Notes under the pieces: model-generated
Databases searched by the model: none
Told to the model about the DNA's origin: nothing
The model's input: only the letters and a program-made list of their open reading frames with translations
Origin: Lathyrus oleraceus
Lineage: Eukaryota; Streptophyta; Magnoliopsida; Fabales; Fabaceae
Assembly: GCF_024323335.1 (NCBI RefSeq)
Contig: NC_066583.1
Location: forward strand, 363,361,877-363,425,876
DNA length: 64,000 nt
Direction: 5' to 3'
Made by a program: the position numbers and the translations under genes
Part shown: in pieces, positions 1-64,000 of the stretch
Layout of the letters: each line of letters begins with the position of its first letter
How positions within the stretch are numbered: position 1 is the first letter of the stretch

Positions 1-2826
1 GATGTTGCATCCAATGAGCTTGAAATTGTTTGTGGTAAAACTAGACATGCTCACCTTCATTTCCATATAAAGTTTGTGCATTTATCATGTGTGGATTGAG
101 AGTTATGATTTTCTGAAGTTATGTGTTGCATTTGGTGCTACATGAATGATATGCATTTTCCCAACTTTTGTTCACACACTTCCTGGCCTCCAAATGACCC
201 CAAATTTTGCAAGAATGATCTTTTATGTGTCTATTTGATGTATGAATTTTCTTGGAATTGATTGTGAGGTTTTCTATTTTATTGTGAATTTTCTTCCCTG
301 CCTAGTCCATGGTTGACTTTTTGTGCAATGCATTGCCATATCATTTGGGAAATCCTCATACTTTATCACATGATCATGAAATTTCATATGTGATAACTAG
401 ACATCTTAAGCTTTGCATTGGTGTTAACCTCATTCATTTCTCTTCTGTTTTCAAATTGATATGATTTTTTGAAGTTGACCCATGCTTGTTGACCTCCATT
501 GTGCATGTTTGAAATTGTGTTGACTTCATGATTTTAATTGACTGCCTTCCTCTCATCCAAATTCCATGAAATTTGACATGCTTGCCATGATAGATGTTAG
601 GATTGAGTGTGATTTATTTGATGATTTTTGAAATTGTTTGAGTTGACTTTTGATGCAAGTCATTCTGTTGACTTTTGTATGCTCCCTTTCGCCTTACTTT
701 GACTTCAAATGTTCATGAATTGATCATAATGCATGATTTGAGTTTGAAACCAATTGTGATAGCTTCTCAAATGTTTGACTTTGGTTTTGGTTGACTTTTC
801 CTTGCTGCTTTGACTTTTTCTTCCATCCTTGACCCTAGGCTAGTCCTAGTGGTCTTCTGTGCTTACTATTGAGTTCCTGTTTCAGGTTGAGCACCATTGC
901 CATTGAGATCATACAAATGTGATTGGTTTTGATTACATATCATGTACTAACTTTTGTTTTGTAGGTTTGACTCATGTGTTTGAGTCTTGCTTTGCACAGT
1001 TGGCCTTCTGTGGTTGACTGTTTATCCATTCCTTTTGGTTTTAACTTTGAAACTGTTTACTGATTGTTTTGACTTTTTCAGGTACCTTAGTTGCTTAAGT
1101 TCTCTGAACTTGCTTTGCTTTGCTTTTTAGCAACTTGCTTGAGGTATAATCTCTTTTACTTCATGTAGTCTGGAGACCCGGTCTGTTATGTGACCGGGCA
1201 AACTGTCTGAAGTCCTCCTTAAGAGGCAATGCCTGTGTTTGTTTAAAATTGTCCCAAGCAGGAAAAGTCCTCATTTGAGGCAATTGGTGGAAGGTAGGGA
1301 TAAGTAGCCTATCCCCCACTATTCAGTGTGTCCTCTCTTTGCTCCCATTACATGGTTGAAGCATCGAGATAAAAACCCAAGATCTAATCGAGTCAATAAT
1401 GGGGAAAGAGTTCCATCTTTCTGAACTCCCCCACTTTCTATTATTTGATGCTCTCCCTGATTAGGGATAGAAGCAATGAGGCACACCCCTCATCTCCTAT
1501 TCATCTGCTTCACCTTAGCCTCTCAATGGCAAGGTTAAGAGCAACACTTACCCTATTACAGTTGGCCCTAGTGCCTAACCTTTTGCTTGAGCCTCTTGTA
1601 TGCATATAGAGTGTGCTTCTTGTGATTGTGATTGCCTGTTTGCTTTGCCTCTTTAGGTATAGCTTGGACTTGCCCTTGTGCAAGGTAGGTTGTGCTTGAC
1701 TTGCTTCCTGTGCAAGTCAAGTCTGTGTGGCTTGCTTCCTGTGTGAGCCATACTTAGAGTTGTTTAGCCGAACTACGGCAACTCTGATTCTCATGTTCAG
1801 ATGAGATACGTAGGCACGAGACGCGATGTCTTGCCGAGTTTGACTAACCACTAACACTAACTCTTTTCTCTCACCCCTATGTGATTGAGATCTCTTCTTT
1901 TCTCTCGCCCTCGTTGCGATTGAGACCTCCCATTTCTCTTGCCCTAGTTGCAATCGAGACCCTTGCTTCCTGTGCAAGCCGTGTCTAGGATAGGTTGGCC
2001 CGTGTGCCATTTAGCTAGAAACCTTAACTTAGGGTTGACTTTGCATGACAACATCTAGGCTCGAGTCGTAGTCTCCCTAGTGTTGTGTCTCCCTCTGTTA
2101 TCTGGTTAGGCTAGATCCTTGTCCCTGCGTAGGGGAACTACATCGCCCTGATCTTCATGCCAGATGAAGTATGTAGGCAGGAGATTGAGCTGATCTCTCC
2201 GGGCGCCTTTTCTTTTCTTTTGTGTTTGTTTGACAGTTATAGGCTGAGTCCCCGACTCCCTATCTATCTGTTGTGTTGTTTAGGTTCGGATGTCGATGTA
2301 AGTCCAGTGATTGGCATTCGGGCTCCACGTTTGCCTGTGTCTTGTTTGTTTGTGTGCGTGTCAGCCGAGCTACGAATGCTCTGATTCTTCTCTCGTCCGA
2401 GAAGATACGTATGCATAGGATGCGATATCCTAGCGAGCATGTGTCGTTTGCCCAGTCCGAACTACTTCGACTCTGATGTCTATGCCTGATGGACTAAGTA
2501 GGCCCAGGATACGATATCCTGCCGAGTCAGTTTCAGTCAGTTTCTTGTGTCTCTTTTCAGCCAGTGTGTATGAGTATTCGAGCAATGTTTAGCAACCAAT
2601 TTATCCTTCCTTTTGTGCGTGGATCCCGTAGAGTACTACGGATGCGTAGGGGTGCTAACACCTTCCCTTCGCATAACCGACTCCCGAACCCATCCTCTTT
2701 GGTCGCGAGACCATGTTCTTTCCCAGGTTTACTTCGAGCGTTTCCTTTCCCTCTTTTGGGATAAATAACGCACGGTGGCGGCTCTGTTGTTCTTCTTTTC
2801 CCGCCGGTTTTTCGCGCGATGCGACA
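1..2826 (+). mobile_element. Family-2 Ogre-like LTR, 3' part (start outside window)
   Basis: This is the downstream part of a long LTR read on the + strand. It ends at GATGCGACA (2826), the same end as the LTRs read on the - strand at 44329, 49316 and 61383. Shared landmarks, reverse complemented in those copies, include the GGTGCTAACACCTTCC block (about 2652), CGGTGGCGGCTCTG (2773-2786) and four structured modules (1769-2528). The first 1.7 kb is AT-rich, without a credible gene; the short open frames are not conserved between LTR copies. The LTR start and promoter lie left of the window. What follows 2826 is not a normal primer site but more LTR sequence, so the element is rearranged. Confidence 0.85.
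1769..2528 (+). promoter_or_regulatory. Four copies of a pseudoknotted RNA module in the LTR
   Basis: Copies lie at about 1769-1840, 2134-2204, 2365-2438 and 2458-2528. Each reads CTACnn - P1 5' strand - TGAT - P2 hairpin - nnGTAGGC - P3 hairpin - P1 3' strand. P1 is AACTC/GAGTT, GCCC/GGGC, GCTC/GAGC and GACTC/GAGTC in turn. P2 is TCTCAT/ATGAGA, CTTCAT/ATGAAG, TCTTCTC/GAGAAGA and GTCTAT/ATGGAC. P3 is GAGAC/GTCTT, GAGAT/ATCTC, AGGAT/ATCCT and AGGAT/ATCCT. The leading CTACnn can pair with nnGTAG across P1: CTACAT (2138) with ATGTAG (2171), CTACTT (2462) with AAGTAG (2496). The function is unknown. The position near the LTR end means the modules would lie in the transcript leader and/or the 3' end of the element RNA. 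Confidence 0.7.
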
Positions 2827-3385
2827 ATTGGCAGTCGGTTTCCATGTTTGCCTGTTTGTGTGGAGTCTGACGTAAGTCCAGCGATTGGCAGTCGGTTTCC
2901 TGTTTGTGTTTTGTTTGGCGTACGTTAGCCGAACTACGGTAGCTCTGATTCTCATTCCAGATGAGATACGTATGCATAGGATGCGATATCCTAGCGAGCA
3001 CGTTTCCCCCGTCCCGAACTACGTCGACTCTGATGTCTGTGCCTGACAGACTACGTAGGCCCAGGATGCGATATCCTGCCGAGTCCCGTTTCTTCCGTCT
3101 TTCATTTGTGTTTGTTTCCAGCGTGTGTGCAGTGTTTGAGCAGTCTTTAGCAACCTTTCTTCTATTCTTTTGAGCGTGGATCCCGTCGAGTACGACGGAC
3201 GTGAGGGGTGCTAATACCTTCCCCTTGCGTAACCGACTCCCGATCCTTGTAATCTCCGGTCGTAAGACCATCTCCTTTCCAGGTTTACTTCGAGCGTTTC
3301 TTTTCCCTCCTTTGGGATAAATAACGCACGGTGGCGGCTCTGTTTGTTTTGTTTTTCCCGCCGGTTGTTTTTCGCGGATGCGACA
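2827..3385 (+). repeat. Second partial copy of the same LTR end
   Basis: From about 2828 the sequence jumps back into the LTR (TTGGCAGTCGGTTTCC, about 2828 and 2885) and runs again to the LTR end GATGCGACA at 3385. It repeats two structured modules: 2930-2999 (P1 GCTC/GAGC, P2 TCTCAT/ATGAGA, P3 AGGAT/ATCCT) and 3014-3085 (P1 GACTC/GAGTC, P2 GTCTGT/ACAGAC, pseudoknot CTACGT 3019 with ACGTAG 3053). It also repeats the GGTGCTAATACC block and CGGTGGCGGCTCTG. The junction falls where a primer site (TGGCGACTC) should begin: TGGC is shared by both sides, which fits a microhomology join. Confidence 0.8.
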
Positions 3386-3629
3386 ACTGCCATGTGTCAT
3401 GGTCAGTTATATCAGTAGAGAATGAAGAAAGCTTTTGATAAGAAGGTCAAACCTCAAGAAGATTTTATCGTTCAAACCAGATTCCAGAGGAAAATGGACT
3501 CCCAATTATGAAGGCCCATACGTTTTCAAGAGAGCCTTTTCAGGCGGTGCATTGATTCTTACAACTATGGATGGTGAAGAGTTCACTCATCCTGTGAACG
3601 CAGATGCAGTCAAGAAATACTTCGCCTAA
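3386..3629 (+). pseudogene. Integrase C-terminal tail of an Ogre pol (fragment)
   Basis: The first codons encode TAMCHGQLYQ and then a TAG stop, followed by RMKKAFDKKVKP. After a roughly 30-base deletion that shifts the frame, KKILSFKPDSRGKWTPNYEGPY and the end VNADAVKKYFA-stop follow. The same tail is found at 17850-18230 (element A) and, damaged, at 58270-58612 (element D). It is the extreme C terminus of the polyprotein after the integrase core. It lies directly against an LTR end, so the whole internal region from primer site to integrase core is missing. ACTG is shared by both sides of the join (LTR end followed by the primer-site start, and the integrase codons ACT GCC). The fragment cannot encode a working protein. 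Confidence 0.85.
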
Positions 3630-5690
3630 AAAGAAAAAGAACAACTCGCTAAGTTGAAAACCTGAAAGGGCGGCTTAGGCAAAAATGAGTGTCTCGGTGG
3701 ATTAAAAACCCGAAAGGGAGATCCAGGAAAAAATTAGAGACATAAAACATAAGAATTTCCCGATAAGTTGAGTACCCCACCTTGGGGCAACTTATGAAAA
3801 AATTAGGGATTATGGCAAGTAACTGCATTCTGTTGACCTTCAAGGCTTTCAAGACTTGTTTGAGCACAAGGGTTGACATTAGTTCATCTCCAGCAGCGGT
3901 CAAGAGCACAATGGATATCAAGAGTTGGTAGAAGGATTAAGGATCATTTGTATTCAATGTAACCTTTTCCATGTAAATTACCATTTTCAACTCTGTAAAC
4001 TCTATGGAGTCTTGTCATTTACAGACTATCATTCTATTAAATAAAGTTGAGCTCTTATCCAATTGTTTCTACTCTTATTTACTTCAGCCAACAGTTTTAA
4101 TGTTTATTATGATCATTTTGAAATTAAATTTTTAAATTGAAGTCAAGTTTTCTTTAATATATAAAAGCAAGAACTTTTCCAAAGCAAGTAAAAAGAATAT
4201 CAACAACATTTCTATGAAAAACAAGTTCTTAAATACGAAGCATCTGAGGTTCCCTAAGCAGTTAACCCTTCGGGTATCCCTAGATGTTTCTGTTGATTCA
4301 GTTCCTCGACGGAGTGATCCCCGGTGGAGCCTCTTTCTTTATCCCCAGCTGATTTGGTTGATTCAAATACCCTGCGGCGTGTCCTTGTCTCCAACAGAGT
4401 TTCGGCCTTCCCCAATGGAGTTCGTATTTTCTCAGCAGGTGGATCGTCACCTGAGATGTTTGATCTTTCCCCAGTAGACCGCTTTGGTGTCCCCACCAAT
4501 CGCCATCTATCTTCGATCCCAGTCAGAGTTTCCTCCTGGTTCCTGAGCAACTTTTGATTTGTTTCTCAGTAGGATTGTCTCCCATTTTTATGGTGTTGAC
4601 CTAAAATTCCCTACAGATGGAGTGTTTTATCCTCAACAGATCTTCTCCTTCCTCATCTAGGGTTGAGCCCTTGGGATGTTGATCTCTCTGTTCTCCAGCA
4701 GTTTGTCTCCATATTTTGTGGATTGACCGAGGATTGTACTGGTGGTTAAATTTCTTTGCAACACCTCTGAATCCTTTGTGATCGTTTTGTCAGCATAATC
4801 ATCATATATACATATACATATACATTCATATAATTTCATAATTTGCATATCCTGTATATCTGATTTGTTTGAGATTCTGATTCTCTGTTATGGCGGTACT
4901 TTATCCCCATACCGAATCTAGTGTCTATCCTCTTTCAATTATAGAGTGTAATCCCCTTAAGAAGAAAGACTTTAACCTTTCTCCGTTTCCCCACTGAGTT
5001 TGTCTCCTCGTGGATGATTGTTATTTCAGTTTCCTCTCCAGCAAATTTTCTGGATGGAATTACTCCCCTTGAGTTATGTCCTCATTGGGTTGAGTCTTGA
5101 TTGACCATTTTCTTTCTAGCTCTTACCTAGATAGATATTTTGGTCCCCTAAGAGTCTATTACCAAGTAACTGGTAATATTCTTCTTAGTTTGCAGTTTGT
5201 TACTTCTTGCCCAATACCTGGCAAAAGTACCCTTTTGCTCTCCTCAGTAGAGTCCCCTGGAAGTATATCCTTGATATGCTCATCCTAACCAGTGACAGGT
5301 ATCTTTCTTTTCTCCACAGGAGTTTATCCTTGATATGTTCACTTTAACCAGTGACAGATATTCTCACTTTTGGTATTCTACCCACTGAAAAGGTAGTTGT
5401 AATCCCTATTTCGTTCCTCAGAGAGTTAATCCTTGATATGTTCATCTTAATCGATGACAAGTTCTCTTCTCCTTGTTGGTTTTCTACCCAGTAACCGGTA
5501 GTCATAAATCCTAATTTTTCATGTGCAGAGTCTATCCTTGATATGTTCACTTTAACCAGTGACGAATTTTCTCCCCCTTGGTATTCTATCCAGTAACTGA
5601 TAGATGTAATCCCTATTGTTATTCCCCTTTTCAGAGTCTATCCTTGATATGTTCACTTTAGCCGGTTCTCCCTAGAACCTATCTCCTACA
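3630..5690 (+). other. Ogre 3' untranslated region
   Basis: This lies between the pol stop and the 3' LTR. The first 150 bases (CTAAGTTGAAAACCTGAAAGGG and following) match the reverse complement of the regions below 17850 and 58270. From 4200 on it holds many ATCCCCAG-like words, the ATTCTATCCAGTAAC type hairpins (5157-5603), and repeats of TCCTTGATATGTTCACTTTA (about 5250, 5330, 5430, 5535, 5640). No polypurine tract or LTR start is seen at its end, so a deletion has removed them. No gene is present. Confidence 0.7.
5157..5603 (+). repeat. Array of hairpins with 8-nt loops and varying paired stems
   Basis: Stems and loops read directly: 5157-5178 TATTACC/GGTAATA, 5207-5224 TTGCC/GGCAA, 5378-5396 CTACC/GGTAG (9-nt loop), 5484-5501 CTACC/GGTAG, 5586-5603 CTATC/GATAG. 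The usual loop is CAGTAACC or CAGTAACT (AAGTAACT, CAATACCT in two). Stem changes are compensated (for example CTACC/GGTAG against CTATC/GATAG). Element A carries the same loop in its 3'UTR at 15586-16374. Confidence 0.75.
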
Positions 5691-6584
5691 ATTTCACCAT
5701 ATGAAAATGATTCCAAGAGAAAACTTACTCTAAATGACATTCCAAACAACTTTAATGTTGATACCTAGAGCTAATTTTGCTTGGAAAATCATTTTCTATG
5801 TTGAAACATTATAGGTCATTTTGTCTAAACCCTAATTTGAAAGTCAACTTCCTAAGGCCATAACTTGCCCAATTTTTATGAGATGAAAAATTTCCAAGTT
5901 TCACAATCAAATTCAATGTGTCTACTTCAACCTTTATGTTTGAAGTGGGAGTTAATCCAACTTTTTTGAGCATGTGATATGAGGCTACATTATAGGTCAC
6001 TTTTGACCTATACCATTGATCAAGTGACTTTTCCAAACTTCAAAAATACATAACTCTATCATTTCAAATCCAAATGACATGAAATTAGTGACCAGTTTGA
6101 AGGTCTTTGAGATATCTACAACTTTGATGAAGACAGTTTTCTCATTTGAAGCTCCTATAAAAAGTTAAGCAAGGTGAAATATTGAGACACATGGCTTGAC
6201 ACTTAGAAAATTTTTGATATGTCAAATTTTTCCAAACTTACACCTCAAATTTCTCCAAGTTCCAAGCTCCAATTGAAAAAGTGTTCAACATCAAACTTGT
6301 TCCTCTTGATCTCACCTTTTCAAAGAGCTCAAATTCATTCATTTTGGATGAGAAATGTATAAGCTGCGCATGGCTTAAACAAGCTGATATCATTTGGCAT
6401 GGATCCAACTTCAAGCATTAATACACATGTGCCTTGCAATCTAAGCTAACTTCAAAGCATATGAACTTCAAATTTAGACCTTCAGCCATCATTTCATGGG
6501 CCTATGCGCGCCCATGCAGCTTTGCATCATCATTTGCCAATTTTGGAAAGTGGAAGAGAGTGTGCAAATATCACATGCTTTGGC

Positions 6585-6592
6585 TATATATA
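6585..6592 (+). promoter_or_regulatory. LTR TATA box
   Basis: TATATATA follows CATGCTTTGGC and matches in position the TATAAATA of the solo LTR (29617). Transcription would start about 30 bases downstream; that is inference. Confidence 0.6.
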
Positions 6593-9391
6593 GAGCTTTA
6601 ATTGATCAGAAATAACAACACCATTGCGCCAACTTTGATCCCCCATTGAAAACCCTTCACTCTCATAGGATAAACCTGATAAATTCATTTGAATTTGAGC
6701 TTGAATCTCCACTATTTTGGAATTCAATTCTCCAGGAATCCATTGCTTTTAAACCTTTCCATTCTCTTCCTGCAAGTGATTGATGTGAGTCCAAGTGCAA
6801 GCAAGCTCAAGATCCATCAACTTCAGACCTCCATTGAAGGTAATTTGCAGAAATTTTAAACTCTTCGATTCTCTCGAATTCTTGCTCAGTTCCATTGATT
6901 CTTTGGTTGTCTGAAGTCCTACCAATGTAGGCAAGAATATTGAGTTGCTTTGAGGTCAAATCGAAGCTACTCAGTTCATGTACCTCAGATTTCAATTTCA
7001 CACATCTCTTAATATATTTGAAATTAGAGTTATTGGAGGTTAGATTCGAGCTCAGTGCCATTTTCTCTTTAAGATCATGTCCTTGTTTCTTTTTTTGGTG
7101 ATGGTTTATGTTGACCAGTCCGGTGAGGCTCACCGGGGAAGATGACCGGAGCTCTAGCTCCGACGATGATGTGTCTTGCAATCTGAACCACATGATCCTC
7201 CTCTCACGTTCTAATCCTAAGCGTTGCTTTGAATTACCATCTATGCCACGCGGTTGACTCATGTACATGTGGAGCGCGCGTTTTGGATCATCAGATCTGC
7301 CACCTCAATTAATGAGGGAGATCTGATGGTCCACGTAATTTAAAATTTTCTGATTTTTGTTTTAATTGCATTTTCTTCAATAATTCATATTCAATTCAAT
7401 ATTGATCCAAAAAATATGGGACTTTCACCAAAAATTTTAAAATATTTTTATCTTTCATATTCTGAATTAAAATTATTTTTTGGATCATTATTAATATTTT
7501 TCATGAATTAATTGATTTTGTATTTTTTTTAATTATTTAAAAATATTTTTAAATGTCCAAAAATTATGAAATTTTTTCTCCAAGGTCCTTTGACCTTGTT
7601 TGACCTATGATATATCTCATGGCCATTTCTTTGGTGTTCTGATGAGATTTTAGGAATTGGACAAAACATATTTGAATTAAATGCACTATTTTATTATTTT
7701 TAATTGAATAAATGCCATTTAAATTTTGTTGACCATTTGTATTGACTTAATTGAGTTTGCTTGTTTGTTGTTGGGCCTTGGTCAAGGTTGATTTGACTTT
7801 GTCAAGCTAATATCATTGGATTTAGGGGATTGATGGAATGTACATTCCATCTCCCAAAATTAATGAATGATATTAATTTGGTAAAAGTCCTCATTTGACC
7901 AATTTGTGATCTCATTCATCCCCTTCCCTTATCATCTAATTCCCCTTCTTCATTCATTCATTTCCATTTGGCCTATGACATCTCAAAGTCCTAATGCTAA
8001 TTGATTGAAAGATTAACATGAGTATGGATGAGATTAGGCCACACATTTTGCATATTTTTTGTGTGTGTGTGGTATGTTAATGAGCATAGTCCATTATACT
8101 ATGTCTCCAACATGCATTAACACCAAAGTTCTATTGCCCGACCTCAAATAGTTGTGACTTCTATATAAGTCCAATTACGATTACTTAACATAGCGCTAAA
8201 TTTGTGACATAAAAGGCATAAGCATTCTAGTTAGTGAGATTGTAAGTCTCCCCTTTTTCATGATATTATGGGAAAACTTGGTATTCCTTCCTTCCTTTGG
8301 AAAATGTTTTGGTTCAAGGATCCATGCTTGTGATAAGTGGGTTGAGTGTTCTCCAAAGAATGTCTTGAAATCAAAAGCAAAACAAAACTAACTTCTAACC
8401 TACTAACCATTAACTCTTAATTTCAAGCTTTTACTTTAGTGCAATTTACTTTTAGCACTTTATTTCATTTGCCATTGTACATATCATTCTAATTGTTTAT
8501 GTTAATGCAATTTTCACTTTGTCCATTTGGACCATATTGTGAGATATATTTTATTTGGTGTAGCTTTGTTTGTTTGTGTGGTCTTTGACCATTAACGTAC
8601 ATAATAATAACAAAAATCATAAAAAAAAACTTTTGAGTGGACTGTTGGTTGGATCTTGAGCAAATGGACTTAGAATTTAGGCAACCTCCTATGCTAATGG
8701 ACTTGGCCAATGCCAACTTGTTGAAGAACCAAGTGCTTGCAATTTGAAATTCATCTGATACATCATTCAAGATCTCTCTGGATTCATCTGCAACATGATC
8801 ATTGTGAAGCTGTTTTTTTGAACCTGTGACATGTGGAATTCATCTGTTGCATGGGCTATTTTGAAGAAGATGATGAAGTGGATAAGCTTGGATGAGGCCA
8901 TCTTTATTTGATGCCTTGCTCTTCAGGATAATATAATTGTGTATTTGTGTGTTGTTTGATTCTAAAAGTCCATGGGAATTCTAGGTTTCTATTGACATAC
9001 TTGTCTATTGGATTGCTACCCATTTGGTCAGATCTTTCCAACTCTAAAATTTTAATTTGGTGCATAGGATAGTCTCTTCATCTTCTCCCCATTTCTTTAA
9101 TTTCAAAATCTCTCCCTCCATTTTCAAAATTTTCTTTGTGTGAACTACTTTTGTTCTAAACTTTGACCACTTTTTGCAAAAAAGATAGAAACTTTGGCCT
9201 TATGCCATTGCATTTTCAAACTTCTTTTCTTGAATCAACTTCTAAATAAATTTAACTATACTTGACTTAAACTTTCAAAAAGCCAAAAAGAACTAACTCA
9301 TTCAAATCATTTTCAGGCCGTTGTGCCTTTCAAACTTAAATTTTGTTAAAATCAACACACTCATTTTGAAATTTGTAGCACGAACTACGAG

Positions 9392-9450
9392 GTTTTGATC
9401 CCTCATTTTTATGTTGGTACGTAGGCACAAGACCGAAGGTCTTGTCAAAC
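9392..9450 (+). promoter_or_regulatory. Pseudoknotted RNA module, family-1 version
   Basis: P1 is GTTT (9392) with AAAC (9447). TGAT follows P1. P2 is weak (CC..CAT with ATG..GG). P3 is a 7-bp hairpin CAAGACC/GGTCTTG with loop GAA. The pseudoknot is CTACG (9386) with CGTAG (9420). Confidence 0.6.
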
Positions 9451-9942
9451 ACAAAAATATAATTAATGAATTCTTTTCTCATCCCCTCATTCTATTTGTT
9501 TGTAAACATCACTTTGTACAAAATACATATGCACACAAAAAGGGCTCCCTAGGAGTACCTAGGACACTTTGGGTGCTAACACCTTCCCTCTGTGTAACCA
9601 ACCCCCTTACCTGTGATCTCTGAATTTTATTAGTTTTCATTTGAAAACTTCTTACTCATTGGGTTTTGTTTGTGCTTTTTCCCTTTTCCATTGGAAACAA
9701 TAAAAGCGCGGTGGCGACTCTTGTTATTTGATCTCTAGCTTGTCAATAACTTGATGATCATGAATTTCCCGCTACAATAACCAAGCAAAAACAAAACCAA
9801 CATTAACATAGTTCAAAACAGTTTCGCAATAAAACATCAAAACAGAACGGAAAAGGAAGCATTAACACATCAAAATAGTTCCAAGATATAATGAAAAAAA
9901 TAAACTAAATAAAACATAACACAATATAGCATAGATAATGGT

Positions 9943-11030
9943 CTAGTCACTTTCATCCATCTCATCATCTCCACTTTCCTCTTGGTTTCAGTTTTAGTTT
10001 TTCAGGGAGGCTATCTCTAGATGAAGTTCACGAAATCCGGATGTCATAAGAGTCTCCATGAAACACAACTTGTTGGATATGGCTTCATTTGTACATCCGC
10101 CTTTGGGTTCGGGAGGAGGTAATTAAACATAAGGATTATCTTTCTGCTTGAAAATACCGTCTTTGTCTTATAATATTCCCATATTCCTCCCAGTTGCCCC
10201 AACCTTAATTTCACACTCTTTAGCATTCATCTTTTTGTTTGGTTTTCTTTTCAAGTTAATTCCATAATGTTACATGATTCTTGTGATCATCCTTGCATAA
10301 GGAAGTCCACCACTCAAGCTTCTTTGACGTAACATATGATTCATCATGACATATGCCTAATTTACCTTCAATCGATTCTTAACCGCACAAATAATCCGCA
10401 TCTCAATATCACTAATCTTCGAACGGTTTGAGTGTTTTAGCATGAGGATATACACAATGAAGTAGTGTAACATTCTATCAATAATCGATATGTTTTTACC
10501 CGACAAAATCAACAGGTTAGAAGAAGAGTTACGAGCTCTATTGTTCATAATTTCCTGCTAAGTCAAACGACTAATGCTGAAGTAGTAACTAACTTTGCTA
10601 TAGCCAACCCAATCGGGAGTAAAATCATGCAAAACTCTCTCACCTTCATATGGAATATCTAAGAAATTTCCAAATTCATCCAAGGATAAAGCAATAACAT
10701 TTTTCTTAACTTTTGAAGTAAAAATACAGCCCTTTGCAATTGACAGATTTGCATAAAAATCTCTAACTAAGTCAGGATAAATTGGTCCCGAGTCAGCAAT
10801 CAGACTATCCAACTCTTGATAATGAAGTAAGGCCGGAAATTCAAAGCTTAAAGATGGAAAGGAAGCAAGATTACCATACTTAAGAGGAGTTAGAGGAAGA
10901 TTTCTGAAGTTGAAGAGCAATCTCCTCTATTTGAGAGTTGGTTCCACTCAAAGTATTGGGGATCTGAAGCTTAATGAGAAACACCTTCACCAATTTTTGC
11001 TTTTCCTCTTTCCTTTATAATGGGAGCCAT
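9943..11030 (-). pseudogene. Decayed 'putative plant transposon protein' gene
   Basis: Reading the - strand from ATG at 11030 (MAPIIKERGKAKIGEG), one frameshift near 10940 leads into a long frame with FEFPALLHYQELDSLI, YPDLVRDFYANLS and a G-x-I-x-SKVKK-x-VIALS segment, then DRMLHYFIVYILMLKHSNRS and AYVMMNHMLRQRSLSGGLPY, ending DDEMDESD-stop at 9943. This order resembles the plant-specific family named 'putative plant transposon protein', frequent in legume repeats; the match is from memory and not searched. About seven in-frame stops (for example at 10558 and 10357) interrupt it, mostly explicable as CAG or CAA to TAG or TAA. No function should be assumed. It lies between an Ogre LTR and copia remnants. 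Confidence 0.5.
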
Positions 11031-11330
11031 TGAAGGAGTTTTGAGAGGTTGGATGAAGTTAGGGTTTGCTGAAGTTGGGAAGTGATTTTCGGATTTTTCC
11101 TTGTTGAGAGAATATGGATGTTTTGAAAAGTAGAAGTTATTTACGGGAGGATTTGATGAGCGAAGTTTTAATGGGATTGTGTTGGCAGTTATTGTAATAT
11201 GAGTGGGTAATAAAGGATAAAGTTAAAGGATTATTTTACCAAGTAAAGAGTAGATGGAAGAGTGAGATGAATGTTTAAAAAAATTATAAAAGCCATTGTA
11301 AGCTAATCTAAAAAGTGATTCTAGAGTAGT
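11031..11330. other. AT-rich spacer, nothing recognised
   Basis: This 300-base stretch lies upstream of the pseudogene start. It is AT-rich, with no conserved frame or repeat that I can identify. Confidence 0.4.
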
Positions 11331-12511
11331 GGTAACCGGTTACAGAAATGCTCACAACTTAAAAATGTAGTAGAAAATATGAAAAATTGACCTGGTAACC
11401 GGTTACATGCAAGGAAAAATTGAAAAATGCAAAAAATAGTGATTGAATAAGGAATGAAAGAAAGAATGAGGCACATAAAGTTATCCTAGTTCCTCTCACA
11501 AATTGAGAGTAGTCCAGTCCCCTTGTACTTACAAGAGATTTTCACTATAATCACACAAGATTACAATTTTCTCAAGGACACAAGTAAGAAACTTCTAATG
11601 CTAAAACCCTAAGTAAGAGACTTCATGCTCAAGCACACAAGTAAGAGACTTCCAATGCTCAAGCACACAAGCAAGAGACTTAAAATGCTCAAACACTAAG
11701 TAAGAGACTTCTAAAAATCTACCTAACAGATAAAAGATTATTTAGGGTAATACATTTGATATACAACCAGAGGTGTAGATAAAATACAATGCAAGAAGAA
11801 TCTTAATACTTAGGGATTTATAGAATATAAAAAGATAAGAAATTCTAAGTAAGACTTGTGCTCATGTTTTGATGAGTAACAACTCTTTGAATGCCACTGG
11901 TTCGCTATTGTTCTTCAAGTCTTCAACTCCTTATATAGAGAAGGAAAATACCCGTTGGAGAGATTGCACAAGAGAGTCTTTGAGAAGCTTGAATATAGAC
12001 TCTGATATGTTTCTTCAAATGGTTAATGTCATTGAAATTCCATTTAAAGTTCATTTGCTTCAAAAGGAATTATCAGATACATCCCAACTATCTATATAAA
12101 AAATAGCCTAGGTCTTCACGTGATCAGAAGAAAAGAAAATGGCCTAAGAGTATGACAGTGACCTATCAGAGTCACCTTGGTCTTTTCACTTTGACTGGCA
12201 TCCGATTCTAATCTTCAGAATTAAACTTCTTCAAAGTCTAGTCTTTAGAGGTAGACTTCTTTAGAGTCTGATCTCCGGGTGTTGACATCTGTAGAGTCTA
12301 ATCTTTAGAAGTAGACTTCTGATCCTTTAGATTCTGATCTTTATGTTTCTCTTTAGATGTTCATTATCCGAATCGATACTTAGATTATTCATTAAATTTT
12401 ATTATATGGTCCTACACACTAGAACAAATATTAGTATTTCTAATTATTCTTTAAATACTTCGTTATCATCAAAACCTAAGGGATATGGTATAAACCAATT
12501 TTGTCCCAACA
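11331..12511 (-). mobile_element. SIRE-like Ty1/copia LTR
   Basis: On the - strand an LTR-like sequence begins TGTTGGGACAAAATTGG at 12511 and continues with GATGATAACGAAGTATTTAA, a start I associate with SIRE-type copia LTRs. Just after it come degenerate repeats of the GAAGTCTAC / AGATTAGACTC type (12190-12345). Further on are short repeats of AAGTAAGAGACTTC (11585, 11640, 11698), and two perfect palindromes GTAACCGGTTAC (11332, 11394). The far end is not defined; I place it near 11331. It abuts a gag fragment at 12512, so it is either a nested LTR or a deletion join. Confidence 0.55.
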
Positions 12512-12640
12512 CAAATACCATGATCCACTCCTTATATGAACAAAATCATTTTCTTTTTCCACGAACTATAACCTTCTTGATTAAAGAATATGGCTTTGTT
12601 TAATGAACAACTTGAAGCCATTTTTTTTCTTGAGATGATT
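12512..12640 (-). pseudogene. Copia gag N-terminal fragment
   Basis: The - strand reads NEQ-like and F-FN-EGYSSWKKKMILFI, then GVDHGI before the LTR start at 12511. This matches the beginning of the Ty1/copia gag domain, in which a substrate-like FNGEGYxxWKxxM motif precedes the helical core. A second, longer copy lies at 32555-33340 on the same strand. Only about 40 residues remain, with stops on both sides. It is a dead fragment. Confidence 0.55.
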
Positions 12641-12695
12641 AGTCCTTATAAGAGTTAAGTTCTGATGTCACTTATTGGACACGTGACTTCAAGCA

Positions 12696-12778
<83 letters not shown>

Positions 12779-12926
12779 TTGGTATTTAAATTCATGCTTA
12801 ATTTTATACCTTTCTCAAATTAAACCGTATTAGTAATTTTGGTTGAGTAATTTGTAGCAGAAATAAAGTACTGAAAATAAATTATAGAAATTAAAAGGAA
12901 AGGGTTAGAGAAATTACACCAGGAAT
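12641..12926 (-). mobile_element. Copia primer site and 3' part of its LTR (left piece)
   Basis: On the - strand AAGTGACATCAGAACTTAAC (near 12655) resembles a decayed initiator-Met primer site (TGGTATCAGAGC). The LTR end lies to its right (TGTGCTTGAAGTCACGTG). The LTR continues to 12926, is interrupted by element A, and resumes at 27477. The uninterrupted paralogue at 33341-33648 confirms the join: CACCAG then TTTATATAGGTTTGG. Confidence 0.65.
12699..12774 (+). repeat. (AG)n microsatellite
   Basis: About 38 AG units follow AAGCACAA. The paralogous site in the other copia copy carries a run of 22 G instead (33383-33404). Confidence 0.97.
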
Positions 12927-13286
12927 TGTAGCGGGGTATTCGTTACCATTAGAGATATTGACTAAATCCAAGGTAAATCATACAAGTCGAGTCGCCACCG
13001 CACTTCTATTTATCCAAAGGAATGGTTAGAAAGCGAACAAAAACCTAAAAGTTTTATCGAATCAAAAACTAAAAATGTCAGAGATCTGGGTAAGGGGGTT
13101 GGTTATGCAATCGGAAGGTATTAGGCACCCAAAGCATCCTAGGTACTCCTAGGGAGACCATTTCACATTTGTTGCAAAGGTTGTTGTTTTGTGAAAATTT
13201 ATTTGTGCAAACATGATTGAAGGGATGAGAAAAGCGTGTATGTTTATCTAATGTATTACTTACTAAAAGAAGGGTCAAAAGAAAAT

Positions 13287-13442
13287 GACTCGCACGGACG
13301 TCGCATCCACTGCATACGTATCTCATCTGAATCTGTGAATCAGAGTCTTCGTAGCTCGACTACCTATGGGTTAAAGAGGAGTGTGCTCAGTAAGACATCG
13401 CATCTTATGCCTACGTATCTCATCTGGGATGAAAATCAGAGC
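13287..13442 (-). promoter_or_regulatory. Two pseudoknotted RNA modules (element A 3' LTR)
   Basis: In element sense, copy 1 (13287-13347) has P1 GACTC/GAGTC and a short P3 GGA/TCC. Copy 2 (13385-13442) has P1 GCTC/GAGC, P2 TCATC/GATGA, P3 TAAGA/TCTTA, and pseudoknot CTACGT with ACGTAG. The same pair occurs in the 5' LTR at 25711-25771 and 25809-25866. Confidence 0.6.
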
Positions 13443-14408
13443 AAAACGTAGTTCGACCACCTATGGGGTAAGGGTTGTGTTTTGGGGTGAACGACGTTAC
13501 TACGCAATCTACCGATTGCTCGACCTTTGGAGACTTACTCGCCTGTAGTAGAAGGAGATAACGTGTTCTTAGGAGAAGAAAAATCAATGAGTTTGGGGTG
13601 TTTAGGGATGCTCATGCAAAAGGCAGTCCTAGATGAAGGAACCGCGCAACCTTAATTGACATGCCACGAAAGGCTATGCGAAACCTAAGAAAGCGGTAAA
13701 ATGCGGGAAAAATAAAGTACCACGCGGATAAAGATCCAAAGCAATAACAATTTACGAGGTAAGAAAACCAAAGATTCCCAAGCTAAACACCATCAAAGAA
13801 AGTGAGTCAGTACAGGTAATCGGAATAGACCTCCAGGTGGTACCCCACAAATAAAGTGGAACACCAAGCAAGCTATCCCTGCAAGAGTATGTGAGCCCTC
13901 ACAAAAACTCAACAAACAGGGTAGAGTAATATGACGGAATTAGGAGAAAACAATGCCATAACAAACACAAAACAGGTTAGAGCAAACAGGATAGGGTAAT
14001 CAAGAGTTGCCCCCAAATCAAAATGTAACCACATGAGTCATGCCATTAAAATTCACAAAAAGCTCACAAAAAGCAACCAAGGGTAGGAGGCCTAAACCTC
14101 TTGTCAAACACATGCATCAAAAGGGTATCAAATTCACCCATAATACCTCATACATTCAGAGCATTCAAATTAAAAGCATAAAGTAATGGGAATAAGGCAA
14201 ACCTGACTGGAGAGATCAATCAAATTGAATGGCACAGTTGGGTTTGCAAAGCACTCTTAGGGTTTATGTGAGAGGGAATTGGTTCTTTGCCGATGAGTTC
14301 CCTTCAGTCTCTGGAGGTTGCTCTGAACTCTGTTAGCTCTTCTCTCACTATCTTTTTCCCTGCCAGGGTAATAGGAATAGAATTGCCTTTTGTTTCACTG
14401 AAACTCTG

Positions 14409-14416
14409 AATTTATA
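14409..14416 (-). promoter_or_regulatory. LTR TATA box (element A 3' LTR)
   Basis: TATAAATT lies on the - strand and is conserved at 26832-26839 in the 5' LTR. In this 3' copy it would drive read-out transcription into flanking copia DNA. Confidence 0.5.
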
Positions 14417-14670
14417 ACCTGATTTTTGTGGACCTGTGGGCTCAAATGAGAGAGGCCCAAGTCCAAAATTTTTCTATTATATTTTATTTATTTATTTTTA
14501 ATTTTTTTTTTAATTTTTTTTTCGTTTTTCGCTTTTTTTTGTTTTTTTTTTGTTTTTCGTTTTTTTTTCTTCTTTTTTCGTTTTTTTAAACACGTGGGCT
14601 TAGCCTAGGGAGCATGACAGTTCAAGAAATTCCTCTGAGCGTAGGTGATTCTGGTGGCTTTTCTTGGGAT

Positions 14671-14702
14671 TCGCTAGGCGACCCATTCTGCTCGCCTAGC
14701 GA
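14671..14702. repeat. Perfect 11-bp inverted repeat in LTR
   Basis: TCGCTAGGCGA (14671-14681) and TCGCCTAGCGA (14692-14702) have a 10-base spacer. The same arms occur at 27064-27074 and 27085-27095 in the other LTR. Confidence 0.9.
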
Positions 14703-15083
14703 GCATGACAACTCATGAACAAACTTTTGCTCCTTCAAGATTAACGTTTTGACTGACGAATAGACCCTATTTGAACCTGTTGGAAGTATCTCAAGCCATT
14801 CCCTTGTGTTGACTGATCATCTAAATAGAACCCACAAAGTGTCTTGGATGATACTCAAGCTTCAAACAAAAGATGTTAGTGACACATTTTTGTGCTTTTG
14901 GTTAGTAAACAAAAGTAAGAGAAACAATGATGTATAATTCAAGCATGCTTGGTGATCTCAAACCAATCACAAGGAGTCCCACCCAAAGGCAAAGGGAACC
15001 AAGATGCTAAAGATCCTTGAGGCAATGCAAATGCAATGTTATGATGCCATGAGGGATCTTAGGGTCAAAATTGGGGTCTTACA

Positions 15084-15100
15084 GATGCCCCTATTTAAGG
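15084..15100 (-). promoter_or_regulatory. Polypurine tract of element A
   Basis: In element sense AAATAGGGGCATC immediately precedes the LTR start TGTAAGACC. The core AATAGGGGCA is shared with family 2 (49288, 53958). It would prime plus-strand synthesis. Confidence 0.8.
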
Positions 15101-17849
15101 TCATTCTAGCCGGAGAAGTGAAGGTTAAAATCTTCGTCTCGACGGGGTAGAATGGGCTTAAATAATAACAAAAATACGAATTTTGATCCCTAAGAGACCT
15201 CATGATGCAAATGTAGGTATGAAAAATGGTAGCACTCTCTGGAGATATGTGTCCACAAAAGCAAAGAAATCAGAAGCCACTGATGATCCATATGAGCAAT
15301 TCACTCCATGGGACCAAGACCCTGGGGACTCACCTGGGGATAAAAAAGGGATAAAAATGCGCGAGCAGGTCACGACTCAAAGCGTGGGGAACAGAATTCC
15401 AAAGGGAAAAGATCCAATGGAAAGACTCAAGCTGACTCGAAGATGCATGTATTGGGGAATATGCCAATACAGCAAAAAACTATCCACAACGGATACTTCG
15501 GATAAAATCCGGATGAAAACAATCCACTAAGGGACTTCGCTGGGGATGTCCACAAGGATACTCCTGGGGAAGCAGCGGGACGAGGTATTACCGGTTACTG
15601 GGTAATAAGCTCAAGGAGACACGTGATCTGAACGCCAGGTATGAGGGTGAGAGATACAACATACTCAGGAAGAGATGAATATCCAAGACCGGCATAAGGT
15701 TGAGAGATATCAAAACTTCAAAACGTCTGAGGAAAACCTAAAAGGTATACTTCAACTCAGGGATTCTGACTCCGCAGGGGACAAAAAGTCATAATGGGGA
15801 GCAGAGAGGAAGGAACACCAAGGATACCGGTTACTGGGCATATAATAGGTGACCAACCAAGGCGTGAATTGGGGAATATTCCCAAAACACTCATCATCCA
15901 AAAGAGGGCTAAAAGTAAACTTGATTACAGGATGGATATTCAACTCCACAAAGGGGATACAAATCTTACTCAACTGGGGAAGAACAAAAGGCTTCAGACC
16001 CGAGAGTGCATGAGATATACTATCTATTACCGTCAAAACATAGATAATATACTCGCATGGACGATTATCCACAACCGGTTACTGGGTTAATAAAGGATAA
16101 ATCGACCGAAAAGAAAAGGCATCGGGATATCGAAACTAGGTATATAATGATGACCAATTCAGGGGAGAAACAATCGTTACCAACAACAACAAGGTAGACG
16201 AGAGATGACCCGCTGGGGATAAATTGCGTAATCAGGGCAATTATCCAAGCAGATGAGGGGATATCATCACCGAATATTGGATGAAGATAACTGTCACCAA
16301 TTAAAGATGAGCAAAAATAGTTACTCTGCAAAAAGGGGAAGAAATAGGGTTTACAACTACCGGTATGAGGGTAGAGAACCACAGACTCCGCCGGGGATAA
16401 TAATTACTAATTATTGAGCAATTATTCATTTACCACGGGGAAACAGGAAAAGAGTCTCAAGAGACCGATCTAGGATCAAACTAGATAGGCACACCAAATC
16501 AAGACTTGTCCCGGTGAGGATATAACTCAATGGGGAAAACCATCCCAGTATATGTGTTGGGAAGGAACAAAAACAATCAACATCCACGAGGATATAACCC
16601 GGTGGGGAATATGGAAGAAAGGATAAACGCTTTCTGCTTATGGAGCTGACTCTATATGGAGAGATCAGACACACACATCTGCTCGGGGAAGTATATCACC
16701 AAATAGCAGGAGACATCAAACAACGATATATGGCAAAGAATGCAACATGAATATCTGAATGTTATAATTATGCATGAATATGCATGGTTTATGTATGATG
16801 TATGCTGACAGACATACATATCTAACACAACCAAGTCCAGGAATCAACCACCCGGTACTACATCTCAAGAGAGAAAACCATGTTCACCGGGGAGTATCCA
16901 ATCTGCTGGGGATCAGAGATACCAGGAAGCAAAGAACTCTGCAAGGGATGAATCATCAATCATTCCAGCTGGGGACGAGAGTTATCACAGACAAGGTCTA
17001 CCACACCAACAACTCTACTGGGGAATCTATCCAAGGAGATAAAGGATTTATTGGGATCAACCACCAAATACCGCTCTTGCCCAAAGAGATCCAAGCTGCT
17101 GAGGAAGAAAGATTGCTACTCTGCTAAAGGGAAGAGAGGTGACTCTCAACAAGCAATCCACTTGGTAGGATAAACCACAAGGGGTTCCGGAGGGAGGAGA
17201 TATAGTCATGCCAGGAATATGGACAAAAATCTTACCCTGTTGGGGATCGTACCACCCTTGGGAGAGCACTGAGGATCTCCTAAGTATCCTTTCGTCATTG
17301 TGAATGTTCACTTTGTTTAAAAACAAATTATAAAAAATTTGATCGTTTAAAACAATGATATTTTCTTAATCAAAACATGCAAAACATTTGTTGAATAGAA
17401 ACAGATAAGAATGCCAATAATTGGATAAAAGGCTCAAATTTATTTGATAGAATGGTAGTCTGCGAATGGCAAGACTCCATAGATCTTTACAAATTTGAAA
17501 TTGGTGATATATATTGGAAAAGGGCTACATTGAACATAATGACCATTTCTCCACCAATTCTGAATCCGATGTATTTGAAGCTTTGGCTGATAATGAGCAA
17601 GGATCTCTGACAAACGACAGTTGTAGAACAAAGTCTTGTCAGGATGCAGTTACTTTCCAAATCCCTAATTTTTGCCTAGATTGCCCCAGGATGAGGTACT
17701 CAATCTAGCGGGATACCTATATTCATTTTTCATGTCTCTAACTTTTGCCTAGATCGCCCTTTCGGGTTTTCAATCCACCGAGACGCTCATTTTTGCCTAA
17801 GCCTCCCTTTCGGGTTTTCAACTTAGCGAGCTATTCAGTTTTTATTTTT
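15101..17849 (-). other. Element A 3' untranslated region
   Basis: The 2.75-kb region between pol stop and polypurine tract has no conserved frame. It carries hairpins with the GGTTACTG loop (15586-16374) and many CTGGGGAT words on the + strand, that is ATCCCCAG in element sense (for example 15336, 15540, 16211, 16905, 17237). Its end near pol (17650-17849) matches 3630-3780 and 58050-58269. A hypervariable, repeat-generating 3'UTR is known for Ogre elements of pea and vetch. Confidence 0.8.
15586..16374 (-). repeat. Hairpins with 8-nt loop in 3'UTR
   Basis: On the + strand: 15586-15607 TATTACC/GGTAATA, loop GGTTACTG; 15826-15843 ATACC/GGCAT (one mismatch), same loop; 16073-16088 AACC/GGTT, same loop; 16357-16374 CTACC/GGTAG, loop GGTATGAG. 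The spacing is not regular, so these are not a simple tandem array. Confidence 0.7.
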
Positions 17850-19097
17850 TTAGGCGAAGTATTTCTGGACTGCATCTGAATTCACAGGACGAGTGAAATC
17901 CTCCCCATCCATAGTTGTAAGTATCAAAGCACCGCCTGAAAAGGCTCTCTTAACAACATATGGACCTTCATAGTTTGGAGTCCACTTGCCCCTGGAATCG
18001 GGCGCGAAAGACAAGACTTTCTTGAGCACAAGGTCACCTTCTCAGAACACACGAGGCTTGACCTTCTTATCAAAAGCTTTCTTCATTCTCTGCTGATATA
18101 ACTGACCATGGCACATGGCAGTCAATCTCTTCTCTTCAATCAAGTTTAGCTGGTCATAACGACTCTGAACCCATTCATCATCAGTCAACTTGGCTTCCAT
18201 CAAGACCCTCATTGACGGGATCTCCACCTCTACAGGGAGTACAACCTTCGATCTTGACTTAGCGATCATATCATCAACGTACACCTCAATCTCCTTATGC
18301 ATCATGTCATGGAACAAGGTAGTCATAGCTCGTGGATACGTGGCTCCGGCGTTTTTCAAACCGAAGGGCATCACTCTATAACAGAATGTTCCCCAAGGTG
18401 TGATGAATGTTGTCTTCTCCATATCCTCGGGTGCCATTTTAATCTGATTATATCCGGAAAATCCATCCATAAACGAGAAGACTTTGAATTTAGTTGTATT
18501 GTCTACCAACATATTAATATGTGGTAGAGGGAAATCATCTTTCAGACTAGCTTTATTCAAGTCTCTATAGTCCACACACATCCAGACTTTTCCATCTTTC
18601 TTAGGCACGGGCACAATATTGGCCACCCATTGAGGATATGTAGAAGTCACCAGAAACCCCGCATCAATTTGCTTCTGAACTTCCTCTTTAATCTTCACTG
18701 CCATATCAGGATGAGTTCTTCTGAGCTTCTGCTTCACAGGCACGCACTCAGGCCTTAAAGGCAGGAAATGTTGCACAATATCGGTATCTAGACCAGGCAT
18801 GTCCTCATATGACCAGGAGAAGACGTCAACATATTCTCGTAGCAACTTAATCAACCCCTTCTTAACAGATTCTTCCAAAAGTGCCCCAATCTTTACCTCT
18901 CGCACACAATCTTCAGACCCCAAGTTGACTGTTTCCAGATTCTCAAAATGCGGCCGAATGATCTTCTCTTCATGCTCAAGTAGCGGGTGATCTCATCAGG
19001 AATCTCTTCAACATCATCTTCCTCTGCCTTAAATAAAGGGAATTCAAAATTGGGATATGGTGTTGGGTCATTATGTTCAATGGGTTTAGTAATCAAC
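17850..19097 (-). pseudogene. Element A pol remnant: RT fused in frame to integrase tail
   Basis: Downstream of the intron the frame reads LITKPIEHNDPTPYPNFEF; a one-base loss near 18983 shifts it, then LEHEEKIIRPHFENLE resumes. The reverse transcriptase part has RTHPDMAVKIKEEVQKQIDA, WVANIVPVPKKDGK, DYRDLNKAS, FMDGFSGYNQI, GLKNAGATY and the catalytic YVDD followed by MIAKSRSK. At about 18233 this joins directly to VVLPVEVEIPSMRVLMEAKL of the integrase C-terminal region, in frame, giving a 293-codon open stretch (18042-18923). A TGA (from CGA) at 18042 then interrupts the tail ending VNSDAVQKYFA-stop at 17850. Compared with E, RT thumb, both RNases H and the integrase core (about 2.2 kb) are missing. 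Confidence 0.85.
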
Positions 19098-19362
19098 CTG
19101 CATAATGATTTTTGGATATGAAAAGCTTTAGAATTCAAACAAGGCAAATCATTATGCATATGAAAAGGATCGATTTTATTCTATTTTTTAGGGTTTTATG
19201 TGATCACCAATTTCATGCAAAAGCAAAAAGGGAAAATAATCGGAAAAACAAACATTTAACATGAATTTATTGAATGAAAATATCATTGTACTTATGCGCC
19301 AACAATGTCATCACTCCTCCTTTTGGCATGGGAGAAGGGTTTTCAAACAAAGTGATTATTAC
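19098..19362 (-). other. Putative Ogre intron between protease and RT
   Basis: In element sense a GTAATAAT donor lies just after the codons VVHKS, and the acceptor TTATGCAG precedes GTTGATTA. The length is 265 bases, the same as in E (39325-39589) and within one base of D. A spliced intron at this place is an established feature of Ogre elements. Confidence 0.75.
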
Positions 19363-20200
19363 GTTGACTTATGGACAACTGTTGGAACATCCACAGCGAC
19401 CCAATTGTTACAGACCCCTCCAGGGATGATGAAATTGCCAGAATCCTTTGTATCTTCTTCTAAAACGGTAGCAGCCTCCTCACCTAGACCAGTGTGGATG
19501 AAATCTTCACTCTTGAATAACCCTTGCTTGTTGAAAGTACCAGAAGAAAAACCTATGCCAACCCGGGACTCGTTGTCTTCTAACTCAATCATTTTTCCTA
19601 AACCAGTGGTTGCACCACGCTCAATGGCCAACTTTGCATCTTTGTAGGAAGCAAATGAAGGAGTTCTCTTCTCAATAGGCTCAGCAATAGATAACGCTTG
19701 GAAAGGAGTTCCGACTTCAACCTCAGCATCTATATAAGATAAGGAAGACAAATGGCTAACCAGGAGAGCCCTTTCTCCCCCTACCACCACCAGTTTCTTG
19801 TTTTTCACGAATTTCAATTTCTGGTGTAGGGTGGACGTCACGGCGCCTGCCTCGTGAATCCATGGTCTACCTAAGAGACAACTATACGATGGGTGAATGT
19901 CCATAACCTGGAAGGTAATCTGGAAATCACTTGGTCCGATCTTGATTGGGAGATCAACTTCCCCAATCACAGTTTTGCGAGACCCATCGAAAGCCTTCAC
20001 AACTACTCCACTCTACCTCATGGGAGGCCCTTGATATGATAGCTTTGAGAGAGTGGACTTTGGAAATACGTTCAATGATGACCCGGTGTCCACCAGTACA
20101 TTGGACATGGCGTCGTCTTTGCAATTCATAGATATGTGTAAAGCCAAGTTGTGGTCTCTTCCCTCCTCAGGGAGATCAGAGTCACAAAGCTCAGGTTGTT
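19363..20200 (-). pseudogene. Element A aspartic protease
   Basis: The retroviral-type aspartic protease would cut the gag-pol precursor. The frame has LCDSDLPEEGRDHNLALHI, then NVLVDTGSSLNVFPKS with the catalytic DTG at 20082-20090, VVVKAFDGSRKTVIGEVDL, FQVMDIHPSYSCLLGRPWIH and the long C-terminal extension ending NNWVAVDVPTVVHKS at the intron donor. A TAG replaces CAG after GPPMR (about 20016). A single-base loss near 20185 (FCDADL in E, shifted here) breaks the link with the upstream linker. The catalytic triplet is intact but the frame is not. Confidence 0.8.
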
Positions 20201-22647
20201 GCAAGCAGTAATGTTTGCAACAATGCTATCGAATTGCTCCAAAGTGACATCGTGATCTACATATGCCACATCCAACACCTTCTGCAGAGCCTCTCGGTGT
20301 GGTTCTGAATTTAAGGGTAAGGATAACATAGATATTTTGGATGGCGTTTGTAGAAGTTGGTCTACAACATTGTACTCGCTCCTTTTGATGAGTCTCAGCA
20401 TCTCATCACAGTCTTCTTTCACATTGCCACTCGGGCCAACAGAAGTAGGAGTTTTCAGTACGGAGGAGGGCTTAACAGCAAGTGCCGGATTCGGAGAATT
20501 CACAGTGTTCCCGATCGGGCGTTCAACAAAATCAGCATTAATTTGAGGCTTCGGCGGTGCTGAAAATACACGGCCACTACGGGTCAAACCGCTAACATCA
20601 ACAATATTCACAACAGAAGAAGAGGGCAAGGACACCTCTTTCCCATTCTCTACTGCTACGGCGTTGTAGCGATAGGGAACTGCCTTTTCAGAGGAGTAAG
20701 GCACAGGACCAGCAGGCTTAATGATCAGAGCGGGAGAAGCCTTCTGCTTGCTACCATTATACTTGATGATAACAGGCTCGGGTATCCGGAACACTGGGGA
20801 GATCACATTGACCTCAGGCTCATTTTCATCAACATTCCTATTTTGAAGGATCTCAATGACTCCTTCGTCCAGCATTTCCTGAACATCCTTGCGCACCTGG
20901 CAACAACCCAATCGGTTAACAGAGCAGACTCGGCATCTATCATGGTCATGCTCATAATGACTGTAGTCACACAACAAAGGATGCATCTGGACCAGAGACT
21001 GTTGAATATGACTGACATATTTGACCTTGTATTTTCCAGGGCAACCCTAGACCATGTTGACAGATTTCCCATGTTCGGGCAATGGGTTCTTCTTCACATT
21101 AGGGCCTACGTCCTCAAAACATAGAATACCACACCTCACAAGGTCTTGAACTTTGGTCTTCAAAGGGTAACAATTCTCCACATCATGGCCGGGAGCACCA
21201 GAATGGTAAACACAGTGTAACTCAGGCTTATACCACCACTAGGGGTTAGCAGGTATAGCCGGTGGGTCTCTCGGAGTAATCAACTTCCTTTCTATCAAAG
21301 AGGGATATAACTCTGCGTACGTCATAGTAATAGGATCGAAGGTGACCCTTTTCCTCTCGTAACTCGTGCTGGTTTGATTATTGTTTCGAGGCTGGTAGGC
21401 CTGCTGCTGCGGTTGGTGCTGTAGTTGCTGATATTACGGATGTGGTTGCTGATTGTTACTATGTTGCTGATATTGTTGATTGTCTCTGAAAACAGGTGCT
21501 ATATGAGCCACCTGGTGCTGGTTACTGGCGGGACGCACAATCTTCCTCCTCAAAGAGGGTCTTCTTGGTTTCTCATGGGAGATCACAGCATGTGCCTCTC
21601 CATCTTTCTTCGCCCCATAACGTTTGGTAGAAGAGCCTTCTTCTCTGGTTAACCGTCCTTCACGGACCCCTTCTTCTAGACGCATCCCCATATTCACCAT
21701 CTCGGTGAAGTCAGAAGGAGCGCTAACAATCATCCGCTCATAATAAAAAGAACTTAAAGTCTTCAAAAAGATCTTAGTCATCTCTTTCTCTTCTAGCGGA
21801 GGCACAATATGTGCTTCCACCTCTCGCTACCTCTGGGCGTACTCCTTAAATGTTTCTTTATCCTTCTGGGACATGGCTCTCAATTGATCTCTATCGGGAG
21901 CCATATCCACGTTGTACTTGTACTGCTTAACGAAGGCTTCGCCGAGATCATTGAAGGATCGGTTGTTCGTGATGTCTAAACCCATGTACCAACGCAAAGC
22001 GGCACCGGACAGACTGTCCTGAAAGTAGTGGATGAGTAGTTGGTCATTATCGGTTTGAGTCGACATCTTCCTAGCATACATGACCAGGTGGCTAAGAGGA
22101 CAAGTATTTCCTTTGTACTTTTCAAAATCCGGGACCTTGAATTTCACAGGGATCTTCACATTTGGAACCAAGCAGAGTTCGGCAGCAGACTTGCCAAAAA
22201 GATCCTTCCCTCTGAGAGTTTTCAATTCCTTGCGAAGCTCAAGAAATTGATCGTTCATAGCATCCATCTTCTCATAAACATCTGGACCCTTAGACGGCTA
22301 AGAATGATAGATGGTGTTGTCTACCCTGGGCGAAGTATGCACGACAGGAGGAGGAACGACAAGGACCGGGCTAGATGCCGACAGAGAAGCAAAGGTAGGA
22401 ACAGGACCCTCAGGCATGAAATTGGGAGGCATCCCCCACGGGAACCCGGTTGGCATGGCTGTTGGAACAAAGTGTGCATTGGCAGCGGGCATAGTAGAGG
22501 AGACAATCTCGGAGATAACTGTCCTCTGCGGAGGAGTTGAAGGTGTCGGAGAAGACTGGCTCTGGGCAGCCATGAGTGACTCCATTAGAGCAGTCAATAT
22601 GGCCACTTCCTCTTTCATCTCGCGGTTCTCTTGTTCAGGTGATCCAT
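20201..22647 (-). pseudogene. Element A gag and gag-pro linker
   Basis: The ATG at 22647 gives MDH; one missing G near 22639 shifts the frame compared with E. The body then reads NREMKEEVAILTALMESLMA, a proline-rich stretch, DVYEKMDAMNDQFLELRKEL, the capsid part (VPDFEKYKGNTCPLSHLVMY, ALRWYMGLD, FVKQYKYNVDMAPDRDQL), a Q/N/H-rich stretch and the zinc knuckle CVYHSGAPGHDVENC near 21170-21215. The linker to the protease contains HYEHDHDRCRVCSVNRLGC, another possible zinc-binding cluster, and VDVSGLTRSGRVFSAPPKP. Stops lie at about 22298, 21828, 21434 and 21241 and near 21053; most fit CAG, CAA or TGG mutated by one transition. In life this would form the particle and bind RNA. Confidence 0.8.
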
Positions 22648-22957
22648 CAGTCTTGAAATGTTGGCTCTAGTGTAGTACCGGTGAGTCAGCTTGTCTTCAA
22701 AATAAATGAAGGACACAGAGTTAGACCACAGGGCAAGGGACCGGAAATAAAACCTGTTTATGCATATGATGCATGCAATGCTTGTGCATATGATTTTTTT
22801 TTATTTCAAAGGAACTTTAGAGTTTTATTTGCAAATTTTGGAAATATTAAGCATTTTATCACATATGGAAATATCTCATCAAATAATATCAGGGAAAAGA
22901 AGTGCAGCATCGTCAATCATATACAAGAGAAAAGGAAAATAATCATCCTATGGATCC
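22648..22957 (-). other. Spacer between ORF1 and gag
   Basis: This 310-base untranslated stretch contains GTGCATAAGCATTGCATGCATC-like sequence in element sense, matching 35715-36047 of E. A short coding-like part near gag (HRYYTRAN) may be a gag N-terminal extension. Confidence 0.6.
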
Positions 22958-24409
22958 CTAGAAACAATCATCTAAAGCTCGGGACACAGGAAGATAAGAT
23001 GCGCGAAGCCTCTTCACCTCCCTCTCGTAGGCTGCCTCCATATCGGCCTTCTCTTTGGCGAGTCGATCATACCTCCTCTTCCAGAACTTAGAAGACTAAG
23101 GAAGTAGAGAAGTCCATACATCATCAGGGTCATCAATAACCTGATGCTCAAGAAACTCAATCAACGCATCCTTCTCCTTAATCTGCTAAAGCAACTCTTC
23201 ACGTTCACGGATCCAGGCACGTGAACGGTCTTCGTCTCTCAACTCCTCTACTCCTTGATTAGGGAGGGTTGAAGGCCCAGCCATAATCATAGGTGTAGGT
23301 CTCAGATACTCGTAAGGCATGAGATACTCAGACGCCCTCTTCCTAACCCAAACAGTGTAAGGCTCCAAAGCGATGCAATTCTTAGGACCCAACTCTTTCC
23401 TTCCTTTCCTATGAATATTGCGCCAAGCACGGACCATCCTAGCTTTCAAGCCTTGAGGATCTTTACCATCCTGAAAGAATACACCCTCTAACAGAATGTT
23501 ATTGGGTTTATCCTTTAAGGGGAACCCAAGCTGCCGACGTGCCAAAACAGGATTGTAGTTAATTCCACCACACGTACCAAGAAGAGGTACATTGGAGAAT
23601 TCGCCACAAGTGTCAATAATCTGCACACCATCATACACACGGTTATACCAAGAGATATCATCATTAGTGAGAGACATAAGTCTCGTGGACCACCGTAGAC
23701 ATTCCTTGTTCTCCTTGAAAGCGGTCGTCTGAGGTAAGTGAGAAATAAACCACTTATACAACAGAGGCAAACAACACACAATGACGCCACAACCCTTTGC
23801 ATTCCTCATATGCAAAGAGAAGTAGGTATCGCCCAACAGAGTCGGAACGAGATTAAGAGTAGAGAAGATCCTAATAGCGTTCACATCCACAAACTTGTCG
23901 ATGTTGGGGAACAATACCAATCCATAGATGAGAAGTACAAATATGGCTTCAAAGGCATCCTCACTCATGGCCTTCCCATATATAGTTGCTTGAGCAATGA
24001 GGAACTCAGAAGGGAGACCTTGAATTCCACCTTTGGTAGTCATATGGGCACCAACCAGAGATTCATCTATGTGTAACATGTCTGCTATCTCTTGAGAAGT
24101 GGGAACCCTTTCCAAGCCACTGAACGACAACTGATCCAGAACAGGTATACCCACAAGATAAGCATACTCCTCAAGTGTAGGCAAAAGCTAAAAATCCGGA
24201 AACGTGAAGCAACGGTACAAAGGATCGTAAAACTGCACCAATACACTCATCAATCCTTCATCCACCTGAGTAGTCAGAAGAGGAAGAAGCTTCCCAAAAC
24301 GAGTTTTGAAACCCACGGGATCTAATACATAGGATGTCAAATTCCTTAACTCTTTCAAGTCTGGTTGTCTGAAACTGTACGTCTTTGTATTCCTTCTTTG
24401 TCTTTCCAT
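22958..24409 (-). pseudogene. Element A ORF1, protein of unknown function
   Basis: The ATG at 24409 opens MERQRRNTKTYSFRQPDLKE and the frame runs 484 codons to TAG at 22958 (...LPVSRALDDCF), without frameshift but with three in-frame stops at about 24188, 23186 and 23096. Recognisable segments are LPTLEEYAYLVGIPVLDQLS, GLVLFPNIDKFVDVNAIRIF, LLGDTYFSLHMRN, CCLPLLYKWF, EGVFFQDGKDPQGLKARMV, and a charged C-terminal helix (FWKRRYDRLAKEKADM) that could form a coiled coil. An ORF of this kind upstream of gag is characteristic of Ogre. Similar proteins are annotated in legumes under a domain of unknown function (DUF7745 as I recall, unverified). The three stops each replace a Gln codon seen in E. 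Confidence 0.8.
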
Positions 24410-25325
24410 GTCTGAAAATTTTGCAAATAGACCCCTTAAGTTCCTTGAAAATTTTCTTATTTATTGATGATATGGATGCAAATGGGTGCATGAATGCATG
24501 AATGCAACAATCACACTCAAGGATCAAGCAAAGCACACCAAACAAAGGTCATGGTATGGATCATGTTATCCTTAATATCAATCATCCATTTCGGTGGATT
24601 ATGGTTTACACCTTATCAACACCCAAGTTCCATTGATATTAAGGATTCATGAACGGATCAACCATGAATCAAGGGTTTGTTTTAAGTCACGAGCATGGAC
24701 TTAGGTTAAGAACCACACAAAAGGGAGTGTACTAGGGTTTAAACCTGCCAAACATGTTCTACAAGAGGTTCCCATAGTCATCATCCCATCTTTCGGATAT
24801 TATTGGAGAAATGACTACTCGTATTCCGAAAATATTCTCAAGAGAGACTCTTATGAGTGTAGTATCGCATAACAATCGTATCAAATCTTACACTTGAACG
24901 ACTTTCGCACTACATCCTAAGAATATGCCAAGATGGGCTTGGTAAACTAAGGTCCTTGGCTTCTAAGGTCTATATTGGAAAGAGTAATGTCTAACCATAA
25001 CTTACTTGTGTGACATTATTGATCCCAACATGACCTCCACCAAGTGAATGGGCTTGCAAGTCAACTTGCTAAGGAATAACTCCACACAAGTCGACAAGAC
25101 TATGCCATTCTCCTATCCTAAGTGCACTCGAGTTCGGGTATAGAACTCATCTCACAAAGATCACCAAGCATACAAGGAATTAATATCAAGCAATTCAATC
25201 ATTACATACAATACAGTAATCCCAAATTGCACAAAAATATGTCACAAAATAAAATAAAATAAATATACAATACAATACAACAAATATGAAAAGTAGGCAA
25301 AACCCACTAGGATGTTCTATCTCTA
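24410..25325 (-). other. Element A 5' leader
   Basis: This 916-base untranslated leader lies between the primer site and ORF1. It matches 33649-34263 of E in its downstream two thirds, including GGATCAATAATGTCACACAA and the GTAGTGCGAAAGTCGTTCAA block. No ORF is conserved. Confidence 0.75.
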
Positions 25326-25344
25326 ATCCCCAGCAGAGTCGCCA
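25326..25344 (-). promoter_or_regulatory. Primer binding site of element A
   Basis: In element sense TGGCGACTCTGCTGGGGAT lies 6 bases after the 5' LTR end. For Ogre this site is reported to pair with the 3' end of a tRNA-Arg. It is identical to the D site (61362) and one base different from the C site (44308). Confidence 0.9.
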
Positions 25345-25350
25345 TTTTTC

Positions 25351-27476
25351 TGTAGCGGGGTATTCGTTACCATTAGAGATATTGACTAAATCCAAGGTAA
25401 ATCATACAAGTCGAGTCGCCACCTCACTTCTATTTATCCAAAGGAATGGTTAGAAAGCGAACAAAAACCTAAAAGTTTTATCGAATCAAAAACTAAAAAT
25501 GTCAGAGATCTGGGTAAGGGGGTTGGTTATGCAATAGGAAGGTATTAGGCACCCAAAGCATCCTAGGTACTTCTAGGGAGCCCATTTCACATTTGTTGCA
25601 AAGGTTGTTGTTTTGTGAAAATTTATTTGTGCAAACATGATTGAAGGGATGAGAAAAGCGTGTATGTTTATCTAATGTATTACTTACTAAAAGAAGGGTC
25701 AAAAGAAAATGACTCGCATGGACGTCGCATCCACTGCATACGTATCTCATCTGAATCTGAGAATCAGAGTCTTCATAGCTCGGCTACCTATAGGTTAAAG
25801 AGGAGTGTGCTCGGTAAGACATCGCATCTTATGCCTACGTATCTCATCTGGGATGAAAATCAGAGCAAAACGTAGTTCGACCACCTATGGGGTAAGGGTT
25901 GTGTTTTGGGGTGAACGACGTTACTACGCAATCTACCGGATGCTCGACCTTTGGAGACTTACTCGCCTGTAGTAGAAGGAGATAACGTGTTCTTAGGAGA
26001 AGAAAAATCAATGAGTTTGGGGTGTTTAGGGATGCTCATGCAAAAGGCAGTCCTAGATGAAGGAACCGCGCAACCTTAATTGACATGCCACGAAAGGCTA
26101 TGCGAAACCTAAGAAAGCGGTAAAATGCGGGAAAAAAAAGTACCACGCGGATAAAGATCCAAAGCAACAGCAATTTACGAGGTAAGAAAACCAGAGATTC
26201 CCAAGCTAAACACCATCAATGAAAGTGAGTCAGTACAGGTAATCGGAATAGACCTCCAGGTGGTACCCCACAAATAAAGTGGAACACCAAGCAAGCTATC
26301 CCTGCAAGAGTATGTGAGCCCTCACAAAAACTCAACAAACAGGGTAGAGTAATATGACGGAATTAGGAGAAAACAATGCCATAACAAACACAAAACAGGT
26401 TAGAGCAAACAGGATAGGGTAATCAAGAGTTGCCCCCAAATCAAAATGTAACCACATGAGTCATGCCATTAAAATTCACAAAAAGCTCACAAAAAGCAAC
26501 CAAGGGTAGGAGGCCTAAACCTCTTGTCAAACACATGCATCAAAAGGGTATCAAATTCACCCATAGTACCTCATACATTCAGAGCATTCAAATTAAAAGC
26601 ATAAAGTAATGGGAATAAGGCAAACCTGACTGGAGAGATCAATGAAATTGAATGGCACAGTTGGGTTTGCAAAGCACTCTTAGGGTTTATGTGAGAGGGA
26701 ATTGGTTCTTTGCCGATGAGTTCCCTTCAGTCTCTGGAGGTTGCTCTGAACTCTGTTAGCTCTTCTCTCACTATCTTTTTCCCTGCCAGGGTAATAGGAA
26801 TAGAATTGCCTTTTGTTTCACTGAAACTCTGAATTTATAACCTGATTTTTGTGGACCTGTGGGCTCAAATGAGAGAGGCCCAAGTCCAAAAATTTTCTGT
26901 TATATTTTATTTATTTATTTATTTTTTCTTTTTCTTTTTTTTTTTCATTTTTTTTTCGTTTTTCGTTTTTCGTTTTTTTTAAACACGTGGGCTTCGCCTA
27001 GGGAGCATGACAGTTCAAGAAATTCCTCTGAGCGTAGGTGATTCTGGTGGCTTTTCTTGGGATTCGCTAGGCGACCCATTCTACTCGCCTAGCGAGCATG
27101 ACAACTCATGAACAAACTTTTGCTCCTTCAAGATTAACGTTTTGACTGACGAATAAACCCTATTTGAACCTGTTGGAAGTATCTCAAGCCATTCCCTTGT
27201 GTTGACTGATCATCTAAATAGAACCCACAAAGTGTCTTGGATGATACTCAAGCTTCAAACAAAAGATATTAGTGATACATTTTTGTGCTTTTGGTTAGTA
27301 AACAAAAGTAAGAGAAACAATGATGTATAATTCAAGCATGCTTGGTGATCTCAAACCAATCACAAGGAGTCCCACCCAAAGGCAAAGGGAACCAAGATGC
27401 TAAAGATCCTTGAGGCAATGCAAATGCAAGGTTATGATGCCATGAGGGATCTTAGGGTCAAAATTGGGGTCTTACA
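25351..27476 (-). repeat. Element A 5' LTR
   Basis: The 2126-bp LTR is the partner of 12927-15083. It contains the TATA box (26832), two structured modules (25711-25771, 25809-25866), the TGGCGACTC word (25413-25421) and the inverted repeat (27064-27095). Most of the length difference is in the T-rich tract near 26900-26980. Confidence 0.95.
26832..26839 (-). promoter_or_regulatory. LTR TATA box (element A promoter)
   Basis: TATAAATT on the - strand in the 5' LTR is placed to drive the genomic RNA of element A. It is conserved in the 3' LTR. Confidence 0.55.
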
Positions 27477-27980
27477 GGTGTTTATATAGATTTGGCCGAA
27501 TGTTGGCCTAGTCCTGTCCTCAAGAGGTCTTCTTGAGATTTTGACAATAAAGCTTTAGATTTTGACGGTTATGCCCACGAACCTTAATACAATATGATGT
27601 TCAGATTTTTACATGTTTATCCCCAACCAATGAGAACTTTTACCACATGATAAACTAACAAACCTTTTAGAAATTTATGGCTTATCTCAATAACCAAAAC
27701 AAAGTTTTTTCCGACAAAGCTTAAGAAACCAAATACAGTTTTTTATAGGTTTATCTCAAGAACCAAACTCCATTTCTTAAGAGTATCGCACCCTTAAGAA
27801 TACAAATGACCAACACGACCACTTACAAAAATTCCTTCCTCCAAAGCAAAGCTTCGCTTACTAGCACTAAGGCAATATGAAGTGAATGAAAATATTTTCT
27901 AACAAGAGGGAGGGAGATAAATTCTAAAGAAATATGAAAATGTTGGAAAGTGGAGTGGTTTGAAGTGGAGGCGAGCCTCC

Positions 27981-27988
27981 TTTATATA
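27981..27988 (-). promoter_or_regulatory. Copia LTR TATA box
   Basis: TATATAAA followed by GGAGGCTCGCC on the - strand is a classical plant TATA context. Confidence 0.6.
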
Positions 27989-28093
27989 TGAGTTGGAAAA
28001 ACTAAAAACTAAAATAATCCATGTGCCGAATTTATTATCTAATTGATTAGGATAAAGTTATAATCGATTATATAATATGTTTTAATCGATTAG

Positions 28094-28098
28094 CATGC
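28094..28098 (+). repeat. Target site duplication, left (CATGC)
   Basis: CATGC directly precedes the solo LTR start TGTAAGACCCC. The identical CATGC follows its end at 32550-32554. Confidence 0.9.
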
Positions 28099-29616
28099 TG
28101 TAAGACCCCGATTTTGACCCTAAGATCCCTCATGGCATCATAACATGGCATTTGCATTGCCTCAAGGATCATAAGCATCTTGGCTCCTTACTCTTTGGGG
28201 TGGGATATCTTGTGAGTTGTTTTGAGGTCACCAAGCATACTTGAATTGTATATTATTGCTTTTCTCATTTTATTTTACTAACCAAAAGCACAAAAATATG
28301 TCACTAACATCTCTTGTTTGTAGCTTGAGCAGTCAAAAGGTCTAAAGCTTCTAGGAGATCTTATGTGCATTGATATGGCCAAGAGAAGATGAAAGCATGC
28401 ATGGAAATGGTTCCCAAAGCTCTCATCCATAAAATATGCCTCTCAAGTATCTCAATTCATCATTTTGATCAAAGAAAATCAAAGGATCTGAGGCTTGTTT
28501 CCCAAGGAAACCCTAATCCATCTGTTCATCAACTATGCCGTGCTCATGAAGCAACCTCAACCCATGGTCAAATACAATCAAGGGAAGTTCTTTAATTAAT
28601 CATTTCATGCATATTTGGACTTATTTGAGTGTCCTCAATCATCAATTCATCAAGATATGAGGTTTGGACTTGAGAAGTTGATCAGTCAATTCATCTGACT
28701 ATTTTGAAATACACTGAGAACTAACTTTTTATGTGTTTGTCAAATGGAGATAACCCCAAGATAAAAAATGTTCTTAAGGACTATATGAACAACTTTAATG
28801 TTAATAAAAAATTTATTTGAATCTTGTAAGGTCATCATCCATTCCAAGACATTATAGGTGATTTTGATTGAAACCCTAATTTTGGGTCAACTTCCCAAGG
28901 ACATAACTCCTTCATTTTTTATGATTTTGAAGTGAAACCAAATGAATTGGAAATATTAATATGTATACTTCAAATGTTATGTTGATAAAAATTTCAAAAC
29001 CTCAAAATAAATACATGTGATAATGCAAAACATTATAGGTCACTTTGGACCAAATGCATTGAAATGTGAAAAAGTCTAACTTCAAGTGCCCATAACTTCA
29101 TCATCAAAAACCTAAATGATGCAAAATTTGAGTCCAAATTGATTTTCTTGAAAAGATCTACAACTTTTATGTTTACGAGTTTGTGATTTGGAGCTTGTAT
29201 CATTGAGACAGAAGGGCTTGAACTTTCGCCAATTTTGAAAATCTCACATATGCATGTTTTGCACCCTACACTTCAAGTCCAATTTTCATTAATTTCCAAG
29301 GCCCAAATGGAATTTTGATCAACATAAAAAATGATCCTTATGCAATAAGCTTTCCAACCATTACTCATGAGGTGGTGTTCCTATTTTTAATATGGCATTT
29401 TCGAAGACTTGAATGTTATAGTCCATTTTTGGAAAATCATTTCATTTGCCTTGCATGAGCTAATACAGTCCAATCTGCACGTCCATTTTGCTTTCATCAT
29501 GCATTAGCTTCCAATTCCAATTGGAATTGGGCCCTCCATGCGCCTGTACAAGCCCATGCATGGAGGCCCTTTCCATTCATGCAAACTTTGAATCATGCAT
29601 TTCAGATGCTTTCTTC

Positions 29617-29624
29617 TATAAATA
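29617..29624 (+). promoter_or_regulatory. LTR TATA box (solo LTR)
   Basis: TATAAATA followed by CAAGGCCAATGC, at the position equivalent to 6585. A solo LTR of this kind could still initiate transcription toward element E on the right. Confidence 0.65.
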
Positions 29625-30170
29625 CAAGGCCAATGCTCTTCATTTCTTCAACCTTAAGGCGCCCCAATTGTTACTGAACTAAAATCCTAGCCATCACTAA
29701 AGGAACTAATTCATTTTTCTTCAAATTTTTCAGATCTGAATTTTGATTTCATTGATCAAATCTTCAGATCTCAAAGTTCCTAAACCCTCTCTCCTTGATC
29801 CATATTGTATACTATAAGCAAAAGCATCCAAAGATTAGGACTCAAAACCTTGCAAATCAAATGTTTACTTCAACTGTTATTTGCTTTGAATCAACTTGTA
29901 TAATGCTCTATTTCCGTTGTTATTGTGTGATCTGAAGTCCTCTACATAGAGGCAACATTATTATGCTTTCAATTTTTAAAAATCATGAAGTTCATATGAA
30001 CACCACAGAATTTCCACTTCTGATTTCTCTCAATATAGAGATCTAAAGTGGAATTGAGTGGTACATGGGTGATGTACATCACCCCAGCTCTCGATTAATG
30101 CCCGGATCGTGCCATTTGGTTACCATTTTTATTTCTGCAACTTTGGACATGGCCGCAAGTTGGCCGGAGA

Positions 30171-30194
30171 AGACGGTGGCGCTGGCCACCGTCT
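30171..30194 (+). repeat. Perfect 10-bp stem hairpin downstream of the promoter
   Basis: AGACGGTGGC, loop GCTG, GCCACCGTCT. A different but equally perfect hairpin occupies the comparable place at 7120-7136 (CCGGTGA/TCACCGG), and 47363-47381 in element C has GACGGC/GCCGTC. Confidence 0.85.
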
Positions 30195-32154
30195 GGTCTC
30201 CAGATTCAATCAGATCTATCCATTCATGTTTTCAGATTCAATCCCATGCGTCCAATGTTATGACTCATTTAATGGCTCAGTGTGATGCGTTTGACTCGCG
30301 TGCATGGTGAGCGTGCGCTTCTTGGCCACGTGATGATCCACGTCAATTAATGAGAGATCATCAGACGGTCCACGCTTTTTCTCCTTTTTCTAATTTCTGA
30401 TTTTTATTTCATTTTGTTATTTTAATTCCATTTCATTTTAAAAATTCATATCTCTCTCATTATTGGTCCAAAAATTATGGGACCAATTTCATTCTTCTCC
30501 TTTTATTTCATAATTTGATATTTTTTAGTAATTTTCTCTTTTCAGGTTATTTTTAATTCATTTAAAATAGTTTTTTATATCGAAAATATACAAAAATATT
30601 TTTCTAACCTCTTTGAATGATGATAGATCTATGAAAAACCTTCTCATCAATTTATTTGAGATTTTAATTCAATTAGGTTATTTTTATGCATTTTTAATTG
30701 ATTTAAAATAGTTTCTGACTTCTAAAAATGCTGAAATTTTTTGTCAAACTTTGTTTGACCTTGTTGAACTTACGATAATTCACTTAGATTTTTCAAAGTT
30801 GATTTGAAGTGAGTTTGAAGTTTGACCTTTCTTTATTATTTTAATTCAAGTTTTATTTTAATATTAAAAAATGCCAAAAATATTTTATTTGTTTCTTGAC
30901 TTCTAATTTTCATTTTGCTTCTGTTTTCTATTGTTTGACCTTGATCTTCTCTATCTTTGGTCAATACTTGTTGATTAATACATACCATTTCCATTAATGC
31001 ACTTTAATTCTTCATCTTCTTCATCTTCTTCTTTCTTTCTTCTTTTTGATCAATGAGTTAAAGATTGGTGGTTAGCATTGATACATGGAGGCTTAATCTT
31101 CCTTGATTCAAATCTAATTCATCTTGATCATAGATCAAGTGAATGGCTTTGCATTAAGGATAGGTTGCTTCCTAAATCACGCAAAGAACCTAAATCAATA
31201 CAAGACCATTTCTCATCTTCTTTTTGGCATGGCAAGTTGTTGGAGTTTGATTCACTAATCAAGACCTCTAACTTGTGTTGTTGCCTACATTATTACTGAC
31301 CGGCCTCAAATAGTTGTGACTTCTACATAAGTCCAATTACGATTGCTTAACATAACGCTAAATTTGCCTTATGACACACTAACTATTAACATTAACCTTT
31401 AACCATTAACATTTACTTCTTTCTCTTTACATTTATGCAATTTACTATTCTTGTACATATTATTCATTTGCTTTTCCCCCTTTGCTCATTTGAGCACATG
31501 TTTATGTTAATGCAATTTGCCTTTTGCTCACTTGAGCACATAATTGTATATATATTATTGTGCTTGTGTTTTGTTTTGATTGTTGTGGATCAAATGCAAA
31601 GAAATGGACAAATGGACTTAGTTCCTAGGACTTTCCCTATGCAAATTGGAGTAAAAGGACTTAAATGTTGAAGATGGATTTAGAAGGACTAAACCTCTAA
31701 ACTCACTCTTGTCCATTCTTGATTTACTTCATAGAATTCTTTGATGTGTGTGATTTTGTGCTAGGGGATCCTATGAGAGCTCAAATTGAAGAATCATTGC
31801 CATGTTCATCCAAAGTGAAAGATACAAGAGACATTGGGGATCTTCTAAGAGCTTGTTGATTATGTTGACTGCTTGAGCTTACACTTATTTTGCTTGCATA
31901 TTCCAAAGGATGGGAGCTACTTGGATCATCAATATGATCTGAAGAGAGGAACTCCATTTGTGGTCTTGTTTCTTATCCCTCATCTCTTGTATGATTAGGA
32001 CTTTAGCCATTCTTCTTCCCTCCACTCTAACCCAAGCCAAACTCCATTTGTGGTTTTAGGTTGAGTTTTCTCCTTTGGATAACAAAAGACCTTAAGACTT
32101 TTGGACCAATCAATTCACCAACTCATTTTTGAGATTTTTACCCCAAACTACGAG

Positions 32155-32213
32155 GTTTTGATCCTAATATTTTTTTAAGATGGTACGTAGGCAATGGGTT
32201 TATCCATCCAAAC
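32155..32213 (+). promoter_or_regulatory. Pseudoknotted RNA module (solo LTR)
   Basis: P1 GTTT (32155) with AAAC (32210); TGAT; weak P2; P3 ATGG/CCAT; pseudoknot CTACG (32148) with CGTAG (32186). Confidence 0.55.
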
Positions 32214-32549
32214 ACAAAAATGTAAATAACTTGTATATTCTCTTCTCATCTCTTCAATCATGTTTGCACGAATAAATTTTCACAAAATACCAACCTTACA
32301 ACAAGTATGAAAAGGGCTCCCAAGGAGTACCTAGGATGTTTTGGGTGCTTAAAACCTTCCCATTGCATAACCAACCCCCTTACCCCGATCTCTGACATTT
32401 TTACTAGTTTTTGATTCGATAAAACTTTTAGGTTTTTGTTCGCTTTCTAACCATTCCTTTGGACAAATAGAAGTGCGGTGGCGACTCGACTTGTATGGTT
32501 TACCTTAGATTTAGTCAATATCTCTAATGGTAACGAATACCCCGCTACA

Positions 32550-32554
32550 CATGC
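32550..32554 (+). repeat. Target site duplication, right (CATGC)
   Basis: Identical to 28094-28098; see the solo LTR. Confidence 0.9.
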
Positions 32555-33340
32555 CCAAAAATGAAATATTGGATATCTAGCCGTTGTAGGTCATTAAGAT
32601 GTTGTCTCATATTCATTGTTAATCGTCTAGCCATTTTCTAATCATCTTCTTCGTCATCAACAAGTCTTTTTAGTTCCATCTCGTGTTCCTGCAATTTTCC
32701 AAAGAGAGTGTGTGTGTCCATAGTATCTAAATTCTTAGATTCATAAATTATAGTGACTTTGGGTTGCCAACCACGATTTAGGCATCTTAAATTTTTAACA
32801 ACTAGTTCCTTATTTGAAAATGTTTTTCCCAAAGTTGTCATATGACTCGCGATATGGGTGAATCATGTTTGCATTTGATTTATGCTCTTTTCAGGTTTCA
32901 TTCTTAAGAGTTCATACTCATGGATTAATGTGCCCAACATTTCCCTTGTTACCTCAATAGTTCATTCATGGGTAATTGGAAGATGTCTCACATTTCTTTT
33001 GCAGTTTCGCAGTCAGAAACTCCTAAAAACTCATCAAGACTAAGAGCAGTAGCGATGAAAACTTTCGCCTTCAAACTGTGTTGCATATTTTCTTTATCAT
33101 TTTTGGTCAAATCCTTTTCAGGTTTATTTTTTACAACATCATTAACTTTTTATGTAGGAAAAAATGTACCTTCATTCACAGCCTTCAAAATACCATAATC
33201 CACCCCTTATATGAAAAAATAAATAAATTTCTCTTTCCATGATATGTACCCTTATCCATTAAAGAATGGGGGATTTGTTTAGTGAATAACTTGAAGTCAT
33301 TTTTCCTCCTAAGACGATTAGTATTTACATGAGTTAGACT
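32555..33340 (-). pseudogene. Ty1/copia gag remnant
   Basis: On the - strand, near 33290-33200 KGTYHGKRNLFIF and KGWIMVF are a decayed start. Then come segments equivalent to DLKAKVFIATALSLDEF and CETAKEMWDILPITHE (33080-32975), and near 32841 ALGKTFSNKELVVKNLRCLN followed by RGWQPKVTIIYESKNLDTMD and LFGKLQEHEMELKRL, ending DDEEDD-stop at 32638. These are in the order of the copia-type gag domain (UBN2 class), which builds the particle. Several stops and frame changes break it. No downstream protease, integrase or RT of this element remains. Confidence 0.75.
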
Positions 33341-33648
33341 CTGATTCCACTTGTTGCACAAGTGACTTCAAGCACAAGAGAAGGGGGGGGGGGGGGGGGG
33401 GGGGTAATTTTATACCTTCCTCGGTTAAGATCATATTAGTAATTTTGGTTGAGTAATTTGAAGAGAAAATAAAGTATTGAAAATAAATTATAGAAATTAA
33501 AAGGATAGGTTAGGAAAATTGCACCAGATATTTATATAGGTTTGGACGAACGTTGGCCTAGTCTTGTCCCTAAGAGGTCTTGATATTTTGACAGTAAACT
33601 TTGAGCTTATGAAGGTTATGCCCACAAACCTTAATACAATATGATGTT
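33341..33648 (-). mobile_element. Copia primer site and LTR end (right copy)
   Basis: On the - strand AAGTGGAATCAGAGTCTAAC (near 33350) is a recognisable decayed initiator-Met primer site. The LTR end TGTGCTTGAAGTCACTTGTG precedes it. The LTR runs to 33648, where it stops abruptly against the leader of element E. It is paralogous to 12641-12926 plus 27477-27612. Confidence 0.7.
33383..33404 (+). repeat. Homopolymer run of 22 G
   Basis: It occupies the same place as the (AG)n tract at 12699 in the paralogous copia copy. Length in such runs is prone to sequencing error. Confidence 0.9.
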
Positions 33649-34263
33649 GAGATCAATAATGTCACACAAGTAGTTGTGGTTAGACATTACTCTTTCCAAT
33701 ATAGACCTTAGAAGCCAAGGACCTTAGTTTACCAAGCCCATCTTGGCCTATTCTTAGGATGTAGTGCGAAAGTCGTTCAAGTGTGAGATTTGATACGATT
33801 GTTACGCGATACTACACTCATAAGAGTCTCTCTTGAGAATATTCTTGGAATACGAGTAGTCGTTTATCCGATAATATCTGAAAGATGGGATGATGACTAT
33901 GGGAACCTCTTGTAGAACATGTTTGGAAGGTTTAAACCCTAGTACACTCCCTTTGGGTGGTTCCTAACCGAGACTCCATGCTCGTGACTTGCAACAAACC
34001 CTTGATTCATGGTTGATCTGTTCTTGTATCCTTAATATCAATGGAACTTGGGTGTTGATAAGGTGTAAACCATAATCCACCAAAATGGATGATTAATATT
34101 AAGGATGACATGATCCATCCCATGACCTTTGTTTGGTGTGCTTTGCTTGATCCTTGAGTGTGATTGTTGCATCCATGCATTCATGCACCCATTTGCATCC
34201 ATATCATCAACAATGAGAAATATTTTCAAGGAACTTAGGAGGTCTATTTGCAAATTTTCAGAC
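33649..34263 (+). other. Element E leader (partial)
   Basis: The sequence matches the reverse complement of 25025-24410. It starts ATCAATAATGTCACACAAGT directly after copia DNA. No gene. Confidence 0.75.
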
Positions 34264-35714
34264 ATGGAAAGACAAAGAAGGAATACGAAGAAGTACAGTT
34301 TCAGACAACCCGACTTGAAAGAGCTAAGGAATTTGACATCCTACGTATTAGATCCCTTGGGTTTCAGGGCTCGTTTTGGGAAGCTTCTATCTATTCTGAC
34401 TACTCAGGTGGATGAAGGATTGATGAGTGTATTGGTGTAGTTCTATGATCCCTTGTACCGTTGCTTCACATTTTCGGATTTTCAGCTTTTGCCTACGCTT
34501 GAGGAGTATGCCTACCTTGTGGGTATACCTATTCTAGACCAGTTGTCGTTTAGTGGCTTAGAGAATGTTCCTACTTCTCAAGAGATAGCTGATATGTTGC
34601 ATATATATGAATCTCTGGTTGGTGCTCATATGACTACCAAAGGTGGAATTCAAGGTCTCCCTTCTGAGTTCCTCATTGCTCAAGCTACTATGTATGGGAA
34701 GGCCATAAGTGAGGACGCCTTTGAGGCCATATTTGTACTTCTCATCTATGGGCTAGTGTTATTCCCCAACATCGACAAGTTTGTGGATTGAACGCTATTA
34801 GGATTTTCTCTACTCTTAATCCCGTTCTGACTCTGTTGGGTGACACTTACTTTTCTTTGCATATGAGGAATGCAAAGGGTGGTTGTACCATTGTGTGCTG
34901 TTTGCCTCTATTGTACAAGTGGTTTATTTCGCACTTTCCACAAACGGTCGCCTTCAAAGAGAACAAAGGATGTCTACGGTGGTCCACGAGACTTATGTCT
35001 CTCACTAATGATGATATCTTTTGGTACAACCGTGTATATGATGGTGTGTAGATTATCGACTCTTGTGGTGAATTCTTCAATGTGCCTCTTCTTGGTACAT
35101 GTGGTGGGATTAACTACAACCCTATTTTGGCACGTCACCAACTTGGGTTCCCCCTAAAGGATAAACCTAATAACATTCTGCTAGAGGGTGTGTTCTTTCT
35201 GGAGGGTAAAGATCCCCAAGGTTTGAAGGGCAGGATGGTCCGCGCTTGGCGCAAGATCCATAGGAAGGGAAGAAAGGAGCTAGGCCCGAAGAACTGTATC
35301 GCTTTGGAACCCTATACCTCTTGGGTTAGGAGAAGAGCTTCCGAGTACCTCATGCCTTATGAGTATCCAAGACCTACACCTTTGTTTGTGGCTGGGCCTT
35401 CAACCCTCCCTGACCAAGGAGTAGAGGAGTTGAGAGACGAAGATCGTTCGCGTGCCTGGATCCGTGAACGAGAGGAGTTGCTTCAGCAGACCAGAGAGAA
35501 GGATGCTTTTATAGAGTTCCTTGAGCACCAAGTTATTGATGAGCCTGATGACGCATTAACTTCTTTACTTCCTCAATCTTCCAAGTTTTGGAAAAGGAAG
35601 TATGATCGACTCGCCAAAGAGAATGCAGACATGGCAGCAGCCTATGAGAGGGAAGTAAAGAGGCTTCGTGCAACTTATCTTCCAGTCTCCAGAGCTTTAG
35701 ATGATTGTTTCTAG
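34264..35714 (+). pseudogene. Element E ORF1, protein of unknown function
   Basis: The ATG at 34264 opens MERQRRNTKKYSFRQPDLKE. Stops appear after MSVLV (34438, Q in consensus) and after NRVYDGV (35049, Q). One G is lost near 34788 (FVDVNAI in A), shifting the frame. The rest reads LLGTCGGINYNPILARHQLG, EGVFFLEGKDPQGLKGRMV, KNCIALEPYTSWVRRRASEY and ends LPVSRALDDCF-stop. The length, 1451 bases, is one less than in A. The C-terminal 60 residues are highly charged (REREELLQQTREKDAFIEFL, YDRLAKENADMAAAYEREVK) and predicted helical. The role in the Ogre life cycle is unknown; its retention in both A and E suggests it mattered. Confidence 0.8.
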
Positions 35715-36047
35715 GGTTCCATAGGATGTTCATTTTCCTTCTCTCTTGTATTGTATTTGGTTACCAAGACTGTACTTCTTTGGTGTAAAAAACTATTTTC
35801 CAGATATTATTGATGTGATATTTCCATACATGTCTAAATAATTAATATTTTCAAAATTTGCAAATAGGACTCTAAAGTTCCTCTGATAAATAAAAAACAA
35901 ATCATACGCACAAGCATTGCATGCATCATGTGCATAAGCAGGTTTTGCTCCAGGCTTCTTGTTCTATGGTCTAACTCTGTATTCTTCATTTATTTTGAAG
36001 ACAAGCTGACTCACCGGTATTACACCCGAGCTAACACATCAAGACTA
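35715..36047 (+). other. Spacer between ORF1 and gag
   Basis: This 333-base untranslated region matches 22957-22648. The last 40 bases (HRYYTRANTSRL frame) are open into gag, so gag may begin earlier than 36048. Confidence 0.6.
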
Positions 36048-37697
36048 ATGGATCATTTGGAGCAAGAAAATCGTGAACTCAAGGAGGAAGTAGCCAGATT
36101 GACTGCCCTGATGGAGTCATTCATGGCTGCCCAGAGCCAGTCGTCTCCGACACCTTTAACTCCTCTCCAGAGGATAGTCATCTTCGAGATTGTCTCATCA
36201 ACCGTGCCTGCGGCCAGCGCCCACTTTGCACCAACAGTTATGCCAGCCGGGTTTCCTTGGGAGATGCCTCCCAACTTCATGCCTGAGGGTCCTGGACCCA
36301 CCTTTGCTTCTCTGCTGGCATCTAGCCCGGTCCTCGCTGTCCCACCTCCTGTCGTGCATACCATGCCCAGAGTAGACGACTTCATCTATCATTTTCCAGA
36401 TGTCTATGAAAAGATGGATGCTATGAATGATCAACTTCTTGAGCTCCGCAAGGAAAAGAAAACTCTCCGAGGAAAAGACCTTTTCGGCAAGTCTGCTGCT
36501 GAACTCTGTTTGGTCCCTAATGTCAAAATTCCTGTAAAGTTCAAGGTACCTGACTTTGAAAAGTACAAGGGAAATACTTGCCCTCTCATCCACCTGGTCA
36601 TGTATGTCAGGAAGATGTCGACTCAGACCGACAATGACCAACTTCTCATTCACTACTTCTAGGACAGTTTGTTCGGTGCTGCCCTGAGATGGTATATGGG
36701 CTTGGACAGCGCGAACATTCGATCCTTCAATGGCCTTGGCGAGGCCTTCGTCAAGCAATACAAGTATAACGTGGATATGGCTCCCGATAGGGATCAATTG
36801 AGAGCCATGTCTTAGAAGGACAAGGAAACTTTTAAAGAGTACGCCCAGAGGTGGCGAGAGTTAGCAGCATAGATTGTGCCCCCGCTGGAGGAGAAGGAAA
36901 TAACCAAGATCTTTCTGAAGACCTTGAGTTCTTTTTATTACGAGCGGATGATTGCCAGTGCTCCTTCTGACTTCACCGAGATGGTGAACATGGGGATGCG
37001 TTTGGAAGAAGGAGTCAGGGAAGGGCGCCTGACCAGAGAAGAAGGCTCTTCTGCCAAACGGTATGGGACGTTTGGAAAGAAGAAAAATGGCGAGGCATAT
37101 GCTGTGACCTCCCATGCTAAAGTAAGAAGACCCTCAGTGAGGAGGAAGACCGTGCGTCCTGCCGGTAACCAACATCAGGTGGCTCACATAGCACCTGTTT
37201 TCAGAGATAATCAGCAATATCAACATCACAATAGTAATCAGCAACAACAACATCCGCAATATCAACAACAACATCACCATCCTCAACAGCAGGCCTACCA
37301 GCCTCGAAACAATAATCAAGCCAGTACAAGCTATGAGAGGAAGAGGGTCACCTTCGGTCCTATTCCCATGACCTATGACGAATTGTATCCCTCTTTGATA
37401 GAGAGGAAATTGATTACTCCACGAGACCCACCGGCTATACCTACCAACCCTCAGTGGTGGTATAAGCCCGAATTACACTGTGTTTATCATTTCGGTGCTC
37501 CCGGACATGACGTGGAAAATTGCTACCCACTGAAGACCAAGGTTCAAGACCTTGTGAGATGTGGTATTCTGTGTTTCGAGGACGTAGGTCCTAATGTGAA
37601 GAAGAACCCATTGCCCGAGCATGGGAAATCCTCTGTCAACATGGTCCAGGGCTGCTCTGGTAAATACAAAGTCAAAGATGTCAGCCATATTCGATAA
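36048..37697 (+). pseudogene. Element E gag
   Basis: The ATG at 36048 (MDHLEQENRELKEEVARL) was chosen because A has its counterpart at 22647. Order: N-terminal coiled coil, a proline-rich stretch with PGFPWEMPPNFMPEG, KMDAMNDQLLELRKEKKTL, capsid (VPDFEKYKGNTCPLIHLVMY, ALRWYMGLD, FVKQYKYNVDM), KEYAQRWRELAA, FLKTLSSFYYERM, a Q/H-rich tract, MTYDELYPSLIERKLITPR and the zinc knuckle CVYHFGAPGHDVENC (37479-37523). The knuckle is C-x2-H-x5-H-x4-C rather than the usual CCHC. Stops at 36660, 36813 and 36870 fit CAG to TAG, and the frame closes with TAA at 37695. It would assemble the particle. Confidence 0.85.
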
Positions 37698-38520
37698 TCT
37701 CTGGTCGAGATACATAGATTGATGTGTGAGTACAGTCATTACGAGCATGACCATGACATATGCCGAGTTTGCACTGTCAATCAAAGAGGATGTCGCCAAG
37801 TCCGCAAAGACATTGAAGAAATGCTGGATGAAGGAGTCATTGAGATACTTCAGAACCGAAATGTTGATGAAGATGCTGATGAAGTCAATGTAATATCTCC
37901 AGTATTTCGGATCCCTGAGCCTGTTGTCATTAGGTACGATGGTAGAAAGCAAAAGGCTTCCCCTTCTTTGATCATTAAACCTGCTGGCCCTGTGCCATAC
38001 TCTTCTGAGAAGGCGGTCCCCTATCGCTACAATGTTGTGGCATTGGAGGATGGGAATGAGGTGCCCCTGCCCTCTACGTCTATTGTTAATATTGCCGACG
38101 TCAGCGGCCTGACCCGCAGCGGTCGTGTCTTCTCGGCTCCGACGAAACCCCAAGCTGATGTTTGAAGGGCTGATGTTACTGATTATGCTGAACGCCCGGT
38201 TGGGACTGCTGTGAATGCTCCGAATCCGGCACTTGTTGCCGTTAAACCTGCCTCTGTGGTGAAAACTTCTGTCTCTATTGGCCAGAGTGGCAACGCGAAA
38301 GAAGACTGGGATGAGATCTTAAGGCTCATCAAAAGGAGTGAGTACAACGTTGTAGATCAGCTTCTACAGACACCATCCAAGATCTCTGTATTGTCTTTAT
38401 TGATGAATTCAGAACCACACCGAGAAGCTCTGCAGAAGGTGTTGGATGTGGCGTATGTAGATCATGACTTCATAATAGAACAATTTGACAGTATTGTTGC
38501 AAACATCACCGCTTGTAACA
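37698..38520 (+). pseudogene. Element E gag-pro linker
   Basis: It is in frame with gag apart from stops. It carries CEYSHYEHDHDICRVCTVNQ-RGC (a cysteine/histidine cluster near 37720-37800), EEMLDEGVIEILQNRNVDED, VNVISPVFRIPEPVVIRYDG, a Pro/Ala-rich part, VDVSGLTRSGRVFSAP-like residues near 38100, a TGA at 38163, and KRSEYNVVDQLLQTPSKISV leading into the protease. The role is unknown; the cluster could bind zinc. It is well conserved between A and E, so it was part of the working polyprotein. Confidence 0.7.
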
Positions 38521-39324
38521 ACTTGAGTTTTTGTGATGCTGATCTCCCCGAGGAGGGAAGAGACCACAACTTGGCATTACACATATCTATGAGCTACAAA
38601 GATGATGCCATGTCCAATGTGCTGGTAGACACTGGATCATCGTTTAATGTGTTGCCAAAGTCCACTCTTGCTAAATTGTCATATCAGGGGCCTCCCATGA
38701 GGCAGAGGGGAGTGGTAGTGAAAGCTTTCGATGGGTCCCGCAAAACTGTGATTGGAGAGGTGGAACTCCCAGTCAAGATCGAACCGAGTGATTTCCACAT
38801 CACCTTCCAGGTCATGGATATTCACCCATTGTATAGCTGTCTATTGGGCAGACTATGGATTCACGAGGCAGGCGCCGTGACATCCACCCTACACCAAAAA
38901 TTAAAATTTGTTAAAAACAAGAAGCTGGTGGTGGTAGGGGGAGAAAAGGCTTTCCTGGTTAGCCATTTGTCTTCCTTTTCTTACAAGCTTTATCTATTGC
39001 TGAGCCTACTAAGAAAGGAACTTCTTCATTTGCATCCTATAAAGATGCTAAGTTGGCCATTGAGCATGGTACAACTACTGGATTGGGGCAAATGATTAAG
39101 CTGGAAGACAACAAATCCCGGGATGGCATATGGTATTCTTCTGGCGTCTTCAATAAGCATGGGTTGTTCAAGAGTGGAGGATTCATCCACACTGGTCAAG
39201 ATGAGGAAGCTGCTGCTATTTTGGAAGAGGATGCAGAGGAAGATTCTGGCAACTTTGTCATCCTTGAAGGGGTCTGCAATACTTGGGTTGCTGTTGATGT
39301 TCCCACAGTTATCCATAAGTCAAA
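38521..39324 (+). pseudogene. Element E aspartic protease
   Basis: FCDADLPEEGRDHNLALHI leads to NVLVDTGSSFNVLPKSTL, with catalytic DTG at 38628-38636. Then VVVKAFDGSRKTVIGEVELP, FQVMDIHPLYSCLLGRLWIH and GAVTSTLHQKLKFVKNKKLV follow. About 34 bases present in A (IDAEVEVGTPF) are deleted near 38983, which shifts the frame; the C-terminal extension resumes in the frame of 39053 (MAIEHGTTTGLGQMIKLEDN) and ends at the intron donor. The active-site region is intact, the extension broken. It would process the polyprotein. Confidence 0.8.
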
Positions 39325-39589
39325 GTAATGTTCATTGTGTTAAAAAACCCTCCTCCCATGCCAAAAGGAGGAGTGATGACATTGTTGGCTCATAAATACA
39401 ATGATATTTTCATTCAATAAATTCATGTTAAACGTTTGTTTTTCCAATTATTTTCCCTTTTCGCTTTTGCATGAAATTGGTGATCACATAAAACCCTAAA
39501 AAATAGAAAAAAATCAATCTTTTCATCTGCATAATGATTTGCCTTGTTTGAATTCTAAAATCTCTTTTATATCCAAAATCATTATGCAG
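39325..39589 (+). other. Putative Ogre intron between protease and RT
   Basis: Donor GTAATG at 39325 after the HKSK codons, acceptor TTATGCAG ending 39589. The length is 265 bases, as in A. Confidence 0.75.
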
Positions 39590-40727
39590 GTTGATCAAAC
39601 CCATTGAATATAATGATCCAACACCATCTCCCAACTTTGAGTTCCATGTATTTGAGGCAGAAGAAAATGATGTTGAAGAAATTCCTGACGAGATTACCCG
39701 TCTACTTGAGCATGAAGAGAAGATCATCCAGCCGCATCTTGAGAATCTGGAAAGAGTCAACTTGGGGACTGAAGATTGTGTGTGAGAAGTGAAGATAGGG
39801 GCACTCCTGGAAGAATCTGTTAAGAAAGGGTTGATTGAGTTGCTACAAGAATACGTCGACGTCTTTGCCTGGTCATATGAAGACATGCCTGGTCTGGATA
39901 TTGATATCGGGCAACATTTCCTGCCTTTGAAGCCTGAGTGCGTGCCTGTGAAGCAGAAGCTCAGAAGAACTCATCCTGATATGGCAGTAAAGATTAAAGA
40001 AGAAGTTCAGAAGCAAATTGATGCAGGGTTTCTGGTGACTTCTACATATCCTCAATGGGTGGCCAATATTGTGCCCGTGTCTAAGAAAGATGGAAAAGTC
40101 CGAATGTGTGTGGACTATAGAGACTTGAATAAAGCTAGTCCGAAAGATGATTTTCCTCTACCTCATATTGATATGTTGGTAGATAATACAGCTAAATTCA
40201 ATGTCTTCTCGTTTATGGATGGATTTTCCGGATATAATCAGATTAAGATGGCACCCGAGGATATGGAGAAGTCAACATTCATCACACCTTGGGGAACATT
40301 CTGTTATCGAGTGATGCCCTTCGGTTTGAAGAACGCCGGAGCCACGTATCAACGAGCTATGACTACCTTGTTTCACGATATGATGCACAAGGAGATCGAG
40401 GTATATGTTGATGATATGATTGCGAAGTCAAGAACGGAAGTTGAACATGTAGAACACTTGTTGAAGCTTTTTCAACGTTTGAGGAAGTATAAGCTTCGTC
40501 TGAATCCTAACAAGTGTACATTTGGAGTCCGTTCCGGCAAGTTATTGGGCTTTATTGTCAGCGACAGAGGTATTGAGGTTGATCCTGCCAAGGTAAAAGC
40601 AATACAAGAGATGCCTGCGCCCAAAACTGAGAAGGAAGTCCGAGGTTTTCTTGGCCGCTTGAATTACATTTCCAGATTCATATCCCACGTGAACGCCACA
40701 TGTGCGCCGATATTCAAGCTCCTCTAG
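39590..40727 (+). pseudogene. Element E reverse transcriptase
   Basis: After a linker rich in acidic residues (EAEENDVEEIPDEITRLLEH) a TGA (CGA in A) stands at 39781. The domain proper follows unbroken to 40727: FLPLKPECVPVKQKLRRTHP, GFLVTSTYPQWVANIVPVSK, RMCVDYRDLNKASPKDDFPL, FSFMDGFSGYNQIKMAP, TFCYRVMPFGLKNAGATYQR, the catalytic YVDD (40404-40415) and KLLGFIVSDRGIEVDPAKVK, then the thumb LGRLNYISRFISH. All Ty3/gypsy RT motifs are present. It would copy element RNA into DNA. A TAG stop ends the frame before KDQSHDW. Confidence 0.9.
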
Positions 40728-41250
40728 AAAGATCAGTCTCATGATTGGACCGAGGATTTCTAAAAGGCCTTTGACCGTATCAAAGAATATCTGTCTGAGC
40801 CGCCGATTCTGTCTCCACCTGTGGAAGGGAGACCATTGATTATGTATCTGACAGTTCTTGAAGACTCAATGGGTTGTGTCCTTGGTCAGCAAGACGAATC
40901 GGGAAAGAAAGAATATGCTATCTACTACCTGAGTAAGAAGTTCACCGAGTGTGAGTCTTGATACTCAACGCTTGAGAAAATATGCTGCGCTTTGGCTTGG
41001 GCCACTAAGCACTTACGCTAGTATATGTTGAATCATACGACTTGGTTGATATCCAAAATGGATCCGATCAAGTATATCTTTGAGAAGCCTACTTTAACTG
41101 GGAGAATTGCCCGTTGGCAGATGTTGCTATCCGAGTATGACATTGAGTATCGAGCTCAGAAAGCTATTAAGGGTAGTATCGTGGCTGACCACTTGGCACA
41201 TCAACTAATTGAGGATTATCAGTCTGTTCAGTATGACTTCCCGGATGAGG
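40728..41250 (+). pseudogene. Element E first (ancestral) RNase H, degenerate
   Basis: The sequence reads SHDWTEDF-stop-KAFDRI, PPVEGRPLIMYLTVLEDSMG, VLGQQDESGKKEYAIYYLSK, KFTECES-stop-YSTLEK, ATKHLR-stop-YML and RIARWQMLLSEYDIEYRAQK. The usual first catalytic Asp (DAS-like) is replaced in YLTVLEDS. Degeneration of this domain beside an acquired second RNase H is established for the Tat/Ogre lineage. Four stops are added by decay (TAG, TAA, TGA), consistent with CAG, CAA and CGA codons. Confidence 0.8.
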
Positions 41251-41660
41251 AAATTCTGTACTTGAAAATGAAAGATTGTGATGAGCCTACGCTCGATGAA
41301 GGGCCAGGGCCTGGTTCCCGATGGAGCATGGTGTTTGATGGCATTGTAAATCAATATGGAAATGGTATTGGGGCAGTGATTATTACTCCTCAGGGCACAC
41401 ATTTTCCTTTTACAGCAAGGCTAACTTTCAAATGCACGAATAATATGGCTGAGTATGAGGCCTGTATTATGGGATTGGAAGAATGTATCGATCTTAGGAT
41501 CAAACATCTTGATGTTTATGGTGATTCGGCTCTTGTTGTTAATTAGATTAAGGGTGAATGGGAGACGAATCAGCCTGGCCTCATCCCATATAGAGATTAT
41601 GCGAGGAGGATTTCAACGTTCTTTACTGAAGTTGACTTCCATCATATCCCTCGAGATGAG
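41251..41660 (+). pseudogene. Element E second, archaeal-type RNase H
   Basis: RWSMVFDGIVNQYGNGIGAV contains the first acidic residue (FDG), NNMAEYEACIMGLEECI the glutamate, and DVYGDSALVVN the next aspartate, followed by a TAG where QIKGEW is expected (41545) and then HHIPRDENRMADALATLASM with the last acidic position. The order D-E-D-D matches archaeal-type RNase H acquired by Tat-lineage elements. It would remove RNA from RNA-DNA hybrids. One stop apart, the domain is complete. Confidence 0.85.
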
Positions 41661-42719
41661 AATCGGATGGCAGATGCTCTTGCTACACTTGCTTCAATGG
41701 TTGTGGTTAGACTTTGGAATGAAGTTCCCAATATCCTTGTAATGCGCTTGGACCGACCAGCTCATGTATATGATATCAAGTGCTTTCTTCAGAGCCAGAT
41801 TTACCCTCCTGGAGCATCTGTGAAAGATAGAAAGACTTTAAGGAGATTATCAGGCAGTTTCTACCTCAACGGCGAAGTGCTGTACAAGAGGAATTTTGAC
41901 ATGGTTCTGCTCAGATGCGTGGATAGACACGAAGCAGGCCTGTTAATGACTGAGGTCCATGAGGGTTCGTTTGGTACTCATTCCAATGGACATGCCATGG
42001 CTAGAAAGATATTGAGAGCATGCTACTATTGGCTGACAATGGAGTCTGACTGCTGCAAATATGTGAAGAAATGCCACAAGTGTCAGATTTATGCGGATAA
42101 GATTCATATTCCCCTGACACTTTTGAATGTGATTTCATCACCATGGCTTTCCTCCATGTGGGGGATTGACATGATTGGCATGATAGAGCCGAAAGCGTCC
42201 AACGGTCACATATTTATTCTCGTAGCTATTGATTACTTTACCAAGTGGGTTGAAGCAGCGTCATATGCAAATGTGACCAGACAGGTGGTTGTGAAGTTTA
42301 TCAAGAATCAACTCATATGTCGTTATGATGTACCAGATAAGATCATTACTGATAATGGATCTAACTTGAACAACAAGATGATGAAAGAGTTGTGTAGCGA
42401 GTTCAAGATTGCACATCATAATTCTTCTCCTTATAGACCCAAGATGAATGGGGCTGTTGAAGCTGCTAATAAGAATATCAAGAAGATTGTCCAGAAGATG
42501 GTTGTTACGTACAAAGATTGACATGAGATGCTGCCATTTGATGTGCATGGATATCGTACGTCTGTCCGCACTTCAACAGGGGCAACCCCTTTCTCCCTTA
42601 TTTACGGCATGGAGGCTGTGCTCCCAGTAGAGGTGGAGATCCCATCAATGAGAGTCTTGATGGAAGCCAAGTTGACTGATGCTGAATGGGTTCAAAGTCG
42701 TTATGACCAGCTGAATTTG
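41661..42719 (+). pseudogene. Element E integrase (C-terminal part missing)
   Basis: The N-terminal zinc finger has HEGSFGTHSNGHAMARKI with H-x3-7-H-type histidines and CCKYVKKCHKCQ cysteines. The catalytic core has D at 42168 (WGIDMIG), D at 42351 (IITDNGSN) and E at 42459 (NGAVEAANK); the last two are separated by 35 residues, the DD35E spacing. A TGA at 42519 replaces the Trp of KDWHEM. The C-terminal region TGATPFSLIYGMEAVLPVEV continues to WVQSRYDQLNL and breaks off at about 42719, losing roughly 80 residues present at 17850-18160 in A. It would insert the DNA copy into the genome. Confidence 0.9.
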
Positions 42720-43148
42720 TTGAGGTGGCTGACGTTGCTGTTGTACCGATTGATTACCAGTAGGAATCGTTACTGCAGTAGTGTGCTGGTAGTAATGATC
42801 CCTACCGTGTCCTCTTTGGGCATACACAACACTTGATTCACCCTCCTTCTTGTGCTGACCATTACCAAAGGGCTTCTTTACTCCAGACGACGGAGCATTA
42901 ACCTGTATCTCCCCCATTCTCAGCCAACTTTCAATTCTCTCCACATTCTCAGTGATTGCTTTCTGCCCCAAGGCGAACCCTTGCATGGCACTGATCAACT
43001 CTCCCATCTTCTCTTTCAGCTCGAGAATGTCGGAATTGGGTGGATCCATCAGTTTGGATTTGTTGCGCCTGGTAGGGTATCTGTGCGGACGAGCTACGTG
43101 CAAAGGAATGATTCTGCGCGCGCGAGCAATGATTCCTGAGTCAATCAA
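42720..43148 (-). pseudogene. Element C gag, internally deleted fragment
   Basis: On the - strand from 43148 the frame reads RNKSKLMDPPNSDILELKEK, MGELISAMQGFALGQKAITE, then ERIESWLRMGEIQVNAPSSG, KKPFGNGQHKKEGESSVVYA, HTTAVTIPTGNQ and a Gln/Pro-rich run before the junction at about 42720. The N-terminal helix and the VKKP...TAAVTIP segment align with D gag (59358-60473), but the middle, about 120 residues including KEYAQRWRELAA, is absent. The fragment meets the integrase of E tail to tail, so both elements have lost their 3' halves here. Confidence 0.75.
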
Positions 43149-44307
43149 ACACGTTAGAAACTAACACCTGCAAAACAGAAGACAGGTTATTATGACTCAC
43201 GCATGAATGCAATGTCTATCCGTATGAGAAACATTATGTCCTTTGATTCTGGCTTCATCGAGACGGATAATAATTTGACAATAACATTCTGACATCAGGA
43301 TGTCTCTCAACCAGAATCTCAATCGAGAATGTACCCTGAGTATGGATAGACATGAGTTAGATGCGGATGAATGCAAAATGGGAATGATGTAGATGCATGA
43401 ATGCAATGCATTGTGCCATCCTCCAAGTCATCTGAACATCAATTGTACGAACATCCGGGTCTCTGGACTGATCACACCCATCTGAAGGACTGAGTAACCA
43501 TAAATCCAACTTGAGAGTTCCGAAATAAACGGAACCTGAGGATACATCACCATCATCACAGAAAATCCACCGAATAGATAACCATAAGATCCTCTGAACA
43601 GGTACCTCCAATCCAACCCGGGGATTCGAAATAAACGGAACCCGCTGATAAATACCACGGACAGCACTCCGGCGTGCCGGGAATAAATATCCATAAATCC
43701 AACTGAACCAAAATCACCATCACAAAATCACTGACAGAATCTGCGTTGTAGGAATCAAACCCTCCCCTCACAGGTGAATTCTATAAGGTCATCCTAAGGC
43801 GGATAATGGTCTCGATAATCGGGCAAGATACTCAACGGGTTTTCCCTTTCGGGTATGCCGTTGTAGCTCTCATAAGATCATCTAAACTAAAGATCCGGGA
43901 AAGAACGGTCACCGAAGTCAACAACTCAAAAGAGGTAACCCAACCATAGTGGAAACTCCACAATGGAAAAGCTCTCTCAAAAGAACCTCGTCCGGCTTAT
44001 GGTATGTCACGTCAAAACAACATTCCCAACCAACATGTGAGGAACGTGAGACCACGCTAATCCTAGGTGTATACTCGGGCCTGGGTTTTAGCCCCACTCA
44101 GAACACCCACCCCAAATCAAAGGAACCAAACCTGTCCAGAATCCAGCACAGTGATAATATGATGCATGCAAACATATATGCAAATATATACACAGTATAA
44201 TAATCATAAATTCTATAAATAAAGCAGAACAAACAACCAAAACTATCCTGGAGAGCGCTAGGATTGACTCGCTTAGGGAAGATGGACCAGCAAGAGGTCA
44301 ACTTCGA
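43149..44307 (-). other. Element C 5' leader
   Basis: This 1.16-kb region between primer site and gag resembles the D leader (60474-61361) in its ends (GAGAGCGCTAGGATTGACTC near 44251, ATGACCTGTCTTCTGTTTTG-type near gag). It has two copies of CGAAATAAACGGAACC (43517, 43628). No ORF1 is present. Open frames are short and not shared with D. Confidence 0.65.
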
Positions 44308-44326
44308 ATCCCCAGTAGAGTCGCCA
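44308..44326 (-). promoter_or_regulatory. Primer binding site of element C
   Basis: In element sense TGGCGACTCTACTGGGGAT, one base different from A and D. It lies two bases from the LTR end CGACA. Confidence 0.85.
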
Positions 44327-44627
44327 GCTGTCGCAACGCGAAAAACAACCGGCGGGAAAAACACAGAGAGCCGCCACCGTGCGTTATTTATCCCAAAGGA
44401 GGGAAAGGAAACGCTCGAAGTAAACCTGAAAAAAAGGAAAGGAACGGTCTTACGACCAGAGATTGCAAGGCACGGGAGTCAGTTACGCAAGGGGAAGGTA
44501 TTAGCACCCCTCACGTCCGCCGTACTTGACGGGATCCACGCTCAAAAGAATAGAAAAAGGTTGCTAAATACTGCTCAAAGAATGCACACACACTGGAATA
44601 AACAGGTGAGAGAAGATGGAGGAAGCA

Positions 44628-45276
44628 GACTCGGCAGGATGTCGCATCCTGGGCCTACGTAGTTTGTCAGAAACAAACATCAGAGTCGACGTAGTTCGGG
44701 GAAATGGGAAATAGGCTCGCTAGGATATCGCATCCTATGCCTACGTATCTCATCGGGAATGAGAATCAGAGCTACCGTAGTTCGGCTAACGCACACCGAA
44801 ACAAAACACCAAACAGAGACGCTGAGACGTCAAAAGAAAACTCAACAAGGAAACGGAATGCCAATGGCTGGACTTATATCCGACTCCAAACAAAAGCAAA
44901 CAGGAAATAGAATGCCAATAGATGGGCTTACATCCAACTCCCAACAAAAGCAAATAGGAAACAGAATGCCAATCGATGGGCTTACATCCGACTCCAAACA
45001 AATAAACAATCGCTAACCAGCGAACACCAAAGGTTCTCCAATTGACAAACTAAAAGGGAGTCTGGAACTCGGACCTAATAGTTGTCACACAAACACCAAG
45101 AAGACGCTGAGACGTTAAAAGAAACAAAGAGGTTGAACACACAAACTAAAAGGGAGTCGGGAACTCGGACCTAGTAGCTGTCAAGCAAAACACACGCAAA
45201 AAAAAGAAGAAGGGTGCCCGGAGAGATCTCGCACGATCTCCTGCCTACGTATCTCATCTGGTATGAGAATCATGGC
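44628..45276 (-). promoter_or_regulatory. Three pseudoknotted RNA modules (element C LTR)
   Basis: 44628-44687 has P1 GACTC/GAGTC, P2 GTTTGT/ACAAAC (GTCTGT/ACAGAC in the other copies: one compensated pair) and pseudoknot CTACGT/ACGTAG. 44715-44772 has P1 GCTC/GAGC, P2 TCTCAT/ATGAGA, P3 AGGAT/ATCCT. 45215-45276 has P2 TCTCAT/ATGAGA, P3 GAGATC/GATCTC and a weaker P1. Confidence 0.65.
44855..45003 (-). repeat. Threefold tandem repeat, about 55 bp
   Basis: Units contain AATGCCAATnGnTGGnCTTA followed by CATCCGACTCCAAAC. D carries the same unit three times (49795-49950, 61865-62025); the left LTR has it at 2829-2900. Confidence 0.8.
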
Positions 45277-47109
45277 GACGTAGTTCCCCTTAACAGGGGA
45301 GAAACTCTCCTAACCAGAAACCAAGGGAATAACGAACTAAAAGGGAGACTGACTCGAGCCTAATAGTCGTCATGCAAACAATAACCCTAGGTTGAGGTCT
45401 CTAACAAGAGTTTGACTCACACAGGAAGTGAGTCAACTCAAGTCTATCTCTACGTACGTTCAACTTCCTCGAAAGTTGATCATACGACTCCTACAGAAAA
45501 GGAGATGAGAAGTGAAAAACAGATAAACATACCAGCAATCATCACACTCTATATACAAACAAGAGGCTCAGACAAATGGTTTGGCTTTAGTCAAGGGGTC
45601 ATATCAACCTCGACAAACAAGCCAAAACTGTATGGGTGTTCTGAAGCTCTTAACCACTAACATTGAGAGTTAGGGTGAAGCTGATGAAAGGTAATGAGGA
45701 TGAGACCTCATACTCTTAACCTTGGCCTGGGTGAGCTTAAATCAATGAAAGCGTGGGGGTCCAGAATGAGGGACCCTATTCCACTTGACCGACTCTATAC
45801 AAGGATCTCGGGTTAGGTTCAAGAGCGTCAGCACGTAGTGCGAGCATAATGAACGACTCAACGACTAACAGGGGACTGATTGCTAGTCCCTTCTATCTGT
45901 CAATTGCGTCTTCACTTAGGAGGACTTAACAAGCAACATGCCTCGACAAGGAGGTCTTTGGCACAAATATAAACAAACACAGTCATTGCCTCTTAAGGAG
46001 GACTTCAGCCAAACGCCTGCCAAAAAAGTGACAGGGCTTCCAGACTACATGGAATTAGAAGGCTAAACTACCTCAGTGGTGTACCAACCACACTCCAAAG
46101 CAAAGAAAAGCAAGCTAATAGCGACTAATGTACCTGTACAAAAGCCAAACAGTTAGTATTGTATTCAGAAAACCAACAGACAACACAGTGGAATCATCCA
46201 ACAATTACACAATGCAAGCCACAAATGCAAGCACTCAAGTGAGTTCATCACATCAATGGACCTACAACACAACAATAGTTAGTAATCAAAGCAAATGACA
46301 TCTCAAATGATGAGGCCACACCAATCATTAATGCTAAATACCTGAAACACAAACACAATTGGTGAGTACAAACCACTAGTACAAAGACTAGGGTCAAAGG
46401 CAAGTCAAATGACCAAAACAGAAGTCAAAATTTCACATGAAGCACATTTAATCAAACAAGAAGAAGGCCTCAAAAGGACCAAAGCCAAATCAAAAGGCAA
46501 AGCCATCAATTAATCAAGATAAGGCAAAGGCAAACAATGTGATTAAAATTGGACATCAAACATAGAAAATCCACATTAAAACAGAAACGTATCCAATGAT
46601 CATGAAATTTTTTATACAGGCTTCTCATGTTAAGAATGAACATCATACAAAAATCCAACTCCAGAAGGGATCAAATGGCATATGAATGAAAATATACAAA
46701 TGCAACATACAAATTGTGACACAAATTGTCACACCAAATGTCCATGTATCCAAAACAGTGGTAGAACATGATAAAAATTCCAAACCAATTCTCAAAAATC
46801 CAGTCACATGTTAGGAACAAGCATGTCAAATTTCAATCCAATTGGACAAATCATGAGCATCTTACAATCAATTGATCACAACATGTCAATATTGCACAAT
46901 GTCCAATAAAAAATCAACAAATAAAAATCCAGAAAGGCAAAATTCATGAAATTAGTATCAAAAAATACTAGACATCCAAACAAACATGTGAAAAAAAGTT
47001 GCACTCAATTTGGATCATTCTACCATTTTTTATGGATTTTTGAAATTGCATGAAATAATATGAAATAATGCATGGAAATGAGAGGGAAAATAAAATTCAA
47101 AATGAAAAT

Positions 47110-47310
47110 CACAAAGTGCAGTCACCAGGACTTGAACACATGCCATGAAGGTTAACAAGAGCGCTCATGAATAACATCCACAAATTGCCATGGGAGGGAA
47201 TCGAACAGAGGAAGCAAGGGTCCAAGGCGCGCTTAACAAATAAATTCCAAAAACACCTTTGCCAGGATTCGAACGCAGGTGCATGTGGTCAAAAAAGGCG
47301 CTCAATTAAT
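47110..47310 (-). repeat. Tandem units with tRNA T-arm-like motif
   Basis: In LTR sense, three units of about 70 bp carry GTTCAAGTCCTGG (47126-47138), GTTCGATTCCC (47196-47206) and GTTCGAATCCTGG (47263-47275), each near a GGCGC or GCGCTC word. They resemble the pol III B box (GGTTCGANTCC). Element D has a fuller match at 52213. Confidence 0.5.
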
Positions 47311-48024
47311 CAAAACGCATCGTTTTGATGCGTAACCCTAGCCAAAGTTACAGACGGTGCCGGACGGCTGAAACGGCCGTCTTCTCCGGCCAGCCAGGCG
47401 GAGCGCCACCGTGAAAAAACGCAGAATTCAACAAATTTTATATGGATCGAACCGTCTCTTCACGTACATCTCAAATATCACTTTACCTAAGCCTAATTCA
47501 TCATATATTTTCTGGATCGATCAAAAACATTATGAACACTCAAACTTTAATTCATCATAACTTTCTAATTTTTTCACCAAATCAAATTCTAATTATATCA
47601 GCATCATCACCACAACAAGATCTTCCTAATCATGTACATGAAACATCAAAAGGTGAGGACGAAAATTTCACTTACTTGGAATGGCAGTGCTTCAAATTCA
47701 CGTGTTCAAGCCTCCAAATTATCTACATCCACTCCAGTAATCTTGATTTGAAGCTTTAATCCAAAGTGAATGGTTGAATCCTCTTAGATCTTGCTTAATT
47801 TCAACTTTCCATTAACATGTTCATGCATCCAATCTCCTTGAAAACCAGCTAAAATGCCACGAATTATGGATGATTCCTGCTCAAAATTCCATGAGGATGA
47901 AGGATCTATGAAGAAATCTTGTGGTTGTGTGAAGAAAATTTGAAATCCAAGGAGAGAGAGTTTTGGGGGGAAAATGGAATTCTAGATCTAGAATTGTGAT
48001 TATGGCAAATTCTGTTAGGATTTA

Positions 48025-48033
48025 CTATTTATA
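48025..48033 (-). promoter_or_regulatory. LTR TATA box (element C)
   Basis: TATAAATAG on the - strand after GTGAATCA, in the first third of the LTR as in the other families. Confidence 0.55.
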
Positions 48034-49287
48034 TGATTCACTAATCACAATGTTAATCACAATTAGGCTTGGTTAATCTTGATTAATGAATATTGAAGTG
48101 AAGTGCAAAAATGAATATTGCTCCATTATGCCCATGCAACACGTCCAAACTCTCATGCAAAGCCCTGAAATCCCTTAATATCAACCAAGGATCATGATGG
48201 AAGAATTAATTTGCTCACACCATAAGCCAATTTTGAATTATTAAATTTCCCTCCAAAATGCACATGAATGACATAGTGAACACATGAACTTTTTTCATGC
48301 AATGCAATGGTTGATTTGGAAAGTATTGGTCACAATAAGCATTTTGCAAAAAGGATGGACCAATTTGGAGTTTTGGATCAAAAGTTATGGCATGTTGAAC
48401 TTCCATGTACACTTTATGATCATTTGAGCATAACTCCTCAACCATTCATCATATAATCATGATCTTGGACTTTTTGAAAAGAGGAAAGAAAGATCTTCAA
48501 CTTTCATGTTCACCAAAAATGCATTTGAATCTTCTTTGATATTGAAAAGTCAAGTTGAATGTGGACCAAAAACTTGCTATTTTTGGAAACTTTCAATTAC
48601 AGGTCACTTTCCATTTTTGGAAACTTTTGCCCTGACTTCAAAATCTTCAAGATAGATGTTTGAAGTGACACATGAACCTATTTTGAACATGAATGAGATG
48701 TTGAAACTCATTTCCCCACCTCAAAGCCCTCAGCTCTTGCACAGCTGACTGTATAGGTCCTCAGATGACCTTAACATGCTCTGATCAGCTTGAACCTCCA
48801 CCACTTGAGGAAATGGCTCAGAAATGAAACCCTAGCTCATATAAGCTCTTCACTATAACCATGTGATCTCCATCTCAATATAATGCCTCATCTCCTTGAG
48901 AAACCCTGGCTGAAAGAATACCATTGATTAGGGTTGACCAGAGGTCAAAACCCTAATCCAGAGGAACCTGAGCATACACAATGAAACCCTTGATGATGAT
49001 AGAACCATGATGATGGTAATATATCCTCGAAACCAAGATAATGCTCAACCTTTGAAGGATCAGGAAACCCTATTTGAAGTGCCAACCCTCAGATGGCTGA
49101 TCATCAATTCACATAGACCTTCAGGCTTGAATCATGTGACCTCTCCCTCTTCTGAAAAAGACTTTGGAGGATGATCTTTTTTTATTTTCAAATGATATGC
49201 AAAATGAAATGCCTAATGTCCTAAAAAATGAAATGCAATATGTCAAACTAGTCCCAAGAAGAGGAGGGCAAATTTTGAGGTGTTACA

Positions 49288-49315
49288 GCTGCCCCTATTC
49301 AATCCACTATGAACC
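49288..49315 (-). promoter_or_regulatory. Polypurine tract and 3'UTR stub
   Basis: In element sense GGTTCATAGTGGATTGAATA then GGGGCAGC, touching the LTR start at 49287. It matches the D polypurine tract (53958-53975). After only about 28 bases the next LTR begins. Confidence 0.75.
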
Positions 49316-49604
49316 TGTCGATATGAACAGGCGGGAAAACAAAAACAACAGAGTCGCCACCGTGCGTTATTCATCCCAAAAGAGGGAAAGGAAACGCTCG
49401 AAGTAAACCTGGAAAAGACATGGTCTCGTGATCAAAGAGAGATGGGATCGGGAGTCGGTTATGCGAAGGGAAGGTATTAGCACCCCTACGCATCCGTCGT
49501 ACTCGACAGGATCCACGCTCAAAAGAAAGGATAAGGTTGCTAAAAACTGCTCACAAACATCACACACAGGCTGGAAAGAACACACAGAAAGACAAGAGAA
49601 ACAG

Positions 49605-50071
49605 GACTCTGCAGGATATCGCATCCTGGGCCTACGTAGTCTGTCAAGCACAGACATCAGAGTCGACGTAGTTCGGGACAGGGGAAACGTGCTCGCTAGG
49701 ATGTCGCATCCTATGCATACGTATCTTCTCTGACGGGAGAAGAATCAGAGCACTCGTAGCTCGGCTAACGCACGCCAAACAAAACCACACAGGAAACCGA
49801 CTGCCAATCGCTGGACTTACGTCAGACTCCAACAAGCAAACAAGACACAGGAAACCAACTGCCAATCGCTGGACTTATGCCAGACTCCAACAAGCAAACA
49901 AGACACAGGAAACCAACTGCCAATCGCTGGACTTATGCCGGACTCCAAACACACACAAAGGGGTTGAAAACAAAAAGGGCGAACAAAACACACGCAAAAA
50001 TAAAAAAGGGCGCCCGGAGAGATCAGCTCAATCTCTGGCCTACGTACCTCTTCTGGTATGTGGATCAGGGC
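49605..50071 (-). promoter_or_regulatory. Three pseudoknotted RNA modules (element D 3' LTR)
   Basis: 49605-49664: P1 GACTC/GAGTC, P2 GTCTGT/ACAGAC, P3 AGGAT/ATCCT, pseudoknot CTACGT/ACGTAG. 49691-49751: P1 GCTC/GAGC, P2 TCTTCTC/GAGAAGA, P3 AGGAT/ATCCT. 50012-50071: P1 GCCC/GGGC, weak P2, P3 AGAGAT/ATCTCT, pseudoknot CTACGT/ACGTAG. Confidence 0.7.
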
Positions 50072-52212
50072 GACGTAGTTCCCCTACGCAGGGAAAGAAC
50101 TTCTAACCTAACTAGAGACTCGGAAATGACAAACTAGAAGGGAGACTAACTCGAGCCTAATAGTTATCATGTAAATTCACCATGGCCCTAGGTTGAAGTT
50201 TCTACCTAACTTGCACAGGGAGCAAGCTATCCTAAACCGCACAAGCAAAGCAAACATACACACAATTAGCACACACTATATACAAACAAAGTGGGCTCAC
50301 ACAAGGCTAGGCCGTGAAACACAAGCCAACTGGAATCGGGTGTAGTTAGCTCTTAACCCTAACATTGAGAGTTAGGGTGAAGATGATGAAATGGGAAGTG
50401 AGGGTAAGACCCCACGGCTCTTATCCCTGGCCTGGGAGAGCTTCAGACAAATGAAAGTGTGGGAGTTCAGAAAGCTGGAACTCTTCTCCACATATGACCG
50501 ACTCAACAAGGATCTTGGGTTAATATCCACAATGCATCAACACATGGTGTGAGCAAAGTGGATGACACACTGAATAGCAGGAGATGGATTGCACATCTCT
50601 TTTATCTGCCAATTGCCTCATAGAGGTCTTTTCCTGCTTGGCACAAAGATAAACATTCACAAGTATTGCCTCTTAAGGAGGGCTTCAGACAGGTGCCTGC
50701 CCAAGTAACAGGACAGGTCTTCCAGACTACATGGAGTCAGAGAGTTATACCTCAAATGGTCAAGCAACCAAGCAAAAGCAAAAGCAAGTTCAAAAGAACT
50801 TAAGCAACTTATGTACCTGAAAAAAAATCTAACTCAATCAGTATACATGTCAAAAAGTCAAACAGACAACCAATAGTCAACAGTCAACAGTCAAACAAGC
50901 AATGCAACAAGGTGCAAGCCACAAGCTCAACTCAAATGAGCTAAAATCCACCTACAGAGCAACTCAAAGTTAACCAATATCAACCAATTAATCAATCCAA
51001 ATGAGTGAGCATCATCTACTATGGAAAATGTGCTTCTTAACCTGAAATCAAAGCTCAAACATAAGCAACCAACCACTAGGGCAAGGCCTAGGGTCAAAGA
51101 GGGAGAAAAAATTCAAAACAGAACATGAAATTCAACATGAATCAACCTCAATCAATTAAGAACACAATCCAAAAGGTCCCATGTCAATATCATTCACCAA
51201 ATTCATTTCATAAACCAATCATGGCAAGGTATGCAAGTTGAAAGCACATTGAGACAACAGAATGAACAAATGCACATTAATTCAAAAATGTTTCAATTAA
51301 TCTCAACAAAATTCATGGCTAAACAGAACACACAACATGATCATCACACAAAAAATTAGGGCAATTGGACATGATTAGGCATGGTAATCAAATTGTATAA
51401 GGCTAGGCAATCAAAACAAGCTCAAATGGGACACCAAATGTTACACCAACTTAGCACAAGCCTAAAACAGAAATGGAACATGGTAAAAACCTCAAACCAA
51501 AGCCAAAACAAACTTTAACATGTCTGAAAAGAGTGTGCAAAATTTCACATTCATAGGATAAAGCACAAGCATTTCACAAATGATTGAAATTCAAGACACT
51601 TCAAAAGCTCACAAATGATCATCCAGAAAGAAAAATCTCAATCAAATCAGAAATCAATCCAAAAATTCCAAGACAATTCATGATCATCCACAACCTCCAT
51701 ATCAAGCATCATACAAAAAATCAAGGCATTTGGAATTTATTTGGCATGGCAAACAAATTAATCAAGTTGAGTAAGCAAAGGTGTGACACACATTGTCACA
51801 CCTACATTCACATGATCGTAAAACATAAACCACAAATGATAAAAATGCAAACTCAACACCAAAATGTCCAGAATGAAGTCTAGTTTAAGCATGTAAAATT
51901 TCATGAGCATTGGATAAACAACCATCATTTCATAAATGAAATAGTGAGGAAAGGTCAAGAAAACATGCATGTACACAAACCCTAGGGCAAAACAAAATCC
52001 AGCCAGGCACATTTTGTGGAAAAATAACCAAAAATTACTAGACACAATAAGGAAAACAATGCAAAAATTCCCATATTTTTTGGAGCATTTTTTAATTACT
52101 TATGAATTTTGTAAGTGAGAAAAAAAATAAAAAAATGTGATGCAAGCATGTATGAATGTAATGGAGGGAAACCAAATAAATGTGAATGGCATTTGAATTT
52201 ATGCTGCCAGCC

Positions 52213-52256
52213 GGATTCGAACCGAGGCAAAATTCAAAAGTGGCACGCCTTGGCCA
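52213..52256 (-). other. tRNA-like A-box/B-box pair inside the LTR
   Basis: On the - strand TGGCCAAGGCG (52246-52256) resembles an A box (TRGCNNAGYGG), and GGTTCGAATCC (52213-52223) is an exact B box. Their starts are 33 bases apart, within the tRNA range. I could not build a full cloverleaf, so this is not called a tRNA. Confidence 0.45.
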
Positions 52257-53070
52257 AAACTCTGCGTTTCATTAAACGCAGGTGGCAAGTCCAAGCAACC
52301 CTGGCCAATCGTTCTGCCACGCATACGCCAACTGGACCAATACATGTTCAACTATTCACAAACACATGCAGGGCGCTGGAAACACGCTTGGAAAGATCAA
52401 ACACACGCCAGGGCAATGTTCTTCATCAGCTTCATCATGTTCATCATAGCTCACGAACATTTGTCTCAAAAATGGCAATTAAACACATCAATGGATAGAT
52501 CTTCTAACATACAGCAAGGATCAATGCATAGTTAAGATTAATTCAGCATATACACAAAGAATCGAGCAGATACATTTTCACACATGAAACCCTAATTCAC
52601 TATAACTAACTCATTTCTACATGAAATTTTGTGATTCCAAGCTCAGTTTGATCAGCATTAAAAGATGAACAACAACATCATAATCATTTTAAGAATGGAG
52701 AAGTTCGAGTTCTGACCTCTTGGAGAAAACAGAATTGGAATAGCTTGATTCAGGCCTTGAAAAGCTCAAACAGATCTTCCAAAATGTTTGTGGAGTTGGT
52801 TGAATGAAGAATGAAGGTTTAATCGTGCTTGATCCCTTCAGAAATTACAACTGCCATGGATGAGCTTCAAGCTTTCAAATGCTTCCAACTGCACGATTTC
52901 TACTGGATCTTGCTTCAACAATGCTCCATAATGCTTATAGATGATGAATGGATCAAGAAATATGCAATGTATTTGCAGAATTTCAAAGAAAATTGAGAGA
53001 GAAAATTTGGAGAAATTTTTTAGATCTGAAAATGTGGTGGTCTTCATCCTGAAATCTATTAGGGTTTGTA

Positions 53071-53077
53071 CTTTATA
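53071..53077 (-). promoter_or_regulatory. LTR TATA box (element D)
   Basis: TATAAAG on the - strand preceded by GAGGGAG. Confidence 0.5.
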
Positions 53078-53957
53078 CTCCCTCTTAATCATGTCCTTAA
53101 TCAGGTTTAGGAAAATGGCAAATTGGATAATGCACCCCTATGCATGAAATGAATGGAACAATGCACGAATTCACCTTAATTTCACTCAAACAAGGCCCAT
53201 GCAAGCTCCTGAATTGGTTTTGTAAGCCCATGCTCAACCAAAATTGTTTTATGGAATTTTCTTTGCAAAATTTCATGAATGTGCACATGACCATGCAAGT
53301 GAAATTCATGTCATGTAATGGATGTTTTGGAAAGTAGAGGTTATAAGGAGAATTTTTCAAAAAGAGCCACTTGAATTGGAGTCTTAGTTAGAAAGTTATG
53401 CCCATTTGAATCTTCAAGTACACCTGGACATGTTTTGATCATATCTCTCCAACCATACATGAGATATTCATGATCTTGGACTTTTTGGAAACGGCAGAGA
53501 AAGATCTACAACTTTCATGTTGGACAAAATTTCATTTTTGGAAAGTCTTGATCTGACCTCAAATTCTTCAATGTTGATGTTTGAAATGTCAAATGAGACT
53601 TGTTTACACATGAATGAGGCATCTCTAACCATCTCCCACCTCCAAATCCACAGTTGAACCGACAGTTGACTTCTATTGACTTTTTAGGGTTTCAGATGGT
53701 TTGTACACTGACTGATGAGCTTTGAACCTTCAATTCTTGACCAAATCACTTCAAAATGATCCTTGGGTCACATGAACTCATTGTACCAACCCTAGGGCTT
53801 TGATTCCATGGAAAATGCACTTGCTTGCTTGCACAGTTGAATCTTCTGACCAGTCTGACTAATGACATATGATGGACTATGCAAATGAAATGCAATGTTA
53901 ATGACCTAAAATGAAAATGTATGTACAAAATGAGAGGTGCAAATTTGAGGTGCTACA

Positions 53958-53975
53958 GCTGCCCCTATTCAATCA
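53958..53975 (-). promoter_or_regulatory. Polypurine tract of element D
   Basis: In element sense TGATTGAATAGGGGCAGC directly precedes the LTR start. It shares AATAGGGGCA with element A. Confidence 0.8.
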
Positions 53976-54103
53976 ATTGGGAACCTGAACGGATGAGAGC
54001 AACGACTGTCAGACCTTCAAGGTACACAGGGATTGAATACTAAAGAACCGTAGAAATTTGCACTCTGCGGGAGATGAATCAAAGAAATGTGAGGAAAAGC
54101 CAG

Positions 54104-54846
54104 GCCATTTACCGATGGCGGCTACACAATACTACTTCAGGAAAGCGAAACCATTTACCGATGGTTACCTAGCTGGGAATTGGATATTTGATATTTACCG
54201 ATATCAACTTCAGCAAGGCCATTTACCGATGGCTGCTGGGAAACAACTTTCAAAGGAAAGCAAGACCATTTACCGATGGTGGCTTCAACTGGGAATTTGA
54301 TATTAAAAGGAAGCAAAACCATTTACCGATGGTGGCTTCAAAACAACTTGATATTTACCGATATCAACTTTAACAAGACCATTTACCGATGGCTGCTCCG
54401 ACCGGGGATTCGATATTTACCGATATTGAAGGAAGCGAGGCCATTTACCGATGGCGGCTAAACTGGGCATTCGATATTTACCGATATCGAAGCAAGACGA
54501 GGCCATTTACCGATGGCATCTCCACCTGGGGAGAAAAAAGATATTTGCTACTGGAATCAGACAAGACGTTTACCGACGACTCCTGGGGATTTTTTTGATT
54601 TTTATCAAAGGAAATACGCACGACCAGACATTTACCGATGATTGGGGAAAATACTCGATGTTTACCGACATCGTAAGATGATGTTTACCGACATCAAAGA
54701 AAGGCGACCAGACATTTACCGATGACTGGGATGAGACCTGATGTTTACCAACATCGAAAGATGATGTTTACCGACATCAAACAAAGATGACCAGACATTT
54801 ACCGATGACTGGGGAAAATACTCGACGTTTACCGACATCGTAAGAT
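54104..54846 (-). repeat. Array of about 20 hairpins around the core TTACCG
   Basis: On the + strand each unit is stem - TTACCG - stem. Examples: GCCAT/ATGGC (54104), AACCAT/ATGGTT (54149), GATAT/ATATC (54190), ACCAT/ATGGT (54267), CGATAT/ATATCG (54473), CGATGT/ACATCG (54657), GATGT/ACATC (54684). Units of the CCAT and ATAT types alternate in the first half; from 54600 the pattern becomes a higher-order repeat of about 100 bases with CAT/ATG and GATGT/ACATC units. Confidence 0.85.
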
Positions 54847-54919
54847 GATGTTTACCGACATCAAAGAAAGGCGACCAGACATTTACCGATGACTGGGAAA
54901 GACTCGACCAGACGTCAAC

Positions 54920-55160
54920 GGACGAAAGGGAGAAGCTCGACGTTTATCGACACCAACGGAGAAGGAGAAGCTCGACGTTTATCGACACCAACAGAGAAGG
55001 AGAAGCTCGACGTTTATCGACACCAACGGAGAAGGTGAAGCTCGACGTTTATCGACACCAACGGAGAAGGTGAACCCACCGGGGAAAAGTTAACACAACC
55101 AAACGTCAACGGACGATTGGGAAAGACTCAACGTTTATCGACACCAACGGAGAGGTGAAC
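54920..55160 (-). repeat. Tandem repeat, about 36 bp
   Basis: Four or more units of GCTCGACGTTTATCGACACC followed by AACGGAGAAGG (54930-55075), then degenerate units with ACGTCAACGGACG. The word GACGTTTATCGACACC derives visibly from the TTACCG hairpins next door, but pairing of its arms is poor. Confidence 0.85.
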
Positions 55161-55299
55161 AGACATCAACGGATGACCTGTGGGGAGGATACAACTATAC
55201 GTCAACGGACGCATAGGAAAAACTCAGCGTTTATCGACACCAACGGAGAAGTGACTCACTGGGGATCAAGGTCACGACAGAGAGCGGACAGGAAGGAAC

Positions 55300-56460
55300 A
55301 CCAAGGATACCGGGTTGTAGGCATAAAACAGGTGACCGACCAAGGCGTGAATTGGTTTGTGTTCCAAAACACTCATCATCCTGAAGAGGGCTAGAAAAGC
55401 AATCTTGTTAGAGGATGGACATTCGATTCCACCAGGAATACGAATCTTACTCAGTTGGGGAAACAAACAAAGGGTTCAGCCAAAGAGTGCATGAGATATA
55501 TTATCTATAGCCGTCAAAACGTAGATAACATACTCGCATGGAAGATTATCCATAACCGGGTTGTAGGTTGTTAAATGGATGAATCAACCGAAAACGTGAA
55601 TTGGTTTGTGTTCCAAAACACTTAACATCCTGAAGAGAGCGAGAGCAAACTTGTTAAAGGATGGACATTCGATTCCACAAGGAATACGAATCTTACTCGA
55701 TTGGGAAGGACGACTTCGACCAAAGAGCGCATGAGATATATTATCTATAGCCGTCAAAACGTAGATAATACTCTCGCATGGAAGATTATCCATAACCGGG
55801 TTGTAGGTTGTTAAAGGATAAATCGACCGAAAAAAGAAAGGCATCGGGATACCGAGACTAGGTATGCAAAGATGACCAATCAAAAGGGGAAACAACAAAC
55901 ATTACCGGCAAACGGAGAATGAAAGAGGACCCACTGAGGATAAAACTGGCTTACTCGGAGCAAATATCCAAAAGGAAAGGGAAGACCCGCTGGGGATAAT
56001 ATTGCTTAATCAAAGCAAATATCCGAAAGGGGAAAGGAATATCAATACCGAAAACTGGATAATGATAACCGCAAAGAGGGGATTACATCTACCGGTTCGT
56101 AGGCAGAAAACCACAGAAAAGTAACCTTCATCGACTAGGATGAGCACAAGGGTTGACTCCACAACAGGGAGAACAGAGGATTCACATCTACCGGTTAGTA
56201 GGTAGAAGACCACAAAGATAGGACTTACAACTACCGGTTCGTAGGTAGAAGCCAACAAATTCCGCTGAGGAACAGAGTGAGAAAAAAGGATTTACAACTA
56301 CCGGGTAGTAGGTAGAAGACCGCAAAATCCGCCAACAACCAGAATGAACCACAAAGGTTACCTCTGCTAGGGGATGAAAGTGGGATTTATAACTACCGGT
56401 TAGTAGGTAGAATACCACAAAGATAGGACTTACAACTACCGGGTCGTAGGTAGAAGCCAC
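55300..56460 (-). repeat. Hairpins with 8-nt loop, ACCGGTTAGTAGGT type
   Basis: On the + strand: AACC/GGTT with loop GGGTTGTA (55554, 55796); CTACC/GGTAG with loops GGTTAGTA (56190, 56393), GGTTCGTA (56232), GGGTAGTA (56298) and GGGTCGTA (56436). Units at 55306 and 56089 have one mismatch. Spacing is 40-110 bases in the second half. A duplicated 240-bp block (55330-55560 and 55590-55810) carries the first ones. Confidence 0.8.
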
Positions 56461-58269
56461 CAAATTCCGCTGAGGATAAGATGAATGAGTGCCGGTTAGT
56501 GAGCAACTATTCATTTATACCACAGGGAAGCACAAAAGACAGCCACAAGGAAGCCAATTTAGGATCGATCCAAAAAGGCAGACTGAATCAAGACTCATCC
56601 TAATGAGGAAAGAACTCAATAGGGAAAACCCATCCCGTTATGTGTGCAGGGAGGGAACGGAAACAACCGTCATCCACGAGGATATAACTCAGTGGGGAGC
56701 GCAGAAGGAAATGACAGACACTTTCTGCTTAAGGGGTCGACTATATATGGAGAGATCAGACACACCCACATCTGCTAGGGGAGGATCTACTGGGGAGATC
56801 TGTATCACCAATTAGCAGGAGACAACCATCAACAAATACACGGCCAAGATGCCCCATGAGTATCTGAATGTTATGATTATGCATGTATGCATTATGCATG
56901 AGGAATGTATGATGAATGTTGACAAACAGACATGTTAACACACATAGGTCCAGGAATCAACCATTCGGTGCTACTCTTCTAGAGGGAAGACCAAAATCAC
57001 CAGAGAGCAAATAACACCTGCTGGAGACTGGGACATCAGGGAACAACATCTTCCCGCAGGGGAGGAAAGCCACAATAGGCTGCCGGAGGGATCATCAATC
57101 ACAACCGGATGAAAGGGGTCAATATACAGGCAGACACGCCACCACAACAACTCATGCTAGAGATCAGAGATACCAAGAAGCAATCAGATCTCTAATGGGG
57201 ATAGATAGGCATTGATAAAGCTCATCATGCCAACAACTCTGCTGAGGAATCTATCCGAGGGAATGCCGGATTACTGGGATGTCAATCCACCAAATACCAA
57301 ATCTTCCAAAGACAAGCAACAATGCCAGGGAGAGGAGAAGACTGCTCTGCTGGAGAGACGAAAGTTGAAGTCTTCAATAAACACTCTGCTTGGGAACTGG
57401 CCCACAAAAGTGTTCCAACAGCAAACTTGCTAGGGATGCCCCACGATAGGGCTCAAACAGCACTCTACTGGGGATGCCCCACAATAGGGCTAACAGGGAC
57501 TGGAGGAAAATGTTGCACTGCCGGGGACATGAAGATGAACAACTTCAACCAACACTACACCGAGCAACCTCGCTGAGGAGAAACCATAAGAGGTTCTACA
57601 GGAAAAAGATACAGTTATGCTCGAGATACGAACAAATGTCTTACCTGTTGGTAATCATACCACCCTTGGGAGAGCACCGCGGATCTCCTAAGTATCCTTC
57701 CATCATTGTGAATGTTCACTTTGTTTAAGAACAATTTTGTGAAAAATTTGTTTATTTTGAAAACAATGATACTTTATCAATTAAAACATGCAAAACATTT
57801 GTTGAGTTGAAACAAATAAGAGTGCAAATAATTGGATAAAAGCTCAAATTGGTGTGATGGAATGGTAGTCTGCAAATGGCGGGACTCCATAGATCTGTAC
57901 AAGTTTAAAATCGGTGATATATATTGGAGAGGGCTACATTGAACATAATGACCTTTTCTCTACCATTCTGAATTTCGATGTATTCAAAGCTTCAGTCGAC
58001 GACGAATCGAGAATTCCTGGCAGATGACAGATGTAGAACACAGTCTTGTCAGCATGCAGTTACTTGCCAAATCCCTAATTTTTGCCTAGATTTCCCCAGT
58101 GTGAGGTGCTCAATCTAGCGGGATGCAAAATTCTTTTTTTTCAATGTCTCTAACTTTTGCCTGGATCGCCCTTTCGGGTTTTCAATCCATCGAGACGCTC
58201 CTTTTTGCCTAAGTCGCCCTTTGGGGTGTTCGACTTAGCGAGCTGTTTTGCTTTTTTTTTCTTTTTTGT

Positions 58270-58612
58270 TTAGGCGAAGTATTTCTTGACTGCATCGGAA
58301 TTCACAGGACGAGTGAACTTTTCCATCCATTGTTGTAAGTGTCAAAGCACCGCCTGAAAAGGCTCTCTTGACAACATATGGACATTCATAGCTTGGGGTT
58401 CACTTGCCCCTGGAATCGAGCGCGAAAGACAAGACTTTCTTGAGCACGAGGTCACCTTCTCGGAACACACGAGGTTTGACCTTCTTATCAAATGCTTTCT
58501 TCACTCTCTACTGATGTAACTGACCATGACACATGGCAGTTAATCTCTTCTTTTCGATCAGATTCACTTGGTCGTAACGACTCTGAATCCATTCAGCATC
58601 AGTCAACTTGGG
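58270..58612 (-). pseudogene. Element D integrase C-terminal tail
   Basis: On the - strand it reads KLTDAEWIQSRYDQVNLIEK, LTAMCHGQLHQ-stop, KKAFDKKVKPRVFREGDLVL, KKVLSFALDSRGK-stop, YVVKRAFSGGALTLTTMDG and, after a two-base loss near 58315, the terminal residues with stop at 58270. It is the same segment as in A and at 3386. Two stops and the frameshift show it is not under coding constraint. Its retention probably reflects where the deletion ended. Upstream it meets the CT-rich tract. Confidence 0.8.
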
Positions 58613-58739
58613 ACTTTGAGGGTGCTATTTTTTCTTTTGTTTCTTTTCTTTCTTTTTTTCTTTCTTTTGATTTCGATTTCTTTTGATTTCTTTTGATTTC
58701 TTTTGATTTTGCACCCTCCTCTTTCTTTCCTTTTTTTTA
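58613..58739. repeat. CT-rich low-complexity tract at the pol deletion junction
   Basis: About 125 bases of TTTCTTTT and repeated CTTTTGATTT words fill the place where RT, both RNases H and integrase core should be. GGTGC occurs just before and GCACC just after the tract (58620, 58711). Confidence 0.8.
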
Positions 58740-58923
58740 ATGCCCCAGTTGGCTGTTCTGCTGATTCTCGAGATGCAGCTGAGTGATCTTCTTTTCTTGC
58801 TCCAGAAGTCGGGAAATCTCGTCAGGAATCCCTTCAACATCATCTTCTTCTGCTTCGAATATAGGGAATTCAAAATTGGGAGATGACGTCGGATCATTAT
58901 GTTCAATGGGTTTAAGAATCAAC
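58740..58923 (-). pseudogene. Element D acidic pre-RT linker
   Basis: From the acceptor (58923) the frame reads LILKPIEHNDPTSSPNFEFP, IFEAEEDDVEGIPDEISRLL and EQEKKITQLHLENQQNSQLG, then a stop. It aligns with the segment after the intron in A (18990-19097) and E (39590-39770). It is the start of the RT-encoding exon without the RT domain. About 60 codons remain. Confidence 0.75.
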
Positions 58924-59189
58924 CTGCATAATGATTTTGATATGAAAAGCTTTTTGGAAAACAAACAAGACAATCGTTATGCAGATGAAAAGATTGCTTT
59001 TATTCTTGTTTTTAGGGTTTTTTGTGATCACCAATTTCATGCAAAAAGCGAAAAGGGAAAACAAATGGAAAAACAAATGTTTAACATGCTTTTATTTGAA
59101 TGAAAATATCATTGCACAAATGTTGCCAACAATGTCATCACTTCTCCTTTTGGCATTGGAGAAGGGTTTTTAAACAAAGTGATTATTAC
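58924..59189 (-). other. Putative Ogre intron, retained in element D
   Basis: In element sense a GTAATAATC donor follows HKSE-type codons (59189), and TTATGCAG ends at 58924. The length is 266 bases, against 265 in A and E. It is retained although the RT exon is gone. Confidence 0.7.
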
Positions 59190-59375
59190 TCTGACTTATG
59201 AACAACTGTAGGAACGCCCACAGTGACCCAATTGTGACAGATCCCTCCAGAGATGACAAATGTCAGAATCCTTTGCATCAGCAGCTTCCGCTTCTGAACA
59301 AACCTCTTCGTTGAAGACCTCAGAAGAAAATCCGGTGCCAGCCCGGGCTTGTTGTCTTCAAGCTCGATTAACACT
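59190..59375 (-). pseudogene. Element D protease C-terminal extension
   Basis: On the - strand LIELEDNKPGLAPDFLL, a frame break, then LMQRILTFVISGGICHNWV and VPTVVHKSE up to the intron donor. It corresponds to the last 60 residues of the protease region of A (about 19363-19580). The DTG active site and everything before it are missing: the sequence joins gag directly at about 59375. Confidence 0.75.
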
Positions 59376-60473
59376 GGGACCTAAGTCCTCAAAGCTCAGA
59401 ATCCCTGATCTGATAAGGTCCTGCACCTTATTCTTCAACTGAAAGCAGCTTTCCACATCATGACCAGGAGCACCCGAATGATACACACAATGCTGATCAG
59501 GCCTATACCACCACCGAGGGTTGACGGGTATAGCCGGAGGGTCTCTGGGAGTAATCAAGTTCCGCTCTATCAAAGAGGGATACAGCTCTGTGTATGACAT
59601 AGGGATTGGATCAAAAATGATCTTCTTCCTCTCATTACTCGTACTGGCTTGATTACCATTGTGAGGCTGGTAAGCCTGCTGTTGAGGACGATGTTGTTGA
59701 TGCTGATATTGCTGAGTTGGCCTTCTCTGCTGTTGTTGAGTTGCTGGAATAGTCACAGCGGCAGTCTGACGATACTGTCCTCTGTTCGCACTCCTCCGAC
59801 GGTGCACAGCATTGGTTTCACCCTCTCCCCTTCTGGGTGCCCCAGATGATGGCTTCTTAGAACTTGAAGAACTTGAAGAGCCAGGATCTTGAATCTTTCC
59901 TGCTTTAATGAGACTCTCAGTCCTCTCCCCACAGACAACAACATTAGAAAAGCTACTGAACGGGCAACTCCCCATGCGGTCCATGAACACACCCTGCAAG
60001 GTCCCAATGAACATGTCAGTCAGCTCTCTCTCCAACATCGGAGGTTGCACTCTTGCGGCCAGCTCACGCCACCTCTGGGCGTACTCTTTGAAGCTTTCAA
60101 TTCCCACGACTTCAACATCCTCACTGAGGAGAGTGAACATATCCTTCTGCCGGTCAACCAACAGAGCAGGATAGCGAACCGGAGCACGGGTTGCTTTGGC
60201 ATTAACAGTTTCTGCAGCAAGAGGCTGTCCATTAATTCTGATACCCCTCAAATCATCACCCACGGCATAGTTGTTGACGGGAAGGTTAGCAGTAACTCGG
60301 TCATTAACAGGGACCACCCCTGGTGAAGCACGGTTGGACAGCGGAATCACGGCTTCCTGTCTCTGGACTAAGGCTCGCAGCTCCTCTTGCCCTTGAACGA
60401 CCCCTTGCATCATGTTCATGAATCGGGTCATGTTAGCCCTCATCTCAGCCAACTCAGCCTGAACTTGATCCAT
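59358..60473 (-). CDS. Element D gag, 371 codons, open
   Basis: The ATG at 60473 starts MDQVQAELAEMRANMTRFMN, a helical, probably coiled-coil N terminus also present in element C. Then come VPVNDRVTANLPVNN-type linker, LVDRQKDMFTLLSEDVEVVG, and the gag segment SFKEYAQRWRELAARVQPPM with LTDMFIGTLQGVFMDRMGSC, a Ser-rich run, a Gln/His/Arg-rich run, MSYTELYPSLIERNLITPRD and the zinc knuckle CVYHSGAPGHDVESC. Relative to E the capsid part VPDFEKYKGNTC...VDMAPDR is missing, so the protein is a shortened gag with RNA-binding end intact. The frame closes at 59358, a few codons past the fusion with the protease remnant. No stop interrupts it, unlike every other coding region here, so it could be translated. 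An open frame may also reflect youth. Confidence 0.75.
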   Translation of the reverse strand: MDQVQAELAEMRANMTRFMNMMQGVVQGQEELRALVQRQEAVIPLSNRASPGVVPVNDRVTANLPVNNYAVGDDLRGIRINGQPLAAETVNAKATRAPVRYPALLVDRQKDMFTLLSEDVEVVGIESFKEYAQRWRELAARVQPPMLERELTDMFIGTLQGVFMDRMGSCPFSSFSNVVVCGERTESLIKAGKIQDPGSSSSSSSKKPSSGAPRRGEGETNAVHRRRSANRGQYRQTAAVTIPATQQQQRRPTQQYQHQQHRPQQQAYQPHNGNQASTSNERKKIIFDPIPMSYTELYPSLIERNLITPRDPPAIPVNPRWWYRPDQHCVYHSGAPGHDVESCFQLKNKVQDLIRSGILSFEDLGPSVNRA

Positions 60474-61361
60474 ACTTCTCTGTTGATTCAGTCTGGTTGC
60501 GTAGCGGTGCGGACGATGATCAGCAATCCTGTCTCAGTCAGGAACCAGAGTGAGAAGTCTCTCCCAAGCATGTCTATAATGCAAGGATGATATGTGCATG
60601 ATATGCGTATGATGCGGATGCTATTTTATCATGACTGATCCTGATAAAGGATATGCACATGCGGGTTAACTTTTTTCTTTATGCATTATTATTTTTTTGA
60701 AAATAAACATGCTATGATGCAAATGATGCAACTATGACTGGCTGGCTGTGCATCTCGAGGCACAGGTTCAAAGCTTCGGCTTGAACTCGGGACCACAAAG
60801 TCATCTGAAACCCAAAGTCATTTGAGACCCAACAATTCCGAACCAAGTCACCAACAGGATCACAAGTCACCAACAAGTCACCGATAAGTCACCAACTGTA
60901 CCTGTAATAATGATCATTCCCTCCCCACTCACAGGTGTCATCTAGGCCAGGGTAAGGTCGAGAGAAACGCAGCATAAATAACCCTTTCATAGAATATCAT
61001 CATATACACACCCGAAGTATGTAACGACAATACCCCATCAGAGTCTGAACTGCTCGTGATATCAATGTTCCGCTAAGTGGCGCAATACCACCCGCTTCCC
61101 ATGAATCACTCTATTCCTAGGTGTCCTAGATTTCATTCATAGCCTGGGTATTGGGCCTTTAACCTCATGTAACTCCCACCCCAACAGAGAGACAAACACA
61201 GCCAGCATAGATGAAAATATGATGAATGCAAACATAAATGCAAACAATAAATAAAGGAATGCAATAAATGAAACAGCAAAAGCAACCAAACCCTATCCTA
61301 GAGAGCGCTAGGAGAGACTCGCTTAGGGAAGATAGACCAGCAAGAGGTCAACTTCACTTTC
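60474..61361 (-). other. Element D 5' leader
   Basis: This 888-base region between primer site and gag has no ORF1. It contains repeats of AAGTCACCAACA-type words on the + strand (60843-60900) and the GAGAGCGCTAGGAGAGACTC block (61301) shared with C (44251). Confidence 0.65.
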
Positions 61362-61380
61362 ATCCCCAGCAGAGTCGCCA
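61362..61380 (-). promoter_or_regulatory. Primer binding site of element D
   Basis: In element sense TGGCGACTCTGCTGGGGAT, identical to A, two bases from the LTR end. Confidence 0.9.
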
Positions 61381-61382
61381 GT

Positions 61383-64000
61383 TGTCGTCTTACGCGAAAA
61401 ACCGGCGGGAAAACAAAAACAACAGAGCCGCCACCGTGCGTTATTTATCCCAAAAGAGGGAAAGGAAACGCTCGAAGTAAACCTGGAAAAGACATGGTCT
61501 CGTGACCAAAGAGAGATGGGATCGGGAGTCGGTTATGCGAAGGGAAAGTATTAGCACCCCTACGCATCCGTCGTACTCGACGGGATCCACGCTCAAAAGA
61601 AAGGATAAGGTTGCTAAAAACTGCTCACAAACATCACACACAGGCTGGAAAGAACACACAGAAAGACAAGAGAAACAGGACTCGGCAGGATATCGCATCC
61701 TGGGCCTACGTAGTCTGTCAAGCACAGACATCAGAGTCGACGTAGTACGGGACAGGGGAAACGTGCTCGCTAGGATGTCGCATCCTATGCATACGTATCT
61801 TCTTTGAAGGGAGAAGAATCAGAGCACTCGTAGCTCGGCTAACGCACGCCAAATAAAACCACACAGGAAACCGACTGCCAATCGCTGGACTTACGTCAGA
61901 CTCCAACAAGCAAACAAGACACAGGAAACCAACTGCCAATCGCTGGACTTATGCCGGACTCCAACAAGCAAACAAGACACAGGAAACCAACTGCCAATCG
62001 CTGGACTTATGCCGGACTCCAAACACACTTAAAGGGGTTGAAAACAAAAAGGGCGAACAAAACACACGCAAAAACAAATAAGGGCGCCCGGAGAGATCAG
62101 CTCAATCTCCTGCCTACGTACCTCTTCTGGTATGAGGATCAGGGCGACGTAGTTCCCCTACGCAGGGAAAGAACTTCTAACCTAACCAGATACTGGGAAA
62201 TGACAAACTAAAAGGGAGACTAACTCGAGCCTAATAGTTATCATGTAAATTCACCATGGCCCTAGGTTGAAGTTTCTACCTAACTTGCACAGGGAGCAAG
62301 CTATCCTAAACCGCACAAGCAAAGCAAACATACACACAATTAGCACACACTATATACAAACAAAGTGGGCTCACACAAGGCTAGGCCGTGAAACACAAGC
62401 CAACTGGAATCGGGTGTAGTTAGCTCTTAACCCTAACATTGAGAGTTAGGGTGAAGCAGATGAAATGGGAAGTGAGGGTAAGACCCCACAGCTCTTATCC
62501 CTGGCCTAGGAGAGCTTCAGACAAATGAAAGTGTGGGAGTTCAGAAAGCTGGAACTCTTCTCCACATATGACCGACTCAACAAGGATCTTGGGTTAATAT
62601 CCACAATGCATCAACACATGGTGTGAGCAAAGTGGATGACACACTGAATAGCAGGAGATGGATTGCACATCTCTTTTATCTGCCAATTGCCTCATAGAGG
62701 TCTTTTCCTGCTTGGCACAAAGATAAACATTCACAAGCATTGCCTCTTAAGGAGGGCTTCAGACAGGTGCCTGCCCAAGTAACAGGACAGGTCTTCCAGA
62801 CTACATGGAGTCAGAGAGTTATACCTCAAATGGTCAAGCAACCAAGCAAAAGCAAAAGCAAGTTCAAAAGAACTTAAGCAACTTATGTACCTGAAAAAAA
62901 ATCTAACTCAATCAGTATACAAGTCAAAAAGTCAAACAGACAACCAATAGTCAACAGTCAACAGTCAAACAAGCAATGCAACAAGGTGCAAGCCACAAGC
63001 TCAACTCAAATGAGCTAAAATCCACCTACAAAACAACTCAAAGTTAACCAATATCAACCAATTAATCAATCCAAATGAGTGAGCATCATCAACTATGGCA
63101 AATGTGCTTCTTAACCTGAAATCAAAGCTCAAACATAAGCAACCAACCACTAGGGCAAGGCCTAGGGTCAAAGAGGGAGAAAAAATTCAAAACAGAACAT
63201 GAAACTCAACATGAATCAACATCAATCAATTAAGAACACAATCCAAAAGGTCCCATGTCAATAGCATTCACCAAATTCATTTCATAAACCAATCATGGCA
63301 AGGTATGCAAGTTGAAAGCACATTGAGACAACAGAATGAACAAATGCACATTAATTCAAAAATGTTTCAATTAATCTCAGCAAAATTCATGGCTAAACAG
63401 AACACACAACATGATCATCACACAAACAATTAGGGAAATTGGACATGATTAGGCATGGTAATCAAATTGTATAAGTCTAGGCAACCAAAACAAGCTCAAA
63501 TGGGACACCAAATGTTACACCAACTTAGCACAAGCCTAAAACAGAATTGGAACATGGTTAAAACCTCAAACCAAAGCCAAAACAAACTTTAACATGTCTG
63601 AAAAGAGTGTGCAAAATTTCACATTCATAGGATAAAGCACAAGCATTTCACAAATGATTGAAATTCAAGACACTTCAAAAGCTCACAAATGATCATCCAG
63701 AAAGAAAAATCTCAATCAAATCAGAAATCAATCCAAAAATTCCAAGACAATTCATGATCATCCACAACCTCCATATCAAGCCCAATACAAAAAATCAAGG
63801 CATTTGGAATTTATTTGGCATGGAAAACAAATTAATCAAGTTGAGCAAGCAAAGGTGTGACACACATTGTCACACCTACATTCACATGATCGTAAAACAG
63901 AAACCACAACTGATAAAAATGCAAACTCAACACCAAAATGTCCAGAATGAAGTCTAGTTTAAGCATGTAAAATTTCATGAGCATTGGATAAACAACCATC
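61383..64000 (-). repeat. Element D 5' LTR, runs off the window
   Basis: The 2618 bases visible match 49316-51940 with few differences. The complete LTR end TTTTTCGCGTAAGACGACA is seen here. The primer-like word is TGGCGGCTCTG (61423-61433), where the 3' LTR has TGGCGACTCTG. The promoter half lies beyond 64000. Confidence 0.9.
61679..62145 (-). promoter_or_regulatory. Three pseudoknotted RNA modules (element D 5' LTR)
   Basis: 61679-61738, 61765-61825 and 62086-62145 parallel the 3' LTR copies. In the middle copy P2 changed to TCTTCT/AGAAGA with a larger loop but remains paired. In the last copy P2 is CCTC/GAGG, fully paired, where the 3' LTR has a mismatch. Confidence 0.7.

Follow-up and report, generated by a model that had tools for sequence, protein, structure and literature searches.

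Analysis of a 64,000 nt stretch of the Lathyrus oleraceus genome (GCF_024323335.1, NC_066583.1, positions 363,361,877 to 363,425,876 of the forward strand; referred to below as the window) revealed a compact RNA module of about 68 nt in the LTRs of Ogre-type retrotransposons, the shape of which is maintained by compensatory substitutions on the sense strand. The module is a three-way junction closed by helix P1 whose 5' flank is paired into the junction between P2 and P3, topologically an H-type pseudoknot with one hairpin inside each long loop. In our reading it acts in cis within the R region of the transcript, and at a rough probability of 0.4 we propose that the folded RNA would act from the 3' UTR by recruiting a host factor or by blocking a nuclease.

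All 21 copies reported in the initial annotation could be located, each in the sense of its own LTR (8 on the + strand, 13 on the - strand), and a single architecture is common to them. From 5' to 3' it consists of a CTAC(G) strand, P1a, TGAT, the P2 hairpin, T, (C)GTAG-GC-N, the P3 hairpin, 2 nt and P1b; the first strand pairs with the P2-P3 junction to form the pseudoknot, and the linkers are near-constant at 1-3, 4, 1, 3 and 2 nt. Each copy is documented by alignment, helix register, covariance-model match and exact ends. On the + strand, LTR E carries a copy at 1773..1840, and further copies are found at 2138..2205 (type I, pseudoknot pair 5 A-T), 2370..2439 (type II, GTAT variant), 2462..2528 (type III, pair 5 T-A), 2934..3000 (type II) and 3019..3085 (type III, pair 5 G-C). 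Single + strand copies are present in LTR F (9385..9451, P2 imperfect and partly broken) and LTR B (32148..32214, P2 poor and degenerate). On the - strand, element A has tandem pairs in its 3' LTR (13384..13451, then 13287..13354 with P2 partly broken) and 5' LTR (25808..25875, then 25711..25778). Types I, II and III follow one another on the same strand in LTR D (45215..45283, 44714..44780 and 44628..44694), in the element C 3' LTR (50011..50078 with P2 partly broken, 49690..49759 and 49605..49671) and in the element C 5' LTR (62085..62152, 61764..61833 and 61679..61745). The 21 copies do not count as 21 independent pieces of evidence: five module types recur within two LTR pairs, and other copies are paralogues.

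Searching with an exact pattern returned 6 matches, where shuffled sequence predicts 0.00. A less stringent home-made descriptor recovered 11 of the 21 copies plus 3 unrelated places, with 0-2 matches in each of 10 shuffled windows. The stems had been described as staying paired, which holds for 94.6% of 461 helix cells; the outer P1 pair is open in 5/21 copies and P2 is imperfect in some. The proposed crossing helix is likewise present, although its first pair is a C/T mismatch in 6/21 copies and its sixth forms in just 11/21. Since the nested free energy of the module is unremarkable (z -3.0 to +0.2 for 10 pieces, several of them without 1-2 nt of P1b and the piece at 9385 off register), the case for the module rests on covariation.

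Across the 21 copies the covariation score is 0.552, compared with 0.215 +/- 0.017 in shuffles (0/500 as high) and at most 0.136 in slid controls. Four of five measures exceed both controls; the fifth, the number of further pair types, does not exceed the shuffles (30 vs 31.0). Lack of covariation under phylogenetic correction had been named in advance as refuting the module, and a home-made tree-based null (150 null alignments; 33 rows, 31 of them distinct, with 5 copies found later left out) supports all four helices, pseudoknot included. Eleven of the 23 helix pairs, spread over all four helices, reach E<0.05, and none of the remaining 1,930 pairs reaches E<0.5; judged across all 1,953 pairs, only 4 stay at E<0.05, the E of pseudoknot pair 5 being 0.08. 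The P1b and P3 registers were set to maximise P1 and P3 pairing, and the pseudoknot played no part in this choice. Pair 5 is GC in 27, AT in 4 and TA in 2 of the 33 aligned copies and broken in none. Within the type III background in the pea genome, it is T-A in 10,596 matches, the pattern being that of the copy at 2462..2528, versus T/C in 10; the T-A matches probably stem from one amplified family and not from independent events. In the 33 copies, G-T occupies 28 cells and A-C 4 (13 and 3 distinct cases). The RNA shape itself appears to be under selection.

Ogre elements are marked by a Ty3/gypsy pol (RVT_1, rve) and an extra ORF upstream of gag. The host elements here agree with this: RVT_1 is present in elements A and B, element B also has rve and Integrase_H2C2, and a DUF7745 ORF is the first long ORF of A. 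The element A 3' LTR (12927..15083, - strand) begins with TGTAAGACCCC and has TATAAA at 14416; its 5' LTR (25351..27476, - strand) has TATAAA at 26839 and the primer binding site (PBS) TGGCGACTCTGCTGGGGA just past 25351. The element B 5' LTR spans 28099..32549 on the + strand, with TATAAA at 29617. A PBS beginning TGGCGACTC, which we take to be of the tRNA-Arg type, adjoins the LTR in A and C. Each LTR holds 1-3 modules near its end, in A, B and C about 1-3 kb downstream of the TATA box, and further pea copies with downstream sequence to compare are positioned alike. Because the modules lie downstream of the TATA box and upstream of both the LTR end and an AATAAA-like signal, we infer that they sit in R and would thus occur twice in the transcript, once in its 5' leader and once in its 3' UTR. 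The AATAAA-like block is a putative poly(A) region, and behind it in LTR E lies the PBS-like CGGTGGCGGCTC (2773..2784, + strand). The spacing between the last module and the downstream block is 173-176 nt in many LTRs and 154-214 nt overall. About 100 nt downstream of the modules, a second covarying hairpin with a GAGTAC loop holding self-complementary GTAC is found (2626..2641, + strand, in LTR E, with counterparts in other LTRs), for which two of five measures are not clearly above shuffles (two-sided-change pairs 47/500; further pair types 208/500).

With a covariance model built without the pseudoknot, complete copies reach at least 45 bits and noise does not exceed 17 bits; in the window all 21 copies score at least 50.7 bits and the next match 11.9. 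Ten full copies were detected in a 200-kb sample of this 3.8-Gb genome; the sample comprised 20 pieces with copies in 4 of them, which makes any extrapolation of density rough. The module had been assigned to three Ogre families, a restriction that does not hold: one copy was found in the LTR of another plant, misfiled in a bacterial assembly (L005), and one in the 3' flank of a plant hAT gene (L009). The candidate L007, at 12.6 bits, was rejected as matching by chance. Viral contigs scanned with module patterns gave no match or chance-like matches; searching such contigs with an Ogre RT piece confirmed no relative, and with the hAT protein gave no match. At gathering score, Rfam had no match in the window, L005-L007 or 20 hAT flanks, and permissive scans of window positions 1600-3450 (E up to 10) and of 351 bases of L006 returned unrelated weak matches only. 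The initial annotation knew of no previous description, and none was found among the open-access papers listed by our literature search.

The hAT copy is intact, scores 45.7 bits (E 2.2e-9) and lies about 50 nt past the stop codon of a transposase whose named relatives are in Dipteronia, Acer and Xanthoceras. The hAT case amounts to one copy, and its contig continues into bacterial DNA. In pea, the module was present in 0/20 hAT 3' flanks (best 8.3 bits), these being 20 of 69 scored hAT matches that are only 28-31% identical to the query. We tentatively put forward that plant LTR retrotransposons and DNA transposons of the hAT group may share one nested-pseudoknot RNA domain by which their RNA is preserved or exported.

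A structured RNA in the element transcript, as first suggested for these repeats, is supported by covariation in four helices, by the sense bias of G-T over A-C and by the position between TATA box and LTR end. The ENE and MTE of other transposons offer an analogy: through the proposed host factor or nuclease block, the element RNA might be retained, exported or protected. The ENE of Evade is a 3'-UTR element of a plant transposon whose U-rich internal loops take up the poly(A) tail, according to PMC12501189, and an ENE is mentioned for a rice hAT in PMC12846552. Like ENE and dENE, the module is a structured cis element in the transcripts of both LTR and hAT transposons; membership in this class was rejected, as the module alignment lacks U-rich internal loops and the fold is a pseudoknot. 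This same lack weighs against a role in stability or export. The MTE of MusD, likewise pseudoknotted and cis-acting, is part of an LTR element (PMC12786077); it differs in that it belongs to mouse and acts in export by NXF1. We slightly favour a role in stability or export over packaging mainly because an intact copy follows the stop codon of a hAT DNA transposon, the mRNA of which is never packaged. Against this preference stand the single hAT copy on a contig running into bacterial DNA, the 0/20 result for pea flanks, and the GAGTAC-loop hairpin together with the place upstream of the PBS, which would suit a packaging or dimerisation leader equally well.

Alternatively, the modules and the GUAC-loop hairpin could constitute the packaging and dimerisation region recognised by Ogre Gag for genome selection, which we consider somewhat unlikely. 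The module-to-block spacing and the second covarying hairpin with its self-complementary loop argue for this, and Ty1 RNA, with a pseudoknot near its 5' end, offers a precedent; however, the hAT copy would have no use for packaging, and modules in R would be present at both RNA ends.

Three further alternatives are improbable. In nested minimum-energy folds, certain pieces form P1 and others the CTAC/GTAG helix, as would be expected of a switch forming one helix or the other and never both, although the pieces without 1-2 nt of P1b bias this outcome; the two helices use separate bases, and the near-constant linkers suit a single compact fold. The module might instead halt XRN-type 5'-3' decay through its junction-held 5' flank and leave a stable 3' fragment. 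In flaviviral xrRNAs, two nucleotides of the 5' end are paired with two in the junction, and a single virus can hold two copies, as PMC5760640 describes. The module shares with them the order of parts in a three-way junction holding the 5' flank, occurrence in more than one copy and a place in an untranslated region; however, its crossing helix has 5-6 bp instead of 2, it comes from plant transposons, inspection by eye showed no conserved downstream sequence complementary to the P3 loop, as a long-range pseudoknot would have, and window positions 1600-3450 had no xrRNA match in Rfam. A role in translation, whether by recruiting ribosomes within a long leader or by 3' cap-independent enhancement, would fit the 1-3 kb from TATA box to modules in A, B and C, provided that this stretch is leader; nothing specific argues against it, and the hAT 3'-UTR copy would need to act from 3' to 5'.

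The order of the four helices is also that of HDV-like ribozymes, double pseudoknots likewise found in retrotransposon RNA (R2, L1Tc). In HDV it reads P1-P2-P3-P1'-P4-P2', with a 3-bp P3 without linker, a P1.1 pairing and a J4/2 of about 4-5 nt holding the catalytic C. Self-cleavage by an RNA of this topology is nevertheless highly unlikely: although J4/2 ends in C in 30/33 copies, it is only 2 nt long, the TGAT linker of 4 nt and a 6-bp hairpin stand in place of the short P3, no constant CC/GG for P1.1 was found by eye, a C/T mismatch lies beside the would-be cleavage site in 8/33 copies, and Rfam gave no HDV match at E<=10 for window positions 1600-3450. Unlike HDV-like ribozymes, the module occurs in 1-3 copies per LTR and once beside a DNA transposon gene. 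PMC4035085 names P1, P2, P4 and the pseudoknots P1.1 and P3 as parts of HDV. Overall, the fold resembles both HDV ribozymes, in helix order, and flaviviral xrRNAs, with some defining details missing or not evident. DNA-level inverted repeats or transcription-factor sites are extremely unlikely, since the ACGT core of the TACGTA found in most copies is lost with compensation in 6/33 copies and in the 10,596 T-A genomic matches, and G-T exceeds A-C.

Among the open-access papers listed, no cis-acting RNA signal is described for Ogre elements. Ogre and its relatives make up a large part of Fabeae genomes, and a covarying pseudoknotted module in very high copy provides a mutable target for studying the stabilisation, export or packaging of their long transcripts. 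A genuine hAT copy would point to an RNA device that both classes of transposon use. Should a shared domain be the correct reading, it would represent an RNA element spread transposon-wide, its fold absent from Rfam, with, as a rough figure, something like 10^5 copies in pea.

The window is plant DNA, and elements A, B and C together with the LTR pieces D, E and F are Ogre-type LTR elements. The LTRs of element A lie at 12927-15083 and 25351-27476 (minus strand), the 5' LTR of element B at 28099-32549 (plus strand) and the alignable LTR ends of element C at 49326 and 61400 (minus strand). Reverse transcriptase, integrase and one DUF7745 ORF were found in the window elements. Directly after the 5' LTRs of elements A and C follows the primer site TGGCGACTCTGCTGGGGA, which we take to be of the tRNA-Arg type. 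An LTR 3' segment containing two modules, a GAGTAC hairpin and an AATAAA-like block is duplicated in tandem at 2295-2833 and 2869-3392 (plus strand, 80% identity).

All 21 window copies of the module obey one scheme, as the initial annotation had laid out (strand a, P1a, TGAT, P2, GTAGGC, P3, P1b). From 5' to 3', the module consists of strand a (CTACG), 1-3 nt, P1a (5 nt), TGAT, the P2 hairpin (6 bp), T, strand a' (CGTAG), GC plus one nucleotide, the P3 hairpin (6 bp), 2 nt and P1b. It is an H-type pseudoknot with one hairpin inset in each of two long loops; only the hairpins and the spacer of 1-3 nt differ in length. Across 33 copies (21 from the window, ten more from pea and two of other origin), the single T and the GC are invariant, the TGAT linker is intact in 32 and a C just before P1b is found in 30. 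Pairing of this C with the G of GC may lengthen P3; the pair appears in some computed folds, and both bases are too invariant for covariation. Imperfect copies include a few window copies with a weak P2, one with a very short P2 in the outside piece L020 (4972-5043) and the L005 copy, whose P3 has only 3 bp. GTATGC replaces GTAGGC in 6/21 window copies, five of which carry G in place of A immediately 5' of CTAC; a bulged T would allow G-C and C-G pairs to substitute for the lost pair.

The module structure is well supported by covariation. In the 21 window sequences, 94.6% of helix cells are paired and the covariation score is 0.552, compared with 0.215 in shuffles and at most 0.136 in slid registers; further pair types showed no excess (30 versus 31.0 in shuffles). 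Two-sided changes occur in every P1 pair, 5/6 P2 pairs and 4/6 P3 pairs, bearing out the observation that the stems differ but stay paired. The pseudoknot shows them in one of five pairs (G-C, A-T, T-A), because its remaining positions hardly vary. In a tree-based null test of all 33 copies, 11 of 23 proposed pairs reached E<0.05, spread over all four helices; when E was computed over all pairs, none of the 1,930 others fell below 0.5. Covariation, whose loss under phylogenetic correction the initial annotation had named as refuting, is retained in this test, and pseudoknot pair 5 (E = 9.4e-4) supports the proposed fourth helix crossing P1. This pair departs from G-C in three backgrounds, namely module types I (A-T) and III (T-A) and L020 7737-7816 (A-T). 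Genome-wide, the type III pattern has 10,596 matches with T-A at pair 5, 10 with T/C and none in a reversed control; the first count is inflated by relatedness, the broken T/C combination nonetheless being rare.

A covariance model built without the pseudoknot gave 47.2 bits for L005 and 45.7 bits for L006/L009, both from outside the window, the remaining matches outside the 21 copies reaching at most 17 bits. L005 is plant contamination in a Solirubrobacter record; the contig has 4,160 nt and 27-44% GC and carries an LTR 3' end and PBS. L006/L009 belongs to a Bacilli metagenome-assembled genome, and here an open hAT transposase ORF has its stop codon about 50 nt 5' of the module. Among the best 120 of 255 matches, the named relatives of this ORF come from Dipteronia (74% over 85% of the query), Acer and Xanthoceras. 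Since this plant-type hAT contig runs into a truncated bacterial ssb gene, we infer a hAT/ssb chimera. Two prokaryote records, the Solirubrobacter contig and the Bacilli genome, carry plant transposon DNA. The hAT module keeps every helix with new stem sequences. The module is present in the Ogre LTRs of the window but not confined to three Ogre-type families.

A 200-kb sample of the pea genome (20 pieces, of 3,795,255,167 bases in 1,550 contigs) contained ten full copies of at least 46.2 bits and one cut copy (20.5 bits), all concentrated in four pieces, with other matches at or below 15.9 bits. Ten full copies per 200 kb suggest a genomic copy number of the order of 10^5, with large uncertainty. 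In the 1-kb pieces at three pattern matches, the model recognised five copies. Their scores run from 24.8 bits, for a degraded copy, to 85.8 bits, and all sit within LTRs that share the same layout. The module was found in none of 20 pea hAT 3' flanks (20 of 69 scored matches).

In fixed registers, the 33 copies contain 28 G-T pairs versus four A-C juxtapositions (13 versus three distinct cases), an excess expected if the LTR-sense RNA is the folding strand. Each of the 21 window copies is followed on its own strand, no more than 1.2 kb away, by a primer-like CGGTGGCG[A/G]CTC that differs from CGGTGGCGACTC at one position at most; all 21 run in LTR sense, as the initial annotation stated. Among the other 12 copies, five have such a site with at most one mismatch and three a three-mismatch site, which decides little because the best antisense matches have 3-6 mismatches; none was recognisable in four, namely two copies cut by the piece end, the hAT copy and the one in outside piece L021 (3554-3633). 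TATAAA boxes lie upstream of the modules in elements A, B and C, and an AATAAA-like block (GGATAAATAA, AATCAATAAAA or similar) lies within about 15 nt 5' of the primer-like site, followed in most cases by T-rich sequence. A putative poly(A) site at this block would place the modules in R, at both RNA ends. A further primer-site start, TGGCG[A/G]CTC, occurs near the LTR ends of all six window LTR groups (A-F), about 50-90 nt upstream of the end and behind the AATAAA-like block (for example 2773-2784, plus strand), perhaps as a marker of the R/U5 border or as a second point of tRNA contact.

The last module is followed, after about 100 nt, by a second covarying hairpin (2626-2641, plus strand, in LTR E), which recurs in LTRs A, B, C, D, E2 and F and in the outside pieces L010, L020, L021, L034 and L036. 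It has a 5-bp stem and a mostly conserved GAGTAC loop with self-complementary GTAC, altered in L020 (5102-5202) and LTR D; L005 lacks the hairpin. In an alignment of 16 rows, 92.5% of 80 cells are paired, 4/5 pairs show two-sided changes and covariation is 0.690 versus 0.205 in shuffles. Judged by its sequence, the loop is a possible dimerisation-type kissing loop. Because such a hairpin would suit RNA dimerisation, packaging is a close rival to the reading of the module as an RNA-fate element.

The module shares its helix order with HDV ribozymes, and the way its three-way junction holds the 5' flank is reminiscent of flaviviral xrRNAs (PMC5760640), but it is assigned to neither, since defining details of both are missing or not established in it and neither Rfam model was matched in window positions 1600-3450 at E up to 10. 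Among the matches listed from the open-access literature, no description of the module was found under Ogre, LTR-element RNA structure or transposon pseudoknots, nor any paper matching conserved structure in LTR elements, and likewise none under HDV-like ribozymes in LTR elements, Ogre promoters or hAT pseudoknots; the matching passages of PMC10578108 deal with stem-loops of enod40 RNA. The initial annotation's statement that no description was known holds to that extent.

Of the proposed structured RNA acting in the element transcript, the structure is well supported, through four-helix covariation and the sense-strand G-T bias, and the function is not. RNA-fate elements of the ENE type are described in plant transposons (PMC12501189 and PMC12846552), and the MTE is one described in mouse (PMC12786077). 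For the module, the favoured reading is that it would act as such an RNA-fate element, in protection or export, given its putative position in R, its occurrence in tandem and the copy beside the hAT ORF.
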